Positions 1 to 51,818 of a stretch of DNA of 51,818 nt are shown in pieces. Positions within the stretch are counted from its first letter, which is position 1, and every line of letters starts with the position of its first letter. The DNA is from Acidobacteriota bacterium (GTDB lineage: Bacteria; Acidobacteriota; Terriglobia; Acidiferrales; UBA7541), in contig JAJXZD010000192.1 of NCBI GenBank assembly GCA_021780215.1, positions 1-51,818 of the forward strand, given 5' to 3'. The notes below the pieces were generated by a model. The model was not told where the DNA came from and searched no databases. It saw nothing but the letters and a program-made list of their open reading frames with translations. The position numbers were made by a program, and so were the translations under genes.

Positions 1-163
1 CCTCCGCGTTGCCGGCGGCCAACGCCGCTCGCATCTGACGAATCGCGGTGCGCACGCGCGTGCGGTTCATGCGGTTGACGGCGGCGCGGCGTTCCGTCTG
101 GCGGATATTCTTCAATACCGACTTCGTCTTCTTCTTGTGCTTTACAGCCGTGCCCTGAGCCAT
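1..163 (-). CDS. rpsT: 30S ribosomal protein S20 (3' end cut by window edge)
   Basis: S20 binds 16S rRNA early in assembly of the 30S subunit. The visible N-terminal 54 residues start MAQGTAVKHKKKTKS and are very basic, with the S20 pattern of a Lys-rich start, an R-x-T-E-R-R helix and an N-R-M-N-R-T-R stretch. The ATG lies at 163-161 and is preceded on the minus strand by a GAGGAG ribosome-binding site with normal spacing. The in-frame codon after the ATG at 169 is a stop, which excludes that start. The C-terminal third lies outside the window. S20 genes are usually monocistronic, and a good sigma-70 promoter is present just upstream. Confidence 0.88.
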   Translation of the reverse strand, partial: MAQGTAVKHKKKTKSVLKNIRQTERRAAVNRMNRTRVRTAIRQMRAALAAGNAE

Positions 164-189
164 TCACATCTCCTCGCGTTGAATTGCTG

Positions 190-227
190 AATTGACAGAG
201 TATCCGACCCTCGTCGCCCTGTCAATT
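190..227 (-). promoter_or_regulatory. rpsT promoter overlapped by a perfect 9-bp inverted repeat
   Basis: On the minus strand TTGACA (225-220) is followed after exactly 17 bp by TACTCT (202-197), giving a transcription start about 30 nt upstream of the rpsT ATG. The -35 box lies in the right arm of a perfect inverted repeat, AATTGACAG (190-198) and CTGTCAATT (219-227). A regulator or RNA structure could use these arms, but the symmetry may be chance. Confidence 0.6.
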
Positions 228-346
228 TTGCTGCCCCTTCCATGAGCCGCTTGCCACACATCACTGGGGGAAAGGGCTATCCCCGTGGCGGGCGGAAGGA
301 CGCCCGCGCCGATGGGTCCCGGCGATGCCGGCCGAGGGCTCCACGC

Positions 347-1081
347 TTAGATTTGGTAATCGACTTCGATGATGGCTTGCAGTTCCTCGGAGAGCGCCTG
401 CAATTCCGCCGACCCGCCGCCTTCGGGGGCTTCGACGCCTTCGAGTTTCTGCACCCGCTGGCGGAGGTCTTTCACCTGCGCGGCCACGGCAGCGAGCGCG
501 GCCGAGAGGGGATCGTGGATCTGTTTGGGGTCGGTGATCACCACGCGTTGCCCGTGGCGCAGAACGATATGGCCGGGCACGCCGACGATCGTGGAATTGT
601 CCGGCACATCGCGCAGCACCACCGAACCCGCGCCGACGCGCGAATTGTCGCCCACGCGGATATTGCCGAGCACACGTGCTCCCGCGCCAATCACCACTCC
701 GTTGCCAATGGTGGGGTGCCGCTTGCCCTTTTCCTTGCCCGTGCCGCCGAGGGTGACGCCCTGGTAGAGCGTCACGTCGTCGCCCACCACGCTGGTCTCG
801 CCGATGACCACGCTCATGCCGTGGTCAATGAACAGACGCCGCCCGATCTCCGCCCCGGGATGTATTTCGATGGCGGTGAGCCACCGGGCCACCTGCGACA
901 GCCAGCGCGCCAGCAGGCGGTAATCGTGCCGCCACAGCCAGTGGTTGCAGCGATGGAAGAGCACCGCGTGCAACCCCGAGTAGCATAGCAGCACCTCGAA
1001 GACGGACCGCGCCGCCGGATCGCGGTCCAGAATCGTCCGGACGTCTTCACGAAGCGACTGGAACAATTTCCCCTCGCTCAC
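347..1081 (-). CDS. cysE: Serine O-acetyltransferase
   Basis: Cytosolic enzyme that acetylates L-serine with acetyl-CoA to give O-acetylserine, the substrate of the neighbouring cysteine synthase. The 244-residue protein has an N-terminal helical segment, then a left-handed beta-helix of hexapeptide repeats (about residues 70-165) containing [11 protein letters not shown] and LYQGVTLGG, the usual CysE active-site region. The C-terminal 50 residues form a probable coiled coil ([20 protein letters not shown]), an extension beyond the core enzyme. Translation starts at GTG 1081, which overlaps the cysK stop in a GTGA, so the two genes are translationally coupled. This arrangement fits formation of the cysteine synthase complex, although the usual C-terminal Ile-ended tail that docks into CysK is represented only by the final Ile here. 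Confidence 0.93.
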
Positions 1082-2043
1082 ATGGCCACAGCGGTGAGCT
1101 GCTGCGCCTCGTTCTTCAACCCTTCAAACAGGATGCTGGTCAGGTAGCGCTCGCCGAAATCCGGCAGCACGGTAACAATCAGCTTCCCGTCATTCTCCGG
1201 GCGCTCCGCCACGCGCAGGGCGGCCACGACCGCAGCGCCGGAAGAAATTCCCACCAATAACCCTTCTTCGAGGGCCAGACGCCGCGCCATATCCACGGAC
1301 TCTTGGCCGGACACCAGCACGACCTCGTCAATGAAATCCGTTCGCAGGATGGACGGGACGAATCCGGCCCCTAGGCCCTGAATCTTGTGCGGCCCGGGTT
1401 GTCCGCCAGAGAGCACCGGGCTTTCCGTCGGCTCGACGGCGATGGCTTTGAACGACGGCTTCTTCGGCTTGATGTACTGGCAGACGCCGGTCAGTGTCCC
1501 GCCGGTGCCGATGCCGGAGATCAGGATGTCCGCTTTGCCGTCCGTGTCGTTCCAGATTTCCGGGCCGGTGGTCTCGAAGTGGATTTTGGGGTTGGCGGGA
1601 TTATCGAACTGCTGGAGCATGTAGCCGTTGGGCGTGGCGGCCAGGATTTCGCCGGCCTTGGCGATGGCTCCCTTCATGCCCTTGGGGCCGGGCGTGAGGA
1701 TGATTTCCGCCCCGAACGCTTTCAGCAACACGCGGCGCTCGAGGCTCATTGTTTCCGGCATGGTCAGGATGAGCTTGTAGCCCTTCACCGCGGCCACGAA
1801 GGCCAGCGCGATTCCAGTGTTGCCGCTGGTCGGCTCGATCAGGACGGTCCGGCCGGGGTGAATCTTTCCGGCCTTTTCGGCCTCCTCGATCATGCTGACG
1901 CCAATGCGGTCCTTCACGCTGGCGTTCGGATTGAATCCTTCCAGTTTCGCCACCACCGTCCCCTTGCAGCCTTGCGTGACCTTGTTCAGCTGAACCAGCG
2001 GCGTCTTGCCGATCAATTCGGTGACATCCTTCGCGATTTTCAT
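1078..2043 (-). CDS. cysK: Cysteine synthase A (O-acetylserine sulfhydrylase)
   Basis: PLP enzyme that converts O-acetylserine and sulfide to cysteine. The 321-residue protein has the expected family length. The PLP lysine is K44 in NASVKDRIG, the substrate-binding TSGNTG loop is at residues 72-77, and a glycine-rich phosphate-binding [10 protein letters not shown] follows near residue 180. The ATG at 2043 has an AAGGGAG ribosome-binding site about 6 nt upstream. It is the first gene of a cysK-cysE operon with a 4-nt overlap, and reads away from the sulfite-oxidase-like gene upstream. CysK and CysM are hard to separate by eye, but pairing with cysE and the motif set favour CysK. Confidence 0.95.
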
Positions 2044-2154
2044 CGCTCTCTCCCTTTCACGCGTGTGTGAATTTCAGCCGAGCAGCCCGAGCCGGCCGTC
2101 ATTCCCGCGGCTCGTGAGCCAATTTCGTCCCCTGCTGCCGTGCGCGCCGATTTC

Positions 2155-2184
2155 ATCATACAAGCCCGCGGCAGGGCTACTGAA
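2155..2184 (-). promoter_or_regulatory. Candidate cysK-cysE promoter
   Basis: On the minus strand TATGAT (2160-2155) is a good -10 hexamer. The matching -35, TTCAGT (2184-2179, 18-bp spacing), is weak. It would leave a leader of about 105 nt before cysK. I see no recognisable riboswitch in that leader. Confidence 0.35.
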
Positions 2185-2214
2185 AATGCTGCCCCGTGTT
2201 GGCACGCCCGGCGG

Positions 2215-2829
2215 CTAGTCGTTGCTGAAGCGCTGCTCCCGGAACGGATCGCCGTACATATGATACCCGTTCTGCTCCCAGAATCCCGGGGCATCTTCGG
2301 CCATGAAGCGCAAACCGCGCACCCATTTCACGCTCTTCCATGCGTACAAGTGCGGGACCACCAGGCGCGCCGGGTAGCCATGCTCGGGAGGCAAGGGCGC
2401 GCCGCCGTGGCGCAGCGCAAAAAGCGTCTCCGGCCGCAGCAAATCGGCCAGCGGAACGTTTGACGTGAACCCCTCCTCGGCCAGCACCATCACGAATTTC
2501 GCCTCAGGCTTCGGCTGGGCCAAGCGCGCCAATTCCGCGAACGCCACGCCCTCCCAGCGCACATCGAAGCGGCTCCAGCGCGTGACGCAGTGCATGTCCG
2601 CCACCACTTCCTTCATCGGCAGGCGGGAAAACTCCTCCCAGGTGAGCCGCAGCGGATTTTCTACCAGGCCGCCGATGTGGAAGTCCCACGTTGGCGGGTC
2701 GAACGCCGGCACATTTCCCTCGTGCAGCACCGGCCACTTCAGCGTGAGCGATTGCCCGGGCGGCAGCCGCCCGGCGGCGTGCATCTCCCGCTCGAGTTGC
2801 CTCCGGTCCGGATTTTCGCCCTCGGCCAT
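2215..2829 (-). CDS. Sulfite-oxidase-fold molybdopterin oxidoreductase (YuiH-like)
   Basis: A 204-residue single-domain protein of the sulfite oxidase molybdopterin-binding family, the kind annotated as sulfite oxidase-like oxidoreductase. The conserved Mo-ligating cysteine is C81 in ADMHCVTRWS, and the family endings WVRGLRFM and PGFWEQNGYH are present. No signal peptide or heme domain is visible, so it is probably cytosolic and its substrate and electron partner are unknown. The longest reading frame begins at TTG 2835, but the ATG at 2829 has a GGAG at proper distance while the TTG does not, so I use the ATG. It is distinct from MsrP at 32.1-33.1 kb, which has a Tat signal. Confidence 0.85.
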   Translation of the reverse strand: MAEGENPDRRQLEREMHAAGRLPPGQSLTLKWPVLHEGNVPAFDPPTWDFHIGGLVENPLRLTWEEFSRLPMKEVVADMHCVTRWSRFDVRWEGVAFAELARLAQPKPEAKFVMVLAEEGFTSNVPLADLLRPETLFALRHGGAPLPPEHGYPARLVVPHLYAWKSVKWVRGLRFMAEDAPGFWEQNGYHMYGDPFREQRFSND

Positions 2830-2855
2830 CGTCAAGGCTCTCCCGCCAGATTCTC

Positions 2856-3152
2856 CTACTCTACCTCGACGGCGATTCCCCCGACATAGCGGGCCGAGAC
2901 ATTGTAAATCACGGCGCCGAGGCCGCCCATGATCGCGCCTATCACACCGAGTAGGACAGGGAAAAACAGAATTGCGAAGCCACCGAAGGCGAGGCTAGCC
3001 CATCGCGGCATGCCTGGATTGGCCGTGTGCGTCGCTGTGCTCAGGAGAAAAACAAAGCTGACGATGGCTCCCTCGAGAAGCCCTATCGCGCCGTAACAGA
3101 TGGCCGAAATCCGCATCACGGACAATGGCTCGAATTTCTTGATTTTTCTCAT
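2856..3152 (-). CDS. Small membrane protein, DUF3566-like
   Basis: A 98-residue protein starting MRKIKKFEPLSVMRIS. It has two hydrophobic segments (about residues 14-35 and 50-80) separated by a short loop, and ends with GGIAVEVE. The layout of a basic start, a P-L-S-hydrophobic motif, two membrane helices and an acidic Val/Glu end is one I associate with DUF3566-type proteins of Acidobacteria; function unknown. The open frame extends far upstream, but the ATG at 3152 has a near-consensus GGGAGGA ribosome-binding site 7 nt away, and the upstream part is GC-rich shadow sequence. The gene is divergent from folD. Confidence 0.75.
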   Translation of the reverse strand: MRKIKKFEPLSVMRISAICYGAIGLLEGAIVSFVFLLSTATHTANPGMPRWASLAFGGFAILFFPVLLGVIGAIMGGLGAVIYNVSARYVGGIAVEVE

Positions 3153-3277
3153 CACTATCCTCCCGGAGGGAACCGCGTGTCTGCCGCGGGCGGAGGCTAC
3201 CATCTTCCCCCCCGCAGAGGCAACGCCGGCGGCTGACGTCGCGGCCCCGCGCGCCCTGCGACGCCGGAAAGTCCGTG

Positions 3278-3286
3278 TGCTATGAT
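3278..3286 (+). promoter_or_regulatory. Extended -10 element for folD
   Basis: TG (3278-3279), one base, then TATGAT (3281-3286) forms an extended -10 that would start transcription about 40 nt before the folD TTG. No good -35 is visible, as is common for extended -10 promoters. Confidence 0.4.
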
Positions 3287-3330
3287 GCTGGATTTGAAAT
3301 TGGACCAACCTCAATACAAGGAGCTTTCCA

Positions 3331-4278
3331 TTGGGCGCGCGAATTTTGAACGGCAATACCATTCGAGACCAAATCTACGGCGAGTTGGCCGGCGAGATTG
3401 CCGCGCTGGCTTCCGCCGGAATCCGCCCCGGCCTTGCGGCCGTCCGCGTGGGCGATGATCCCGCCTCGAAGCTGTACGTCAACAGCAAAATCGCCTCGTG
3501 CGAGAAGCTGGGCCTCGCCAGTTTCCACATCACGCCGCCCGCCTCGACCACCACGGAGGAGCTTCTCGCCATCGTCGAGGGCCTCAACCGGCGCGACGAC
3601 GTGGACGGCATCCTCGTGCAGATGCCGCTGCCCAAGCAGATTGACTCCAAGAAGATTCTCGACGCGATCAATCCGGCAAAGGACGTGGACGGCTTTCATC
3701 CCGTGAACGTGGGCCATCTCGTGGCCGGGCGGCCCGCGCTGGTTGCCTGCACGCCCGCAGGCGTGATGGAAATTCTGCGCCGCAGCAGCATCCCCATCGA
3801 GGGGGCAAACGCCGTAGTCATCGGCCGGAGCGATATTGTGGGCAAGCCGATGGCGCTGCTGTTGCTGCACGCGAACGCGACGGTCACCATCTGCCATTCG
3901 AAGAGCAAGGACCTGCCCGGCATCGCCCGGCGCGCGGACATCATCGTCGCCGCCATCGGCAAGGCCGCGATGGTGACGCCCGATTTCGTTCGTCCGGGCG
4001 CGGCGGTGATTGACGTGGGCCAGATTGTTGTCCGCGATGCCGCCGAGGCTCAGCGCATCTTCGCCAAGTATCCCGCGAAGCTCGCTTCGTTCCGCGAGAA
4101 GGGCTCGATCCTGGCTGGCGACGTTCATCCCGAGGTAGCCGAGGTCGCCGGGGCGTACACGCCTGTGCCGGGCGGCGTCGGCCCTCTCACCATCGCCATG
4201 CTGATGAGCAACACCGTCAAGGCCGCGCGGATGCGGCGCGGCTCGCGCGCGCCGGCCGCGGCCAGCGGCCGCCCCTGA
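3331..4278 (+). CDS. folD: Bifunctional methylenetetrahydrofolate dehydrogenase/cyclohydrolase
   Basis: FolD oxidises 5,10-methylene-THF with NADP and hydrolyses the product to 10-formyl-THF, supplying one-carbon units for purines and fMet. The 315-residue protein has the catalytic Y49-x-x-x-K53 (LYVNSK), DVDGFHPVN, VIGRSDIVGKP of the nucleotide fold, and the family end motif PGGVGPLTIAMLM. It starts at TTG 3331 with an AAGGAG seven nucleotides upstream. The last 18 residues (after NTVKAA) are an Arg/Ala-rich tail longer than in most FolD proteins. The stop overlaps the coaE start in TGATG, so folD and coaE are coupled. Confidence 0.95.
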   Translation: MGARILNGNTIRDQIYGELAGEIAALASAGIRPGLAAVRVGDDPASKLYVNSKIASCEKLGLASFHITPPASTTTEELLAIVEGLNRRDDVDGILVQMPLPKQIDSKKILDAINPAKDVDGFHPVNVGHLVAGRPALVACTPAGVMEILRRSSIPIEGANAVVIGRSDIVGKPMALLLLHANATVTICHSKSKDLPGIARRADIIVAAIGKAAMVTPDFVRPGAAVIDVGQIVVRDAAEAQRIFAKYPAKLASFREKGSILAGDVHPEVAEVAGAYTPVPGGVGPLTIAMLMSNTVKAARMRRGSRAPAAASGRP

Positions 4279-4886
4279 TGCTGCGCGTCGGCCTGACTGG
4301 CGGGATCGCTTCCGGAAAATCTACGGTGGCGGCCTTGCTGCGCGACCGCGATTATCCGGTGATTGACGCCGATGTCCTGGCGCGCGAACTTCTTGAGCCC
4401 GGGCAGGACGCATACAACGAAGTGGTACGCGAATTTGGAGAAGGCATTCTCCGGCCCGATGGGACGGTGGACCGCGCACGGCTGGGTGCGATTGTTTTCT
4501 CCGACCGCATCAAGCGGGCGCGCCTCAACGAGATTCTTCATCCCCGCATTCGCCAGGTGGTGGCCGGCTGGTTTGCCGCGCTCGACCGTCCGGGAGGCCC
4601 GGACCTGGCCTTTGAAGATGCGGCGCTGATTCTGGAAGCCGGCGCGCGCCACAATCTGGACCGTGTGGTCGTTTGCTGGTGCCGCCCGGAGCAGCAACTC
4701 GAACGCCTGCGCGAGCGCGGTCTTTCGCTGGAGGATGCGCGCAGGCGCATCGCCGCGCAAATACCGATAGAGGAAAAGCGCCGCCTGGCCGATGAGACCA
4801 TTGACTGCTCCGGCTCTCTCGAGGAGACCGAGCGGCAGTTGGATCAGGTGCTCGCGAGACTGAAACGGCTGGCCGCCGCCGGGTAG
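4278..4886 (+). CDS. coaE: Dephospho-CoA kinase
   Basis: Catalyses the last step of coenzyme A synthesis, ATP-dependent phosphorylation of dephospho-CoA. The 202-residue protein has the expected length. Its P-loop is at residues 8-16 (GGIASGKST), followed by DADVLARELL, which carries the conserved Asp of the CoA-binding region, and a lid region rich in Arg (RLRERGLSLEDARRRI). The start ATG at 4278 overlaps the folD stop by one base, so the gene depends on translation through folD. The htrA-like gene begins 71 nt downstream on the same strand and may be co-transcribed. Confidence 0.93.
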   Translation: MLRVGLTGGIASGKSTVAALLRDRDYPVIDADVLARELLEPGQDAYNEVVREFGEGILRPDGTVDRARLGAIVFSDRIKRARLNEILHPRIRQVVAGWFAALDRPGGPDLAFEDAALILEAGARHNLDRVVVCWCRPEQQLERLRERGLSLEDARRRIAAQIPIEEKRRLADETIDCSGSLEETERQLDQVLARLKRLAAAG

Positions 4887-4957
4887 GTTGCCCCTCGCCG
4901 AGGCGGGCGAGCCTTGCGCCTCGCAGGATGCGCCGCACGGACGGAAAGGAAATGCCC

Positions 4958-6100
4958 ATGCCCGTCGCACCGGGTTCGAGACGCGCAATTCGCCTGCTGA
5001 CCATCGGCCTGATTATCGGCCTGGCGGCTTACTGGCTCGGCTCGCGCTACGGAAAGCCCAGCGCTCCCTCTGTCAGCGCATTGCAGGAGCAGACGCCCGC
5101 TTCCGAGGGAGCGCTCGATCCCACCGAGCAGGAAAACGTCCGCATCTACAAGCAGGCGTCTCCCGCCGTGGCCAACATCGTGACCCGCACGGTGCAATAC
5201 GACTTCTTTTTCAACCCTGTTCCGGTGGAAGGCGCGGGTTCCGGCTTTGTGATTGACGCCGATGGCCACATCCTGACCAATTACCATGTGGTGCAGGGCG
5301 CGCAGAGAATCGAGGTGACGCTCGGCGACCAGTCGCGCTACACCGCGAAATATCTCGGCGCGGACACCCGCAACGACATTGCTCTGATTCAAATTAATCC
5401 GCGCGGCCGCAAGCTCACGGTCCTCCCGCTGGGTGATTCCAGCCGGCTTCAGGTGGGCCAGCGCGTGCTGGCTATCGGCAATCCGTTCGGATTCGAAGGC
5501 ACGCTCACCACCGGCGTGGTTAGCTCGCTCGGCCGGACCGTGCAGACCGGTCAGAATACCTTTATTGACGAGGCCATCCAGACCGACGCGGCCATCAACC
5601 GGGGGAATTCCGGCGGGCCGCTGCTCGATTCGCACGGCGAAGTCATCGGGATCAACAGCGCTATCTTTTCTCCAAGCGGCACGGCCTCCGGGATTGGCTT
5701 CGCCATTCCCATCAATACCGCCCGCCGCGTCGCCGGGGAGCTGATTACGCAGGGCCGCGTCCGACGCGCCACGGTCGGGGTTGTCGGCCGTGCCATCTGG
5801 CCCGGCCTGGCGGACGCGCTCGGCCTCGACGTCCAGCAGGGAATCCTGATTGAGCAGGTGACGCCGGGCGGGCCGGCCGCGAAAGCCGGAATTCGAGGAG
5901 GGAACCGCGTGGTGCTCGCCGGATGGCAGGAGTTGCGCGTGGGCGGCGACGTCCTGATCGCCATCAACGGGAAAGCGGTGACCAATCAGGCGGACCTGAC
6001 TCTGCTCCTGAACCGCGCCCAGCCTGGCGATACCGTTACCCTGACGATCGTTCGCAACGGCAAGAAAATCAACGTTCCGGTAAAGCTCGGCGAGCAGTAA
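4958..6100 (+). CDS. htrA: HtrA/DegP-family serine protease with one PDZ domain
   Basis: Envelope quality-control protease of the trypsin fold. Numbering from the chosen start, a hydrophobic anchor lies at about residues 12-28, so the protein is probably tethered in the inner membrane and faces the periplasm. The catalytic triad is visible as H110 (TNYHVV), D140 (RNDIAL) and S218 (GNSGGPL). One PDZ domain follows (about residues 275-370), giving the DegS-like single-PDZ architecture. In-frame ATGs at 4928, 4952 and 4958 are possible. AAAGGA lies at normal spacing only for 4958, so that is used. Regulation is not evident from the sequence. Confidence 0.9.
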   Translation: MPVAPGSRRAIRLLTIGLIIGLAAYWLGSRYGKPSAPSVSALQEQTPASEGALDPTEQENVRIYKQASPAVANIVTRTVQYDFFFNPVPVEGAGSGFVIDADGHILTNYHVVQGAQRIEVTLGDQSRYTAKYLGADTRNDIALIQINPRGRKLTVLPLGDSSRLQVGQRVLAIGNPFGFEGTLTTGVVSSLGRTVQTGQNTFIDEAIQTDAAINRGNSGGPLLDSHGEVIGINSAIFSPSGTASGIGFAIPINTARRVAGELITQGRVRRATVGVVGRAIWPGLADALGLDVQQGILIEQVTPGGPAAKAGIRGGNRVVLAGWQELRVGGDVLIAINGKAVTNQADLTLLLNRAQPGDTVTLTIVRNGKKINVPVKLGEQ

Positions 6101-6115
6101 GGGATCGGCGGGAAA

Positions 6116-6931
6116 TTAGTGGGTGGCCATTCTCCCCGAGGCAGCCCCATCCCCGAGGTTTGCGGAGCCCCCTTCGCACCACGCGTCGCGCAGGCGGTCG
6201 CGTTCGCGTTCGCTTAGTCGAAACCACGATTCCGCCAGATCGCGTACTCGCTCGAGCGCGGCCTGCATCTCGGGCTGCTTGGCCTGCATAATTTCGCTGC
6301 CGGCATCGGTGGGAACCCGAATCGGGGGCGCCACGAACATCACCACGCGCGAGAAGGGGCAGGGAATCCTGAAATGATCCCACGATTTCTTAAGCGTGTA
6401 TCCCCATTCCACGCCAATGTGAAAAACGGAAATCGGCCGGCCTGTTCGCCGCGCGAGGATCACCGGGCCGGGCTTGGCGACATAGCGGGGCCCGCGCGGG
6501 CCGTCGATTGTGAACGCCACATGGCGCCCGGCCTCCAGGCTCTTCGCCATTTCCGCCAGGCCTTCGAGCGCTCCGCGCGATGAGCTCCCCTGCGCCGTCC
6601 CGAATCCCAGCCGCTCGATCACCCGCCGCGTCCATTGTCCGTCGAAATGGACGGTGTTGAGCACCACGATGCCGCGCCGGCGCCAGATCCACGCCGCCGG
6701 AAAGATGCAGCGGTGCCAGAAAGCACCGATGGCCGGCTCCCCCGCGTCGCGAATCTGCACGGCGTTGTGCACGCCGACGATTTCCACGCGCAGCGTGGGG
6801 CCGATCAGGCGGATGAGCCAGTACGCGGCCCAGGCGATGACGGGAATCTGCATCCTTCGCCAGCGGGAAAGCTGCGGCAGGGGAATCCTCGGCGTAGGCC
6901 CGCCCCCCCCGGATTTCGACGGCGTACTCAC
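6116..6931 (-). CDS. Lysophospholipid acyltransferase family protein (DUF374)
   Basis: Predicted membrane-associated acyltransferase. The core contains the DUF374 signatures FWHRCIFPA, NTVHFDGQW, a Gly-Thr/Ser-Ser-Ser-Arg-Gly block (GSSSRGALEGL) and TIDGPRGPRYVAKPG. An N-terminal hydrophobic stretch (IAWAAYWLIRLIG) would sit at the membrane. The substrate is not known; relatives are suggested to acylate envelope lipids. Two starts are possible. GTG 6931 (271 aa) keeps the basic RWRRMQIP lead-in but has no ribosome-binding site, and a TATACT only 8 nt upstream would make it leaderless. ATG 6853 (245 aa) also lacks a clear ribosome-binding site. The 3' end faces the end of the htrA-like gene 15 nt away. 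Confidence 0.8.
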   Translation of the reverse strand: MSTPSKSGGGGPTPRIPLPQLSRWRRMQIPVIAWAAYWLIRLIGPTLRVEIVGVHNAVQIRDAGEPAIGAFWHRCIFPAAWIWRRRGIVVLNTVHFDGQWTRRVIERLGFGTAQGSSSRGALEGLAEMAKSLEAGRHVAFTIDGPRGPRYVAKPGPVILARRTGRPISVFHIGVEWGYTLKKSWDHFRIPCPFSRVVMFVAPPIRVPTDAGSEIMQAKQPEMQAALERVRDLAESWFRLSERERDRLRDAWCEGGSANLGDGAASGRMATH

Positions 6932-6936
6932 TGCGG

Positions 6937-6945
6937 TATAGTATA
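6937..6945. promoter_or_regulatory. Shared, symmetric -10 region between divergent genes
   Basis: The 9-bp TATAGTATA gives a -10 hexamer on each strand: TATAGT (6937-6942) reading right and TATACT (6945-6940) reading left. The rightward start codon (ATG 6956) is 13 nt beyond its hexamer, and the leftward GTG (6931) is 8 nt beyond its own. Both transcripts would have almost no 5' leader. The rightward -35 (TTCGAC, 16-bp spacing) is moderate; none is clear leftward. Confidence 0.4.
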
Positions 6946-6955
6946 GGCGGTCGCC

Positions 6956-8089
6956 ATGGCCTCTTGGCCCCAATTCGTTCGCCGTGCGGGCGCCGGCCTT
7001 TGGCTGGCAGCGCTGCTTTGCGCAATGGCCCCAGCGCGCGGCGATACCCCCCCATCCCAGCCCGTCGGGCGCGTGGAAGGAAACGATATCTCCGTCGAGA
7101 GCGGCACGCCCGCCGGACAGGCCACGGCGCGCATCGCGCCGAGCATTTACGTGTCGAACGGCGGCGTCGTGGTGGTGCATTCGGGCCATGCCCGCATGAC
7201 GCTCTTTGCCGGCGGCAAGCTGGATATTTGCGGTCCGGCGAAATTCACAGTGCTGCTTTCGGGAAATTCCATTACCCTGGCGCTCAACTTCGGCCGCCTG
7301 CATGTGCAACTTCCCCCGCAGACCTCCCTGCGTATCTTCACGCCCACAATCGTCGCCACGCCGCTCGACATCAGCGGCGGCGCGCGCGATGTGACGGTCG
7401 GATTGAGCCTGGACGACTCGCTGTGCGTCCTCCCATCCAGCGGAGCCTTGCAATTGGAGCATCAATTCACGGGAGAGAAGCTGATCGTTCCGCAGGCCGG
7501 AGAATTTTTTCTGAGCGCGGGCCGCCTCGTCCCCACGGCGGGAGCGCCGGGAAGTTGCCAGTGCTCCGCGCCCTCGCCGCGTTCTCTGCCGCCGCCGGAG
7601 GAAATTCCGCAGTTCGCGCGAGCGGTTCCACCGCCTGTCAGCCCTGCTGCCGCTTCGCCGGCAGCGGCTCCCCACGCCGTTTACGCGCCCGCTCCGGGAA
7701 TGGTAGTCCGCATGCCGCTGCGGGTGAACGACGAGCATCCTCTGACGTCCTTACCAAGGCGTCAGGTGGAGGATGCCCCGCCCGATTTGCCTCCGGTGAG
7801 TGTGAAATTCGAACCGGCGCTCTTGTTCATGGCGTCCGCGCCTCCTCCGCCGCGCGGCGCGATGGAGGAAATTCTGCTGCTGGTCCGCGCGGCCCGCATC
7901 TCGCCGGACTGGGAATTCAACGGGCATGTGGACGCGCCGGATTTTGCCGCGGCCATGCGCCGCGCGCTGGGCGAGGGGCCTTCCCCGCAGGCGGAGGTGG
8001 GTTCATCCGCCTCCCAGCCTCCCGCGGAGCCGAAGAAGAAGAGGGGCGGTTTTTGGGCTGCCCTCAAGGATATTTTTGCCGGGAGTTAG
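6956..8089 (+). CDS. Secreted FecR-domain protein
   Basis: A 377-residue exported protein. It has a signal peptide (about residues 1-29, ending APARGD), then a FecR-like beta domain (about 40-165) with the pattern G-x-A-x-M-T-L-F-A-G-G and LNFGRLHVQLPPQTSLRIFTP. A Pro/Ala-rich linker follows, and the C-terminus is charged (PKKKRGG). FecR proteins in Proteobacteria relay a siderophore signal to an ECF sigma factor. Here no sigma factor or TonB receptor is adjacent and no membrane helix remains after signal cleavage, so a structural or ligand-binding role is equally possible. No ribosome-binding site precedes the ATG, while a -10-like TATAGT lies 13 nt upstream, suggesting a leaderless message. 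Confidence 0.75.
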   Translation: MASWPQFVRRAGAGLWLAALLCAMAPARGDTPPSQPVGRVEGNDISVESGTPAGQATARIAPSIYVSNGGVVVVHSGHARMTLFAGGKLDICGPAKFTVLLSGNSITLALNFGRLHVQLPPQTSLRIFTPTIVATPLDISGGARDVTVGLSLDDSLCVLPSSGALQLEHQFTGEKLIVPQAGEFFLSAGRLVPTAGAPGSCQCSAPSPRSLPPPEEIPQFARAVPPPVSPAAASPAAAPHAVYAPAPGMVVRMPLRVNDEHPLTSLPRRQVEDAPPDLPPVSVKFEPALLFMASAPPPPRGAMEEILLLVRAARISPDWEFNGHVDAPDFAAAMRRALGEGPSPQAEVGSSASQPPAEPKKKRGGFWAALKDIFAGS

Positions 8090-8119
8090 GACGGCCGTGC
8101 CGCCCGGCATTTGGCCGTC
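8090..8119. terminator. Hairpin between convergent genes
   Basis: GACGGCC (8090-8096) pairs perfectly with GGCCGTC (8113-8119) across a 16-nt loop, directly after the FecR-gene stop. A TTTT follows 8 nt later. It may stop transcription of the FecR gene. The U-tract is poor, so it is only a candidate. Confidence 0.3.
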
Positions 8120-8165
8120 TCGTGGGGTTTTGTGGCGAGGAGCGCCCCCTGGAAGGTTTCCGGGG

Positions 8166-9833
8166 CTACATCCCTTCGTAGTTTGGCCCGCCGCCGCCCT
8201 CCGGCGGAATCCAGTTGATGATCTGGTAGGGATCGGCGATATCGCACGTCTTGCAGTGGACGCAGTTGGCGGCGTTGATTTTCAATTTCGGCTCGCCCTT
8301 CTCGAGAACCATCTCGTAAACCGCCGCGGGGCAGAAGTACTGGCAGGGGTTGCCGAACTCGCGGACGCAGCGATCGCCGCAAATTTCCGGTTCGAGCACG
8401 ACCAGATGGCAGGGTTGGTCCTCCTCATGGCGCGTGCCGGAATGATACACGTCGGTCAAGCGGTCGAAGGTCAGCTTTCCGTCGCCCTTGAAGCGCGTGG
8501 ACTGGTCCACCAGCACGCGCTCCCGGTGCAGATTCCGGTAGGCGAGGTGCCCGGCTTTCGCTTCCATGGGGTCCACCAGGCCACGTCCCCCGGTGACGAA
8601 TTGCAGCCCCGCGTGGACAAGTCCTGCCCAAAGGCCGCCGTGAAATCCCTGGTGGAAATTTCGCACGGGCCAGAGCTCCTTCTTCAGCCAGCTCTCCTCG
8701 ATCTTGGCCTGATACGCGGAGAGCTTTTCCGCCGAAGTGTCTCCGGCGCAAAGCGCCTCATAGATTGTTTCCGCCGCGAGCATGCCGCTCTTGATCGCGG
8801 TGTGGATCCCCTTGAGCCGCTGGGAGTTCAGCAGGCTGGCGGAATCCCCGGCGATCAACGCCCCGCGCACCGAATTGCGCGGCATGGCGTACCACCCGCC
8901 GTAGGGCAGCGTCTTTGCACCGTAGCGCACCAGCTTCCCTCCCTCGAGGATCCGGCGGATGAAAGGGTGGGTCTTGAATTTCTGGAAGGCCTCGTGCGGG
9001 TCGAAGAGGGGGTCCTGGTATTCGAGCGCGACCACCAAGCCGAGCGAGATGCGGTTCTCGCGCATCCCGTAGACCCACCCCCCGCCGTAGAGGTGCGTAT
9101 CCAGCGGCCAGCCGAGCGTGTGCGCCACATATCCCGGTTCGACACGTCCCGGAGGAACTTCCCAGAGCTCCTTGATGCCGATTCCATAGACCTGAGGATT
9201 GCGCCCATCGAGCTTCATCCGGCGGACCAGACTCTTGGTGAGCGATCCGCGCGAGCCTTCCGCGAGGATGGTCACCTTGGCGCGCAGATCATAGCCCGGG
9301 GTGAAGTTCGACTTCGGCTGGCCGTTCTTGTCCAGCCCCTTGTCGCCGGTCACGACTCCGGCGACCCCTTCGCCCTCGTAGAGCAGCTCCTGGCCGGCAA
9401 ACTGGGTGAAGACGTTGATGCCTTTCGCCTCGACCTGCTCGCCCAGCCACTTCACCAGCTTGTTCAGCGACACGATGTAGTTGCCGTGGTTGCGCAACGG
9501 CGGGGGCGTGATGGGCAATTTGAACGATCCGCCCGCGGTGAGATAGTAGGCCGCATCGTCGGTGACCGGAGTGTCGAGCGGCGCGCTTTTCTCGAAATCG
9601 GGGAGCAATTCGCGCAGTGCCCGGGGATCCAGAATCGCCCCGGAAAGCTGATGCGCGCCCACCTCGCGCGCCTTTTCCAGCACGTAGATATTCTCCGCTG
9701 AGAGCGTCGGCGATTTCTTCGCCCGGGTATGCTCCTCGATCAGATTCGCCAGATGCAGCGCGCAGGACAATCCAGCTGGCCCCGCCCCGACAATCAACAC
9801 ATCCGCTTCAAGCTGTTCACGTTCGATTGGCAT
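8166..9833 (-). CDS. Electron-transfer flavoprotein:ubiquinone oxidoreductase
   Basis: Inner-membrane FAD/4Fe-4S protein that passes electrons from ETF (reduced by acyl-CoA dehydrogenases) to quinone. The 555-residue protein has the family length. The N-terminal FAD fold contains VGAGPAGLSCALHLA, a second FAD motif includes IAGDSASLLN, and the C-terminal ferredoxin-like region carries the four cluster cysteines in NCVHCKTCDIADP plus the upstream Cys-rich CGDRCVREFGNPC. The ATG at 9833 has an AAGGGAAG ribosome-binding site. No etfA or etfB is in the window, so the partner ETF is encoded elsewhere. It links fatty or aromatic acyl-CoA oxidation to respiration and so may serve the beta-oxidation enzyme at 45.6-47.7 kb. 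Confidence 0.93.
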   Translation of the reverse strand: MPIEREQLEADVLIVGAGPAGLSCALHLANLIEEHTRAKKSPTLSAENIYVLEKAREVGAHQLSGAILDPRALRELLPDFEKSAPLDTPVTDDAAYYLTAGGSFKLPITPPPLRNHGNYIVSLNKLVKWLGEQVEAKGINVFTQFAGQELLYEGEGVAGVVTGDKGLDKNGQPKSNFTPGYDLRAKVTILAEGSRGSLTKSLVRRMKLDGRNPQVYGIGIKELWEVPPGRVEPGYVAHTLGWPLDTHLYGGGWVYGMRENRISLGLVVALEYQDPLFDPHEAFQKFKTHPFIRRILEGGKLVRYGAKTLPYGGWYAMPRNSVRGALIAGDSASLLNSQRLKGIHTAIKSGMLAAETIYEALCAGDTSAEKLSAYQAKIEESWLKKELWPVRNFHQGFHGGLWAGLVHAGLQFVTGGRGLVDPMEAKAGHLAYRNLHRERVLVDQSTRFKGDGKLTFDRLTDVYHSGTRHEEDQPCHLVVLEPEICGDRCVREFGNPCQYFCPAAVYEMVLEKGEPKLKINAANCVHCKTCDIADPYQIINWIPPEGGGGPNYEGM

Positions 9834-9963
9834 GGCAGCTTCCCTTTATGATGGCAAAAATTCCTTGGCCCCGGCGCACGCTCTTTGCGCGCGAATCTAA
9901 CACGCTAACATGAGAATCGGTATGCGCAAGCGGCCAATCGCGCCTTCGTGGTGTGCCGGGTGA

Positions 9964-10842
9964 TCACCGAGTCGTGAAGGAGACACAGGCGTCCTCGTAT
10001 TTTCCCTCGCCCATTGTGCCCTCGGGGAAAATCGCGTGCGCCGCGATCCACTCGAAGGATTGCTGGAAGACTTCCTTGGTGTACGGCTCGAAGACGATGC
10101 GCTCGCCTGGCCCCCAGCGGCGCGTGTCCATTTGCGGGTGAAAGCGCACGGGAAACTCCTTGTCGTAGTAATGCGTGTAGAGGTCGGGACGCAGGTCAAT
10201 ATCGCGCTGCGCCAGGCGTAAAGCGCGGAAGTATTTCTGCACGTCTTCGGGATCGGGGTCGCGCTGGATCAAGGCCGCCATCATGAAAGTGGTGTCCATG
10301 ATTTTGCGGAAGCCGAGCTGCTCGAGGAAATAATGCGGCCCGCTGAAAAGCGACGCCGCAGGAATCTTGCGGTCAATGAGCAGCTCCATACGGCTGAAGA
10401 GCATGCCGTCGCCGAAGGAGAGCCGGATATCGGCAGGCCGGATGTATTGCTCGAGGCCCTGAATTGTTGCGTAGTGGCTGCCGGATTGGTAGCCGACGGA
10501 GATGGGCACTCCCGCGAGCTGCTCGGGCGCGTGCATTGGTGATTCGGGGGGCACAAAAATTCCAGCTGGCGCCACGGAGTAGGCATCCGCGTACATCTTC
10601 CCGTGGCCCGTCGAGGCGGAGACATTGACTGTCCAGTGGCAGGCGCAGCCGATGTCTGAGCCGCGCCCTTTCTCGAATGTTTGGTAGGCGCCGATCTTGT
10701 CTCCGAGATAATGCCCACGGGCTTCCTTGGAGGGGAGAGCCTCGTGGAATTCATAATCCAGGCCTTCGCCGGCGAAATAGCCTTTTTCCTCGGCTACCCA
10801 TTCCTGCAATCGCATATGCGGGGCGATCACAAATTTGGCCAT
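9964..10842 (-). CDS. NMT1/THI5-like periplasmic-binding-fold protein lacking a signal peptide
   Basis: A 292-residue protein with the substrate-binding fold of the NitT/TauT and THI5 group: an N-terminal lobe with EWVAEEKGYFAGEGLDYEF, then a switch region with ISVGYQSGSHYATIQGLEQY. It has no signal peptide or lipobox and no ABC permease or ATPase nearby, so it is probably cytosolic. It carries an unusual C66-A-C68-H69 motif (DIGCACHW) that could bind metal. Yeast THI5, a cytosolic member of this fold, makes the thiamin pyrimidine, so an enzymatic role is conceivable but not shown. The ATG at 10842 has a GGAGG ribosome-binding site with good spacing; the longer upstream frame is antisense shadow. 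Confidence 0.7.
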   Translation of the reverse strand: MAKFVIAPHMRLQEWVAEEKGYFAGEGLDYEFHEALPSKEARGHYLGDKIGAYQTFEKGRGSDIGCACHWTVNVSASTGHGKMYADAYSVAPAGIFVPPESPMHAPEQLAGVPISVGYQSGSHYATIQGLEQYIRPADIRLSFGDGMLFSRMELLIDRKIPAASLFSGPHYFLEQLGFRKIMDTTFMMAALIQRDPDPEDVQKYFRALRLAQRDIDLRPDLYTHYYDKEFPVRFHPQMDTRRWGPGERIVFEPYTKEVFQQSFEWIAAHAIFPEGTMGEGKYEDACVSFTTR

Positions 10843-10924
10843 GACCTTTCCCTCCGTTCGCATGCCGGGGCGCGAGGGCAGAATTGTAATACTCCGAGGG
10901 GCGCGGGGCCAGATGGTGACGGTT

Positions 10925-10953
10925 TTGGCGCGGCCTCTGCCATACGCTATACT
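10925..10953 (+). promoter_or_regulatory. Sigma-70-type promoter for the FAD-oxidoreductase operon
   Basis: TTGGCG (10925-10930) and TATACT (10948-10953) are separated by exactly 17 bp. Transcription would start near 10960, leaving a 180-nt leader before the ATG at 11140. The rest of the 297-bp divergent gap 10843-11139 holds no gene I can support. Confidence 0.5.
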
Positions 10954-11139
10954 GACCCGACACTTGGGGCGCCGCGCAAGGCGGACGCGGGCGAGGCGGA
11001 TCCAGGAATGCCCTCCGATGCGAGATGTTTGCGAGGGCGAAATCCAGCAAATGCAGTTGTGATATTTTCTCCTTTCCAAGGCGTGGGCGCCGGGATTGCG
11101 CGCTGCCTTCACGAGAGGAGATACAGGTGCACGACGACC

Positions 11140-12354
11140 ATGGCGCACGAACGCAGCACACATCCAGCCGATTCGGGCTCTCTGCCCAGCGTGACCCCTC
11201 GGAGTATCGCGGTCGTTGGGGGGTCGGCTGCGGGGCTGTTTGCCTCCGCCCTGCTGGCACGGCGGGGATTTTCCGTGCGCGTGCTCGAGGGTCTCGAGGC
11301 GCTGGAGCCTTCGGCGCGGACCCTGATCGTTACCCATCGGATGCGTGACCTGCTCGGCGCTGCGGCTGCGGGGAGCGTGGTCAACGAGATTCGCCGCTTC
11401 GAACTTTTCACGGACGGACGCAGCGCCACCATCACGCTCGATGAGCCCGACCTGATCATCGAGCGCCGAAAGCTGATTCAGAGTCTCGCCGCCGGCGCCC
11501 GGCATGCGGGCGTGCGCATTGAACTCGGCCGCAGATTCCGCCGGCTGCGCGCGGAGGGCGGGAGCCTGGTGGCGGAAGTGGAGCGCTGCGCGGACGGCGC
11601 CGCGGAGGAGGTCCGCGCCGGAACGATCATCGGTGGCGACGGCGCGGCCAGCCGCGTGGCGCGCGAGGCGGGCTGGCCCGCGCTCGAGACGGTCCCGCTG
11701 GTGCAGGCCATCGTCCCCTTGCCGAAAGGAATGGCGGCGGACACTGTGCGCGTGTGGTTTGTCCCGCAAGACACACCGTACTTTTACTGGCTCATCCCCG
11801 AATCCCCCGAGCGCGGCGCGCTGGGCGTCATCGGCGAATCCGGCCCGGAGATGCGCCAGCGCCTCGAGCGCTTTCTGGAAAAGCGCCAGCTCGATCCCAT
11901 CGAATTCCAGGGCGCGCGCATCCCGGTCTATACCCGCTGGATTCCGGTTCGCCGGCGTGTCGGGCAAGGCTCGGTGTATCTGGTCGGCGACGCCGCCGCG
12001 CAAGTGAAGGTCTCCACAGTGGGCGGCACGGTCACGGGGTTTCGCGGGGCGCTCGGCGTGGCGGAGTCCATCGCGAACGGCGGCCCCAGCCGCGAGCTGC
12101 GGGCCTTGCATCGGGAGCTTGCCGCGCACTGGCTGCTCCGCCGCTCGCTGCACCGGTTTGAGCAATCGGACTACAGCCAACTCGTGGACCTGCTCCATGA
12201 GCCGGCGAAAAGGCCGCTGGGCGAGTACACGCGCGACGAGGCCTGGAAAATCCTGTGGCGGGTCTGCGCCCGCCAGCCGCGGCTGGTGCTGCTCGGCCTG
12301 CGCGGTCTTCTGCTGCGTCGCGCGGCGCCAGGCCGTACTTCCGAAGGTGACTGA
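11140..12354 (+). CDS. Geranylgeranyl-reductase-family FAD-dependent oxidoreductase
   Basis: A 404-residue flavoprotein related to geranylgeranyl reductases and aromatic-ring hydroxylase-type FAD enzymes. It has the N-terminal dinucleotide motif VVGGSAAGLFASALLARRG with a following acidic residue (VLEGL), a mid-protein IGGDGAASRVAREAG, and VYLVGDAAAQVKVSTVGG near the C-terminal third, the second FAD contact typical of this family. Likely roles are saturation of isoprenoid chains or modification of a quinone or lipid; I cannot tell which. The ATG at 11140 has a GAGGAG about 20 nt upstream, farther than ideal. A YdcF-like gene begins 26 nt after the stop, so the two are probably co-transcribed. 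Confidence 0.8.
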   Translation: MAHERSTHPADSGSLPSVTPRSIAVVGGSAAGLFASALLARRGFSVRVLEGLEALEPSARTLIVTHRMRDLLGAAAAGSVVNEIRRFELFTDGRSATITLDEPDLIIERRKLIQSLAAGARHAGVRIELGRRFRRLRAEGGSLVAEVERCADGAAEEVRAGTIIGGDGAASRVAREAGWPALETVPLVQAIVPLPKGMAADTVRVWFVPQDTPYFYWLIPESPERGALGVIGESGPEMRQRLERFLEKRQLDPIEFQGARIPVYTRWIPVRRRVGQGSVYLVGDAAAQVKVSTVGGTVTGFRGALGVAESIANGGPSRELRALHRELAAHWLLRRSLHRFEQSDYSQLVDLLHEPAKRPLGEYTRDEAWKILWRVCARQPRLVLLGLRGLLLRRAAPGRTSEGD

Positions 12355-12380
12355 GGGCGCTGCCGCCCCGGCATTCCCCC

Positions 12381-13022
12381 ATGGCTCGCAAACGCATATT
12401 TCAGTTCGCGATGTCCCTCGTGCTCCTGGCCTTGCTGGCCGGGGCGGCGATTGCCGTGCGCGGAGCCGGACGCTGGCTGGTCCGCCAGGACCCCTTGCGA
12501 CCCGCGGACGTCATCGTGGTGTTGAGCGGGGCCATGCCGGCGCGGGCCGAGGAAGCGGCGCGAATTTGCCGATCGGGCTTCGCGCCCGAGGTCTGGCTCA
12601 CGCGACCCGAGAGCCCCGCCAGGGAGCTGGCGGCCATGGGAATTTCGTTCCGCGGGGAAGAGGAATACAGCCGCGAGATTCTGGTGCATGACGGAGTGCC
12701 GGACGCCGCGGTGCACGTGCTTCCGGGAACGGTCGTGAACACGGAGCAGGAGATTGAGGAGATTTCTGCCGAAATGCTCCGCGAAGGGAAGGGTACCGCA
12801 ATCATTGTCACCTCGCCGCCCCACACGCGCCGGGTTCGGGCGCTCTGGCGGGTCCTGGCGGGGCACAATCTCCGGCTGGTGGTGCGCGGAGCGCCGCAAG
12901 ATCCCTTCGATGCCAACCACTGGTGGCGCGACACGCACGACGCTTTTGCCGTAGCCCGAGAAATTCTGGGATTGTTGAACGTCTGGGCGGGTCTGCCAGT
13001 CAGGCCCCACGCCGCCTCGTAA
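12381..13022 (+). CDS. YdcF/SanA-like DUF218 protein
   Basis: A 213-residue protein with an N-terminal membrane anchor (about residues 8-28), then a DUF218 domain. It begins with DVIVVLSGAMPARAEEAARI, continues with LPGTVVNTEQEIEEI and has SPPHTRRVRALWRVL, matching the conserved acidic, Asn-Thr-x-x-E and His-x-x-R positions of this family. Members act at the inner membrane or periplasm and are linked to envelope integrity; their chemistry is poorly defined. It follows the FAD oxidoreductase closely on the same strand. Confidence 0.82.
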   Translation: MARKRIFQFAMSLVLLALLAGAAIAVRGAGRWLVRQDPLRPADVIVVLSGAMPARAEEAARICRSGFAPEVWLTRPESPARELAAMGISFRGEEEYSREILVHDGVPDAAVHVLPGTVVNTEQEIEEISAEMLREGKGTAIIVTSPPHTRRVRALWRVLAGHNLRLVVRGAPQDPFDANHWWRDTHDAFAVAREILGLLNVWAGLPVRPHAAS

Positions 13023-13042
13023 AGCGCGGCGTTTCGTTCGCT

Positions 13043-13900
13043 TCATTCGATGTTGATGGGAGCGGCGCCGGAATCGAGTATCTTCCACCGCTCCCATTCG
13101 GCTTTCCTGTTCAAGTCGCGCAGGCGCAGGTGCCATTCGATGCCCAGGGCTTCATCGGCGTGCGCGTAACAGGCTTGCCAGAAGCTTCCCGGCGCGGGAG
13201 CGCCCTCGCCGTCGAACGCCTCCTCGCCTGCTTCTTCGGCACGGAACTCTTCGAGTCGCGCGGGATCGAGAGGCAGGTGGAAATAGAGAATTTCCTGATG
13301 GCTTGCGGCCTTGCCCCGGCCGTGCCCGGAGGAAGGATGGTCCTGCGAGTCGAGATGCGCGCAAAGGTCGAGGGCGTTGTGGCGCAGCAGAAGTTCGAGC
13401 GAGGGAGGCCGCTCCGCTGAATGTCCGGGCCGGGCCAGAGCCAGCTCCCATAGCGTCAGGGATTCGCCGGTCGCGGCGGAATCGGGATAAAAATCGAGCG
13501 TGCGCGTGTGCCAGACGGCGGCCTTTTGCCCCGGCGGAATTTCCGAAACGGTGGCGACAATATGGCTGCGCCAGCGTTCGAGCTTGAGCGAGCCGAGAAA
13601 GCTGCCAAAGTCGCGGATGAACTGCCGGTTGACGTCATTCAAGCGCAGCGTGTCGCGCCAGAAACGGTCGCTCAAGCGCAGCGAGAGCGTGAACACCTGC
13701 TCGAGCGGCAATGGAGCGGCCTCGCCCAGCCTCCGGCGCAGCTCCGGGTCGGCCATCTCCTCGAGATTCCGCACGCGCTGAGCCAGTTGGCGCAGTGTCC
13801 ACGATTGCTGCCGCAGCACGCTCTGCCAGTGGCGCGCCAGAACATAAAACACAAACGCCACGATGATGACGATGCCCATCGCTGGCCAGAGAATGTCCAT
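13043..13900 (-). CDS. Membrane-anchored protein of unknown function
   Basis: A 285-residue protein I do not recognise. One N-terminal membrane helix (about residues 4-23) is followed by a charged, probably coiled-coil stretch (LRQLAQRVRNLEEMADPELRRRLGEA). A larger soluble domain is rich in Trp, Arg and Glu, with motifs such as VSEIPPGQKAAVWHTRTLDF and EILYFHLPLDPARLEEF. The C-terminal part would probably face the cytosol or periplasm depending on helix orientation. The gene is convergent with the YdcF-like gene and divergent from the LssY_C protein. Consistent reading-frame quality and an ATG start support it as real. Confidence 0.65.
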   Translation of the reverse strand: MDILWPAMGIVIIVAFVFYVLARHWQSVLRQQSWTLRQLAQRVRNLEEMADPELRRRLGEAAPLPLEQVFTLSLRLSDRFWRDTLRLNDVNRQFIRDFGSFLGSLKLERWRSHIVATVSEIPPGQKAAVWHTRTLDFYPDSAATGESLTLWELALARPGHSAERPPSLELLLRHNALDLCAHLDSQDHPSSGHGRGKAASHQEILYFHLPLDPARLEEFRAEEAGEEAFDGEGAPAPGSFWQACYAHADEALGIEWHLRLRDLNRKAEWERWKILDSGAAPINIE

Positions 13901-14080
13901 TCCGCGTGCTCCTGGTGCCGCCTCGATGGCGCAAGCGCACAGCCCCCAACGATGCCGGATTCTACTCCGAAGATCTCCGCGTGCCTACCGTTCGAGTGCC
14001 GCAGGCCATCCATCCCCAGCGGTCTTCCAGTGCGAGATTGCTGGCGGCGGCAAGGCGTCATACCATAGCGGAGAGCGACC

Positions 14081-15274
14081 ATGAAACGCCTGACTGTTGG
14101 AATCGTCTCCCTCCTCATCACCTTCGCGACGCTAGGGAATCCCGCAGCCGCGCAGAAGCAGGCCCCTGCTTCTGCGACGTCAGCCCAGACCGGCGCGGCC
14201 ATCGGCGAAACGCACACGCTGGACATCAGCGGCAGCGCCCAATGGGTAGATACGCAAATGGACCTGCGACCCGGAGAAAAACTACACATCGCATCCACAG
14301 GAACCATTACCTATCCGGCGGATTCCTCCGGCCAGTCCAAAGCCAGAAGCTTCGGCCCGGATGGCCTGCCGCGAGGCTGGATGGACCTGCTCCGTCAGTA
14401 CCCCGTTCCGAGCGCGGGGCATGGCGCGCTGATAGGGAGGCTTGGGACGGGCGACGCGGCACAACCATTTCTGGTGGGTGCTGAAAGGGATTATGAGGCT
14501 CCGGTAGCTGGCCGGTTGTTTCTCGGCATCAATCAGAGCTACCAGGATGCTTCCTCCGCGCAGGGAAGCTTTCATGTGACGATTCGCGCGGTCGCCGCGG
14601 GCGCGGGCGTTGCTGGCGCGGCCCCTGCCGGAGGACTGCCCGATACGCCGATCCCGATCATCACGCCCGCGTTGCTCGAGAAGATCCCGCGCCGCGTGTC
14701 CGACGAGCAGGGGCATCCCGGCGACATGGTCAATCTGCTGCTGGTGGGCTCGCGTGATGAGGTGGTGCAGGCGTTCGCCGCAGCAGGCTGGGTGCAGGTG
14801 GACCGGTCGGTCGGGGAGACTGTTCTCACCGGCATCCTTAACTCGCTGAAGAAGGAAGACTATCTGACCATGCCGATGAGCACGCTCTACCTTTTCAATC
14901 GGCCGCAGGATTTTGGCTTCGCCCATGCCGAGCCGGTGCGCGTCGTGATGTCGCGAAACCATCTGCGGGTCTGGAAGTCGCCCTTTGAGGCGGGAGGCCA
15001 GCCGGTCTGGTGTGTGGCGGCCACGCATGACATCGGCTTCGAGCGGGACCAGCGCAACAACGGCCTCACCCACAAGATTGATCCCGACGTGGATCACGAG
15101 CGCGAGTATGTGAGCGATACGCTATCGGGGACAGGAATGGTGGCCGCGCGGGACCACGTCACACCCAAAAATCCGCTGACCGAGGCGAAGACAGCCACCG
15201 GAGGAAGCTTTCAATCTGACGGGCGGCTTGTCGTGCTCGTTCTGCGGCCAAGCCCGGCGTCCGCCCAGCCTTAG
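14081..15274 (+). CDS. Secreted LssY C-terminal-domain protein
   Basis: A 397-residue exported protein with a signal peptide (about residues 1-24, ending PAAAQ). The N-terminal part (about 40-170) resembles a LecA/PA-IL-like beta-sandwich (LRPGEKLHIASTGTITYP, AERDYEAPVAGRLFLGINQ). The C-terminal half matches the LssY_C domain (GDMVNLLLVGSRDEVVQAF, WCVAATHDIGFERD). LssY_C is usually found in multi-pass membrane proteins, where its function is not known, so a soluble secreted version joined to a lectin-like domain is uncommon. The ATG has a GGAGAG ribosome-binding site. The 180-bp gap upstream is divergent with the preceding gene. Confidence 0.78.
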   Translation: MKRLTVGIVSLLITFATLGNPAAAQKQAPASATSAQTGAAIGETHTLDISGSAQWVDTQMDLRPGEKLHIASTGTITYPADSSGQSKARSFGPDGLPRGWMDLLRQYPVPSAGHGALIGRLGTGDAAQPFLVGAERDYEAPVAGRLFLGINQSYQDASSAQGSFHVTIRAVAAGAGVAGAAPAGGLPDTPIPIITPALLEKIPRRVSDEQGHPGDMVNLLLVGSRDEVVQAFAAAGWVQVDRSVGETVLTGILNSLKKEDYLTMPMSTLYLFNRPQDFGFAHAEPVRVVMSRNHLRVWKSPFEAGGQPVWCVAATHDIGFERDQRNNGLTHKIDPDVDHEREYVSDTLSGTGMVAARDHVTPKNPLTEAKTATGGSFQSDGRLVVLVLRPSPASAQP

Positions 15275-15350
15275 CGTACCCGGCGCCGCCCATCACGCAA
15301 GCGGTGGATTCAGGGTGCGCCGCATCGGGCGCCCCGCGGAGAGAAGACTG

Positions 15351-15836
15351 CTATTTCGATGAGCTTGCGCCGGTAATGCGAATCCTGTACCAGGAGGTTC
15401 CAGCGGGGTAGAGGGCGTCGCGGATTTGCGTGCTCTGATCCTCGCCGGGACCAAGGCTCAGCTTGATCGTGCCGTGGTTGGTCAGCAGGATGCTGTTGTC
15501 CGCTCCGGCATAGGTTGTCTCATACGCGATGTCGCTGTAGGTGTAAGTCGGGGACTCGTTGTGGATCTCGACCAGCCACTGGGCCGTGGTACCGGTGTAG
15601 TCCTTGTCCATGGAGGCGCTCACGATGCGCAAATCCCTCACCGGGTCCGCCGGGCCCGCCGCCGCTGCGGGAGCTGCCGTAGCTGCCGTAGCCGCCGCAG
15701 TCGGGGTGGAGGCCTTCCGGCCGCCGCCCAAATTCATGTACACAACCCCGCCAATCACCACGGCAATAATGAGTGCTCCCCCCACCCACAATCCCGCTTT
15801 ACTCCGCGGTACTTGCTGTTCCGGTGCCTCAAACAT
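15351..15836 (-). CDS. Single-pass membrane protein with conserved extracytoplasmic domain
   Basis: A 161-residue protein with a short cytosolic start, one membrane helix (about residues 15-35), an Ala/Thr-rich linker, and a C-terminal domain beginning DPVRDLRIVSASMDKDYTGTTAQWLVEIHN and ending WYRIRITGASSSK. The domain reads like a small beta-sandwich with alternating hydrophobic residues; I do not know its function. The ATG at 15836 has a GGGAGGG about 9 nt upstream, and the longer open frame beyond it looks non-coding. It is convergent with the LssY_C protein gene. Confidence 0.65.
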   Translation of the reverse strand: MFEAPEQQVPRSKAGLWVGGALIIAVVIGGVVYMNLGGGRKASTPTAAATAATAAPAAAAGPADPVRDLRIVSASMDKDYTGTTAQWLVEIHNESPTYTYSDIAYETTYAGADNSILLTNHGTIKLSLGPGEDQSTQIRDALYPAGTSWYRIRITGASSSK

Positions 15837-15962
15837 GACAGTCGCCCTCCCGTGTTTCGCTGGATTCGGCGTTGGTCGCCGTCCGCCGGCGCGGGCCGGA
15901 TAGCTTTGCTTTCCGGGACGGCGCGTCGTTGGCCAGGCGCATATGCACCCCAATGCGCGGAA

Positions 15963-15990
15963 AGTATCACGGTACGGCTTAGCCGTTCAA
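15963..15990 (-). promoter_or_regulatory. Candidate promoter for the 161-aa membrane protein gene
   Basis: On the minus strand TTGAAC (15990-15985) is followed after 16 bp by GATACT (15968-15963). It would give a leader of about 120 nt. The remainder of the gap 15837-16075 shows nothing else I can support. Confidence 0.35.
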
Positions 15991-16075
15991 TTAAATCTGT
16001 GCCCGGGAGAAGGCCTCCTGCGCGCGCTTGGTCGAAGCGTGCGGCTTGCCTTTCCAGGGCCGCCGAAACCCGGTG

Positions 16076-17080
16076 CTAACCGCGATCCGCGCTCTGCCAC
16101 TGAAACATCCAGCCGGGATACTCGGCGGGAAGCGCGCTGACTTCGCCGAGCCTTTTCAGCTCCTCCAGAGAAAGCTGCATGCCGGAGGCCTGCAGATTGT
16201 CTTCAAGCTGCTGCTCGGTCTTTGCTCCGATGACGACCGTGGTCACCGCCTTTTGGTGCAGCAGCCAGGCGAGAGCCACGCGTGCGACCGAGGCGTTGCG
16301 CGGCGCGGCGATCTGCTTCATGACCTCGATGCACTTCAGCGCGTGCTCCTTATCGAGCGGCGGAAAATCGAATTTCGAGCGGCGTGCCTCGGCGGGGCCT
16401 TGCCCGCCAGCGAACTTGTCCGTCAGAAATCCGCCGGCCAGCGGGCTCCAGACCATCAGGCCAACGTTCTGATCCGCGAGGAGAGGAATGATTTCGCGTT
16501 CGAGGTCGCGCCCGGCGATTGAGTAATAAGCCTGCAGCGAATCGAAGCGCGCCCAGCCGTGAGCCTCGGAGATGCCCAGCGCCTTCATCAGCTGCCAGGC
16601 CGCCAGGTTCGAGCAGCCTATGTAGCGAGCCTTTCCGGCGCCCACGATGCTGTCGAGTGCGCGGAGCGTTTCATCGAGCGGGGTGAGCCGGTCATAGCCG
16701 TGGATCTGAAAGATGTCCACATAATCGGTCCCCAGCCGCGACAGGCTGGCGTCAATTGAATCCAGCACATGCTTGCGCGAAAGGCCGATATCATTCGGTC
16801 CCGGACCCACACGGCCGCGCACCTTGGTGGCCAATATGACATCCTTGCGGCGCGCCCCCAGTGCCCGCCCCAGCAGTCTTTCGGATTCCCCTTCCGAATA
16901 GACATTGGCGGTATCGAAAAAATTCACTCCCGCACCGAGCGCCCGCGCCACCAGATTATTGGCTTCGGCCTGGCCGAGTGTTCCGGCCACGGCGAACATT
17001 CCCTTGCCCCCAAATGTCATTGCCCCCAAGCACAACTCGGAGACCAGCAGACCGGTCCGTCCCAATGGCCTGTAATTCAT
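16076..17080 (-). CDS. Aldo/keto reductase
   Basis: NADPH-dependent carbonyl reductase of the TIM-barrel AKR superfamily. The 334-residue protein has the full catalytic tetrad: D56 and Y61 (FFDTANVYSEGES), K86 (VILATKVRG) and H127 (DIFQIHGYD). The C-terminal cofactor-binding VVIGAKTEQQLEDNL is also present. It resembles the YajO/IolS type and probably acts on varied aldehydes in the cytosol. The ATG at 17080 has an AAAGGA ribosome-binding site; the upstream extension of the frame lacks homology-like sequence. It is divergent from the DoxX gene, and the 198-bp gap between them holds no clear motif. Confidence 0.92.
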   Translation of the reverse strand: MNYRPLGRTGLLVSELCLGAMTFGGKGMFAVAGTLGQAEANNLVARALGAGVNFFDTANVYSEGESERLLGRALGARRKDVILATKVRGRVGPGPNDIGLSRKHVLDSIDASLSRLGTDYVDIFQIHGYDRLTPLDETLRALDSIVGAGKARYIGCSNLAAWQLMKALGISEAHGWARFDSLQAYYSIAGRDLEREIIPLLADQNVGLMVWSPLAGGFLTDKFAGGQGPAEARRSKFDFPPLDKEHALKCIEVMKQIAAPRNASVARVALAWLLHQKAVTTVVIGAKTEQQLEDNLQASGMQLSLEELKRLGEVSALPAEYPGWMFQWQSADRG

Positions 17081-17278
17081 CTTCACGTTCCTTTCCCGGC
17101 GGGTTGCGGGAGCCGCGCCCGCGGTAGCGCCATCCGCTCTTGACGAGCTGAGCGGCTGGATGATACCACTGCGCCAATCAATCTTGGCACTCGAACGCCC
17201 CATTCCCTTCGCGGCGGGCGCGTCGGCTTGGCCTGCCGGCGATGGAGCCGATTCGAGTGACCTCGCGGGAGGATCGCC

Positions 17279-17710
17279 ATGTCCGAAAATGCAGTGGGAA
17301 GCGAACGAAGCCTCTGGGGACCGGTCGTGCTATTGGGGCGGGTGCTCTTCACCGCCGTTTTCATCATCTCCTCGGTCAACCATTTCAATGGGAATGATCT
17401 TGCGTATGCCCAACAGGCCGGGGTGCCTCTGGCCCGGCTGCTAGTGCCCGCTTCAGGGGCCCTCGCTCTGATTGGCGGCGCGCTGATTTTGCTCGGCTAC
17501 CGGGCCAAGCTGGGCGCGTGGCTCCTGGTACTCTTTCTGGTCCCGGTGACGCCGGTGATGCATAATTTCTGGGCCGTGAAAGACCCAATGATGGCGGCGA
17601 TGCAAATGGCGAATTTCATGAAGAACCTGTCCATGTTGGGCGGCGCGTTCTTGATCTCTCAGTTTGGCGCAGGGCCCTGGAGCCTGGACGCGCGCGGCAG
17701 AAAATCATAA
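17279..17710 (+). CDS. DoxX-family membrane protein
   Basis: A 143-residue four-helix membrane protein of the DoxX/DoxD family. Helix 1 carries the family motif R-x-L-F-x-x-x-F-I-x-S (GRVLFTAVFIISSVNHF), and LIGGALILLGYRAKLGAWLLVLFLVPV spans helices 2 and 3. DoxX proteins are linked to redox or sulfur stress functions at the membrane, but the role of this type is not settled. The ATG is preceded by a GGGAGGA ribosome-binding site. A quinone-reductase-like gene follows 92 nt downstream, and a compact hairpin lies between them. Confidence 0.85.
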   Translation: MSENAVGSERSLWGPVVLLGRVLFTAVFIISSVNHFNGNDLAYAQQAGVPLARLLVPASGALALIGGALILLGYRAKLGAWLLVLFLVPVTPVMHNFWAVKDPMMAAMQMANFMKNLSMLGGAFLISQFGAGPWSLDARGRKS

Positions 17711-17719
17711 GCGGCAACA

Positions 17720-17737
17720 AGCGGCCCGGTGGCCGCT
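17720..17737. terminator. Compact hairpin after the doxX-like gene
   Basis: AGCGGCC (17720-17726) and GGCCGCT (17731-17737) form a perfect 7-bp stem with a 4-nt loop, starting 10 nt after the DoxX stop. No U-run follows, so it could be an attenuator or RNA-end stabiliser rather than a full terminator. Confidence 0.35.
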
Positions 17738-17802
17738 CACGGACTACTTTCGGTCAGCAGCCGGGCGAATGATCTCCGGCATATCTCACCAAGGAGCTGT
17801 TG

Positions 17803-18741
17803 ATGGCGACAATGAAGGCAGTGCGTATTCATCAGTATGGAGGTCCAGAAGTCCTTAAGTACGAAGACGCTCCGCGGCCGCAGCCCGGTCCCGGCGAGGT
17901 CCTGATTCGCGTCCATGCCACCAGCGTCAACCCCGTGGATTGGAAGGTCCGCGAGGGACATCTGCGGGAGATGATGAAATACACTTTACCCCTCATTCCC
18001 GGCTGGGATGTCTCGGGCGTGGTCGAATCCATCGGCGCGGGGGTCATGAGGCTGAAAACAGGAGACGAAGTCTATGGCCGCCCCGATATATCCCGCAACG
18101 GCGCTTATGCGGAATATATCGCCGTACGAGAATCCGAAGTGGCCCTCAAGCCGAAGTCCCTGGACCACGCTCACGCCGCGGCGATTCCCCTGGCGGCTCT
18201 CACAGCCTGGCAGGCGCTGTTCGACGCCGCCAAGCTCGCGGCCGGGCAAACCGTGTTGATTCACGGCGCTGCGGGAGGCGTGGGCACGTTCGCGGTGCAG
18301 TTCGCGAAGCTGAAGGGCGCGCGCGTGATCGCCACGGCCTCGAAGAAGAACCACGACTTTCTGCGTTCCCTGGGGGCGGCCGAGGTGATTGATTACAACA
18401 CCACCAAATTCGAGGATGTCGTGCACAACGTGGATGCCGTGCTCGATACCATCACCGGCGAGACGATGGAGCGTTCCTGGCAAGTGCTGAAGAAGGGAGG
18501 AATCCTCGTATCCATATTGCAGCCGCCCTCGGCGGAAAAGGCCGCGGCCCACGGCGTTCGCTGCGCGCACGTTTTTGTGCAGCCCAGCGTCGCGCAGCTC
18601 GATGAGATCGCCGGTCTGGTGGATTCGGGAAAGATCAAGCCTATCATCGAGCGCGTCTATCCACTTTCTGAAGCTCGCGCCGCGCAGGACTCCAACCAGG
18701 GAGGCCACACGCGCGGGAAAGTCGTCTTGAAGGTCCTGTAG
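17803..18741 (+). CDS. Zinc-free medium-chain reductase (NADPH:quinone reductase-like)
   Basis: A 312-residue medium-chain dehydrogenase/reductase. The N-terminal GroES-like part includes GPGEVLIRVHATSVNPVDWK and lacks the Cys/His zinc ligands of alcohol dehydrogenases. The cofactor fold has HGAAGGVGTFAVQFAKLKGA, the AAxxGVG motif of quinone oxidoreductases. It probably reduces quinones or enones with NADPH in the cytosol. The longest frame begins at TTG 17800, but the AAGGAG at 17791-17796 sits 6 nt from the ATG at 17803, which is therefore the better start. It follows the DoxX gene on the same strand. Confidence 0.88.
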   Translation: MATMKAVRIHQYGGPEVLKYEDAPRPQPGPGEVLIRVHATSVNPVDWKVREGHLREMMKYTLPLIPGWDVSGVVESIGAGVMRLKTGDEVYGRPDISRNGAYAEYIAVRESEVALKPKSLDHAHAAAIPLAALTAWQALFDAAKLAAGQTVLIHGAAGGVGTFAVQFAKLKGARVIATASKKNHDFLRSLGAAEVIDYNTTKFEDVVHNVDAVLDTITGETMERSWQVLKKGGILVSILQPPSAEKAAAHGVRCAHVFVQPSVAQLDEIAGLVDSGKIKPIIERVYPLSEARAAQDSNQGGHTRGKVVLKVL

Positions 18742-18762
18742 CCAAGGCATTTGAGGAACCTG

Positions 18763-18793
18763 GCGCCGGATGACCTTTCCCGCCATCCGGCGC
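18763..18793. terminator. Strong 10-bp hairpin after the quinone-reductase-like gene
   Basis: GCGCCGGATG (18763-18772) pairs perfectly with CATCCGGCGC (18784-18793) over an 11-nt loop, 22 nt after the stop at 18741. The stem is strong, but the following sequence is only mildly T-rich. It probably ends the doxX/quinone-reductase transcript. Confidence 0.5.
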
Positions 18794-18896
18794 TTGCGCT
18801 CCCTTCCGTAGTACGGCAACGGCACCGAAAACGCCTGTGTGCCTTGCCCTCCCCATGACTGGTCGTGCGGTCATTGCGCATTTTGGCGCAAGAGAC

Positions 18897-18924
18897 TTGA
18901 CGACGGCTTCGAAATCGGTAAACT
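18897..18924 (+). promoter_or_regulatory. Sigma-70 promoter for the 94-aa protein; probable leaderless start
   Basis: TTGACG (18897-18902) and TAAACT (18919-18924) are 16 bp apart. Only 12 nt separate the -10 from the ATG at 18937, so transcription would begin about 5 nt before the start codon. No ribosome-binding site fits in that space. Confidence 0.5.
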
Positions 18925-18936
18925 GCGCTTTCGGCC

Positions 18937-19221
18937 ATGGCGACTCTGGCAAATCCGCTCGAAGAAGCGCTGCAGGATTTTCAGTTTCCGCAGCGCGAGG
19001 CGGCTTTTTTCTACGGCCTCTTCCTCCGCGGGCATTCGGCTGATGAGCTCCGCCGTGACATTGAAGTTCCCCCCATGGTGCTGGCCAAGTGGGACCGCGA
19101 GACCGTTCACGAACCGCGCCTCCGCCCGCTGCTCGAGGAGGTGGTCCGCTACCGCCAGCGTGTCCTGGCAATTTTCGAAGGCCTGATCGGGCACGACGCC
19201 GCCGCGCAGCGGCTGCAGTAA
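18937..19221 (+). CDS. Small helical protein of unknown function
   Basis: A 94-residue protein, mostly helical, starting MATLANPLEEALQDFQFPQ. It contains FFYGLFLRGHSADELRRDIEVPPMVLAKWD, which reads like a helix-turn-helix (a short G-x-S-A/P-x-x-L-x-x-x-I segment followed by a recognition-like helix), and ends with a basic helix (LEEVVRYRQRVLAIFEGL). A DNA-binding or protein-protein role is plausible but not shown. It has no ribosome-binding site, while a good promoter ends 12 nt before the ATG, so the mRNA is probably leaderless. It sits directly upstream of the benzoyl-CoA reductase operon on the same strand but is separated by 243 bp containing a regulator palindrome. Confidence 0.7.
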   Translation: MATLANPLEEALQDFQFPQREAAFFYGLFLRGHSADELRRDIEVPPMVLAKWDRETVHEPRLRPLLEEVVRYRQRVLAIFEGLIGHDAAAQRLQ

Positions 19222-19324
19222 CCCCGGCGTCTCGCCAGCGAGTAGCCCCAACCTCCACCCAGAAGCAATACTGTTTCAAGAAGCTCTTTGTTCCGGGAGG
19301 GCCTCTCAAAAAAAAACAGAATTT

Positions 19325-19340
19325 TGTGATTTGCATCACT
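19325..19340 (+). promoter_or_regulatory. CRP/FNR-superfamily-type operator upstream of the reductase operon
   Basis: TGTGA (19325-19329), six bases, then TCACT (19336-19340) matches the CRP half-site pattern TGTGA-N6-TCACA at 9 of 10 fixed positions. It lies 125 nt before the first benzoyl-CoA reductase gene. A possible promoter, TTGCAT (19331-19336) and TATTTG (19354-19359) with 17-bp spacing, overlaps it. Benzoyl-CoA pathway operons in several anaerobes are controlled by CRP/FNR-family proteins (for example AcpR and AadR), so the match is meaningful, though the regulator is not in this window. Confidence 0.5.
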
Positions 19341-19464
19341 GCGACAAATCAATTATTTGAGTACCGTAATGTGTGTTTGGGCTGTGCTCGCGGGCGATGG
19401 GGAAGAGTTCCTTGCGTGGCGCGGCCATTGGGGGACGTTCCAGAGCAGATGCTAGGGGCAATCC

Positions 19465-20631
19465 ATGACGCTGGCAACCATTGATTCAACGTTCGAACGC
19501 TGCACTGAGATTATTGGCGACTTGAACTTTCCGGAAGTGCGCCGTTGGAAGGACGAGCATCCCGGCGGCAAAGCGGTGGCGCATTTCCCGGTCTATGCGC
19601 CGGTCGAGCTGATTCACGCCTGCGGGATCTTGCCCGTCACGCTCAACGGCGCGGGCGACCGCCTCGATATCCAGCACGCCGACGCACGCTTCGGTTCCTT
19701 CATCTGCTCGATCGTCAAGACGACTCTGGAAATGGGCATGACCGATCACCTGGCGATCATTGACGGCATGCTCTTCAGCACCATCTGCGATTCGGCCCGG
19801 AATCTTTGCTACGTCCTCAAGCGCAACTACCCGCACATGTATCTGGACTTCATGCACCTTCCGCACAACCCGATGCCCGGATCGGGTGTGGTGCCGTTCT
19901 TGGCGGCGGAGTACAAGCGCATCCAGGACGAGCTGGAAAAGCTTTCCGGGAAAAAGGCCACGGACGAGGGTTTGCGCAAGTCCATCGCGCTCTACAACGA
20001 GAACCGCTCGCTCCTGCGCGATCTTTATGCGTTGCGCGCCGAGAAGCCGGAGGTCCTGCGCACCTCGGAGCTCTACGCGCTGATGCGCGCTGGCAACTTT
20101 ATGCCGGTCGAGACCCACAACCTCTGGCTGGTCGAGGCGCTGGGAGAATTGCGCGGGCGCACGGGGAAGCCGCGTGATTCGATCCGCGTCGTCGTTGAAG
20201 GCTCGTTCTGCGAGCAGCCGCCGCTCGATTTGATCCGGATCATCGAGGATGCAGGCTGCTACGTCGTGGATGATGATTTCATCGTGGGCCGCCGCTGGTT
20301 CACCGAGGATGTGCCCGAAACGGGAGACCCGCTCACGGCCCTGGCGGACAGCTACGTAAACCGCTCGGTGTATTCTTCGGTGCGGCATGATGCGCGCAAG
20401 CCTCGGCAGAAGGAGCTGGTGAAAAAGGTTCACGCGCGCAATGCCCGCGCGGTGATCATGCTGATCGCCAAATTCTGCGAGCCCGCGTTATTTGACTATG
20501 TCCTGTTCAAGCGGGAACTGGAGGCGCAGGGCATTCCGCATCTCCTGCTGGAATTCGAGGAAAAGGCATTCACGTTCGAGCGTTTGCGAACGGAAGTTGA
20601 GACTTTCGTTGAATCGCTTTTGTTTGAGTGA
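19465..20631 (+). CDS. bcrC: Benzoyl-CoA reductase subunit C (BcrC/BzdN type)
   Basis: One of two active-site subunits of ATP-dependent class I benzoyl-CoA reductase, of the 2-hydroxyacyl-CoA dehydratase superfamily. The 388-residue length equals known BcrC/BzdN proteins. The three cysteines expected to hold the 4Fe-4S cluster are visible at the superfamily positions: C53 (IHACGILPV), C108 (STICDSARN) and C338 (AKFCEP). The reaction is two-electron Birch-like reduction of benzoyl-CoA to cyclohexa-1,5-diene-1-carboxyl-CoA in the cytosol with reduced ferredoxin. The ribosome-binding site is weak. It is the first gene of the C-B-A-D operon. Other superfamily substrates are possible, but the paired activase genes downstream favour benzoyl-CoA reductase. 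Confidence 0.85.
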   Translation: MTLATIDSTFERCTEIIGDLNFPEVRRWKDEHPGGKAVAHFPVYAPVELIHACGILPVTLNGAGDRLDIQHADARFGSFICSIVKTTLEMGMTDHLAIIDGMLFSTICDSARNLCYVLKRNYPHMYLDFMHLPHNPMPGSGVVPFLAAEYKRIQDELEKLSGKKATDEGLRKSIALYNENRSLLRDLYALRAEKPEVLRTSELYALMRAGNFMPVETHNLWLVEALGELRGRTGKPRDSIRVVVEGSFCEQPPLDLIRIIEDAGCYVVDDDFIVGRRWFTEDVPETGDPLTALADSYVNRSVYSSVRHDARKPRQKELVKKVHARNARAVIMLIAKFCEPALFDYVLFKRELEAQGIPHLLLEFEEKAFTFERLRTEVETFVESLLFE

Positions 20632-20637
20632 GGACCC

Positions 20638-21993
20638 ATGACAGAGAAGCCGGCGGCAGGCAAGGGCGCTGCGGAAAAGCCCAAATCGGAATATCGCGGA
20701 CAGATCCACAAGCTCCAGAAGGATCTGATGACCCGGTGGTACCAGCGGCTGGAAGAGTCCGCTCTCACCGGCAACCCCAAATCCGTCTCTTTGTTGATTT
20801 CGGGGGCTTGTGTCGAGCTGCTCGAATCGTTTGATGTCGTGCCCATCTACCCGGAAGTCAACGCGCTGCAGCTGGCCATCCGGCACGAGTCACTCGAACC
20901 CATCCTCTATGCCGAGCAGATGGGCTACGCTTCGGATAACTGCGCCTACGTCAAGGCCGACGTCGGGGCGATGATGCTGCGAGTGACGCCGACCGGCACC
21001 AAAATGCCCACGCCGGCCCTGGCCCTGTGCAATTTCGTGGGCTGCAATGTCTACACCAAATGGTTCGAGCATCTCTCGGAATTCCAGCAGACGCCTCTTT
21101 ACATGCTGGATACGCCCTTCATGCGCACCGATTCGCCGCGCAAGGAGGACGTGGCCTATATCGTCCAGCAATTACACGAGATAGTGAAGATTCTCGAGCA
21201 GATTACCGGGAAGAAGTTTGATATCGACCGCTTCCGGCATGCCGTACAGTGCTCGCGCCAGGTTGAGGAAATGTGGTCGCGCATCAAGCGCCTGGCGCAG
21301 AACGTCCCGGCTCCCTTCGACGCCTACTTCGACGCAATCACTCTGATGGGCCCGCTTTACACTTACCGCGCCAACCCGAAGGGCGTGGAATTTTTCGAAG
21401 TGGCGCTTCGTGAGCTGCAGGAAAAGGTGGATCGCAAGGAGGGAGTCTACGACCAGGAGCGCTTCCGCGTGGTCATCGAAGGCCCGCCGCCCTACCCCTA
21501 TTTCCGCTCCTTCCGCGACATGCTTTCCTCGTGGAAGGCGGTGTCCGTGGCCTCCACGTATTCAACGGTGGGCGGCTTGTGGGAATTCGGCTTCCGCCAC
21601 GACGCGGAAAACCCGTTCGAGGCCGTGGCCCTGCACATGCTCGAGCAGAATCTGTGCAACCGCAACATGCTCCAGCGCTATGAGCAGATCCGCCGCTACG
21701 TCGAGGAATGGAAGGCTGACGGGCTGATCATCCACTTCGTCAAGAGTTGCCGCCTGTTTTCCGCGGGACAGGGCGATATGCGCGACTACTTCACCCGGAC
21801 GCTCGGTATTCCCACGCTCTATCTGGAATCGGACATTGAGGACCCGCGCTACTTCGGCGAGGCGCAGATCAAGAACCGCGTGGACGCGTACTTCGAGGCC
21901 CTGGGCCATGCCCAGGCCACGGGCGCAGCCGTGGCGCACGCCTCTTCCCAGGCGGCCGGGCCCTCGGCGCAAAACTTGCGGGTTATTGATTGA
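20638..21993 (+). CDS. bcrB: Benzoyl-CoA reductase subunit B (BcrB/BzdO type)
   Basis: Second active-site subunit of the class I benzoyl-CoA reductase. The 451-residue protein matches the BcrB/BzdO size. Cluster-type cysteines are visible at C58 (SGACVELL), C131 and C136 (LCNFVGCN) and C371 (VKSCRLFSAG). Family-like blocks include VIEGPPPYPYF and STVGGLWEFGFRH. It forms a heterodimer with the BcrC product, each subunit carrying one 4Fe-4S cluster near the substrate. It begins 6 nt after the previous stop, with GAGG just upstream of the ATG. The Ala/Ser/Gln-rich last 30 residues look like a flexible tail. Confidence 0.87.
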   Translation: MTEKPAAGKGAAEKPKSEYRGQIHKLQKDLMTRWYQRLEESALTGNPKSVSLLISGACVELLESFDVVPIYPEVNALQLAIRHESLEPILYAEQMGYASDNCAYVKADVGAMMLRVTPTGTKMPTPALALCNFVGCNVYTKWFEHLSEFQQTPLYMLDTPFMRTDSPRKEDVAYIVQQLHEIVKILEQITGKKFDIDRFRHAVQCSRQVEEMWSRIKRLAQNVPAPFDAYFDAITLMGPLYTYRANPKGVEFFEVALRELQEKVDRKEGVYDQERFRVVIEGPPPYPYFRSFRDMLSSWKAVSVASTYSTVGGLWEFGFRHDAENPFEAVALHMLEQNLCNRNMLQRYEQIRRYVEEWKADGLIIHFVKSCRLFSAGQGDMRDYFTRTLGIPTLYLESDIEDPRYFGEAQIKNRVDAYFEALGHAQATGAAVAHASSQAAGPSAQNLRVID

Positions 21994-22003
21994 GGAGAAG
22001 ACC

Positions 22004-22843
22004 ATGAGACTGGCTGCGGGTGTGGATGTTGGTTCGACGCAGACGAAGGCGATCATCATGTCCGACGACGGCGGAATCCAGATCGCCGGGCGCGCCCTGG
22101 TGGACACCGGGGCCAACGTGCAGAAGGCCGCCGACAACGGCTTCCGTCAGGCATGCCAGGTGGCCGGCGTGTCGCCGCAGGATGTGGGCTACGTCGTGGG
22201 CACCGGCTACGGCCGCTACAAGATCACCTTCGGCAACACCCAGATGACCGAGATCAGTTGCCACGCGCGCGGCGCGCACTTCCTGTATCCCAATACCCGC
22301 ACCGTGATTGACATGGGCGGGCAGGACGCCAAGGCCATATCCGTCGGGGCCAGCGGCGAAGTGCTCGACTTCGTGATGAACGACAAGTGCGCCGCCGGCA
22401 CCGGCCGTTTCCTTTCCAACGCCGCCGATGTGATGGGCGTGACCCTCGATGGAATCGGGCCCCTGTCGCAAAAGGGCAAAAATCCCGTGAAGATCACGAC
22501 GGTCTGCACCGTCTTCGTCGAATCCGACATCCTTTCCTATCTCTCGCTCGGCAAGAAGCCGGAGGACATTTTGAGCGGCGTCCATCTGGCGATTGCGAAG
22601 AGGACCATCTCTCTGGCGCGGCGCGTTCCCATCGAGCAGGCCATCACCATGACTGGCGGCGTATCCCGCAATATCGGTATGGTGCGCGCCCTCGAGGAGG
22701 TCCTGGGCACGGAATTGCAAGTCAGCCCGGAGGCGCACTACACGGGCGCCATCGGTGCGGCCATTTTCGCGCTGGAAAAGCTGGGGCAGTCGTTTGAATC
22801 CGACGTACGGAGGACGGCCAATGCAACGCGTAGCGGGGATTGA
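22004..22843 (+). CDS. bcrA: Benzoyl-CoA reductase ATPase subunit A (BzdP-like)
   Basis: ASKHA-fold ATPase that hydrolyses ATP to drive low-potential electrons into the BC heterodimer. The 279-residue protein has the phosphate-1 loop DVGSTQTKA (residues 8-16), DMGGQDAK of the phosphate-2/adenosine region, and the two cluster cysteines C129 (NDKCAAGTGRF) and C168 (TTVCTVFVESD). These sit at almost the same positions as C127 and C166 of the 2-hydroxyglutaryl-CoA dehydratase activase, with which the A/D dimer shares its bridging 4Fe-4S cluster. At 279 residues it is shorter than Thauera BcrA and closer to the Azoarcus BzdP size, as I recall those. GAGGAG precedes the ATG. Confidence 0.88.
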   Translation: MRLAAGVDVGSTQTKAIIMSDDGGIQIAGRALVDTGANVQKAADNGFRQACQVAGVSPQDVGYVVGTGYGRYKITFGNTQMTEISCHARGAHFLYPNTRTVIDMGGQDAKAISVGASGEVLDFVMNDKCAAGTGRFLSNAADVMGVTLDGIGPLSQKGKNPVKITTVCTVFVESDILSYLSLGKKPEDILSGVHLAIAKRTISLARRVPIEQAITMTGGVSRNIGMVRALEEVLGTELQVSPEAHYTGAIGAAIFALEKLGQSFESDVRRTANATRSGD

Positions 22844-23696
22844 TGTCGGCTCGGGCTTCACAAAGGCGGTGATTCTGGATTCGCCGCGCACAGGAGACAG
22901 CCGCCCGGTGGTGCTCGGCCGCGGGCGGGTGCGCACCGGAACGGACCTCGACGGCGCCGCGGCGCAGGCCCTGGATCTGGCCATCCAAGAGGCCGGCCTC
23001 CAGAGGGACGATGTCGGTTACGTCGCCACCACCGGATTCGGACGCAATACGGTAACCTTCCGCGATATTCAGATGACGGAAATCACCAGCGGAGCGCGCG
23101 GCGCCCATTTTCTGTTTCCCGATGCCAACGCCATTCTCGATATCGGCAGCCAGTCCACCCGCGCGGTCACCCTCGGGACGGACGGCAAGGTGGTTCACTT
23201 CAAGACCAACGACAAATGCGCCGCCGGATCGGGAAGCTTCATCGTCCGCGCGGTCAAGTACCTGCAGATCCCGATCGAGACCGTCGGCGACGTCGCGCTG
23301 CAGGCCACCAATCCGCAGGCCATCAGCAGCATCTGCGCGGTGTTGGCCGAAAGCGAAATCATCAATCACGTCAGCGCCGGGATTGGCATCGAGGACATCG
23401 TCGGCGGTATCTACCAGTCGCTCGCCGACCGCGCCTCGATGCTCCTCAAGCGTGCGGGCACGGAAATCAATGTGGTCCTGATCGGCGGCGTGGCCGTGCA
23501 GAAGGGCATGATCAAGGCTCTCGAAACCAAGCTTAAGGCTCCGGTGCGCGTGCCGCTTCACCCGGAATTTGTCTGCGCTCTGGGAGCCGCGCTGCTGGGA
23601 ATGAAGCGTCTGGCGGCGGGAGCCGGGAGCGTGCTTTCAGCGGGGTTGCCCGTCGGCTCGGAAGGCGCATCGAACAGGCCCTCGAGCCTGGCCTAG
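22821..23696 (+). CDS. bcrD: Benzoyl-CoA reductase ATPase subunit D (BzdQ-like)
   Basis: Second, distinct ASKHA ATPase that pairs with the preceding subunit. The 291-residue protein has DVGSGFTKA (residues 8-16), DIGSQSTRA, and the cluster cysteines C133 (NDKCAAGSGSF) and C172 (SSICAVLAESE). The ATG at 22821 lies 23 nt inside the previous gene and has GGAGGA upstream, so the two are translationally coupled. Two different activase genes next to the two catalytic genes is the hallmark of class I benzoyl-CoA reductase; 2-hydroxyacyl-CoA dehydratases use a single homodimeric activase. The last 25 residues (Gly/Ser/Ala-rich) are an extension. The operon ends here, convergent with the ppiD-like gene 70 nt away. 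Confidence 0.88.
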   Translation: MQRVAGIDVGSGFTKAVILDSPRTGDSRPVVLGRGRVRTGTDLDGAAAQALDLAIQEAGLQRDDVGYVATTGFGRNTVTFRDIQMTEITSGARGAHFLFPDANAILDIGSQSTRAVTLGTDGKVVHFKTNDKCAAGSGSFIVRAVKYLQIPIETVGDVALQATNPQAISSICAVLAESEIINHVSAGIGIEDIVGGIYQSLADRASMLLKRAGTEINVVLIGGVAVQKGMIKALETKLKAPVRVPLHPEFVCALGAALLGMKRLAAGAGSVLSAGLPVGSEGASNRPSSLA

Positions 23697-23766
23697 CCAC
23701 ATCGCAAAAGAGATTGGGGAAAGAAACCGAGGAGCGCGTGTTCCCGTAGAGGTGCGCTCGCGCGGC

Positions 23767-25704
23767 CTAGGTCTCGCTGATGGCGCGATTCACGGCCTCG
23801 GAGTTGATCTTCAGCTTGCCTTCCTTCTTCAGCCGGTTCACCAGAGCGTTGTGAAAGGCGTCGAAGGCCGCATTCTGGTCGGTCTGCAGCAGTTCGCGTG
23901 CGATTCCATCCTTCTGCTTGGCGAGATCGTCGGGATTGGCGGCTTGGTGATCCAACACCCGGTACACCAGCCAGTTTCCTTCCACCTGAGCGGGAGCAGC
24001 CACCTGTCCGGCGGGTATATTGAAGGCGGCGCTCAATTGGCTGCCGGTTCCCACGTCCGGAACCGTGCTGTTGCGCGCGAAGAAGTCCGAGGTCTTCACC
24101 GCCAAGCCGAGAGCCTTTGCGGCCTGGTCAAAGTTGCCGCCGCCCTGCGAGCGCTTGGCAAGTTCCTCGGCGCGCGAGTGGGCCAGCTGGACGGATTGCT
24201 CACGCTGGTAATCAGCGAGGGCCTGGTCATGCACCTCCGCGAGGGCGGCCTGGTGCGCCGGAAGCACGTCCTTCACCGTGAGAACGGCGTAGCCGGTATC
24301 GGTCTGGATCGGCTGGCTCAGCTCGCCGGGGTGCAGCGCGAAGAGCGTCTGGTGCAGATCGGGCGAATTCCCCAGTGGGCCAAGCGGATCGCTGATGGAG
24401 ACGGGCGGCGTATCTCCTAGATCGAGGTGGAATTTCGCCGCCAGTGCGTCGATCGGCTGGCGGTCGGATTCGCGAACGGCCTCCGCCATCTGGTCGGAAA
24501 TGCTATTGGCCTCCTGGTTCACCCTCTGGTCGAGCACGATGGGCAGGATGGAGGCGCGCACTTCATCGAAGCTCTTGGTGTGCGCTGTCTCGTGGTCCAG
24601 CACTTTGATGATGTGAAACCCGTACTGCGTCTTCACCAGGCCGGAGATTCCGCCCTTCGGCAAGCTGAAGGCGGCCTGCTGGAACTCAGGCACGGTCTGC
24701 CCTTCGACGATCCAGCCGAGGTCTCCTCCTTTGGCCTTGGAAGCGTCGTCCTCGGAATATTTTCTGGCCAGTTCCTCGAAATTCGCGCCGTGCTGGGCCT
24801 GCTGCAGCACGCCCTCGGCGGTCTTGCGGATCTCGGCGATCTCCGCGTCGGTCTTGCCGATCGTCTTGAACAGGATGTGCTCGACGTGGACGCGGTTCTC
24901 GACCCTATATTCATCGATGTTGGCGTTGTAATAGGCGTGCAGCGCGTCGTCGCTCACCTGCGTCGAAGCGCGCAGCTTGGCCAGATCGAGCAGGGCATAG
25001 CGCGCCACGCGCTTTTCGGGAATCTGATAGCGCGAGGAGTTCTTGGCGAACCACGCGGCCAGCTCCGCGTCGCTGGGATGGATTGAGGCCGCCAGGTCCG
25101 CCGGCTTCACCAGCGCATATTCGATCTTCGCTTTTTCGTTGCGCCAGCGGAACTCCTGCTCGATTTCCGCCGGGGTCACCGCTACGCCGTCGGTGACAAT
25201 CTGGCGGAACTTTTCGCTGAGCATCTCAGCGCGCAACTCGCTTTCGAACTGCTCGACGGTCATTCCCGTAGACTGCTGCACCTCGCTTGCGTAACGGTCC
25301 TTCAGCCAGGTGTTGCCCGACCAAGCGTTTGGCAGAATCTCCTTGATGCGCTCGGCTTCTTCCTCCGGCGTGATCTGCATGCCCAGGCGAGCCGCCTCGT
25401 AATCGAGGGCGCGCTGGAAGATCATGTCGTTCAGGAGCTGCCGGGCATAGATGCTGCGCATCATCGGAGGGATCTGCTGGTTGCGAGCCACCTGGTTGTA
25501 TTCCCGCTGAAAATCCTCGATGGTGATTGTCTGACCGGCCACCGTGGCAATCGAACCGGCGCTCGAGGTGTTGGCCTGGCCGCTCATCAGCCCCGGTACC
25601 AGTGTCACCACCATGCTCACGCAAATCAGCACCAGAATCACGCCCATGCTGATTTTGATCCACCGGTTTCGGTCAAGATCCCGCTGCTGGATGCTTCGCA
25701 ACAT
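23767..25704 (-). CDS. ppiD: PpiD-like membrane-anchored peptidyl-prolyl isomerase
   Basis: Periplasmic foldase anchored in the inner membrane. The 645-residue protein starts with a charged segment and one membrane helix (about residues 17-40), then a SurA/PpiD N-terminal chaperone region (ATVAGQTITIEDFQREYNQV). A central parvulin domain (about 270-375) has VEHILFKTIGK, GGDLGWIVEGQTVPEFQQAAF and YGFHIIKVLDH. A second, degenerate parvulin-like segment follows (about 440-600). The size and single anchor match PpiD, which helps secreted proteins fold near the Sec translocon. The ATG is followed by a typical MLRSIQQRDLDRNRW lead-in. It reads toward the end of the benzoyl-CoA reductase operon. Confidence 0.87.
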   Translation of the reverse strand: MLRSIQQRDLDRNRWIKISMGVILVLICVSMVVTLVPGLMSGQANTSSAGSIATVAGQTITIEDFQREYNQVARNQQIPPMMRSIYARQLLNDMIFQRALDYEAARLGMQITPEEEAERIKEILPNAWSGNTWLKDRYASEVQQSTGMTVEQFESELRAEMLSEKFRQIVTDGVAVTPAEIEQEFRWRNEKAKIEYALVKPADLAASIHPSDAELAAWFAKNSSRYQIPEKRVARYALLDLAKLRASTQVSDDALHAYYNANIDEYRVENRVHVEHILFKTIGKTDAEIAEIRKTAEGVLQQAQHGANFEELARKYSEDDASKAKGGDLGWIVEGQTVPEFQQAAFSLPKGGISGLVKTQYGFHIIKVLDHETAHTKSFDEVRASILPIVLDQRVNQEANSISDQMAEAVRESDRQPIDALAAKFHLDLGDTPPVSISDPLGPLGNSPDLHQTLFALHPGELSQPIQTDTGYAVLTVKDVLPAHQAALAEVHDQALADYQREQSVQLAHSRAEELAKRSQGGGNFDQAAKALGLAVKTSDFFARNSTVPDVGTGSQLSAAFNIPAGQVAAPAQVEGNWLVYRVLDHQAANPDDLAKQKDGIARELLQTDQNAAFDAFHNALVNRLKKEGKLKINSEAVNRAISET

Positions 25705-25845
25705 TCTTCCGCACAGCCTTTCTTCCTTGGAATGTCGTCATTATAGCCAACTAACGCGCCGTTTCCCATCGTCAAGAGAAATGCCGCCCCTTGAACCGCG
25801 TGGTCCACGGCGGGAACCGGGCCAAAGCACCGCGGAGGGGGCGGG

Positions 25846-28200
25846 TCAGTTGCGGGCGGCGGGAGCGGCGGTGAGCAGTTGGCGGATTTCGCTGGCCTGC
25901 GCGAAATTAGGGCTGAGCTGCAATGTCTCCTCGAACTGTTTCTTCGCGTCGGCAGCGCGGCCGGCCTTCTCGTAGGCCATGCCCAGATGGTAATGGTAGG
26001 TTGGATTTCTTGGATCACTCTTGACGGCCTGTTGCAGCATTTCGGCGGCGCCGCTATAAACGCCCTGCTGGTAATATGCCCAGCCGAGGGTGTCCGCGGT
26101 ATTGGGAAGGTTCGGCAGCCCGCGCCGGGCCGTCTGCGCCAGTGACAGCGCCACGTTGATATTCCCGCCATGCTGGAGCATCAGGTAAGCCAGATTGTTG
26201 GCCGCCACAGGATAATCCGGCTGAATTTGCAGCGCCTGCTGGTAGAGGTTTTGGGCCTTCTGCCAATTGCCGCGAGTCTCGAGCAGTGAGCCCAGCGCGA
26301 TGTACACGCGGACATCGCGGGGATTGGATTGCAGCGCCTGCTGTTCGTCGGCGATGGCCTGATCGAGCGAGCCGCTGCCGATCAGCACGTTTGTCAGCAT
26401 CAGGAAAGCTGGGACGTTATTCTGGTCGAGATCAATGGCTTTCCGAAAGGCCGCTTCGGCCTTCGCCTGGTCCTGGTTGCGAAGCTCCACCTGTCCAAGC
26501 AGCAGATAGAAGTTGCTGCTGTTGGGCACGCGGGCAATCTGCTGTTGGACGCGCTGGAGTGCCTGCGCGGGCCGCTTTTGCCCGAGGTCCGTGTTGACCA
26601 GGCCCGTGAGCGCGTCGGCTGCCGCGGGATTGAGCGACAGCGCCTGCTCGTAATATTTCGCGGCTTCGGCGGGCTTCTTCTGCGCCGCGCGCAGATCGCC
26701 CATGCGCGCGTAAGGCGCGGCGTCCTTCGGCGCGACCTCGAGGGCCTTTTGCAGGTCCGCTTCCGTCCCCTTCCAATCGCCCTTTGCGAAAAGTGCCCGC
26801 GCGTGGAAGAGATAGCCCTCGGGGGAATGCGGCTCGATGCGGATGAGTTCCTCGCTGCTGTCGGCCAATAGCGCCGTATTGCCATTGCGGGCCGCCAGTG
26901 TGGCCAGCGCTCGCTCCGGCTCGATCATCCCGGGACGAAGCTGCTCCACCCGCAGCCATTCGGCCTGCGCTTCGCCCAGATTTCCCGCGTCCGCATAGGC
27001 GATGCCGAGCTGATAGTGGGCCAGGGGATTGTCCGGCGCGGCCTTCACGGCTGATTCGAGAACCGGAATCGCATCGCTCGGTTTCCCTTGCGCGGTGAGG
27101 ATCTCGCCGCGCAGGACCAGGGAATTGGGATCGTTCGGTGAATCCTTCAGAATCGCGTCGTTAAGCTTTGTTGCCTCGTCGAGATGTCCCTGGAGGATCA
27201 GGACCTGAATGTAGGTCTTGGTGACGGCCTCGTTTTTGGGATATTCGGCGTGCAGAGAGGTGAACTCGGCGGCCGCTTTGTCCATCTGATGGGTAGCCAG
27301 GTAAAAATCCCCCAGCATGCGATAGCCGGAGGGGTTGTCCTTCAAAGCTGTTTTGGCATCGCGCAGAACCTGCTCGGCTGTGTCCAGGCGGCCTTCGGCG
27401 GCGTAGAGCTCGGCCAGCGTGGCGCGGGGCAGGGGATCGCCGGGATTCATCGCAATGGCGGATTGGAACTGCTTTTCCGCTTCCGGCCAGCGCTTCTGCG
27501 ATTGATAGAAGCGGCCCAGCGTCAGCGCAGCGGACATGGATTTCGGATCGAGCGCCAGCGACTTCAGAAAATTCTGTTCCGCCCCGGCATCGTCGTGATT
27601 CTTTTCCTGCAGCAGGGCCAGGCTCAGGTAGGAGGCGGCGCGGTCGGGGTTCATGGCGACCGCCTTCTGCGCTTCCTGCAAGGCTTTGGCCAGGTCTCCG
27701 GAGCCGGCATCCGCCTCCGCCACCAGTATTTGCGCCTCCGCGTTTTGCGGATCGGTTTTCAGCACAGCTTCCGCGTGGTCGCGCGCGTCGGGAAATTGCC
27801 TCGCGCTGAGCAGAAGACTCCCCAGCGCCAGTTGCGCGCGGGAGTTTCCCGGCTCGGCATCCACCGCGCGGAGCAGCTCCTGATAGGCGTGCAGGGAATC
27901 GCCCTCCCGCTCGAAGCATTGCGCAAGCTGGTAATGCGCGTCCGCATTCCGCGGATCAATCTTCAGGGCATTTTGAAATTCGATGGCTGCTTCGCGATAT
28001 TTCCCCTTCGCGAAGTAGCTGCTGCCTTTCTCGAGGTACTTCCTCTTCTGCGCCTGTGGGTCGCGGGAACAGCCGGCTGCAAGTAGCGCCCCGCAAAGAA
28101 GCGCCAGGAAGACCAGACGGCACGCACGCGAGGATTCGCCATGCGTACGGCGTGCTCCCCGGCCGGCCGATGAAAATGCGCGAGAAAAATGCGTGGCCAC
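25846..28200 (-). CDS. Long TPR-repeat lipoprotein
   Basis: A 784-residue lipoprotein made almost entirely of tetratricopeptide repeats (I estimate about 20). The lipobox LLAAGC puts the acylated cysteine at residue 44 of the chosen start. Repeats show the A-x-x-x-Y and G-x-x-x-x-A pattern (AHYQLAQCFEREGDSLHAYQELLRA, AYYQQGVYSGAAEMLQQAV). It resembles TPR proteins such as PrsT, found with polysaccharide export and PEP-CTERM sorting, but no such genes are nearby. The start is uncertain: the only in-frame candidate near the signal peptide is GTG 28200. It lacks a ribosome-binding site, while a TATGCT lies 11 nt upstream (28217-28212), suggesting a leaderless start. Confidence 0.78.
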   Translation of the reverse strand: MATHFSRAFSSAGRGARRTHGESSRACRLVFLALLCGALLAAGCSRDPQAQKRKYLEKGSSYFAKGKYREAAIEFQNALKIDPRNADAHYQLAQCFEREGDSLHAYQELLRAVDAEPGNSRAQLALGSLLLSARQFPDARDHAEAVLKTDPQNAEAQILVAEADAGSGDLAKALQEAQKAVAMNPDRAASYLSLALLQEKNHDDAGAEQNFLKSLALDPKSMSAALTLGRFYQSQKRWPEAEKQFQSAIAMNPGDPLPRATLAELYAAEGRLDTAEQVLRDAKTALKDNPSGYRMLGDFYLATHQMDKAAAEFTSLHAEYPKNEAVTKTYIQVLILQGHLDEATKLNDAILKDSPNDPNSLVLRGEILTAQGKPSDAIPVLESAVKAAPDNPLAHYQLGIAYADAGNLGEAQAEWLRVEQLRPGMIEPERALATLAARNGNTALLADSSEELIRIEPHSPEGYLFHARALFAKGDWKGTEADLQKALEVAPKDAAPYARMGDLRAAQKKPAEAAKYYEQALSLNPAAADALTGLVNTDLGQKRPAQALQRVQQQIARVPNSSNFYLLLGQVELRNQDQAKAEAAFRKAIDLDQNNVPAFLMLTNVLIGSGSLDQAIADEQQALQSNPRDVRVYIALGSLLETRGNWQKAQNLYQQALQIQPDYPVAANNLAYLMLQHGGNINVALSLAQTARRGLPNLPNTADTLGWAYYQQGVYSGAAEMLQQAVKSDPRNPTYHYHLGMAYEKAGRAADAKKQFEETLQLSPNFAQASEIRQLLTAAPAARN

Positions 28201-28499
28201 AAGGGCAAAGTAGCATACCTGCGAGGCGGGTATGCGGCTATTTTGGACGGCGTTTCTCAGCGCCAACCGGGTACAGAGAGACGGCGTATGGCTTCCGGCA
28301 GAGAGCCCGCCGGTAAACTGCGGGGGTTGGCTATTAACCAATTGTCCCAGTACTGATGGGCTAGAGACACGCCGTCGCATCCGTGTTGTACACTGAGCAT
28401 CTGCCATGAGCAGACGGACGTCGCTCGCGGAGGCCAGCCCGAATCCCGCACTTCGCGCCGTTCAGCTCCCGTAGCGCCCCGGGAGAACAAAGGACACCT
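28201..28499. promoter_or_regulatory. Divergent intergenic region, TPR lipoprotein / PilZ gene
   Basis: No gene is supported in this 299-bp gap. On the minus strand TATGCT (28217-28212) is a possible -10 for the TPR gene. On the plus strand TACACT (28389-28394) is a possible -10 for the PilZ gene; neither has a good -35. A near-palindrome, TTGGCTATTAACCAA (28327-28341), lies between them and could be an operator. Confidence 0.3.
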
Positions 28500-28922
28500 A
28501 TGGCTGAGACGAAAAATGCGGTTCCCGGTGTGGCCAGCGAAAACACCACAGAAAGGCGCCGTTCGCACCGCGTGCAGATCGCGATGCCCGTGCTCGTTCG
28601 CGGGAAGCGGGCCGGCCAGCCTTTCGAGGAGCGGACGCATACGATTTCCGTGAATGCGCACGGCTGTATGGTTCAGATGGCCACGCCGGTGGCGCGCGCC
28701 CAGGAAGTCTCTATCGTCAACACCAAGACCGCGGAAGAGCTGCCGTGCACCGTGAGCTTCATTGGGCAGCGTGATGGCGGAAAATTAGAGGTTGGCGTTG
28801 AATTTGCCGAGGCCTCCCCGGTCTTCTGGCGCATCGCTTTCCCGCCCGAGAATTGGAATCCCGCCGAGCGCAAGCGGCCTCTGACGCCAATGATGCCCGC
28901 CCAATTCCGAGCCAAGCGCTGA
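28500..28922 (+). CDS. PilZ-domain protein
   Basis: A 140-residue single-domain protein. The cyclic-di-GMP binding signature is visible as an Arg-rich start (TERRRSHRVQIAMPV, giving R-x-x-x-R) and a degenerate N-x-x-G segment (TISVNAHGCMVQM) in place of the usual D/N-x-S-x-x-G. The last 35 residues (WRIAFPPENWNPAERKRP) are an extension often seen in Acidobacterial PilZ proteins. It probably senses c-di-GMP in the cytosol to control surface or motility functions, though the altered second motif may weaken binding. AAAGGA precedes the ATG by 6 nt. Confidence 0.78.
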   Translation: MAETKNAVPGVASENTTERRRSHRVQIAMPVLVRGKRAGQPFEERTHTISVNAHGCMVQMATPVARAQEVSIVNTKTAEELPCTVSFIGQRDGGKLEVGVEFAEASPVFWRIAFPPENWNPAERKRPLTPMMPAQFRAKR

Positions 28923-28938
28923 CGCTGCGGCAATCGCC

Positions 28939-31140
28939 TTACAGGGTCCCAAAGACGACTACTGCGTTCGGCGTCCCCACATAGACTTTGCCATTGGCAA
29001 TCATTGGGGTGACGAACTTATCGCTGCCACTGGTGTTGAATTGGTCGCGCGTGCCTGCCTGCTTGCTGTTGTAGAGCTCGGTGAGGTTCGTTGCGTTGAA
29101 GGCGTGCAGGACTCCGATGCTGCCGTTTTCGATGGCCCAGACGATCCCGTTCGACGTGCCGTTTGAAGAGATGCTTGGCGTGGTGCCGGGATAGTTGAAC
29201 ACGGTGCCGCTCGAAAAGGGCGCTAAGGATACCAGGGCATTGACGATGGGAAACGCGAGCAGGTTGGTATGCACGGCGCCATAATAAATGGTGTTATTGA
29301 AATAGGCGGGCGCGGAAAAAACGGCGCCGAACGCTGAAGGGATCTCCTGGTAGATGGCGCTGTCGCTGCTCGCGTTGAATTTTCCCATGTTGTCTCGATT
29401 CACCACGTACATGTGCCCATCTTTGCCGGCTCCCACGGCGAGGTGCTGGACTGTTCCGGAACCGTCCGTGAGGTCGGGCAATACGATCGCGCCTCCCGAA
29501 CCGAGGTCCTGATCGTTATTCGATTCCGTGACAGTGTTGTGCATGGTGAAATAATCCGCCACGGACAGGCCCCCGCCCGACGCCGACACCTTCAGGAAAG
29601 AGTTGCCGAAGTCGCCTTTCACCGGGAAGCCGTTAGCGTCCAGCGAAGTATCGAAGGTTCCGTTCGCCGTCAAATAATAGATATAGCCGGAACTGTCCGC
29701 TGCAGGCCCCGCACCGGCCATCCAAATTGAGCCGCCGTTCCCATTGGGGGTGGTATTGATTACGCTGGTTTGCTGCAGGTTCGATTCGCTGTAGCCCATC
29801 AACCAGCCCTGATAGCTTCCATTATCGCAGTGCGAAGTCCAGGTCAGATAAATTGTCCCATTCAGCAGCAGCAGTGCGGACCGCTCCACGTATTGCTTCG
29901 GATCAAACGTCTGCCCGGAGGCCGTCGCCTGAATGACTGTCGGACCGCCATTCAGCTCCGCGCCGGTCGTCAGATCAATTGCATGCAGGCGATCGTACAA
30001 GGCATTGGTCTGCGGGTTTAGGGACATGGCCACCAGGAACATTGTTCCGTTGGGCCCGGCTTTCGGGTCAATCACCGGTGTTGAAGTGATGCCTACGTTG
30101 GGACTGACCTGTGTACACCCGCCAATATCGGTGGTAGTTGGGGCTATTTCCGGGCTGGGAGCCACTGAAACCGACCACAAGGGAGCGCCGGGCGTGTCCG
30201 CGTCAAAGGCGTACACCATATCCTCTTCCGTCACCACGTAGACGACGTTGTGCTTCGCTCCGTTGATCGTCAAGCCAGGGACATAGAGAGGCTCCGCGTC
30301 CACCAAGCCTGTCACCGGCAGCACGCCCAACTTGCCGAACGTGGTCTGATTTACATTCGCCGTTGTCAGGATGGTCTCGTTCGCATTCAGCCCCTGCCGC
30401 GTATTGTCGTTGTGATATGTCAGGACGGTCACGCTACTTGGGGGCGGCGTACTATTGACTGTCAGCAAGGCGGCGCGGCTCGTCTGGCTTCCGTATGCGT
30501 TGCTCACCACCACCTGAAACGTCTGCCCGCTGTCGCCCAGGACGGTTGCAGGCGTGGTGTAACTGGCGGAGGTGGCTCCCGTAATGTTCGTACTGGTCGT
30601 GGCATATTGCCACAGGTAGCTGAGCGGGGCAGTGCCCGTGGCAACCACGCTGAATGTTGCCGTCTGTCCCACGATCACAGTCTGGTCCGCCGGTTGCGTG
30701 GTGATCACGGGCAGGCCATTCACCGTCAAGGTTGCGGCGTTGCTGGTGACTTTGCCCGCAACATTGCTCACCACCACGCGGTAGGTGTTTCCGCTGTCTG
30801 CGGAGGTGGTGGAGGCGATGGTATAGCTGGCCGAAGTGGCTCCGGCGATGTTTGCGCCGGTGGCGGCATTCTGCCATTGATAGCTGAGCGGGGCAGTGCC
30901 CGTGGCGGCCACGCTGAATGTTGCAGATTGCCCGGCAGTGACCGTAACGCTGGCCGGTTGCAAGGAAATCGCCGGGGCAACGGGCGTTCCGGTGTTCGTG
31001 TTGACCGAGCCGGCATAGCATGCCGCCAATCCGAGCGACAGCACGACGAACACCAGCGGCACCTCAACAAACCGTCTGCGTGTCCCCGGTATCTGCGCGG
31101 CGCGAAGATTTCCACGGCTGCCAATCACGTTTGCACTCAT
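28939..31140 (-). CDS. Lipoprotein with two Ig-like repeats and a PQQ-type beta-propeller
   Basis: A 733-residue exported protein. A hydrophobic segment ending LSLGLAAC is a lipobox, placing the acylated cysteine near residue 41. Two tandem Ig-like domains of about 85 residues follow, both containing TGTAPLSY and GATSASYT. The rest (about 235-733) is a beta-propeller-like region with repeated aromatic/Gly blades (VVYVVTEEDMVYAFDADTPG, GKVYVGTPNAVVVFG), as in PQQ-type or BamB-like propellers. No PQQ-enzyme catalytic motif is evident, so an adhesive or scaffolding role at the outer membrane is the simplest guess. The ribosome-binding site is weak. Confidence 0.75.
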   Translation of the reverse strand: MSANVIGSRGNLRAAQIPGTRRRFVEVPLVFVVLSLGLAACYAGSVNTNTGTPVAPAISLQPASVTVTAGQSATFSVAATGTAPLSYQWQNAATGANIAGATSASYTIASTTSADSGNTYRVVVSNVAGKVTSNAATLTVNGLPVITTQPADQTVIVGQTATFSVVATGTAPLSYLWQYATTSTNITGATSASYTTPATVLGDSGQTFQVVVSNAYGSQTSRAALLTVNSTPPPSSVTVLTYHNDNTRQGLNANETILTTANVNQTTFGKLGVLPVTGLVDAEPLYVPGLTINGAKHNVVYVVTEEDMVYAFDADTPGAPLWSVSVAPSPEIAPTTTDIGGCTQVSPNVGITSTPVIDPKAGPNGTMFLVAMSLNPQTNALYDRLHAIDLTTGAELNGGPTVIQATASGQTFDPKQYVERSALLLLNGTIYLTWTSHCDNGSYQGWLMGYSESNLQQTSVINTTPNGNGGSIWMAGAGPAADSSGYIYYLTANGTFDTSLDANGFPVKGDFGNSFLKVSASGGGLSVADYFTMHNTVTESNNDQDLGSGGAIVLPDLTDGSGTVQHLAVGAGKDGHMYVVNRDNMGKFNASSDSAIYQEIPSAFGAVFSAPAYFNNTIYYGAVHTNLLAFPIVNALVSLAPFSSGTVFNYPGTTPSISSNGTSNGIVWAIENGSIGVLHAFNATNLTELYNSKQAGTRDQFNTSGSDKFVTPMIANGKVYVGTPNAVVVFGTL
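30617..30660. repeat. Copy 1 of a DNA repeat inside the Ig-like domains
   Basis: This 44-bp stretch differs from 30881-30924 at only two positions; the first 26 bp are identical. It encodes the ATFSVVATGTAPLSY part of the second Ig-like domain and shows a recent duplication or gene conversion between the domains. Confidence 0.7.
30881..30924. repeat. Copy 2 of a DNA repeat inside the Ig-like domains
   Basis: Partner of 30617-30660, lying in the first Ig-like domain 264 bp away (one domain length). Conservation at the DNA level exceeds that of the rest of the two domains. Confidence 0.7.
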
Positions 31141-31428
31141 GAGCGCTGATTCACCATCTCGATTTCGGCCCGGTTGACAGTTGGATAGCCTCCAGCGCTG
31201 CGGCCGGGAGAACGCCAGCGCTTTCCCGCAGACGGAGCTAGCTTTTTGGGCGATTCGGATGATGCCCTAGGTAATGCTCCGGCGCCACTTGGTCCAACTT
31301 TCACGGCGCTGGGCACGCCGTCTTTTCAATGTTAGTACATCCCGCGAAGTTCGCAAACGGAAATTGGCGCGGACATGCTCGCGGGGGAGACCTGTGTCAC
31401 GAGCCGGGGATGGCTGGCGAATGGCTGA
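31141..31428. other. Intergenic region without a supported gene
   Basis: This 288-bp gap lies between the end of msrQ and the start of the Ig-repeat lipoprotein, which are both on the minus strand. Short open frames here continue as shadows of msrQ. A TTGACA occurs on the plus strand (31173-31178) without a matching -10. I see no convincing promoter for the lipoprotein gene. Confidence 0.4.
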
Positions 31429-32076
31429 TTACGCGGTGGCGGATCCCTTCTTTCCCGGAACGGGTCCCGCGGAAATTCGTTTGCGCAATCTCTCGATCCC
31501 ATGGCCCAGCCTCCAGGCCAGCAGGATCGTCACGAGAAATGCGTAGGCCAGCGGCCGCCGAACGTCCGACTTGACCAGCCAGTAGTAGTGGACTACGCCG
31601 GCAATGGCCGCGGCGTAAATGGCCCGGTGCAACATCTGCCAGCGTCTCCCGCCAAGGCGGCGTATCCAGCCCCTCGTGGCAGTCAATGCCAGGGGAATCA
31701 GAAGTACGAAGCCGGTGAATCCCACGGTGATGTATGGCCGCTTGTGGATGTCCTTCCACATTTCCGCCCAGGCAAAGGAATGGTCCAGCCATATCCAGGT
31801 GGTGAAGTGCAGACAGACGTAGAAAAAGGCAAACAGTCCCAGCATCCGGCGGAAGCGAATGAGCAGCGACAGGCGCGGGATTTTGCGGAGCGGACTGATT
31901 GCCAGCGTGAGCACAAGGAACCGCAGGGTCCATTCGCCCGTCCGGTGAGTGATGAAGGTGACCGGGTCGGCGCCCATCTCGTCGTGCAAGCCGCGCCAGA
32001 CGAGATCCCCAAGCGGCACAAGGCAGAGCAGGAACAACGCGGCCTTGGTCCATTTGCTCGTCAAAAAGGAGTTCAA
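31429..32076 (-). CDS. msrQ: Heme-binding membrane subunit of the MsrPQ repair system
   Basis: MsrQ is a multi-pass inner-membrane b-type cytochrome that passes quinone electrons to periplasmic MsrP. The 215-residue protein has about six membrane helices with candidate heme histidines in FYVCLHFTTW and GVVHYYWLVKSD, and the family segment RRLGGRRWQMLHRAIYA. The longest frame extends upstream into msrP, but a TTG at 32076, 13 nt after the msrP stop and with GAGGG about 10 nt away, gives the expected family length and N-terminus (LNSFLTSKWTK). It is co-transcribed with msrP. Confidence 0.88.
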   Translation of the reverse strand: MNSFLTSKWTKAALFLLCLVPLGDLVWRGLHDEMGADPVTFITHRTGEWTLRFLVLTLAISPLRKIPRLSLLIRFRRMLGLFAFFYVCLHFTTWIWLDHSFAWAEMWKDIHKRPYITVGFTGFVLLIPLALTATRGWIRRLGGRRWQMLHRAIYAAAIAGVVHYYWLVKSDVRRPLAYAFLVTILLAWRLGHGIERLRKRISAGPVPGKKGSATA

Positions 32077-32089
32077 CGGTGCCGCGCCC

Positions 32090-33067
32090 TCAGAAATACT
32101 TGCGCAGGTCCATGCCCGCATACATGCTCGCCACCTGATCGCCGTAGCCATTGAACATCAGGGTGGGAATGCGCCGGTTGAACAATCCCAGACCGGGCCC
32201 GATCCGGCGTTCGGTGGCCTGGCTCCAGCGCGGATGGTCCACGTGCGGATTGACGTTCGAATAGAAGCCGTATTCGCGCGGATTCTCGAGGTTCCAGGAG
32301 GTCTGTGGCTGGTACTTGACGAAGCGAATCTTCACGATGGACTTGATGCTCTTGAAGCCGTACTTCCACGGAATCACCATCCGCACGGGAGCGCCGTCCT
32401 GATTCGGCAGCGTTTCTCCGTACATTCCCACACACAGCAGTGCCAGCGGGTGCAAGGCTTCGTCAAGCCGCAGTCCCTCGACGTAGGGAAACTCGATGCC
32501 AGCCTGCCCCGAAGAAAGCATTTGGCGCGAATCATAGAAGCTCTGGAAGGCGACGAAGCGCGCCTTGGAAGTCGGCTCGACAAGCTTCGCCAGGACGTTC
32601 AGCGGAAAGCCGATCCACGGCACCACGATGGACCAGGCCTCGACGCAGCGGTGCCGGTAGATGCGCTCCTCGAGCGGCGCCAGCTTCAGAATCTCTTCCA
32701 TCGTGAAAGTGCGCGGCTTGGCTACTTCGCCTTCGACCGAAATGCTCCATGGCGAGACCTGGAAGTTCCGTGCGTTTACGGCCGGATCGGTCTTGTCGGT
32801 CCCAAACTCGTAAAAGTTGTTCCAGTGCGTCGTTTTTTCGATGGGAGTCTCGGGCTCCGAGGTGCTGCCCGGCCATTTCACCACTCCTTCCAGAGGCACC
32901 GGGACCGAGCCGGTGCCGCGGCCCGCCAGCCATTCCGGCAGTTTTCTCCATCCGGCCACCGCTCCCGAAGTTGCCAGGAGTCCCAGTAGAAAATTGCGGC
33001 GTCCCATGTAAAGCCGCTTCGGCGTAACGTCCGCATAGGTCAGATCCGGCTTGCGCTGCACCAGCAT
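32090..33067 (-). CDS. msrP: Periplasmic methionine-sulfoxide reductase, Mo catalytic subunit
   Basis: MsrP repairs oxidised methionine in periplasmic proteins. The 325-residue protein has a twin-arginine signal (R23 R24 in GRRNFLLGLL), consistent with export of a folded molybdopterin enzyme. The Mo-ligating cysteine is C141 (RHRCVEAWSIVVPW), and DPAVNARNFQVSPW and MVIPWKYGFKS match the family. The open frame also offers TTG 33091, but the ATG at 33067 has a GGGAGGG ribosome-binding site and gives the usual start. It precedes msrQ in a two-gene operon. In E. coli this pair responds to hypochlorous acid; no such regulator is seen here. Confidence 0.93.
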   Translation of the reverse strand: MLVQRKPDLTYADVTPKRLYMGRRNFLLGLLATSGAVAGWRKLPEWLAGRGTGSVPVPLEGVVKWPGSTSEPETPIEKTTHWNNFYEFGTDKTDPAVNARNFQVSPWSISVEGEVAKPRTFTMEEILKLAPLEERIYRHRCVEAWSIVVPWIGFPLNVLAKLVEPTSKARFVAFQSFYDSRQMLSSGQAGIEFPYVEGLRLDEALHPLALLCVGMYGETLPNQDGAPVRMVIPWKYGFKSIKSIVKIRFVKYQPQTSWNLENPREYGFYSNVNPHVDHPRWSQATERRIGPGLGLFNRRIPTLMFNGYGDQVASMYAGMDLRKYF

Positions 33068-33195
33068 GGCGCCCTCCCGGTGGGGTTTCAAACAGTGTAC
33101 GCGTTCCGCCTCTTATTTGGATGCGGGAGATTTCCCGCGGGTCAAGAGCCTTGCGCCGGCGCGAAGGTCCCGCTCGACGCCTGCGCCGCGGGGCC

Positions 33196-35790
33196 CTATT
33201 TGCGCGCCAGCTCTTCGAGCAGGGCCGCGCGGACCTGCTCCTGATGGGCCGGAGACAGCTTGGCTCCGTTGGATGTGAGATAGAAAGCGTCAATCGCCGT
33301 CTGGCCTTCGGTTTCGATGATGGCGATTTCGATGTTGCAGTTATGGGTCGAAAATTGGCTGCTGACGCGGTAGAGCAGCCCGGGCTGGTCCTGGGCGATC
33401 ACCTCGATGAGCGTGCTGTGTTCGGAGCACGCATCGTCAATTTCGATGCGCGTCTCCACCTTCACCTTCGGCGGAGCCTTCTTCTCCGATCTCAGCCGGT
33501 CCTCCAGCATGCGGGTCAGGTCCGCCTTGTCCAGCACTACGTCGTGCACGCTCTTCTTGAACCGCTCCCATTCCGGCAGATTCAGCTCCAAAGTGCGGAA
33601 GCGGTCGGTGAAGAAAAATTGGTCCACAGCGATGCCGGACTGGTTCGAGAAGGCCGCTGCCTTCACGATGTTCATTCCCCACGCGGCCAGCGCGCCGGAA
33701 ATCTTGGAGAATAGGAAAGGGCGATCCAGCGTCACCAGAATCAGCTCATACCAGTTCCGTCCCCGCGCCAGTTCGAGTTGCACCGGATCCTCGCCCAGCC
33801 GGCTGGCCATCTCGACGTGGCGGATTACGTCGCTGGCCGCCTGCGTCCGCAGGTAGCGCCGCGGGAGGCCTTCGAGAAAACCTTCCAGTTTCTTTCCCGC
33901 CGTGGGCATGAGCGTCCTAAGGTGCGTGATCACTTCCTCGTCGCCTTCGGCATGCAGGCGCTCGTCCACGCTGCGCATCATCAGGTTGGCCGCGCCGATA
34001 TAGAGCTGCCAGATGCTCTCGGCCTTCCACGGCGTAAGAGCTTCTGGATTGACCGCCTTGATGTCCGCATAGGTGAGCAGGCAAAGCATCTTCAGTCGCT
34101 CGGGAGTGCCGACTCGTTCGGTGAGCTGGCGGATTGCCGCGGGGTCGAAGATGTCCCGCCGCAAGGCGTTGCTCAGATCGAGATGACGTCCGATCAGAAA
34201 GAGGACGGTCTCGCGGTCCGCAGCGTCCAGGTCGAGGCGCGCCAGGCAGGCTTCGGCGATTTCCAGGCTTCCGGCGATGTGGTTGTCCGTCCTGGCGCCT
34301 TTACCCGTGTCGTGCAGCAGCAGCGCCAGAGAGAGCAGGTCGGGTTGCTCGACCTCGTCGAGCAGTTCGGCGTAGCCCTGGTCCCACTTGGATTGCGATT
34401 TGCGCAGGTCCTGAAGATTTTCGATGGTGACGAAGGTATGTTCGTCCACCGTGAAGCGATGTGAGTAGTCGCGGATTACCAGCGAGTCAATTACCTTGAA
34501 TTCGGGCAGCAGCAGTGTCATCAATCCCTGTGCATGCATCGCCCGGAGCGCCTCGGCTGCGTGCGGCGCCAGCAGAATTTCCTGCAGGTAATGCCACAGC
34601 TCGGCGCCCTGCGGAGGCGCGGCCGCGAGGGCGGGAAGCCGCTCTTCAATCTGGTGTTCAGCGGCCGAGCTCAGGCTCAAGCCGTGGCGGGCCATGAAGC
34701 GAAACAGCCGCAGCGGCAGTTGCGGATCGTCCATCGCCTCCTGCCGCTGCAGAAAGATTCTGCCGTCCACGACGGCAAACTCGGGGTTGGAAAGCCGCGA
34801 GCGCAGATTCTGAAACTGCCGGTACAGCGAGGGGCGCGCCGCGGGGAATTCATCCAGCAGTTGCGCGGCCACGCGGTGAATCAGCCGCGCATGTCCGAAA
34901 TAGAGGCGCATCCAGTCCGAGGCCGTCAGGGGGCCCGTTCCGGGCGCCCCGATGCGCCGGGCCGCGGCTTCGTCCTGGGCCTCCCAGACGAGGATGTTGT
35001 CGTCGCGGCCGTGCCGGAAATGCAAAAAACAGCGCGCGGACATCAGGAAGCCGAGGGCCGCGTCGAATTTATCGCGGAGCCAGGGTGGCAGCAGAACGGT
35101 TTCCTTCGGCCAGGCGCCACAATCCTCGATGGCGGCCAAGAGCGCCAGCCAGCAGGCCAGATTGTAGTCGCGCAGCCCGCCGGGGCCATCCTTCACGTTG
35201 GGTTCGAGGTGGAAGACGGTGTCGCCGAACTTGTTGTAGCGCGCGCGGGTAAGGTCCGTCAGCCGCTGCACGATGGCCCGCGATTCACGCCCCACCAGTT
35301 TGGGAATTCCCTGGTCGCGCAGGCGCGCAAAGAGGCTTCGGTCGCCGGCCAGATAGCGGCAATCGAGCAGGGAGATGGCGAACTCGACATTATTGGGGTC
35401 GAATTTCTCGCATTCGGAGAGGGTCCGCGTCACCGGGCTGAAGCGCAAACGGGCGTCCCACATCTCCTGGGAAAAGCGGCGCACACGATCCGCGAGGCCG
35501 CGGTCGCTTCCGCTGCCTCCGTGGAGGAACAGAATGTCAATGTCCGAGTAGGGGAAGAGCCACTGGCGGCCGAATCCGCCGAGGGCGACGAGCGCGAAAT
35601 TCTTCGGCCCTTCCGGGTCGGGTGAGAGGTGCTCCTGCCATAGCCGCAGGGCCAGCGCATCCACGGTTGCGGTGCGCCCCTGCACGGCCGCGCGGCCGTC
35701 GCCGCTCTCGGCAAAGGCGCGCTCGATCCGCGCGGATTCCTGCGCGTACCATTCCCGCGCTGGCACGCCCGATGGAGGCTGTGTGGACAT
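33196..35790 (-). CDS. glnD: PII uridylyltransferase / uridylyl-removing enzyme
   Basis: GlnD senses glutamine and modifies PII. The 864-residue protein has the family architecture. The nucleotidyltransferase motif is GGFGR (residues 71-75) with the metal-binding D83 and D85 in YSDIDIL. A central HD domain has LLLHDTGKGARTDNH for deuridylylation, and two ACT domains lie at the C-terminus (about 690-860; LILVTLDRPFLFSKISGALAAWG, VIAQDQPGLLYRVSSQFS) for glutamine binding. The ATG at 35790 has no strong ribosome-binding site. It lies 90 nt after glnB on the same strand, so amtB-glnB-glnD may form one nitrogen-sensing unit. Confidence 0.94.
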   Translation of the reverse strand: MSTQPPSGVPAREWYAQESARIERAFAESGDGRAAVQGRTATVDALALRLWQEHLSPDPEGPKNFALVALGGFGRQWLFPYSDIDILFLHGGSGSDRGLADRVRRFSQEMWDARLRFSPVTRTLSECEKFDPNNVEFAISLLDCRYLAGDRSLFARLRDQGIPKLVGRESRAIVQRLTDLTRARYNKFGDTVFHLEPNVKDGPGGLRDYNLACWLALLAAIEDCGAWPKETVLLPPWLRDKFDAALGFLMSARCFLHFRHGRDDNILVWEAQDEAAARRIGAPGTGPLTASDWMRLYFGHARLIHRVAAQLLDEFPAARPSLYRQFQNLRSRLSNPEFAVVDGRIFLQRQEAMDDPQLPLRLFRFMARHGLSLSSAAEHQIEERLPALAAAPPQGAELWHYLQEILLAPHAAEALRAMHAQGLMTLLLPEFKVIDSLVIRDYSHRFTVDEHTFVTIENLQDLRKSQSKWDQGYAELLDEVEQPDLLSLALLLHDTGKGARTDNHIAGSLEIAEACLARLDLDAADRETVLFLIGRHLDLSNALRRDIFDPAAIRQLTERVGTPERLKMLCLLTYADIKAVNPEALTPWKAESIWQLYIGAANLMMRSVDERLHAEGDEEVITHLRTLMPTAGKKLEGFLEGLPRRYLRTQAASDVIRHVEMASRLGEDPVQLELARGRNWYELILVTLDRPFLFSKISGALAAWGMNIVKAAAFSNQSGIAVDQFFFTDRFRTLELNLPEWERFKKSVHDVVLDKADLTRMLEDRLRSEKKAPPKVKVETRIEIDDACSEHSTLIEVIAQDQPGLLYRVSSQFSTHNCNIEIAIIETEGQTAIDAFYLTSNGAKLSPAHQEQVRAALLEELARK

Positions 35791-35880
35791 GGTTCGATGA
35801 AAAAAACTGCTTCCGCCCCCGGACCCCGCGGGGTGGCGCCATGAACCGTTCGGGACGCCTGGTGCGGAGGTCGCCGGGAG

Positions 35881-36219
35881 CTAGAGCGCGCTGTCGCCGC
35901 GCTCGTCGTTGCGTATGCGGATGGCGTCGTCTATCTTCGACAGAAAAATCTTGCCGTCGCCGATCTTGCCGGTGCGCGCGGAATTCACGATGGCCTGCAC
36001 GGCCTTCTCAACCATGTCATCGGCAAGGACCATTTCGATCTTGATCTTGGGGATCAGGTCCACCGTGTATTCCCGCCCGCGGTAGAACTCCGTATGCCCC
36101 TTCTGGCGGCCGTGCCCGCGCGCTTCGAGCACCGTCATCCCCTCGACCCCGATCTCGTGCAGCGCGTCCTTCACTGTGTCCAGCTTCGACGTTTGGATTA
36201 CCGCCTCGACTTTTGTCAT
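35881..36219 (-). CDS. glnB: Nitrogen regulatory protein PII
   Basis: Trimeric signal protein that reads ATP/ADP, 2-oxoglutarate and, through GlnD, glutamine. The 112-residue length is typical. The T-loop contains the uridylylation tyrosine Y51 (YRGREYTVDLIPK) at the canonical position, and the C-terminal nucleotide signature TGKIGDGKIFLSKIDDAIRIRN is present. Its place directly after amtB suggests a GlnK-like role in closing the ammonium channel, so glnK would be an equally good name. A hairpin lies in the amtB-glnB gap. Confidence 0.95.
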   Translation of the reverse strand: MTKVEAVIQTSKLDTVKDALHEIGVEGMTVLEARGHGRQKGHTEFYRGREYTVDLIPKIKIEMVLADDMVEKAVQAIVNSARTGKIGDGKIFLSKIDDAIRIRNDERGDSAL

Positions 36220-36241
36220 CGCTGTTCTTCTCGATTCTCCG

Positions 36242-36270
36242 GATGAGGGCGCGCGCAGGGCGCCTTCATC
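36242..36270 (-). promoter_or_regulatory. Intercistronic hairpin between amtB and glnB
   Basis: An 11-bp stem (36242-36252 with 36260-36270, one wobble pair) closes a 7-nt loop, 22 nt before the glnB start on the minus strand. It could attenuate transcription or set relative expression of amtB and glnB. No U-tract follows, so full termination is unlikely. Confidence 0.45.
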
Positions 36271-36291
36271 GCGATAGAGCCTGCGGCCGCC

Positions 36292-37737
36292 TTAGGCTGA
36301 AGTCTCCCAGTAGTAGCCTTCCTCGCCGTGTTGCGAGAGGTCCAGTCCCTGCGTTTCCTGCTCCTCGGACACCCGCAGGCCGATCACCGCGTCCACAATC
36401 TTCAAGATTACCAGCGTTCCCACAATCGCCAGCGTCCAGGCGATAGCCACGCCGATAGCCTGATTCCAGATCTGGTGCACGTTTCCTTCGAGGACGCCCG
36501 AGGCCAGCGTCTTCCCGCTGGCGTCCTTGAAGATGGGATTGACCGCGCTCGAGGCGAAGATTCCGGTCAGCAGCGCTCCGATGGTCCCGCCCGCCCCGTG
36601 AACGCCGAAGGCGTCCAGCGAATCATCGTAACCGAATTTCGATTTGACCGTCGTGACCATCCAGAAGCAGAACACGCCGGCAATCAAGCCGATTGCCAGC
36701 GCCGACATCGGGCTGACGAATCCCGAGGCCGGCGTGATTGCCACCAGCCCCGCCACGCATCCCGAAATGGCTCCGAGTGCGCTGGGCTTTCCATGGGTCA
36801 GCCATTCCGCCGCACTCCATCCCACCACCGCCGCGGCCGCCCCGAAATGCGTCGCCACAAATGCGCTGGTCGCCAGCCCATTCGAGGCAAGCGCGCTCCC
36901 CGCATTGAAACCGAACCACCCGACCCACAGCAGGCATGCGCCAACAAAGCTCAGCACCACGCTGTGCGGCGGCATGTTCTCCTTCGGATATCCCAGCCGC
37001 TTGCCAAGGTAAAGCGCGCAGATCAACGCCGAAACTCCCGAAGTGATGTGCACCACGGTCCCGCCTGCAAAATCGAGCGTGGGAAAGCGCCCCCCGAGCG
37101 AGGCGTTCAGCAACCCTCCCTTGCCCCACACCATGTGCGCCATCGGGTCATAGACCAGCAGCGACCACAACGTCAGAAATACGAGCATGGCGCTGAACTT
37201 CATCCGCTCCGCGAACGCGCCGGTGATCAGCGCCGGCGTGATAATCGCGAACATCAGTTGAAACATCATGTAGGTCTGCGCCGGAATGGTCGCCGCGTAC
37301 GCCGGATCGGGTTGCACCCCCACGCCGCGCAGGAACAGATTGTGCAGGCCGCCGAGAAAAGCGCTTCCCTGGCCGAACGCGAGGCTGTAACCCACCACGG
37401 CCCAGATCACCGTGATCACGGCCATCATGCCGAAGCTCTGCATCACTGTGCCGAGGACGTTTTTTTTGCGCACCAGCCCGCCATAGAACAGCGCCAGGCC
37501 CGGCCCGGTCATCAGCAGCACCAAGGCCGTACTCGTCAGCATCCAGGCGTTGTCTCCGGAGCTTTGAGCGGCCGCCGCTGCATGCTCGACGGCGCCGAGC
37601 CGCTCCACGCTGATTTCGGGAGCTACCATCGCAGCGGTGGTCCGCAGATAATGGCTTGGCGCCGCTTCGAGGATCATCGGCGCAAACGGCAGAAGCAACA
37701 GAAGGACAGCGATTCGCTGAAATAATTGCCTTCGCAT
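36292..37737 (-). CDS. amtB: Ammonium transporter
   Basis: Inner-membrane trimeric ammonium channel. The 481-residue protein has a cleavable signal-like start (MRRQLFQRIAVLLLLLPF), then about 11 membrane helices. Family motifs include MTGPGLALFYGGLVRKKN, the FAGGTVVHITSGVSAL segment with the twin-His region, and DAFGVHGAGGTIGALLTG with the second pore histidine. The ATG at 37737 has GGAGAAGG about 10 nt upstream. It is first in the amtB-glnB-glnD cluster, so PII and its modifying enzyme are made with their target. Confidence 0.94.
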   Translation of the reverse strand: MRRQLFQRIAVLLLLLPFAPMILEAAPSHYLRTTAAMVAPEISVERLGAVEHAAAAAQSSGDNAWMLTSTALVLLMTGPGLALFYGGLVRKKNVLGTVMQSFGMMAVITVIWAVVGYSLAFGQGSAFLGGLHNLFLRGVGVQPDPAYAATIPAQTYMMFQLMFAIITPALITGAFAERMKFSAMLVFLTLWSLLVYDPMAHMVWGKGGLLNASLGGRFPTLDFAGGTVVHITSGVSALICALYLGKRLGYPKENMPPHSVVLSFVGACLLWVGWFGFNAGSALASNGLATSAFVATHFGAAAAVVGWSAAEWLTHGKPSALGAISGCVAGLVAITPASGFVSPMSALAIGLIAGVFCFWMVTTVKSKFGYDDSLDAFGVHGAGGTIGALLTGIFASSAVNPIFKDASGKTLASGVLEGNVHQIWNQAIGVAIAWTLAIVGTLVILKIVDAVIGLRVSEEQETQGLDLSQHGEEGYYWETSA

Positions 37738-38035
37738 GCCGGTCAAACCTTCTCCTTCGCCAGGGCGGCCTCTCCGGTCCCCGTTCCGAGCGCCCGCACC
37801 AGCCCCCAACATTCCCTGTTTCGAATGATCCGGCTTGGCGGCTGCTTTCCTGTGCCTTGCCGGTTGCGGCGCATTATACATCAGCCGCTCGCGCGTTGGT
37901 GCACGAGGGGCATTTCTTGCGGGGCTTCCGAACGCCGGCGAATTTCCCGCTTTCCGGGATTATACTGTGCAAGTCCGCGCGGCCTGCCCTGGCCGCCGGA
38001 CGTCTCGCGGTATCCGAAGCGCGGAGGGCTTGCCC
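37738..38035. promoter_or_regulatory. Divergent promoter region between amtB and the Mo-hydroxylase genes
   Basis: A perfect TATAAT reads toward amtB (37878-37873, minus) and a TATACT reads toward the Mo hydroxylase (37961-37966, plus). Neither has a clear -35. I looked for a sigma-54 element (GG-N10-GC type) for amtB and did not find one. Confidence 0.4.
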
Positions 38036-38515
38036 ATGGCAAATATCACCCGACTGCGGGTGAACGGAACCCTGCATGCAGTTTCCGCCGACCCGGAAAC
38101 CAGCCTCCTCGCCATCCTGCGCGATTTCCTCGGCCTCACCGGAACGAAATATGGCTGCGGCGAAGGGCAGTGCGGCGCCTGCACCGTCCTGCTCAACGGG
38201 CGTCCGCGCCGCTCCTGCCTCACTCCCCTGGGTTCGGTCGCCTCGCAGGAGGTGATTACGATCGAGGGCCTCGAGCGCCACGGCCGGTTGCATCCCGTCC
38301 AGGAAGCCTTTCTCACCGAGGGTGCCTTGCAGTGCGGCTATTGCACCTCGGGCATGATTCTCGCTGGCGTGGCCCTGCTGCAATCGAACGCCAACCCTTC
38401 CGAGCAGGAAATCGCGCAGGCGATGGAGGGGAACATCTGCCGCTGCGGCACCTACCCGCGCATCATGGCGGCTATTCAGCACGCCGCGCGGCAAACCAAG
38501 GAGTCTCGGCGATGA
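38036..38515 (+). CDS. iorA: Two-[2Fe-2S] small subunit of a molybdenum hydroxylase (IorA type)
   Basis: Electron-transfer subunit of the xanthine oxidase family. The 159-residue protein has the plant-type cluster cysteines C41, C46, C49 and C61, then the second cluster cysteines C100, C103, C135 and C137 (CGYC and CRC motifs). It pairs with the large subunit that follows, overlapping by ATGA. The two-subunit layout without a separate FAD subunit matches isoquinoline 1-oxidoreductase and related enzymes that hydroxylate N-heterocycles or aldehydes; the substrate here is unknown. The ATG at 38036 has GGAGGG upstream; the longer open frame before it is not supported. Confidence 0.88.
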   Translation: MANITRLRVNGTLHAVSADPETSLLAILRDFLGLTGTKYGCGEGQCGACTVLLNGRPRRSCLTPLGSVASQEVITIEGLERHGRLHPVQEAFLTEGALQCGYCTSGMILAGVALLQSNANPSEQEIAQAMEGNICRCGTYPRIMAAIQHAARQTKESRR

Positions 38516-40677
38516 GCGGCCCCGCGGATTTTCCTCTGCCGATCGAGCCGGAACGCTATGAATTCCGCGCCGCGCCCGTGCATCACTTCGATCTGCGCCG
38601 CCGCGACTTCTTCAAATTTCTGGGCGCGGGCATGCTGGTCGTGTCCATTTGGAAGGAAGCGCCCGCGGCCCAGGAAGGTGTTCTCACGGGCCCGCCCTTC
38701 GCGGGTCCGCCGCTCCCGAAGGAAATCAGCGCCTGGCTGCATATCGGAGAACAGGGCGTCGCCACGGTTTATACCGGGAAGGTCGAAATCGGCCAGAACA
38801 TTCGTACCTCGCTCAGCCAGGCCGTGGCGGAGGAGTTGCACTATCCGCTCGACCAGATTCGCCTGGTCATGGGCGATACGTTGCTGACCCCCTACGACAT
38901 GGGCACCTTCGGCAGCCGCACCACGCCCACCATGAACCTGCAGCTTCGCCGGGTTTCCGCCGCCGCGCGTGGCATTTTGCTCCAGATGGCGGCGGCGCGT
39001 TGGAATGCCGACGCCGCACATCTCAGCGCGACCGCCGGACGCATCACCGATCCTGCAACGCGGCGTTCCATCTCCTACGCTGAATTGGTTGAGGGACAGC
39101 AGATCACGCAGACGATTCCCGCAGAGGACCCGCTGCTTTCTGCATCGCAGTGGACCGTCGAGGGACAGCCAATCCCGAAGGTAGACGGGCGGGACTTCGT
39201 CACCGGAAAGCATCGCTACCCGTCCGACCAGAGCCTGCCAGGAATGCTGCACGGAAAAATTTTGCGCCCGCCGTCGTTCGGCGCCACGCTCATTTCCGCG
39301 GAGGATCTTCCCGCCGATATGGCGAGCCACGTCACCTTTGTTCGCGACGGTGATTTCGTGGGCGTCGCCGCGGAGAGCGAGCAGCTCGCCTCCCAGGCGA
39401 TCGCCTCGATTCACGCGGCATGGAAAGAGCAGCCGCAGCCTTCGAGCGCCGAGCTCTTCGCCTATTTGAAGAACAACCCGGTCGAGTTGAAGGGGTTCGA
39501 GGGAGCCTCGCGCTATGAGATTGGTGCTGTGGACCGAGACATGGCCTCCGCGGACCATCGCCTGACGCAGACCTACACCGTTTCCTACATCGCGCATGCC
39601 CCGCTGGAGCCGCGCGCGGCCCTGGCGCAATGGACCGGCGATTCGCTGACCGTCTGGACGGGGACGCAGCGCCCCTTTGCCGTCCGCACGGAACTGGCGC
39701 AGGCGTTCCATATTCCCGACGGGAACGTCCGCGTTCTCATGCCGGATATGGGATCGGGGTATGGCGGGAAGCACACCGGCGAATGCGCGGTCGAAGCGGC
39801 ACGCCTGGCGCGCGCGGCGGGGCGGCCCGTAAAGCTGGTCTGGACCCGTGAGGAGGAGTTCACCTGGGCCTATTTCCGCCCGGCCGGGCTCATTGAGGTG
39901 AGCGCGGGCGTGCGCACCGGCGGAGCCATCGCCGCCTGGTCCTTCGCCAACTACAACTCCGGCGGCGCCGGCATCCGCACCTCCTACGACATCCCAAGCC
40001 AGCGCATCGTCTTCCAGCCCACGCGCTATCCCTTGCGCCAGGGCTCCTACCGCGCACTGGCCGCTACGGCGAACCATTTTGCGCGCGAATCGTTCATGGA
40101 CGAGCTGGCTCACGCCGCGAAGATGGATCCGCTCGCCTTTCGCCTGCAAAATCTGAAGGACGCTCGCCTCCGCGCCGTATTCCAGGCCGCCGCCGATAAA
40201 TTTGGATGGGGCGCTACCCCCGCGCCCGGCCACGGTTTCGGCATCGGCGGAGGATTTGAAAAGGGCGGCAACGTAGCCAGCTGTGCTGAAGTGGCCGTGG
40301 ATGCCGCGACGGGCGCGGTGCGCGTCGTCCGTGTAACGACTGCCTTTGAATGCGGCGCGGTGGTCAATCCCGATGGCCTGCGCAACCAGATCGAGGGAGC
40401 CATCCTTATGGGGCTGGGCGGAGCGCTTTTCGAAGCCATCCATTTCGAAAACGGCCGGATCCTCAACCCGCGCTTCTCGCAGTACCGCGTCTCGCGATTC
40501 AGCGACGTCCCGGCCATCGAGACGGTCATTCTCGATCGGCGCGACCTGCCATCCGCCGGCGCTGGCGAGACCCCGCTCGTGGGCCTGGCCCCAGCCATCG
40601 GCAACGCCATCTTCCAAACGACTGGAATTCGCCTGCGCTCCCTACCCATGGTTCCCAGCGGAATTCCCAAAACCTGA
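38512..40677 (+). CDS. iorB: Molybdopterin large subunit of the same hydroxylase (IorB type)
   Basis: Catalytic subunit with the molybdopterin cytosine dinucleotide cofactor. The 721-residue protein has a twin-arginine-like start (RRRDFFKFLGAGMLVVSIW), so it may be exported with the small subunit. The catalytic glutamate is E686 in GAGETPLVG, and GMGSGYGGKHTGECAVEAARLA-type Mo-binding sequence lies near the middle (the stretch PDMGSGYGGKH). It starts at the ATG overlapping the iorA stop. No cytochrome or maturation gene (such as a MobA or XdhC homologue) is adjacent. Confidence 0.88.
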   Translation: MSGPADFPLPIEPERYEFRAAPVHHFDLRRRDFFKFLGAGMLVVSIWKEAPAAQEGVLTGPPFAGPPLPKEISAWLHIGEQGVATVYTGKVEIGQNIRTSLSQAVAEELHYPLDQIRLVMGDTLLTPYDMGTFGSRTTPTMNLQLRRVSAAARGILLQMAAARWNADAAHLSATAGRITDPATRRSISYAELVEGQQITQTIPAEDPLLSASQWTVEGQPIPKVDGRDFVTGKHRYPSDQSLPGMLHGKILRPPSFGATLISAEDLPADMASHVTFVRDGDFVGVAAESEQLASQAIASIHAAWKEQPQPSSAELFAYLKNNPVELKGFEGASRYEIGAVDRDMASADHRLTQTYTVSYIAHAPLEPRAALAQWTGDSLTVWTGTQRPFAVRTELAQAFHIPDGNVRVLMPDMGSGYGGKHTGECAVEAARLARAAGRPVKLVWTREEEFTWAYFRPAGLIEVSAGVRTGGAIAAWSFANYNSGGAGIRTSYDIPSQRIVFQPTRYPLRQGSYRALAATANHFARESFMDELAHAAKMDPLAFRLQNLKDARLRAVFQAAADKFGWGATPAPGHGFGIGGGFEKGGNVASCAEVAVDAATGAVRVVRVTTAFECGAVVNPDGLRNQIEGAILMGLGGALFEAIHFENGRILNPRFSQYRVSRFSDVPAIETVILDRRDLPSAGAGETPLVGLAPAIGNAIFQTTGIRLRSLPMVPSGIPKT

Positions 40678-40854
40678 TTCACTGCTTGCCCCCGGCGCAC
40701 ACCTGTCCGTGGGGATAGTTCTCTCCCGTTGCGTTTCCTCTTACCGCAGGATCAGCAACTTTCCACGACGGGCCGTGTTTAACGAGCAGCGACCCTCTGG
40801 CGGCGCCAGCGGAAGCATCCCGGCAGTCGGCGGAGGACACGGAGGCAAGACATC

Positions 40855-41484
40855 ATGAAGACGAGAGACCTGATCTTGAGCGCGGCGGCTCTGACGATTC
40901 TGTACATCCCGCAAGCCCGGGCGCAACAGGCCGGCGCCAGCAGCGGCACAGCCAGTGCTGGCGATCATCCCGCGCCCATTGCCCAACACAAGGACAACCA
41001 GCAGGATCGCATCGCCCAGGGCGTGCAGAGCGGACAGTTGACCGCGGGCGAAACCACCAAACTGGAATCCAAGGAAGCGGGCATCAACATGGAAGAGCAC
41101 ACCATGCGCATGGACAACAACGGCCGCCTGACGTCCGCCGACCGCGCCCGCATATACCGGCAGCAGAACAATCTCTCGCACCAGATCTACACCGACAAGC
41201 ACAACGCCAACACCGCCCACTACGGCAACAACGTGGTCGGCCAGCGCCGCCAGAAACAGCAGGACCGCATCGCGCAAGGAGTCCGCAGCGGGCAGCTTAC
41301 GGCCGGTGAAACCGCGCGCCTCGAAAATCAGCAGCGCAACATCAACCGGGCCGGCGCATCCATGCGGGCCGCCAATGGCGGCCGCCTCACTCCGGGAGAC
41401 AAGGCCGTCCTCAATCGCCAGCAGAACCGGGCCTCACGCAACATCTACGCCAAGAAGCACAACGCACGCCGCACCCGGCGATAG
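40855..41484 (+). CDS. Secreted protein with two tandem 70-residue modules
   Basis: A 209-residue protein with a signal peptide (about residues 1-23, ending ARAQ). Two modules of exactly 70 residues (49-118 and 135-204) share QQDRIAQGV, SGQLTAGET, GRLT and a final IY-x-x-KHNA. They are basic, helical and rich in Gln and Asn. The module resembles a short secreted repeat common in Acidobacteria and Proteobacteria whose function I do not know. GGAGG precedes the ATG, and a good terminator follows the stop. Confidence 0.75.
   Translation: MKTRDLILSAAALTILYIPQARAQQAGASSGTASAGDHPAPIAQHKDNQQDRIAQGVQSGQLTAGETTKLESKEAGINMEEHTMRMDNNGRLTSADRARIYRQQNNLSHQIYTDKHNANTAHYGNNVVGQRRQKQQDRIAQGVRSGQLTAGETARLENQQRNINRAGASMRAANGGRLTPGDKAVLNRQQNRASRNIYAKKHNARRTRR
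40999..41208 (+). repeat. First 70-residue module
   Basis: Codes for residues 49-118 of the secreted protein. It shares about half its residues with the second module, offset by 86 codons. Confidence 0.7.
41257..41466 (+). repeat. Second 70-residue module
   Basis: Codes for residues 135-204. The most conserved parts of the pair are the QQDRIAQGV start and the IY-x-x-KHNA end. Confidence 0.7.
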
Positions 41485-41511
41485 CCGTTGCGCCCCGCGC
41501 TCTTTCACAAG

Positions 41512-41540
41512 GCCCCGGTTATCCGGCCGGGGCTTTCGTG
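41512..41540 (+). terminator. Rho-independent-type terminator
   Basis: GCCCCGG (41512-41518) pairs with CCGGGGC (41527-41533) over an 8-nt loop, followed by TTTCGTGTTT. It lies 28 nt after the duplicated-module gene and is the best-formed terminator in the window. Confidence 0.7.
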
Positions 41541-41571
41541 TTTCTCGAGTGTTCCGCGCGGCAGGGAAGTT

Positions 41572-41949
41572 CTATGGATACTGCCGGTAGCGGGCCACTC
41601 GGATGCGCTGGAACTGCCCGTTCTCGACGTCGTAGTGGACGAAGTTCAGCAACCGTCGCGTTTCCCCGCGCTTGAAGGGCAGCTTTTCGTTCGGATAATC
41701 GCGGTGGCACTCAAACTCGGTATACAGCTCTACGGCGACTCCGTTTTCGTCCGCCACCAGGAAGCGCACTTCGATATATTCGCGCACGTACTGGTGGAAA
41801 TCCCGGTAAAAGCCGGTGATGCCCTCCGGACCTTCCAGGGTGAACCCGGGCAGTTCCAACTGCGCGCTGGCGGCATAGTAGGGTGCCAGTTGGTCGTAGG
41901 CCCGGTTATTGAACGCGTCAATGTAGCGGTAAAAGTCGTCCCTGGTCAT
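41572..41949 (-). CDS. NTF2-like (SnoaL-type) protein
   Basis: A 125-residue protein of the NTF2-like superfamily, the cone-shaped fold used by small isomerases and ligand-binding proteins. It starts MTRDDFYRYIDAFNNRAYDQLAPYYA, with the family pattern of an N-terminal helix, then FTLEGPEGITGFYRDFHQYVREYIEVRFLVADENGVAVELY and curved strands. The precise function cannot be assigned. The ATG at 41949 has a G-rich stretch upstream. It is divergent from the ABC exporter genes and ends near the terminator of the preceding gene. Confidence 0.72.
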   Translation of the reverse strand: MTRDDFYRYIDAFNNRAYDQLAPYYAASAQLELPGFTLEGPEGITGFYRDFHQYVREYIEVRFLVADENGVAVELYTEFECHRDYPNEKLPFKRGETRRLLNFVHYDVENGQFQRIRVARYRQYP

Positions 41950-42090
41950 GTGAAGCCCCCCGAGTGAATTTCCCAGGACTCTGCCCGAGACGATGTCCCG
42001 CGTCTCGATGTGCCCGAGCCGGCCGAATCCGCACTCGCGCAGCGGAAACTCCGGCATGCCCTGCCACGTAGTACCATGGAGAGCGGGCCA

Positions 42091-42795
42091 ATGCCAGCAG
42101 ACGATCGCATCGCCATCCGCGCCGAGAAGCTCACACGCGAGTACCCCATGGGCGACGGGCAGGTGCGCGCGGTGGAGGACGTGTCCTTCGAAATTCCGGC
42201 CGGGGAGTTCGCGGCCCTGCTGGGCAGTTCCGGGTCCGGCAAATCCACGCTGCTGAACCTGATGGCAGGTCTCGACCGCCCCACTTCCGGCGCGATCTAC
42301 GCTCTGGGCCGCAACCTTGCGGAGATGAGTTCGCAGGAGCTGGCCGCGTACCGCAGCCGCACCGTCGGCATGGTGTTTCAGGCCTTCAACCTGCTCCCGC
42401 GAATGACCCTCGAGGAGAATATTGAGCTTCCTCTGCGCCTGGCGGAGATGGACCGCGCCGAGCGTGCCCGGCGAGTCAGCGAAGCCGCCGAACGCGTGCG
42501 TTTGAGCGCCCGCCTGACGCATCGCCCTACGGAGCTTTCCGGCGGAGAGCAGCAGCGCGCCGCGGTGGCCCGCGCGCTCGTCAACCGCCCGGCGATCCTG
42601 CTGGCAGATGAGCCCACCGGGAATCTCGACAGCGCGACGGGCGACGAAATCATGCGGCTGCTGAGCGAAATCAATTCCGCGCTGGGCACCACCATCGTGC
42701 TCGTGACCCACGAGCGCGAACGCGCCCTCCAGCACGCCCGGCGCATGCTCTATCTGCGCGACGGCCGCCTCGTCTCGAACGGAGCGCGCCCGTGA
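42091..42795 (+). CDS. ABC transporter ATPase of the MacB/LolD group
   Basis: Cytosolic ATPase partner of the following permease. The 234-residue protein has Walker A GSSGSGKST (residues 45-53), the Q-loop FQAFNLLP, the LSGGEQQ signature (149-155) and Walker B ILLADEPTG with catalytic E174. The TVGMVFQAFNLLPRMTLEENIELPL segment is typical of MacB/LolD-type exporters. The ATG at 42091 has a GGAG about 9 nt upstream and is preferred to ATG 42076. The GTGA overlap couples it to the permease. Confidence 0.93.
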   Translation: MPADDRIAIRAEKLTREYPMGDGQVRAVEDVSFEIPAGEFAALLGSSGSGKSTLLNLMAGLDRPTSGAIYALGRNLAEMSSQELAAYRSRTVGMVFQAFNLLPRMTLEENIELPLRLAEMDRAERARRVSEAAERVRLSARLTHRPTELSGGEQQRAAVARALVNRPAILLADEPTGNLDSATGDEIMRLLSEINSALGTTIVLVTHERERALQHARRMLYLRDGRLVSNGARP

Positions 42796-44138
42796 AGAAC
42801 CGCGACATGATCGAGCTGGCGGCGCGCAATCTTCGCCAGGCCCTGCTGCGCAATTTCCTCACGACGATTGGAATCGCCGTGGGCGTGGCTTCGCTCGTCG
42901 CCATGCTCTCTCTCGGCGCGGGCTTGCAGGGTTTGGCCAGCCAGAAGCTCTCCCAGTCCGGCCTGTTCAACGCCATCTTCGTCGCCCCGCGCGTGCCTCC
43001 TCCGCGCTTCGGCGCGCCCCCCAATGCCGACGTTTCGCCGGCTGCACCCCCGCGCTCGCTCGACGATGACGCACGTCTCGCCATCGAGCGCCTGCCCGGA
43101 GTTGCCGAGGTCTATCCCGAGATCCGCTTCGCCACGGAAATCCACTTTGCCGACGGCATCTATGCCACCGTGGTGGCTGGCATTCCGAATTCGGCGCGAA
43201 GCGATGGCGCGTTCGATGGAATGACGGGAACGTTCTTCTCCAGCCCCGATGCGGATGAGGCCATCTTGCAGATTTCCCTGGCGCGCCAGCTTTCCACACA
43301 GCCTCGCTCGCTCCTCGGCCAGCAAATTGTGCTGCGGTACGCGGAGCGCCAGCCGCTTCCCGCCGATCCCGCCCCCGGAAATTCCGCGGGCGGTTCGCCG
43401 GGATTTTCCCTCGAGCCCCGCGAGCAGAAGCTGCGCATAGTCGGCATTGTCGAGACGGAGCCGGCCGGGGGCTTTGGCGGCATCGGGCGCGGACGCCTGC
43501 TGATCCCCCTGGGGGTGGCGGAAAAACTTGGCGCCGCGCAGGCCGCCGACCTACGCGACCTCCTGCGCGATCCCTCCGCACCCCACCGCTATGCAAATCT
43601 CACCGTGCGGGTGGAGCGCACTTCGCGAGTGCGTTCCGTAGAGGACTCCATTAAACAGATGGGCTTCGCCACGTATTCCTTGCTGGATGCGACCCGCGAT
43701 TTGCGGCTGGTCTTCGCTGTGTTCGATCTCTTGCTGGGGATTTTCGGCAGCCTGGCGCTGGTGGTAGCTTCGCTCGGGATCGTCAACACTCTGGTCATGG
43801 CGATTCTGGAACGCCGCCGCGAGATTGGCGTCTTCAAGGCGCTCGGCGCCGCCGACAGGGACATTCGCCGGCTCTTCTTCGCCGAGGCGGGAACCATGGG
43901 ATTGCTTGGAGGCGTCTTTGGCGTGCTTCTCGGATGGCTGATCGGGCGCGGAATTAATTTCGGCACCAACATCTACCTGGCCCGGCGGGCTTTGCCTGCC
44001 GTCACGATTTCCCTGGTGCCCATTTGGATGGTCATCTCGGCCATCGCTTTTTCTGTCGGTGTCAGCTTGCTCGCCGGGATGTATCCGGCGGCGCGCGCGG
44101 CGCAGCTCGATCCCATTGAGGCGCTGCGGTATGAATGA
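42792..44138 (+). CDS. MacB-type FtsX-domain permease
   Basis: Membrane component of a type VII ABC (mechanotransmission) exporter. The 448-residue protein has one N-terminal helix (NFLTTIGIAVGVASLVAMLSLG), a periplasmic domain (about residues 60-300), and three C-terminal helices with the FtsX motif VNTLVMAILERRREIGVFKALGA. A Pro/Gly-rich loop (about 195-215) is unusual for the family. It starts at GTG, overlapping the ATPase stop. Such pairs export lipoproteins, peptides or toxins through a separate outer-membrane partner, which is not in this window. Confidence 0.9.
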   Translation: MKNRDMIELAARNLRQALLRNFLTTIGIAVGVASLVAMLSLGAGLQGLASQKLSQSGLFNAIFVAPRVPPPRFGAPPNADVSPAAPPRSLDDDARLAIERLPGVAEVYPEIRFATEIHFADGIYATVVAGIPNSARSDGAFDGMTGTFFSSPDADEAILQISLARQLSTQPRSLLGQQIVLRYAERQPLPADPAPGNSAGGSPGFSLEPREQKLRIVGIVETEPAGGFGGIGRGRLLIPLGVAEKLGAAQAADLRDLLRDPSAPHRYANLTVRVERTSRVRSVEDSIKQMGFATYSLLDATRDLRLVFAVFDLLLGIFGSLALVVASLGIVNTLVMAILERRREIGVFKALGAADRDIRRLFFAEAGTMGLLGGVFGVLLGWLIGRGINFGTNIYLARRALPAVTISLVPIWMVISAIAFSVGVSLLAGMYPAARAAQLDPIEALRYE

Positions 44139-45048
44139 GCGCGCCGGAGCCGCGGGCTGCCGGGCGCTGGCGGCGAGGATTTGCGCTGCCTGCGGGCTGG
44201 CCTTCGTCCTGCTCTTTGGTGGGCCGGCACGCGCGGCCGGCCGCGCCGAATGCCGCACGCTTCCCAGCCGGATTCTGCGCCGCCCGGTTGCCTACTGCGT
44301 GCTCCTGCCACCGGGCTACGACGCGCAGCCTTTCCGCCGCTATCCCGTACTCTATTTCTTTCACGGCCTCGGAGAAGACGAACAGACTCTGCTTCGCCTC
44401 GGCGGGTGGGACCTGATTCAGGATCTGTGGGACCAGAAGCGCATCGGCAAATTCGTGATCGCCGCGCCAGCGGCCGACCGCAGCTTCTACATCGATTCAC
44501 GCGACGGCCGCGTCCGCTATCAGGATTTCCTCGTCCGCGAATTCTTCCCCTTCATCGAGCGCCACTATCGCATTCGTCCCGGACGCAGGTTTCGCGGCGT
44601 CACCGGCGTCTCCATGGGCGGATATGGCGCGCTGCGGCTGGCGTTTCTCTATCCGGGGATGTTCGGTTCGGTGAGCGCGCATAGTCCCGCGCTCATTGAG
44701 AACGTGCCGCGCCTCGAGATCCACGGCAGTCAATGGTCGGTTTTTGAGGACGCCCTTGGCACGGCGTTTGGTGTCCCCTTCGACCGCGCCTTCTGGAATC
44801 GCAACAGTCCGTTCACTTTGGCGCGGACGCTCCCGCGCCCTGCCGGGGTGCGCATCTATTTCGATTGCGGGCTTCAGGATGACTTTGGCTTCAACACCGG
44901 CGCCGAGGCGTTTCACCGCCTGCTGCTGGCCCGCGACATCCCGCACGAGTTTCATCTGTATCCCGGCGGGCACAACTGGAGCTACTTCGCGCAGCATTTT
45001 CCCGCGTCGCTCGAATTTCATTCACAGGCCTTCGGCTACCGTCCTTGA
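44131..45048 (+). CDS. Exported esterase of the EstD/S-formylglutathione hydrolase-like family
   Basis: A 305-residue alpha/beta hydrolase with a signal-like start (about residues 1-36, ending ARAAG). The nucleophile is S161 in GVSMGGYGALRL, and a His near the end (GGHNW) completes the visible catalytic set, with an acid in the DDFG region. It resembles esterases that act on acylated sugars or thioesters in the periplasm. Its start overlaps the permease stop by 8 nt, so the ABC genes and the esterase are one translational unit; a substrate exported by the pump and cleaved by the esterase would be a natural link, but this is inference. Confidence 0.82.
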   Translation: MNERAGAAGCRALAARICAACGLAFVLLFGGPARAAGRAECRTLPSRILRRPVAYCVLLPPGYDAQPFRRYPVLYFFHGLGEDEQTLLRLGGWDLIQDLWDQKRIGKFVIAAPAADRSFYIDSRDGRVRYQDFLVREFFPFIERHYRIRPGRRFRGVTGVSMGGYGALRLAFLYPGMFGSVSAHSPALIENVPRLEIHGSQWSVFEDALGTAFGVPFDRAFWNRNSPFTLARTLPRPAGVRIYFDCGLQDDFGFNTGAEAFHRLLLARDIPHEFHLYPGGHNWSYFAQHFPASLEFHSQAFGYRP

Positions 45049-45059
45049 CAGGAGCGTCC

Positions 45060-45521
45060 ATGCCCCCTCTCGTGCTTGCATCGCCACATGATTTGAAGGA
45101 CTTCGCCGGGCGCGAGCTCGGCGTTTCCGGCTGGTTTCCGGTGACGCAGGAACGCATCGTGCAGTTCGCCGAGGCCACCGAGGACCGCCAATGGATTCAC
45201 ACGGATCCCGAGCGCGCCCGCCGCGAATCGCCCTATGGCGCAGCCATCGCCCACGGATTCCTGACGCTTTCGCTCGCCAGCCATCTGGCAAAAGAGGCGT
45301 TTCAGGTCCGCGGCACGCGCCTGACGGTTAATTACGGGCTGAACCGTGTGCGCTTCCCCTCGCCGGTGCGCGCCGGGGCGAGGATTCGGGCGCGGGTGAG
45401 CCTGGAATCGTTCCGCGCGCTGCCCGATTGCTTCGAGGCGACGCTTTCCGTCACGGTGGAGGTGGAAGGCGAGGAGAAACCCTGCTGTGCGGCCCAATGG
45501 ATAGTGCGCTACTACGCCTGA
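45060..45521 (+). CDS. MaoC-like (R)-specific enoyl-CoA hydratase
   Basis: A 153-residue hot-dog-fold protein of the MaoC family. It has VQFAEATEDRQWIHTDPERAR, the hydratase-2 motif with a catalytic Asp/His pair, and PYGAAIAHGFLTLSL. The size matches single-domain (R)-hydratases (PhaJ-like) that hydrate trans-2-enoyl-CoA. AGGAG precedes the ATG by 6 nt, and the gene follows the esterase by 11 nt. A link to fatty-acid or polyhydroxyalkanoate metabolism is inferred. The terminal CCAAQWIVRYYA segment is the last strand of the fold. Confidence 0.85.
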   Translation: MPPLVLASPHDLKDFAGRELGVSGWFPVTQERIVQFAEATEDRQWIHTDPERARRESPYGAAIAHGFLTLSLASHLAKEAFQVRGTRLTVNYGLNRVRFPSPVRAGARIRARVSLESFRALPDCFEATLSVTVEVEGEEKPCCAAQWIVRYYA

Positions 45522-45591
45522 GCGGAGTCGCCGCCAGGCGCGCTGCCTCTGCCGGGAGGGCCCGCGCCTGGTGGCTGGATGATCGCGTGGG

Positions 45592-47718
45592 CTAGGTCGT
45601 CGCCTGCGCCGCTTCCCGCTGAAAATCGGCGAAGCCTTTTCCGGCCTCGGCGAGCTTCTTCAAAAGCGGAGCCGGCTCCCACAATGCGCCGTGCGCCCGG
45701 TGAAATTCGCAGACGCGGTCATAGACTTTCTTCAGGCCGACCGTGTCCGCATACCACATTGGTCCGCCGCGGTAGGCCGGGAATCCGTAGCCGTTCACGT
45801 AGATGATGTCAATGTCTCCCGCCCGCAGCGCGTAGCCCTCTTCCAGGATGCGAGCACCTTCGTTCACGAGCATATAGATCAGGCGGTCGCGGGCCTCGTC
45901 TTCCGAAATTGAGCGCCGCGGAATGCCCGCTTCGGTGGACCATTTGCCTGCCAGCGCCGCGATTTCCGGATCGGTGCTCGACCGCCGCTGCTCGTCGTAG
46001 CGATACCATCCCGCGCCCGTCTTCTGTCCCAGCCGGCCCATCTCCACCAAGCGATCTTCCATGAAGGGGCGCCGCGCGCCGGGCTTGTCCAGATGGCGAA
46101 ACTCTTTCCGGATGCGGTAGGAGACGTCCAGCCCGCCGAGGTCCCCCACGGCGAGCGGGCCCATGGCCAGGCCGAAGTTGGTCACGGAGGCGTCCACGGC
46201 CTCCGGCGCCGCGCCTTCCTCGACCAGGAACTGCGCTTCGCGGATGTACGGCAGAAACATCCGATTGCCCACGAATCCCCAGCAATTGCCTACCAGCACG
46301 GCGACCTTTCCGATGCGCTTGCCCAGTTGCATGCACGTAGCGATCACATCCTTGCTGCTTTTCCGCCCGCGCACCACCTCGAGCAGGCGCATCACGTTAG
46401 CCGGGCTGAAGAAATGTGTTCCAATCACCGATTCCGGCCGCGAAGTGACGGAAGCAATCTCGTCAATGTTCAGCGTCGAGGTGTTGCTGGCCATAATCGC
46501 GTCCGGCTTGCAAACGCGGTCGAGTTCGGCGAACACCTCCTTCTTGAGCCCCATCCCCTCAAAGACCGCCTCGATCACCATGTCGGCGGAGGCAAAGTCG
46601 TCATAGCTCAGCGTGGGCTTGATGAGCTTCATCCGCTCCTCGACGAACTGCGGCGTGAAGCGCCCGCGCTGCACAGAGATCGCGTAATTCTTGCGGATCG
46701 TTTCCAGGCCGCGGTCCAGCGCCGCCTGTTCGGCGTCTTTCAGGGTGACCGGGATTCCCGCGTTCGCGAACACCATGGCGATCCCGCTGCCCATGGTTCC
46801 TGCTCCCACGATGGCCAGCGAGTTCACCGGCCGCACCGGCGTGTCCTTCGGCACATCCGGAATCTTGGGAACCTCGCGTTCGGCAAAAAAGACGTGAATG
46901 AGCGCCTTCGACTGGTCCGAATAGAGGCACTGGTCGAAGAGCCGGGCTTCCTCCTCGCAGCCTTTCTCGAACGGCATTTTCGTGGCTGCTTCAATGGCGT
47001 CAATGGCCGCCAGCGGCGCTTGCAGGCCGCGCTGCTTCTTGCGCACCGTTTCCCGCGCGGCGGCGAAGAGCGCCGCGTTCTGTTCGGCGGTGCCGAGCTT
47101 ATCGGTGCGCAAGCGGGTCTTCGGCGCGGGCTTGCCGGCCACCTCGCGGGCGAAGGCGATGGCTCCGGCAAGCAGGTCGCCTTCCACCAGCTTGTCGAGC
47201 AGGCCGATGCTCGCTGCCTCGGTCGCTTTGATGGGCTTTCCCGTGGTGCACATCTCGACCGCTTTGACCACGCCCACCAGGCGCGGCAGGCGCTGTGTCC
47301 CGGCCGCCCCGGGAATGATTCCCAGATTCACTTCCGGCTGGCCGACCTGCGCCGTGGGCACGGCCACGCGGTAATGCCCCGCCATGGAAAGCTCGAGGCC
47401 TCCCCCGAGCGCGTTCCCGTGAATCGCCACGACCACGGGCACGCGGCAATCCTCTACAGCAAGCAGCACCGGCAGGAAGCTGCCTCGCTTGGCTTTGCCG
47501 GAGGTGATTTTTCCGAATTCGTTGATGTCCGCGCCGGCGACGAACGTCCGCCCCGCTCCGATCAGCACCGCCGCTTTTACCTCTTCGTCCTGGTTGATCT
47601 TCGTGATCGCCGCGTTGATTCCTGCCTGCACCGCCGGGCTCAGCGCATTCACGGGCGGGTTATCAATAGTGATGACGGCAATTTCATTTTCGCGAGTAAG
47701 CTGAATGAGTTCGCTCAT
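45592..47718 (-). CDS. fadJ: Bifunctional enoyl-CoA hydratase / 3-hydroxyacyl-CoA dehydrogenase
   Basis: Multifunctional beta-oxidation enzyme of the FadB/FadJ type. The 708-residue protein has an N-terminal crotonase domain (about residues 1-190; IHGNALGGGLELSMAGHYRVA, LGIIPGAAGTQRLPRLVG), then a NAD-binding domain (LAIVGAGTMGSGIAMVFANAG) and the 3-hydroxyacyl-CoA dehydrogenase C-terminal repeats (GTHFFSPANVMRLLEVVRG). The ATG at 47718 has GGAG about 13 nt upstream; the frame continues upstream without good sequence. It could serve fatty-acid oxidation or later steps of aromatic acyl-CoA breakdown; no thiolase gene is adjacent. Assignment to FadJ over FadB is uncertain. Confidence 0.9.
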   Translation of the reverse strand: MSELIQLTRENEIAVITIDNPPVNALSPAVQAGINAAITKINQDEEVKAAVLIGAGRTFVAGADINEFGKITSGKAKRGSFLPVLLAVEDCRVPVVVAIHGNALGGGLELSMAGHYRVAVPTAQVGQPEVNLGIIPGAAGTQRLPRLVGVVKAVEMCTTGKPIKATEAASIGLLDKLVEGDLLAGAIAFAREVAGKPAPKTRLRTDKLGTAEQNAALFAAARETVRKKQRGLQAPLAAIDAIEAATKMPFEKGCEEEARLFDQCLYSDQSKALIHVFFAEREVPKIPDVPKDTPVRPVNSLAIVGAGTMGSGIAMVFANAGIPVTLKDAEQAALDRGLETIRKNYAISVQRGRFTPQFVEERMKLIKPTLSYDDFASADMVIEAVFEGMGLKKEVFAELDRVCKPDAIMASNTSTLNIDEIASVTSRPESVIGTHFFSPANVMRLLEVVRGRKSSKDVIATCMQLGKRIGKVAVLVGNCWGFVGNRMFLPYIREAQFLVEEGAAPEAVDASVTNFGLAMGPLAVGDLGGLDVSYRIRKEFRHLDKPGARRPFMEDRLVEMGRLGQKTGAGWYRYDEQRRSSTDPEIAALAGKWSTEAGIPRRSISEDEARDRLIYMLVNEGARILEEGYALRAGDIDIIYVNGYGFPAYRGGPMWYADTVGLKKVYDRVCEFHRAHGALWEPAPLLKKLAEAGKGFADFQREAAQATT

Positions 47719-47794
47719 GGATCTATTTTTTCTCCGATAAACGTCCGCAGCGCGCGTGGATGCGCCGCCGCAAGGCGAAGGCAAGCCCGTGGGG

Positions 47795-48868
47795 TTAGAG
47801 GATTTGAACCACTGGCGCCGATGCGGTCAAATTTACCACGGATAGTCGTGCGGCAACAGCGCGCGCCACAGCGTACACGCTTCGCGCGCCCGGCGCCTCC
47901 GGGCCGAGTGATGCGACGGGTTTTCCCGTGTCTCCGCCAATCCGAATCTGCGGGTCAATTTCAATCTCGCCAAGAAAGGGAACCTCAAAGCCTTCGGCCA
48001 TGCGCCGGCCTTCGCCGTGTCCGAACACATCAATGCGCCCCTGGCAATGCGGGCAGGAAAAATAGCTCATGTTTTCGACCACGCCCAGAATCTCCACGTT
48101 CACCTGGCGGAACATCTCCACGGCTTTGCGCACGTCCGCCAGCGCCACGGCGGATGGAGTGGTCACCACGACCGCCCCGCTCACCGCCACGCTTTGAATC
48201 AGGCTCAGTTGCACGTCTCCGGTGCCCGGCGGCAAATCCACGATCAGATAATCGAGCTGTCCCCAGCGCACGCTGCGCAGGAACTGCTGCATCACGCTGT
48301 GCAGCATCGGCCCGCGCCATACCAGAGGCTTGTCTCCCGGGTTCAGCAGCCCCATCGAGATTGTCTTCACGCCGTAGGCCAGCACCGGGAGGATGGTTCG
48401 CTCATCGAGCGCTTTGGGCTGTTCGGTGGTCCCCAGCATCAGCGGGACGTTCGGCCCATACACATCCGCGTCCAGCAGCCCGACCGCCGCACCCATCTGC
48501 TTCAGGGAGACCGCCAGATTGACGGCGACCGTCGTCTTGCCCACTCCGCCTTTGCCGCTGGCCACCGCCACGATGTTCTTCACGCCTGCAATGGACGGCT
48601 TGTCCTGCAGCCGGCGCCCTTCGGGGACCGCGGCGTCGAATTTCAGGTCGACCGAGCGGATCCCGGGAATCTTTGCAAGCGCCGCGCGGATGTCCTTTTC
48701 GATTGTTTCGCGCAGGGGGCAAGCCGGCGTCGTCAGCACAACCAGCAGAGAAACCGCGCCATCACCCACCTGCACGCTCTTCACCATCTGCAGCGCGACG
48801 ATGTCCCGGTGCAGCTCCGGATCCATCACCCCGCGCAAGGCTTCCAGCACTTCGGCTTCGGTGGCCAT
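47795..48868 (-). CDS. mrp: Mrp/ApbC-type iron-sulfur cluster carrier
   Basis: P-loop NTPase that binds and transfers 4Fe-4S clusters. The 357-residue protein starts with a DUF59 (MIP18) domain (about residues 1-75), then a deviant Walker A KGGVGKTT with K106 and K111, and the cluster-binding C272-x-x-C275 in SCPHCQG. The ATG at 48868 has AAAGGA 5 nt upstream, while the open frame extends further without support. It may help assemble the many iron-sulfur proteins encoded here. The last residues (ASAPVVQIL) coincide with a tRNA-T-arm-like DNA sequence, which I consider chance. Confidence 0.9.
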   Translation of the reverse strand: MATEAEVLEALRGVMDPELHRDIVALQMVKSVQVGDGAVSLLVVLTTPACPLRETIEKDIRAALAKIPGIRSVDLKFDAAVPEGRRLQDKPSIAGVKNIVAVASGKGGVGKTTVAVNLAVSLKQMGAAVGLLDADVYGPNVPLMLGTTEQPKALDERTILPVLAYGVKTISMGLLNPGDKPLVWRGPMLHSVMQQFLRSVRWGQLDYLIVDLPPGTGDVQLSLIQSVAVSGAVVVTTPSAVALADVRKAVEMFRQVNVEILGVVENMSYFSCPHCQGRIDVFGHGEGRRMAEGFEVPFLGEIEIDPQIRIGGDTGKPVASLGPEAPGARSVYAVARAVAARLSVVNLTASAPVVQIL

Positions 48869-48945
48869 TTCTTCCTTTCGCCTGGCATTCCCGCAGGTGA
48901 ATGTCCTCTTGCTACCGGGCACTTGCTGTTCCGCGTTGGCCTCCC

Positions 48946-48975
48946 ATCATAAACGCCATATCCCCGGCACGGCAA
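48946..48975 (-). promoter_or_regulatory. Candidate mrp promoter
   Basis: On the minus strand TTGCCG (48975-48970) is followed after 18 bp by TATGAT (48951-48946). It would give a leader of about 72 nt. The rest of the 238-bp stretch from the mrp start to the left direct repeat at 49107 holds no gene I can support. Confidence 0.45.
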
Positions 48976-49106
48976 CTCCGCCGGTCGCGAGCCCTTCGGC
49001 TGCTCCGCCTTTCGCGGACGAATCGCACGATTTCGCCCGCACACCATTAGCGATTCCAATCGACTCGATTTAGCGTCCATCTAAAGACCATTTCCACGTT
49101 ACCTGC

Positions 49107-49121
49107 ATCTGTGCAAATCGC
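49107..49121 (+). other. Left direct repeat, candidate attachment site (attL)
   Basis: ATCTGTGCAAATCGC occurs here and again at 50686-50700, with different flanks on both sides. This copy is 55 bp before the integrase start, as expected for an att site next to its recombinase gene. Confidence 0.5.
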
Positions 49122-49175
49122 GGGGAAGGGGCGAAAACAGGGCCGAAATTCAAAGGCGGTGTCAGAGAAGGTGTC

Positions 49176-50125
49176 ATGTTGAAAAAGTACGGGAAGTTCT
49201 ACGCCGACTGGCTGGAAGACGGGAAGCGCAAGCGCAAAGCCTTCAGAACGCGAGCCGAAGCCATCGCCCACCAGGAGAAAATGAGGGGAAAAGCGAAGCG
49301 GCGGAGACCACGGTCGCCGGGCTCTGCCAAGCACTCGCGCGGCCAGGAGCAAGCAAGCACCACGAGCTGCCAAGAGTAGCCCGCGAGCTGGCAACTCTTC
49401 TCGGTCACGCGCCACTCAGCGCCGTCAGCCAGGGCGCAGTGCCAATCCTCGTAGCGTCCTGGCGGGGGAAGTACGCGCCATCCACGCTTCACAGCCGCGC
49501 CCAGGCTTTACGGCTGGTCCTCCGGGCGATAAAGGAAGCGGGCGGGGCAGCAATCAGCGTCCCACGCGTCCCCCGCGGGCAGCGCCGAGGGCGGATCGCC
49601 ACGCAGGAGGAATTGCAAGCCCTCTGGCGAGTCGCGCCAACGCACCTGCGCTTCGCGACCGTCCCCTGGACAGAGCTAGGGCTGCGCTTTGCTGAAGCAG
49701 CGAGCCTCACCCCGGCAATGCCCGACACGAAGCGCCACATCGTAACCTTCACCGGCAAGGGACCGAAGCAGCGCACCCTCCCGACCACCCCGCTCCTCGA
49801 AGAAATCGCCCGCCAGATCATGCGGCCCGAACCGGACGCGCCCATCGTATGCCAGCTAGCCGGGCGCTGGGGAGAGCGCTGGCCGATCCCAGGCTACCTA
49901 ATCCGCCACGCCTGGATTCAGGCAGCGAAGAAAGCCGGGCTTCGCGGGATTCACCCGCACGATTTCCGGCGCACCTCCGCCACGGCACTATATCGCAAAA
50001 CCCACGACATAGCGGGCATGCAGGAAGCCCTCGGCCATACGAGCGTCACAAGCACGATGTAGTATCTCAAGCCCAACGAGCCGGACGAAATGCGGCGCCT
50101 GCTCAGCCAGGTGCAATGGAACTGA
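49176..50125 (+). pseudogene. Tyrosine recombinase (phage-type integrase), frameshifted and with an internal stop
   Basis: The N-terminal DNA-arm domain reads KKYGKFYADWLEDGKRKRKAF from ATG 49176. After about residue 39 the homologous sequence continues in the -1 frame (ETTVAGLCQAL... to the core-binding and catalytic domains). The catalytic domain shows Arg in LGLRFAEAASL, Lys in GKGPKQR, H-x-x-R in HPHDFRRTS and His in LGHTSVTSTM. A TAG (50060-50062) comes directly before the expected catalytic Tyr codon (TAT 50063), after which YLKPNEPDEMRRLL continues to TGA 50123-50125. Apart from this frame change and nonsense codon the gene looks intact, so decay is recent, or expression uses recoding. 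Confidence 0.8.
49286..49319 (+). other. Phased slippery heptamer with downstream stem at the frame change
   Basis: The 0-frame codons here are AGG GGA AAA, giving a correctly phased X-XXY-YYZ heptamer G-GGA-AAA (49286-49292). Slipping by -1 continues exactly into the frame that encodes the rest of the integrase. Six nucleotides downstream, CGGCG (49299-49303) can pair with CGCCG (49315-49319). This layout resembles programmed -1 frameshift sites used by insertion sequences, but a one-base loss in the G/A run would look the same. Confidence 0.4.
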
Positions 50126-50151
50126 ACCACTGCGAGAGGAGAAAAGCCCCA

Positions 50152-50292
50152 ATGAACGAGCCCGAAAGGAGCAACAAGCAAGCGCGGGAGTTCCTCATCG
50201 AAGCAGAAAAGGCAAAAGCCCACGTTAAGGCCTCCTATCTAGGAGAGCCAGAGCACACAGCTTCTATCCGGAAGGCTTCCAGCGCTTCATAA
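50152..50292 (+). CDS. Possible small protein inside the element
   Basis: A 46-residue open frame starting MNEPERSNKQAREFLIEAEKA, with AGGAG 10 nt before the ATG. The start looks coding (helical, Lys/Glu/Ala-rich). Past about residue 37 the more protein-like sequence is in the -1 frame (FYPEGFQRFIIWSLANELRAAD), which stays open to TAG 50412-50414, so the gene may be frameshifted. Function unknown; it could be a former accessory protein of the element. Confidence 0.35.
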   Translation: MNEPERSNKQAREFLIEAEKAKAHVKASYLGEPEHTASIRKASSAS

Positions 50293-50452
50293 TTTGGAGC
50301 CTGGCCAACGAGCTAAGGGCTGCAGATGCACAGCGAAAAAAGCAGGAAAGGGGCCCCAGGAATAAACGGCCAAAATGCGCGCCGCCACCCATACCAACGA
50401 CACCGGGGGCATAGAAACCGGGCATGCCCAGGGAGAAAAAGGAGACAAAAAC

Positions 50453-50587
50453 GTGAAGCAACCCAAGAGCACCAACCCAATCAAGCAGCGGCGCGCCGCG
50501 CAAAAAGGCGCGAGAGAAAACGGACCAACCGAAGCACTCAAGGCCGGAGAAATGCAAGGCAGCGCGCAGCAGACACCGGTGTCATAA
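50453..50587 (+). CDS. Possible small basic protein inside the element
   Basis: A 44-residue open frame from GTG 50453 (VKQPKSTNPIKQRRAAQKGA), with AAGGAG 8 nt upstream. It is basic, Gln/Ala-rich and without known domains. The good ribosome-binding site is the main support; the short length and A-rich region make it uncertain. Confidence 0.3.
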   Translation: MKQPKSTNPIKQRRAAQKGARENGPTEALKAGEMQGSAQQTPVS

Positions 50588-50685
50588 AAGCCATTGACAC
50601 CATCCCGCATCCGGCCCTACCATCCACCACCGCAAGGCATCACAACCAAAACGGCCCCAAGATGTCGCGCCCACGCTATACCACG

Positions 50686-50700
50686 ATCTGTGCAAATCGC
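50686..50700 (+). other. Right direct repeat, candidate attachment site (attR)
   Basis: Second copy of ATCTGTGCAAATCGC. Sequence similarity to the left copy ends at both edges of the 15 bp, apart from a shared CCACG a little upstream. Together with the left copy it defines a 1594-bp element. Confidence 0.5.
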
Positions 50701-50862
50701 CAAAGTGCATTTTCGAGAGGCACGCCGGCCAAGGGGTCGGCCCGCGCCCGGCCATTGGGCAAATAAGTCCCTTAGATACAGCCTATTGTGGAGACAACGG
50801 GCCCCGGTATAGAAATGTAAACAATGGCGCGCGGCATTCCATCGCGTGCAGTTCACTGGGCA

Positions 50863-50883
50863 TTTTCCACAACATTTTCCACA
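50863..50883 (+). promoter_or_regulatory. Two tandem DnaA-box-like sequences
   Basis: TTTTCCACA occurs at 50863-50871 and again at 50875-50883, both fitting the relaxed DnaA box TTWTNCACA. They are 12 bp apart, start to start. No AT-rich unwinding region or replication gene is near, so they could be DnaA-titration or regulatory sites rather than an origin. Confidence 0.35.
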
Positions 50884-50954
50884 GTTTAGCAGCCGCCTGA
50901 GGGCGGATTCCGCGAGTGGAGTGAGGCCAAATCTCCAGCAATTGCTCGAATTGG

Positions 50955-51482
50955 CTAGCTTCGGGAGGGAGCCCCAGAGCCTGCTGGCACGGGAAGGGAA
51001 GCCGCCTCTCGCGCGCGCCGGTTGTGGTAGCGCATGGCAATATTCAGATGGACGTTTCCGCTGGGGGTTTCGAAGCGCAGGACCGTGGCTTCGGTGTCCT
51101 GACCCGCCCTGCCACATTCTTCCTCGGAGAGAATCGCGGGGGGGTGGACCTTGAATTGAAAGCCGCGATCGTTGAGCTGCGTGATGGCGTTGCCAATCAC
51201 CATGTTGGCCAGCTCGCAGACGGCCTCCGGCAGGATGGCTGCGTCCGCCTCGGCTTCCTCTCCGGCGAGGATCTTTGCCACATGCGTGGCGGCCTGCGGC
51301 TCCATGTCCAGAATGATGCGCCCCTCGATCTGTCCCTGAAATGTGACCACCGCGGCCAGCCCCTTCTTGCGGTAGCCTTCCTCTTCCATGGCCAGCCCCG
51401 CGATATTCGCGGGAGCGCGCATCATTTCACCGAGCACCGCATCGAGCGAGCCGATGAAGGGCTGGATCAGTTCCATTCTCAT
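50955..51482 (-). CDS. cheX: CheX-type chemotaxis phosphatase domain protein
   Basis: A 175-residue protein of the CheC/CheX/FliY family, which removes phosphate from CheY-type regulators. The active-site region is CELANMVIGNAITQL, with the conserved Glu and Asn pair of CheX. Only one such motif is present, as in CheX. The C-terminal 20 residues are a Pro/Ser/Ala-rich tail. The ATG at 51482 has AAGGAGGG upstream and overlaps the stop of the response-regulator gene in ATGA, so the regulator and its probable phosphatase are translationally coupled. Confidence 0.85.
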   Translation of the reverse strand: MRMELIQPFIGSLDAVLGEMMRAPANIAGLAMEEEGYRKKGLAAVVTFQGQIEGRIILDMEPQAATHVAKILAGEEAEADAAILPEAVCELANMVIGNAITQLNDRGFQFKVHPPAILSEEECGRAGQDTEATVLRFETPSGNVHLNIAMRYHNRRAREAASLPVPAGSGAPSRS

Positions 51483-51818
51483 CGCGGGCCCTCCTTTCCG
51501 GTGCCGGCGGCAACTCCGTCGTCGCTCAGCACGTAGCGCACGATTTCGTAGAGAGCCTCGGGTTTCACCGGCTTCTGCACGAAGTGCCGCGCGCCCTTCT
51601 GCAGCGCCGCCAAAATGTTGTCCTGATAGCCGACCGAGGAGACCATCACCACACGCGCGTCCGGATGCTGCTGGACAATCCGCTCCACCGCTTCGATGCC
51701 CTCCATTTGCGGCATGGTGATGTCCATCAAGACGATGTCCGGCCGGGTGCGTTCATATTCGGTGATGGCCGTGCAGCCATCGCCAGCTTCCCCCGCCAGT
51801 TGCCCGCCAAAGGATTCG
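51479..51818 (-). CDS. CheY-like response regulator (5' end cut by window edge)
   Basis: The visible 112 codons encode the C-terminal part of a receiver domain: the phospho-acceptor Asp in DIVLMDITMP, the conserved Ser in VVMVSSVGY, and the Lys in HFVQKPVKPEAL. It ends soon after the receiver (SDDGVAAGTGKEGPR), so it is a single-domain CheY-like protein unless something precedes it outside the window. It overlaps cheX by 4 nt, which suggests CheX dephosphorylates it. Confidence 0.88.
   Translation of the reverse strand, partial: ESFGGQLAGEAGDGCTAITEYERTRPDIVLMDITMPQMEGIEAVERIVQQHPDARVVMVSSVGYQDNILAALQKGARHFVQKPVKPEALYEIVRYVLSDDGVAAGTGKEGPR

Follow-up and report, generated by a model that had tools for sequence, protein, structure and literature searches.

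The window analysed here, a stretch of 51,818 nucleotides, contains an operon of four genes in the order C-B-A1-A2 (Table 1). A preliminary description had placed four genes at this locus and had read them as two catalytic-type subunits accompanied by two different activases. Open frames of 388, 451, 279 and 291 codons were indeed found at those positions, all four intact and tightly spaced, with the A1 and A2 frames overlapping by 23 bases. The Pfam family HGD-D was matched by C (262 bits) and B (219 bits), and BcrAD_BadFG by A1 (227 bits) and A2 (177 bits). The activases are unlike each other: of the reductase models, BcrA gave the top score for A1 (199 bits) and BcrD the top score for A2 (176 bits). 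In the comparison with solved structures A2 reached 205 bits with MbdQ and 176 bits with MbdP, and it carries DIGSQSTR where DxGGQDxK is expected. One operon thus holds two HGD-D subunits and two distinct ASKHA activases, the composition by which class I is recognised. Judged from sequence, the product is a class I aryl-CoA (benzoyl-CoA) reductase in the broad sense.

Table 1. Positions of the reductase genes and of the upstream palindrome in the window.
Feature	Positions	Strand	Basis
Subunit C (BcrC/BadD/MbdN-like, electron-relay)	19465..20631	+	388 aa; TIGR02263 337 bits, MbdN 309 bits, trees
Subunit B (BcrB/BadE/MbdO-like, catalytic)	20638..21993	+	451 aa; TIGR02260 306 bits, MbdO 220 bits, trees
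Activase A1 (BcrA/MbdQ-like ATPase)	22004..22843	+	279 aa; MbdQ 322 bits; GGQD and cluster cysteine motifs
Activase A2 (BcrD-like ATPase)	22821..23696	+	291 aa; BcrD model 176 bits
CRP/FNR-type palindrome TGTGATTTGCATCAC	19325..19339	.	Upstream of operon; putative regulator site

The palindrome is the single match to TGTGA-N6-TCAC in the window, where 0.23 were expected and at least one match occurred in 19 of 100 shuffles. The core GTGA-N6-TCAC was present 19–49 bases ahead of C in all eight Had-linked sister operons tested and ahead of C in none of five other relatives (L192–L196). No copy was found upstream of the host's own Had gene or of the benzoate-CoA-ligase-family gene on contig C234.

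Class I benzoyl-CoA reductases characterised to date are generally assigned to three types, Bcr/Bad, Bzd and Mbd. No NCBIfam equivalog cut-off was reached by any of the window proteins, and only the general activase domain model fitted. The proposal that the operon is of the Azoarcus Bzd type had to be abandoned. Although the same chemistry is expected of the Azoarcus/Aromatoleum BzdNOPQ enzyme, the scores were far below the curated cut-offs (BzdN 131 of 454, BzdO 124 of 449 and BzdQ 180 of 380 bits), and identity was 31% to BzdN and 27% to the partial BzdO. The Bcr/Bad type (TIGR02259, 02260, 02261 and 02263) has the same gene set, but all four of its cut-offs were likewise unreached (BcrA 199 of 578, BcrB 306 of 487, BcrC 337 of 421 and BcrD 176 of 313 bits) and a single clade with the window proteins was rejected (AU p 1e-5). 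Here the Bcr group was represented by Burkholderiales, with no named Thauera or Rhodopseudomonas sequences: of 250 genomes searched, 8 gave any match to TIGR02263, and the 6 that exceeded its cut-off were used. The 3-methylbenzoyl-CoA reductase MbdONPQ (PDB 9g87, 9gai) has the same four-subunit composition and was the best solved relative of all four window proteins, with A2 matching MbdQ first. Nevertheless, a joint window and Mbd clade was rejected (AU p 7e-6), and the two clades were separate in the B tree. Identities of C and B were 39% and 33% to MbdN and MbdO, and 39% and 37% to the Bcr-group locus L154. When plasmids were searched for named reference reductases, 22 records came back, all below 60% identity (among them Rhodococcus, Azoarcus KH32C and E. 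coli YjiM), and these were not used.

In the B tree of 119 rows, all 62 rows of the window clade fell together (support 98), as did the 18 rows of its acidobacterial subclade (support 100), and a tree of 112 rows, lacking three repeats and four Bcr-group acidobacterial rows, gave the same groups. A sister relation between the Mbd group and the window clade had support of 91 in the C tree of 126 rows and of 64 in that of 64 rows, but did not appear in the B trees, which were rooted on HadB. The window subunits lay inside the reductase clades, as the preliminary description had anticipated, with few outgroups in these trees (one named dehydratase and one double-cubane protein, both long-branched). 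We place the window reductase, from its sequence, in a separate clade that has no characterised member among the references used. Proteins of this clade occur in metagenome-assembled genomes labelled Acidobacteria, Rokubacteria, Chloroflexi, Planctomycetes, Elusimicrobia, Deltaproteobacteria and others.

The cluster ligands were also compared. According to PMC11971306, the ligands of the catalytic [4Fe-4S]-OH2 cluster of BzdO are Cys95, Cys128 and Cys380. C102 and C136 of the window B subunit align with the first two; the part of BzdO bearing Cys380 lies outside the alignment, and C371 was matched to it indirectly, through MbdO and HadB only. C102, C136, C371 and E73 are conserved across the six groups compared (C371 is a gap in one row). 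In BzdO the catalytic acid/base pair is Glu65 and His131. The pairing of E73 with BzdO Glu65 is indirect, because the available BzdO letters start at residue 80. Window B has Tyr139 at the position of BzdO His131, and all rows of the Mbd, C97 and Bcr groups have either Tyr or Phe there: Tyr in 20 of 21 Mbd-group rows, Phe in MbdO itself and Phe in the Bcr rows. The earlier claim that all cluster cysteines are in place therefore stands for the three catalytic cysteines of B, but not for C, which keeps only three (C81, C108 and C338) of the six double-cubane ligands of BzdN, and this too speaks against the Bzd type. Subunit C shares C249 and C265 with the Bcr and Mbd groups. C249, in the motif FCEQPP, occurs without exception in the Bcr, Mbd, C97 and window groups (108 grouped rows of 126 aligned), and in the alignment it is missing from BzdN, HadC and the double-cubane protein; C265 is missing from HadC.

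These residues bear on whether the operon could encode a HadBCI-like 2-hydroxyacyl-CoA dehydratase with a duplicated activase. The Pfam families are the same, among solved structures HadC and HadB come next in sequence similarity, and C81, C108 and C338 of window C also occur in HadBC, the (R)-2-hydroxyisocaproyl-CoA dehydratase. However, the HadBC dehydratase has one activase, whereas the window has two that differ. HadBC lacks C249 and C265, HadC falls outside the reductase clades (one named dehydratase, on a long branch), the curated dehydratase scores were 207 of 700 and 192 of 750 bits, and sister species link the operon to Had, Oah and Dch. We regard a dehydratase as very improbable. Model scores, cluster residues and trees agree with the preliminary view of a class I aryl-CoA reductase, as opposed to a 2-hydroxyacyl-CoA dehydratase or a double-cubane protein.

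The host had been supposed to be an acidobacterium, and this was borne out: G219, a genome assigned to the host's phylum, matches a contig titled Blastocatellia without a difference over 13,425 bases. The statement that the later pathway genes are not linked to the operon holds within the window, but elsewhere in the genome contig C77 carries Had (446 bits, cut-off 339), Oah (556 bits, cut-off 464) and a hydratase side by side. A search of this genome for an aromatic-CoA pathway, as had been proposed, was positive for Oah, Had and two benzoate-CoA-ligase-family proteins (611 and 554 bits, cut-off 375), but the C77 hydratase, the best in the genome for the Dch model, remained below its cut-off (177 of 292.5 bits). 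Of 14 control genomes, none matched the Oah model, seven gave weak matches to the Dch model and one was over the cut-off of the ligase model, which is a subfamily model. On contig C234 a benzoate-CoA-ligase-family gene adjoins 2-oxoacid oxidoreductase genes. A second class I set is encoded on contigs C97/C50, beside a 3-hydroxyacyl-CoA dehydrogenase and the start of an acyl-CoA dehydrogenase; Had and Oah may therefore serve the C97/C50 enzyme rather than that of the window.

The companion genes differ among the relatives. Sister acidobacteria have the reductase and Had-Oah-Dch combined in a single operon. In L040 (curated models) and in L070, L071, L072 and L077 (BLAST), Had, Oah and Dch come after C-B-A1-A2, and in G257 the window type, the only C homologue at E 1e-30, is in one operon with Had-Oah-Dch. 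In the nearest kin of the window (L075, L078, L068 and L038) the operon is joined to an amidohydrolase and a dehydrogenase, not to Had-Oah; none of these four genomes gave an Oah match at E 1e-40, and no amidohydrolase was found in the host genome at E 1e-40. Among 101 genomes with a reductase homologue, one had both amidohydrolase and Oah, 20 amidohydrolase only, 38 Oah only and 42 neither. In Fisher tests, which ignore the relatedness of the genomes, this exclusion gave p values of 0.0013–0.004 (41 acidobacterial genomes), 2.5e-4 (101 pooled), 0.15 (49 named-contig genomes alone) and 0.49 (11 relatives). For these counts G312, which repeats G219, was left out, and further repeats may remain; partial, sub-cut-off matches in G017, G239, G343 and G601 were counted as Oah, a contig-edge match in G621 was counted as amidohydrolase, and matches of 35–56% identity in G341, G326, G303, G073 and G121 were excluded.

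The counts suggest that a second ring-opening enzyme exists beside Oah, the window's own genome having Oah, and the closest relatives seem to use this different, candidate enzyme. With some Mbd- and Bcr-group reductases, too, Had-Oah is replaced by a protein of amidohydrolase fold, in most cases accompanied by a BadH-like dehydrogenase. The protein is without the usual metal-binding HxH motif, and its model (10 sequences, mean pLDDT 81) matched an uncharacterised Bordetella protein, aryl-acid decarboxylases and the LigJ hydratase alike, so that its reaction does not follow from the fold by itself; the protein may instead be a decarboxylase. Tentatively, and as the less probable side of the question, the window would represent a further uncharacterised class I clade with an exchangeable ring-opening module, in which the amidohydrolase is a candidate hydrolase opening the dearomatised ring.

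We hold with good confidence that the four proteins form an ATP-dependent aryl-CoA reductase of class I, most likely reducing benzoyl-CoA to cyclohexa-1,5-diene-1-carbonyl-CoA. The genes, their homology, the cluster residues, the separate clade, the companion genes of the host and the linkage in sister species were observed directly, whereas we infer the activity, its substrate, which of the two reductase sets supplies Had-Oah and, from homology with BzdNO and the Mbd enzyme, the route of the electrons. The A1A2 activase dimer would take electrons from reduced ferredoxin, perhaps reduced by the 2-oxoacid oxidoreductase of C234. ATP hydrolysis would drive the electrons to the clusters of subunit C and then to the water-bearing [4Fe-4S] cluster of B, where the ring would be reduced. 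Hydration of the diene would be followed by oxidation through Had and ring opening through Oah, the enzymes encoded with the hydratase on C77.

This reading has to be weighed against a reductase acting mainly on substituted benzoyl-CoA or another cyclic conjugated acyl-CoA, with benzoyl-CoA left to the C97/C50 set. Such a division of labour is suggested by the presence of two paralogous sets in one genome, by the lower-pathway-type genes adjoining the C97 set and by the different companion genes in the window's nearest kin; it is opposed by G257, where the window type, the one C homologue at E 1e-30, accompanies Had-Oah-Dch, and we consider it rather unlikely. That the operon arrived by horizontal transfer and persists as a relic with no function in the host is still harder to sustain, with only a slight chance of being correct. 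B is 56–58% identical or lacking in the same genus (match in 5 of 18 other species), while it is 66–71% identical, above the same-genus values, in G265, G257, G219 and G074 of other families, and the companion genes are unlinked to the operon. Against decay stand the intact frames and cluster residues, the tight gene spacing, a GC content of 59–65% with no shift, the regulator-like palindrome common to the sister operons and the near-complete companion set of the host genome.

A strong C homologue (233 bits, a cut set in the present analysis) was found in 41 of 297 sampled Acidobacteriota genomes. Oah was over its cut-off in 19 of these 41 genomes, in 3 of the 12 whose homologue was weak or partial and in none of the 27 without one. 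A 2019 paper (PMC6472368) already described bcr genes of class I from Aminicenantes, a group assigned to Acidobacteriota in PMC12869995. Given these 41 genomes and that report, the preliminary suggestion that the operon extends anaerobic aromatic degradation to the phylum was overstated. In a literature search that covered subscription papers thinly, no title was found on the window clade or on Terriglobia-type acidobacterial reductase genes. Through this operon further acidobacteria, beyond the deep-sea Aminicenantes, are tied to oxygen-free ring reduction. The operon represents another large branch of class I reductases, at which the curated models have a gap. If the exchange of ring-opening modules is true, it would bear on the roles of ThnN in naphthalene degraders without oah and of BamU in Geobacter, and the pattern of Oah versus amidohydrolase makes an unsettled point of how naphthalene and benzoate are degraded anaerobically directly testable on enzymes.

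The four open reading frames of the preliminary description were all present with the positions and lengths it gave. The genes for the electron-relay subunit (C), the catalytic subunit (B) and the two activases (A1 and A2) are tightly spaced, with a 23-base overlap between A1 and A2, and Pfam and NCBIfam assigned two of the products to HGD-D and the other two to BadF/BcrA-type activases. The best solved matches were the subunits of 3-methylbenzoyl-CoA reductase (309 bits for C, 220 for B, 322 for A1 and 205 for A2), and for C and B the dehydratase HadBC and BzdNO ranked below it. None of the NCBIfam equivalog cut-offs was reached for BcrC (337 of 421 bits), BcrB (306 of 487), BcrA (199 of 578) or BcrD (176 of 313), nor for the Bzd models, which scored even lower; the sole NCBIfam model passed by the operon proteins was the general activase domain. 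C is 39% identical to MbdN, 39% to a Burkholderiales protein of the Bcr group (L154) and 31% to BzdN. The assignment to class I was upheld: the operon encodes a real class I aryl-CoA reductase, and the predicted enzyme is most likely a benzoyl-CoA reductase.

A tree of C was built from 126 rows, comprising the window, homologue loci from several searches and four solved references. The window protein fell within a 64-row clade (SH-aLRT 92), separate from a 22-row clade (99) holding six Burkholderiales proteins above the BcrC cut-off and from a 27-row clade (100) containing MbdN and the second reductase copy of the host genome (contig C97). The Bzd, Had and double-cubane references lay outside on long branches, whose joins may be false according to a warning of the program. 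The same groups were recovered in a 119-row tree of B, with the window clade at 62 of 62 rows (98), its acidobacterial subclade at 18 of 18 (100), the Mbd plus C97 group at 26 of 26 (98) and the Bcr group at 21 of 21 (96), in agreement with an earlier 112-row version. The AU tests used groups defined once the first tree was available, and a 64-row C tree picked from the 126 rows. Placement of the window in one clade with the Bcr group (p 1e-5) or with the Mbd group (p 7e-6) was rejected; in this tree the window clade had a support of 95 and a sister relation of window and Mbd only 64.

Cys95, Cys128 and Cys380 of BzdO bind the catalytic cluster, Glu65 and His131 act as acid/base residues, and in BzdN the double-cubane cluster is bound by Cys36, 73, 100, 263, 293 and 327 (PMC11971306). 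In window B, Cys102 and Cys136 align with BzdO Cys95 and Cys128, Cys371 aligns with cysteines of MbdO and HadB, and Glu73 is invariant. The His131 position is occupied by Tyr139, a tyrosine shared by all 61 window-clade rows and by 20 of the 21 Mbd rows; the five C97-group and 19 Bcr rows have phenylalanine there. In window C, three of the six cluster ligands of BzdN have counterparts in Cys81, Cys108 and Cys338. Because the other three are missing in all four aligned groups (window, Mbd, C97 and Bcr), these enzymes either do without the Bzd cluster or use different residues to bind it; among the 108 grouped C rows (18 of the 126 aligned belong to no group), Cys249, in the motif FCEQPP, is present in all and Cys265 in 102. 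The ATPase motif of A2 (DIGSQSTR) deviates from DxGGQDxK, versus DMGGQDAK in A1; among 88 loci with an activase caught by the search patterns, 35 had an altered plus a normal motif, four had two normal ones and 49 one normal motif only.

Five sister operons (L040, L070, L071, L072 and L077) carry C, B, A1, A2 and the lower-pathway genes Had (dehydrogenase), Oah (ring hydrolase) and Dch (dienoyl-CoA hydratase) in one row, and in three more (L076, L079, L080) Had is the last gene visible ahead of the contig end. These operons are the strongest evidence that the window-type reductase serves a benzoyl-CoA pathway. The host genome (2.97 Mb, 92.8% complete) holds Had (446 of 339 bits), Oah (556 of 464; matched in none of 14 control genomes) and an enoyl-CoA hydratase side by side on contig C77, the last under the Dch cut-off (177 of 292.5 bits) of a model that weakly matches seven of the 14 controls. 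Contig C234 encodes a benzoate-CoA-ligase-family protein (611 of 375 bits, by a subfamily model also above cut-off in one of 14 controls), followed by the alpha (652 of 483) and beta (263 of 262 bits) subunits of a 2-oxoacid oxidoreductase, an enzyme type that serves as electron donor in Thauera. A second ligase-family protein (554 bits) lies on contig C121. Contigs C97 and C50, which share a 177-base end overlap at 99.4% identity, each carry a part of the second class I reductase set; this set adjoins a 3-hydroxyacyl-CoA dehydrogenase gene and the beginning of one for an acyl-CoA dehydrogenase. The window also encodes a 983-aa molybdopterin-binding protein (MoCoBD_1 and MoCoBD_2) and a FadB-like fusion of enoyl-CoA hydratase and 3-hydroxyacyl-CoA dehydrogenase adjoining an Mrp/NUBPL-type iron-sulfur carrier.

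A possible alternative partner for ring opening was found in the four rows that both trees place nearest to the window (L075, L078, L068, L038), where an Amidohydro_2 protein and an SDR (in L038 best matched by BadH, 263 of 431 bits) immediately precede C. The amidohydrolase lacks the HxH metal motif usual in such enzymes (AIDFMYYV is found there) and the usual late Asp (WGTNGL). Among the studied loci, twenty more rows, partly repeats, match the L038 protein at 70-86% identity, and the family adjoins class I reductases of three clades, including Mbd-group (L047, L146, L132) and Bcr-group (L203, L204) ones. In one genome search, all 14 genomes with matches of at least 465 bits had the gene beside reductase genes; in four Rokubacteria genomes it lies off the reductase contigs examined. 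Across 101 genomes with a reductase homologue, the amidohydrolase and Oah were nearly exclusive: both occurred in one (G315), the amidohydrolase only in 20, Oah only in 38 and neither in 42 (Fisher p 2.5e-4, uncorrected for relatedness). The corresponding counts were 0/8/21/12 in 41 acidobacteria (p 0.0013; 0/8/19/14, p 0.004, without two partial Oah matches), 1/9/14/25 in 49 named-contig genomes (p 0.15) and 0/3/3/5 in 11 relatives (p 0.49). The host genome falls with the Oah group. An absence of oah has been described for the naphthalene degraders N47 and NaphS2, with ThnN, of the amidohydrolase superfamily, as the best yet untested ring-opening candidate and its homologue BamU as having no known function (PMC12016498); bamU is listed as an amidohydrolase in a table of gene-expression changes on benzoate, with a value of 10.4 (PMC1924859). 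The amidohydrolase of the reductase loci may be a homologue of ThnN and BamU.

The window contains one copy of the CRP/FNR-type palindrome TGTGATTTGCATCAC versus 0.23 expected, and 19 of 100 shuffles contained at least one. GTGA-N6-TCAC occurs 19-49 bases ahead of C in all eight Had-linked sister operons tested, before the amidohydrolase in three of eight operons tested (L038, L075, L205) and at the start of its open frame in L083. In the host it lies between divergent genes of C97 and before the second ligase on C121; none was found before Had, the PaaY-like gene, the C234 ligase or the oxidoreductase. It was likewise absent before C in relatives L192 to L196 and in L038, L041, L068, L073, L074, L075, L078, L082, L083, L086 and L088. 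The background was 21 copies in 325 kb, with the named sites counted in. L039 encodes a CRP/FNR-type regulator two genes away from A2. We infer that the operon is under a putative CRP/FNR-type regulator, and the palindrome common to the window and the sister operons possibly marks an anaerobic or catabolic regulon.

Locations of features in the window and in compared loci (~290 aa is the approximate length for the amidohydrolase family, which has further loci)
Feature	Location	Remark
CRP/FNR-type palindrome	window 19325-19339	139 bases before C
A2 activase	window 22821-23696	
Molybdopterin-binding protein	window 37726-40677	
FadB-like fusion and adjoining carrier	window 45592-48922	
Second reductase set, first part	C97 (L036) 1-5220	
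Second reductase set, second part	C50 (L037) 7673-8688	
Amidohydrolase	L038:7784-8692	~290 aa
Amidohydrolase	L068:8297-9208	~290 aa
Amidohydrolase	L075:5296-6180	~290 aa
Amidohydrolase	L078:2917-3894	~290 aa
Amidohydrolase	L047:6086-6940	~290 aa
Amidohydrolase	L203:12148-13176	~290 aa
DMSO-reductase-family neighbours	L041:6981-10834	genome G074

Class I bcr genes have been reported in MAGs of Aminicenantes (PMC6472368), a class of the Acidobacteriota (PMC12869995), and an Azoarcus-type pathway in Chloroflexi (PMC5736913); our literature search found no report on the reductase clade of the window. A C homologue at E 1e-30 was found in 53 of 297 genomes of the phylum, 41 of them strong (233 bits or more) and 12 weak or partial. 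In genome G074 the reductase operon adjoins type II DMSO-reductase-family subunits and a chaperone; the heme b subunit has an ethylbenzene-dehydrogenase domain, and a hydroxylase for an upstream hydrocarbon is possible. A B homologue is present in five of 18 other species of the host's genus. Because these are less similar to the window protein (56-58% identity) than those from three other families (66-71% in G265, G257, G219 and G074), simple inheritance of the operon in the host is improbable.
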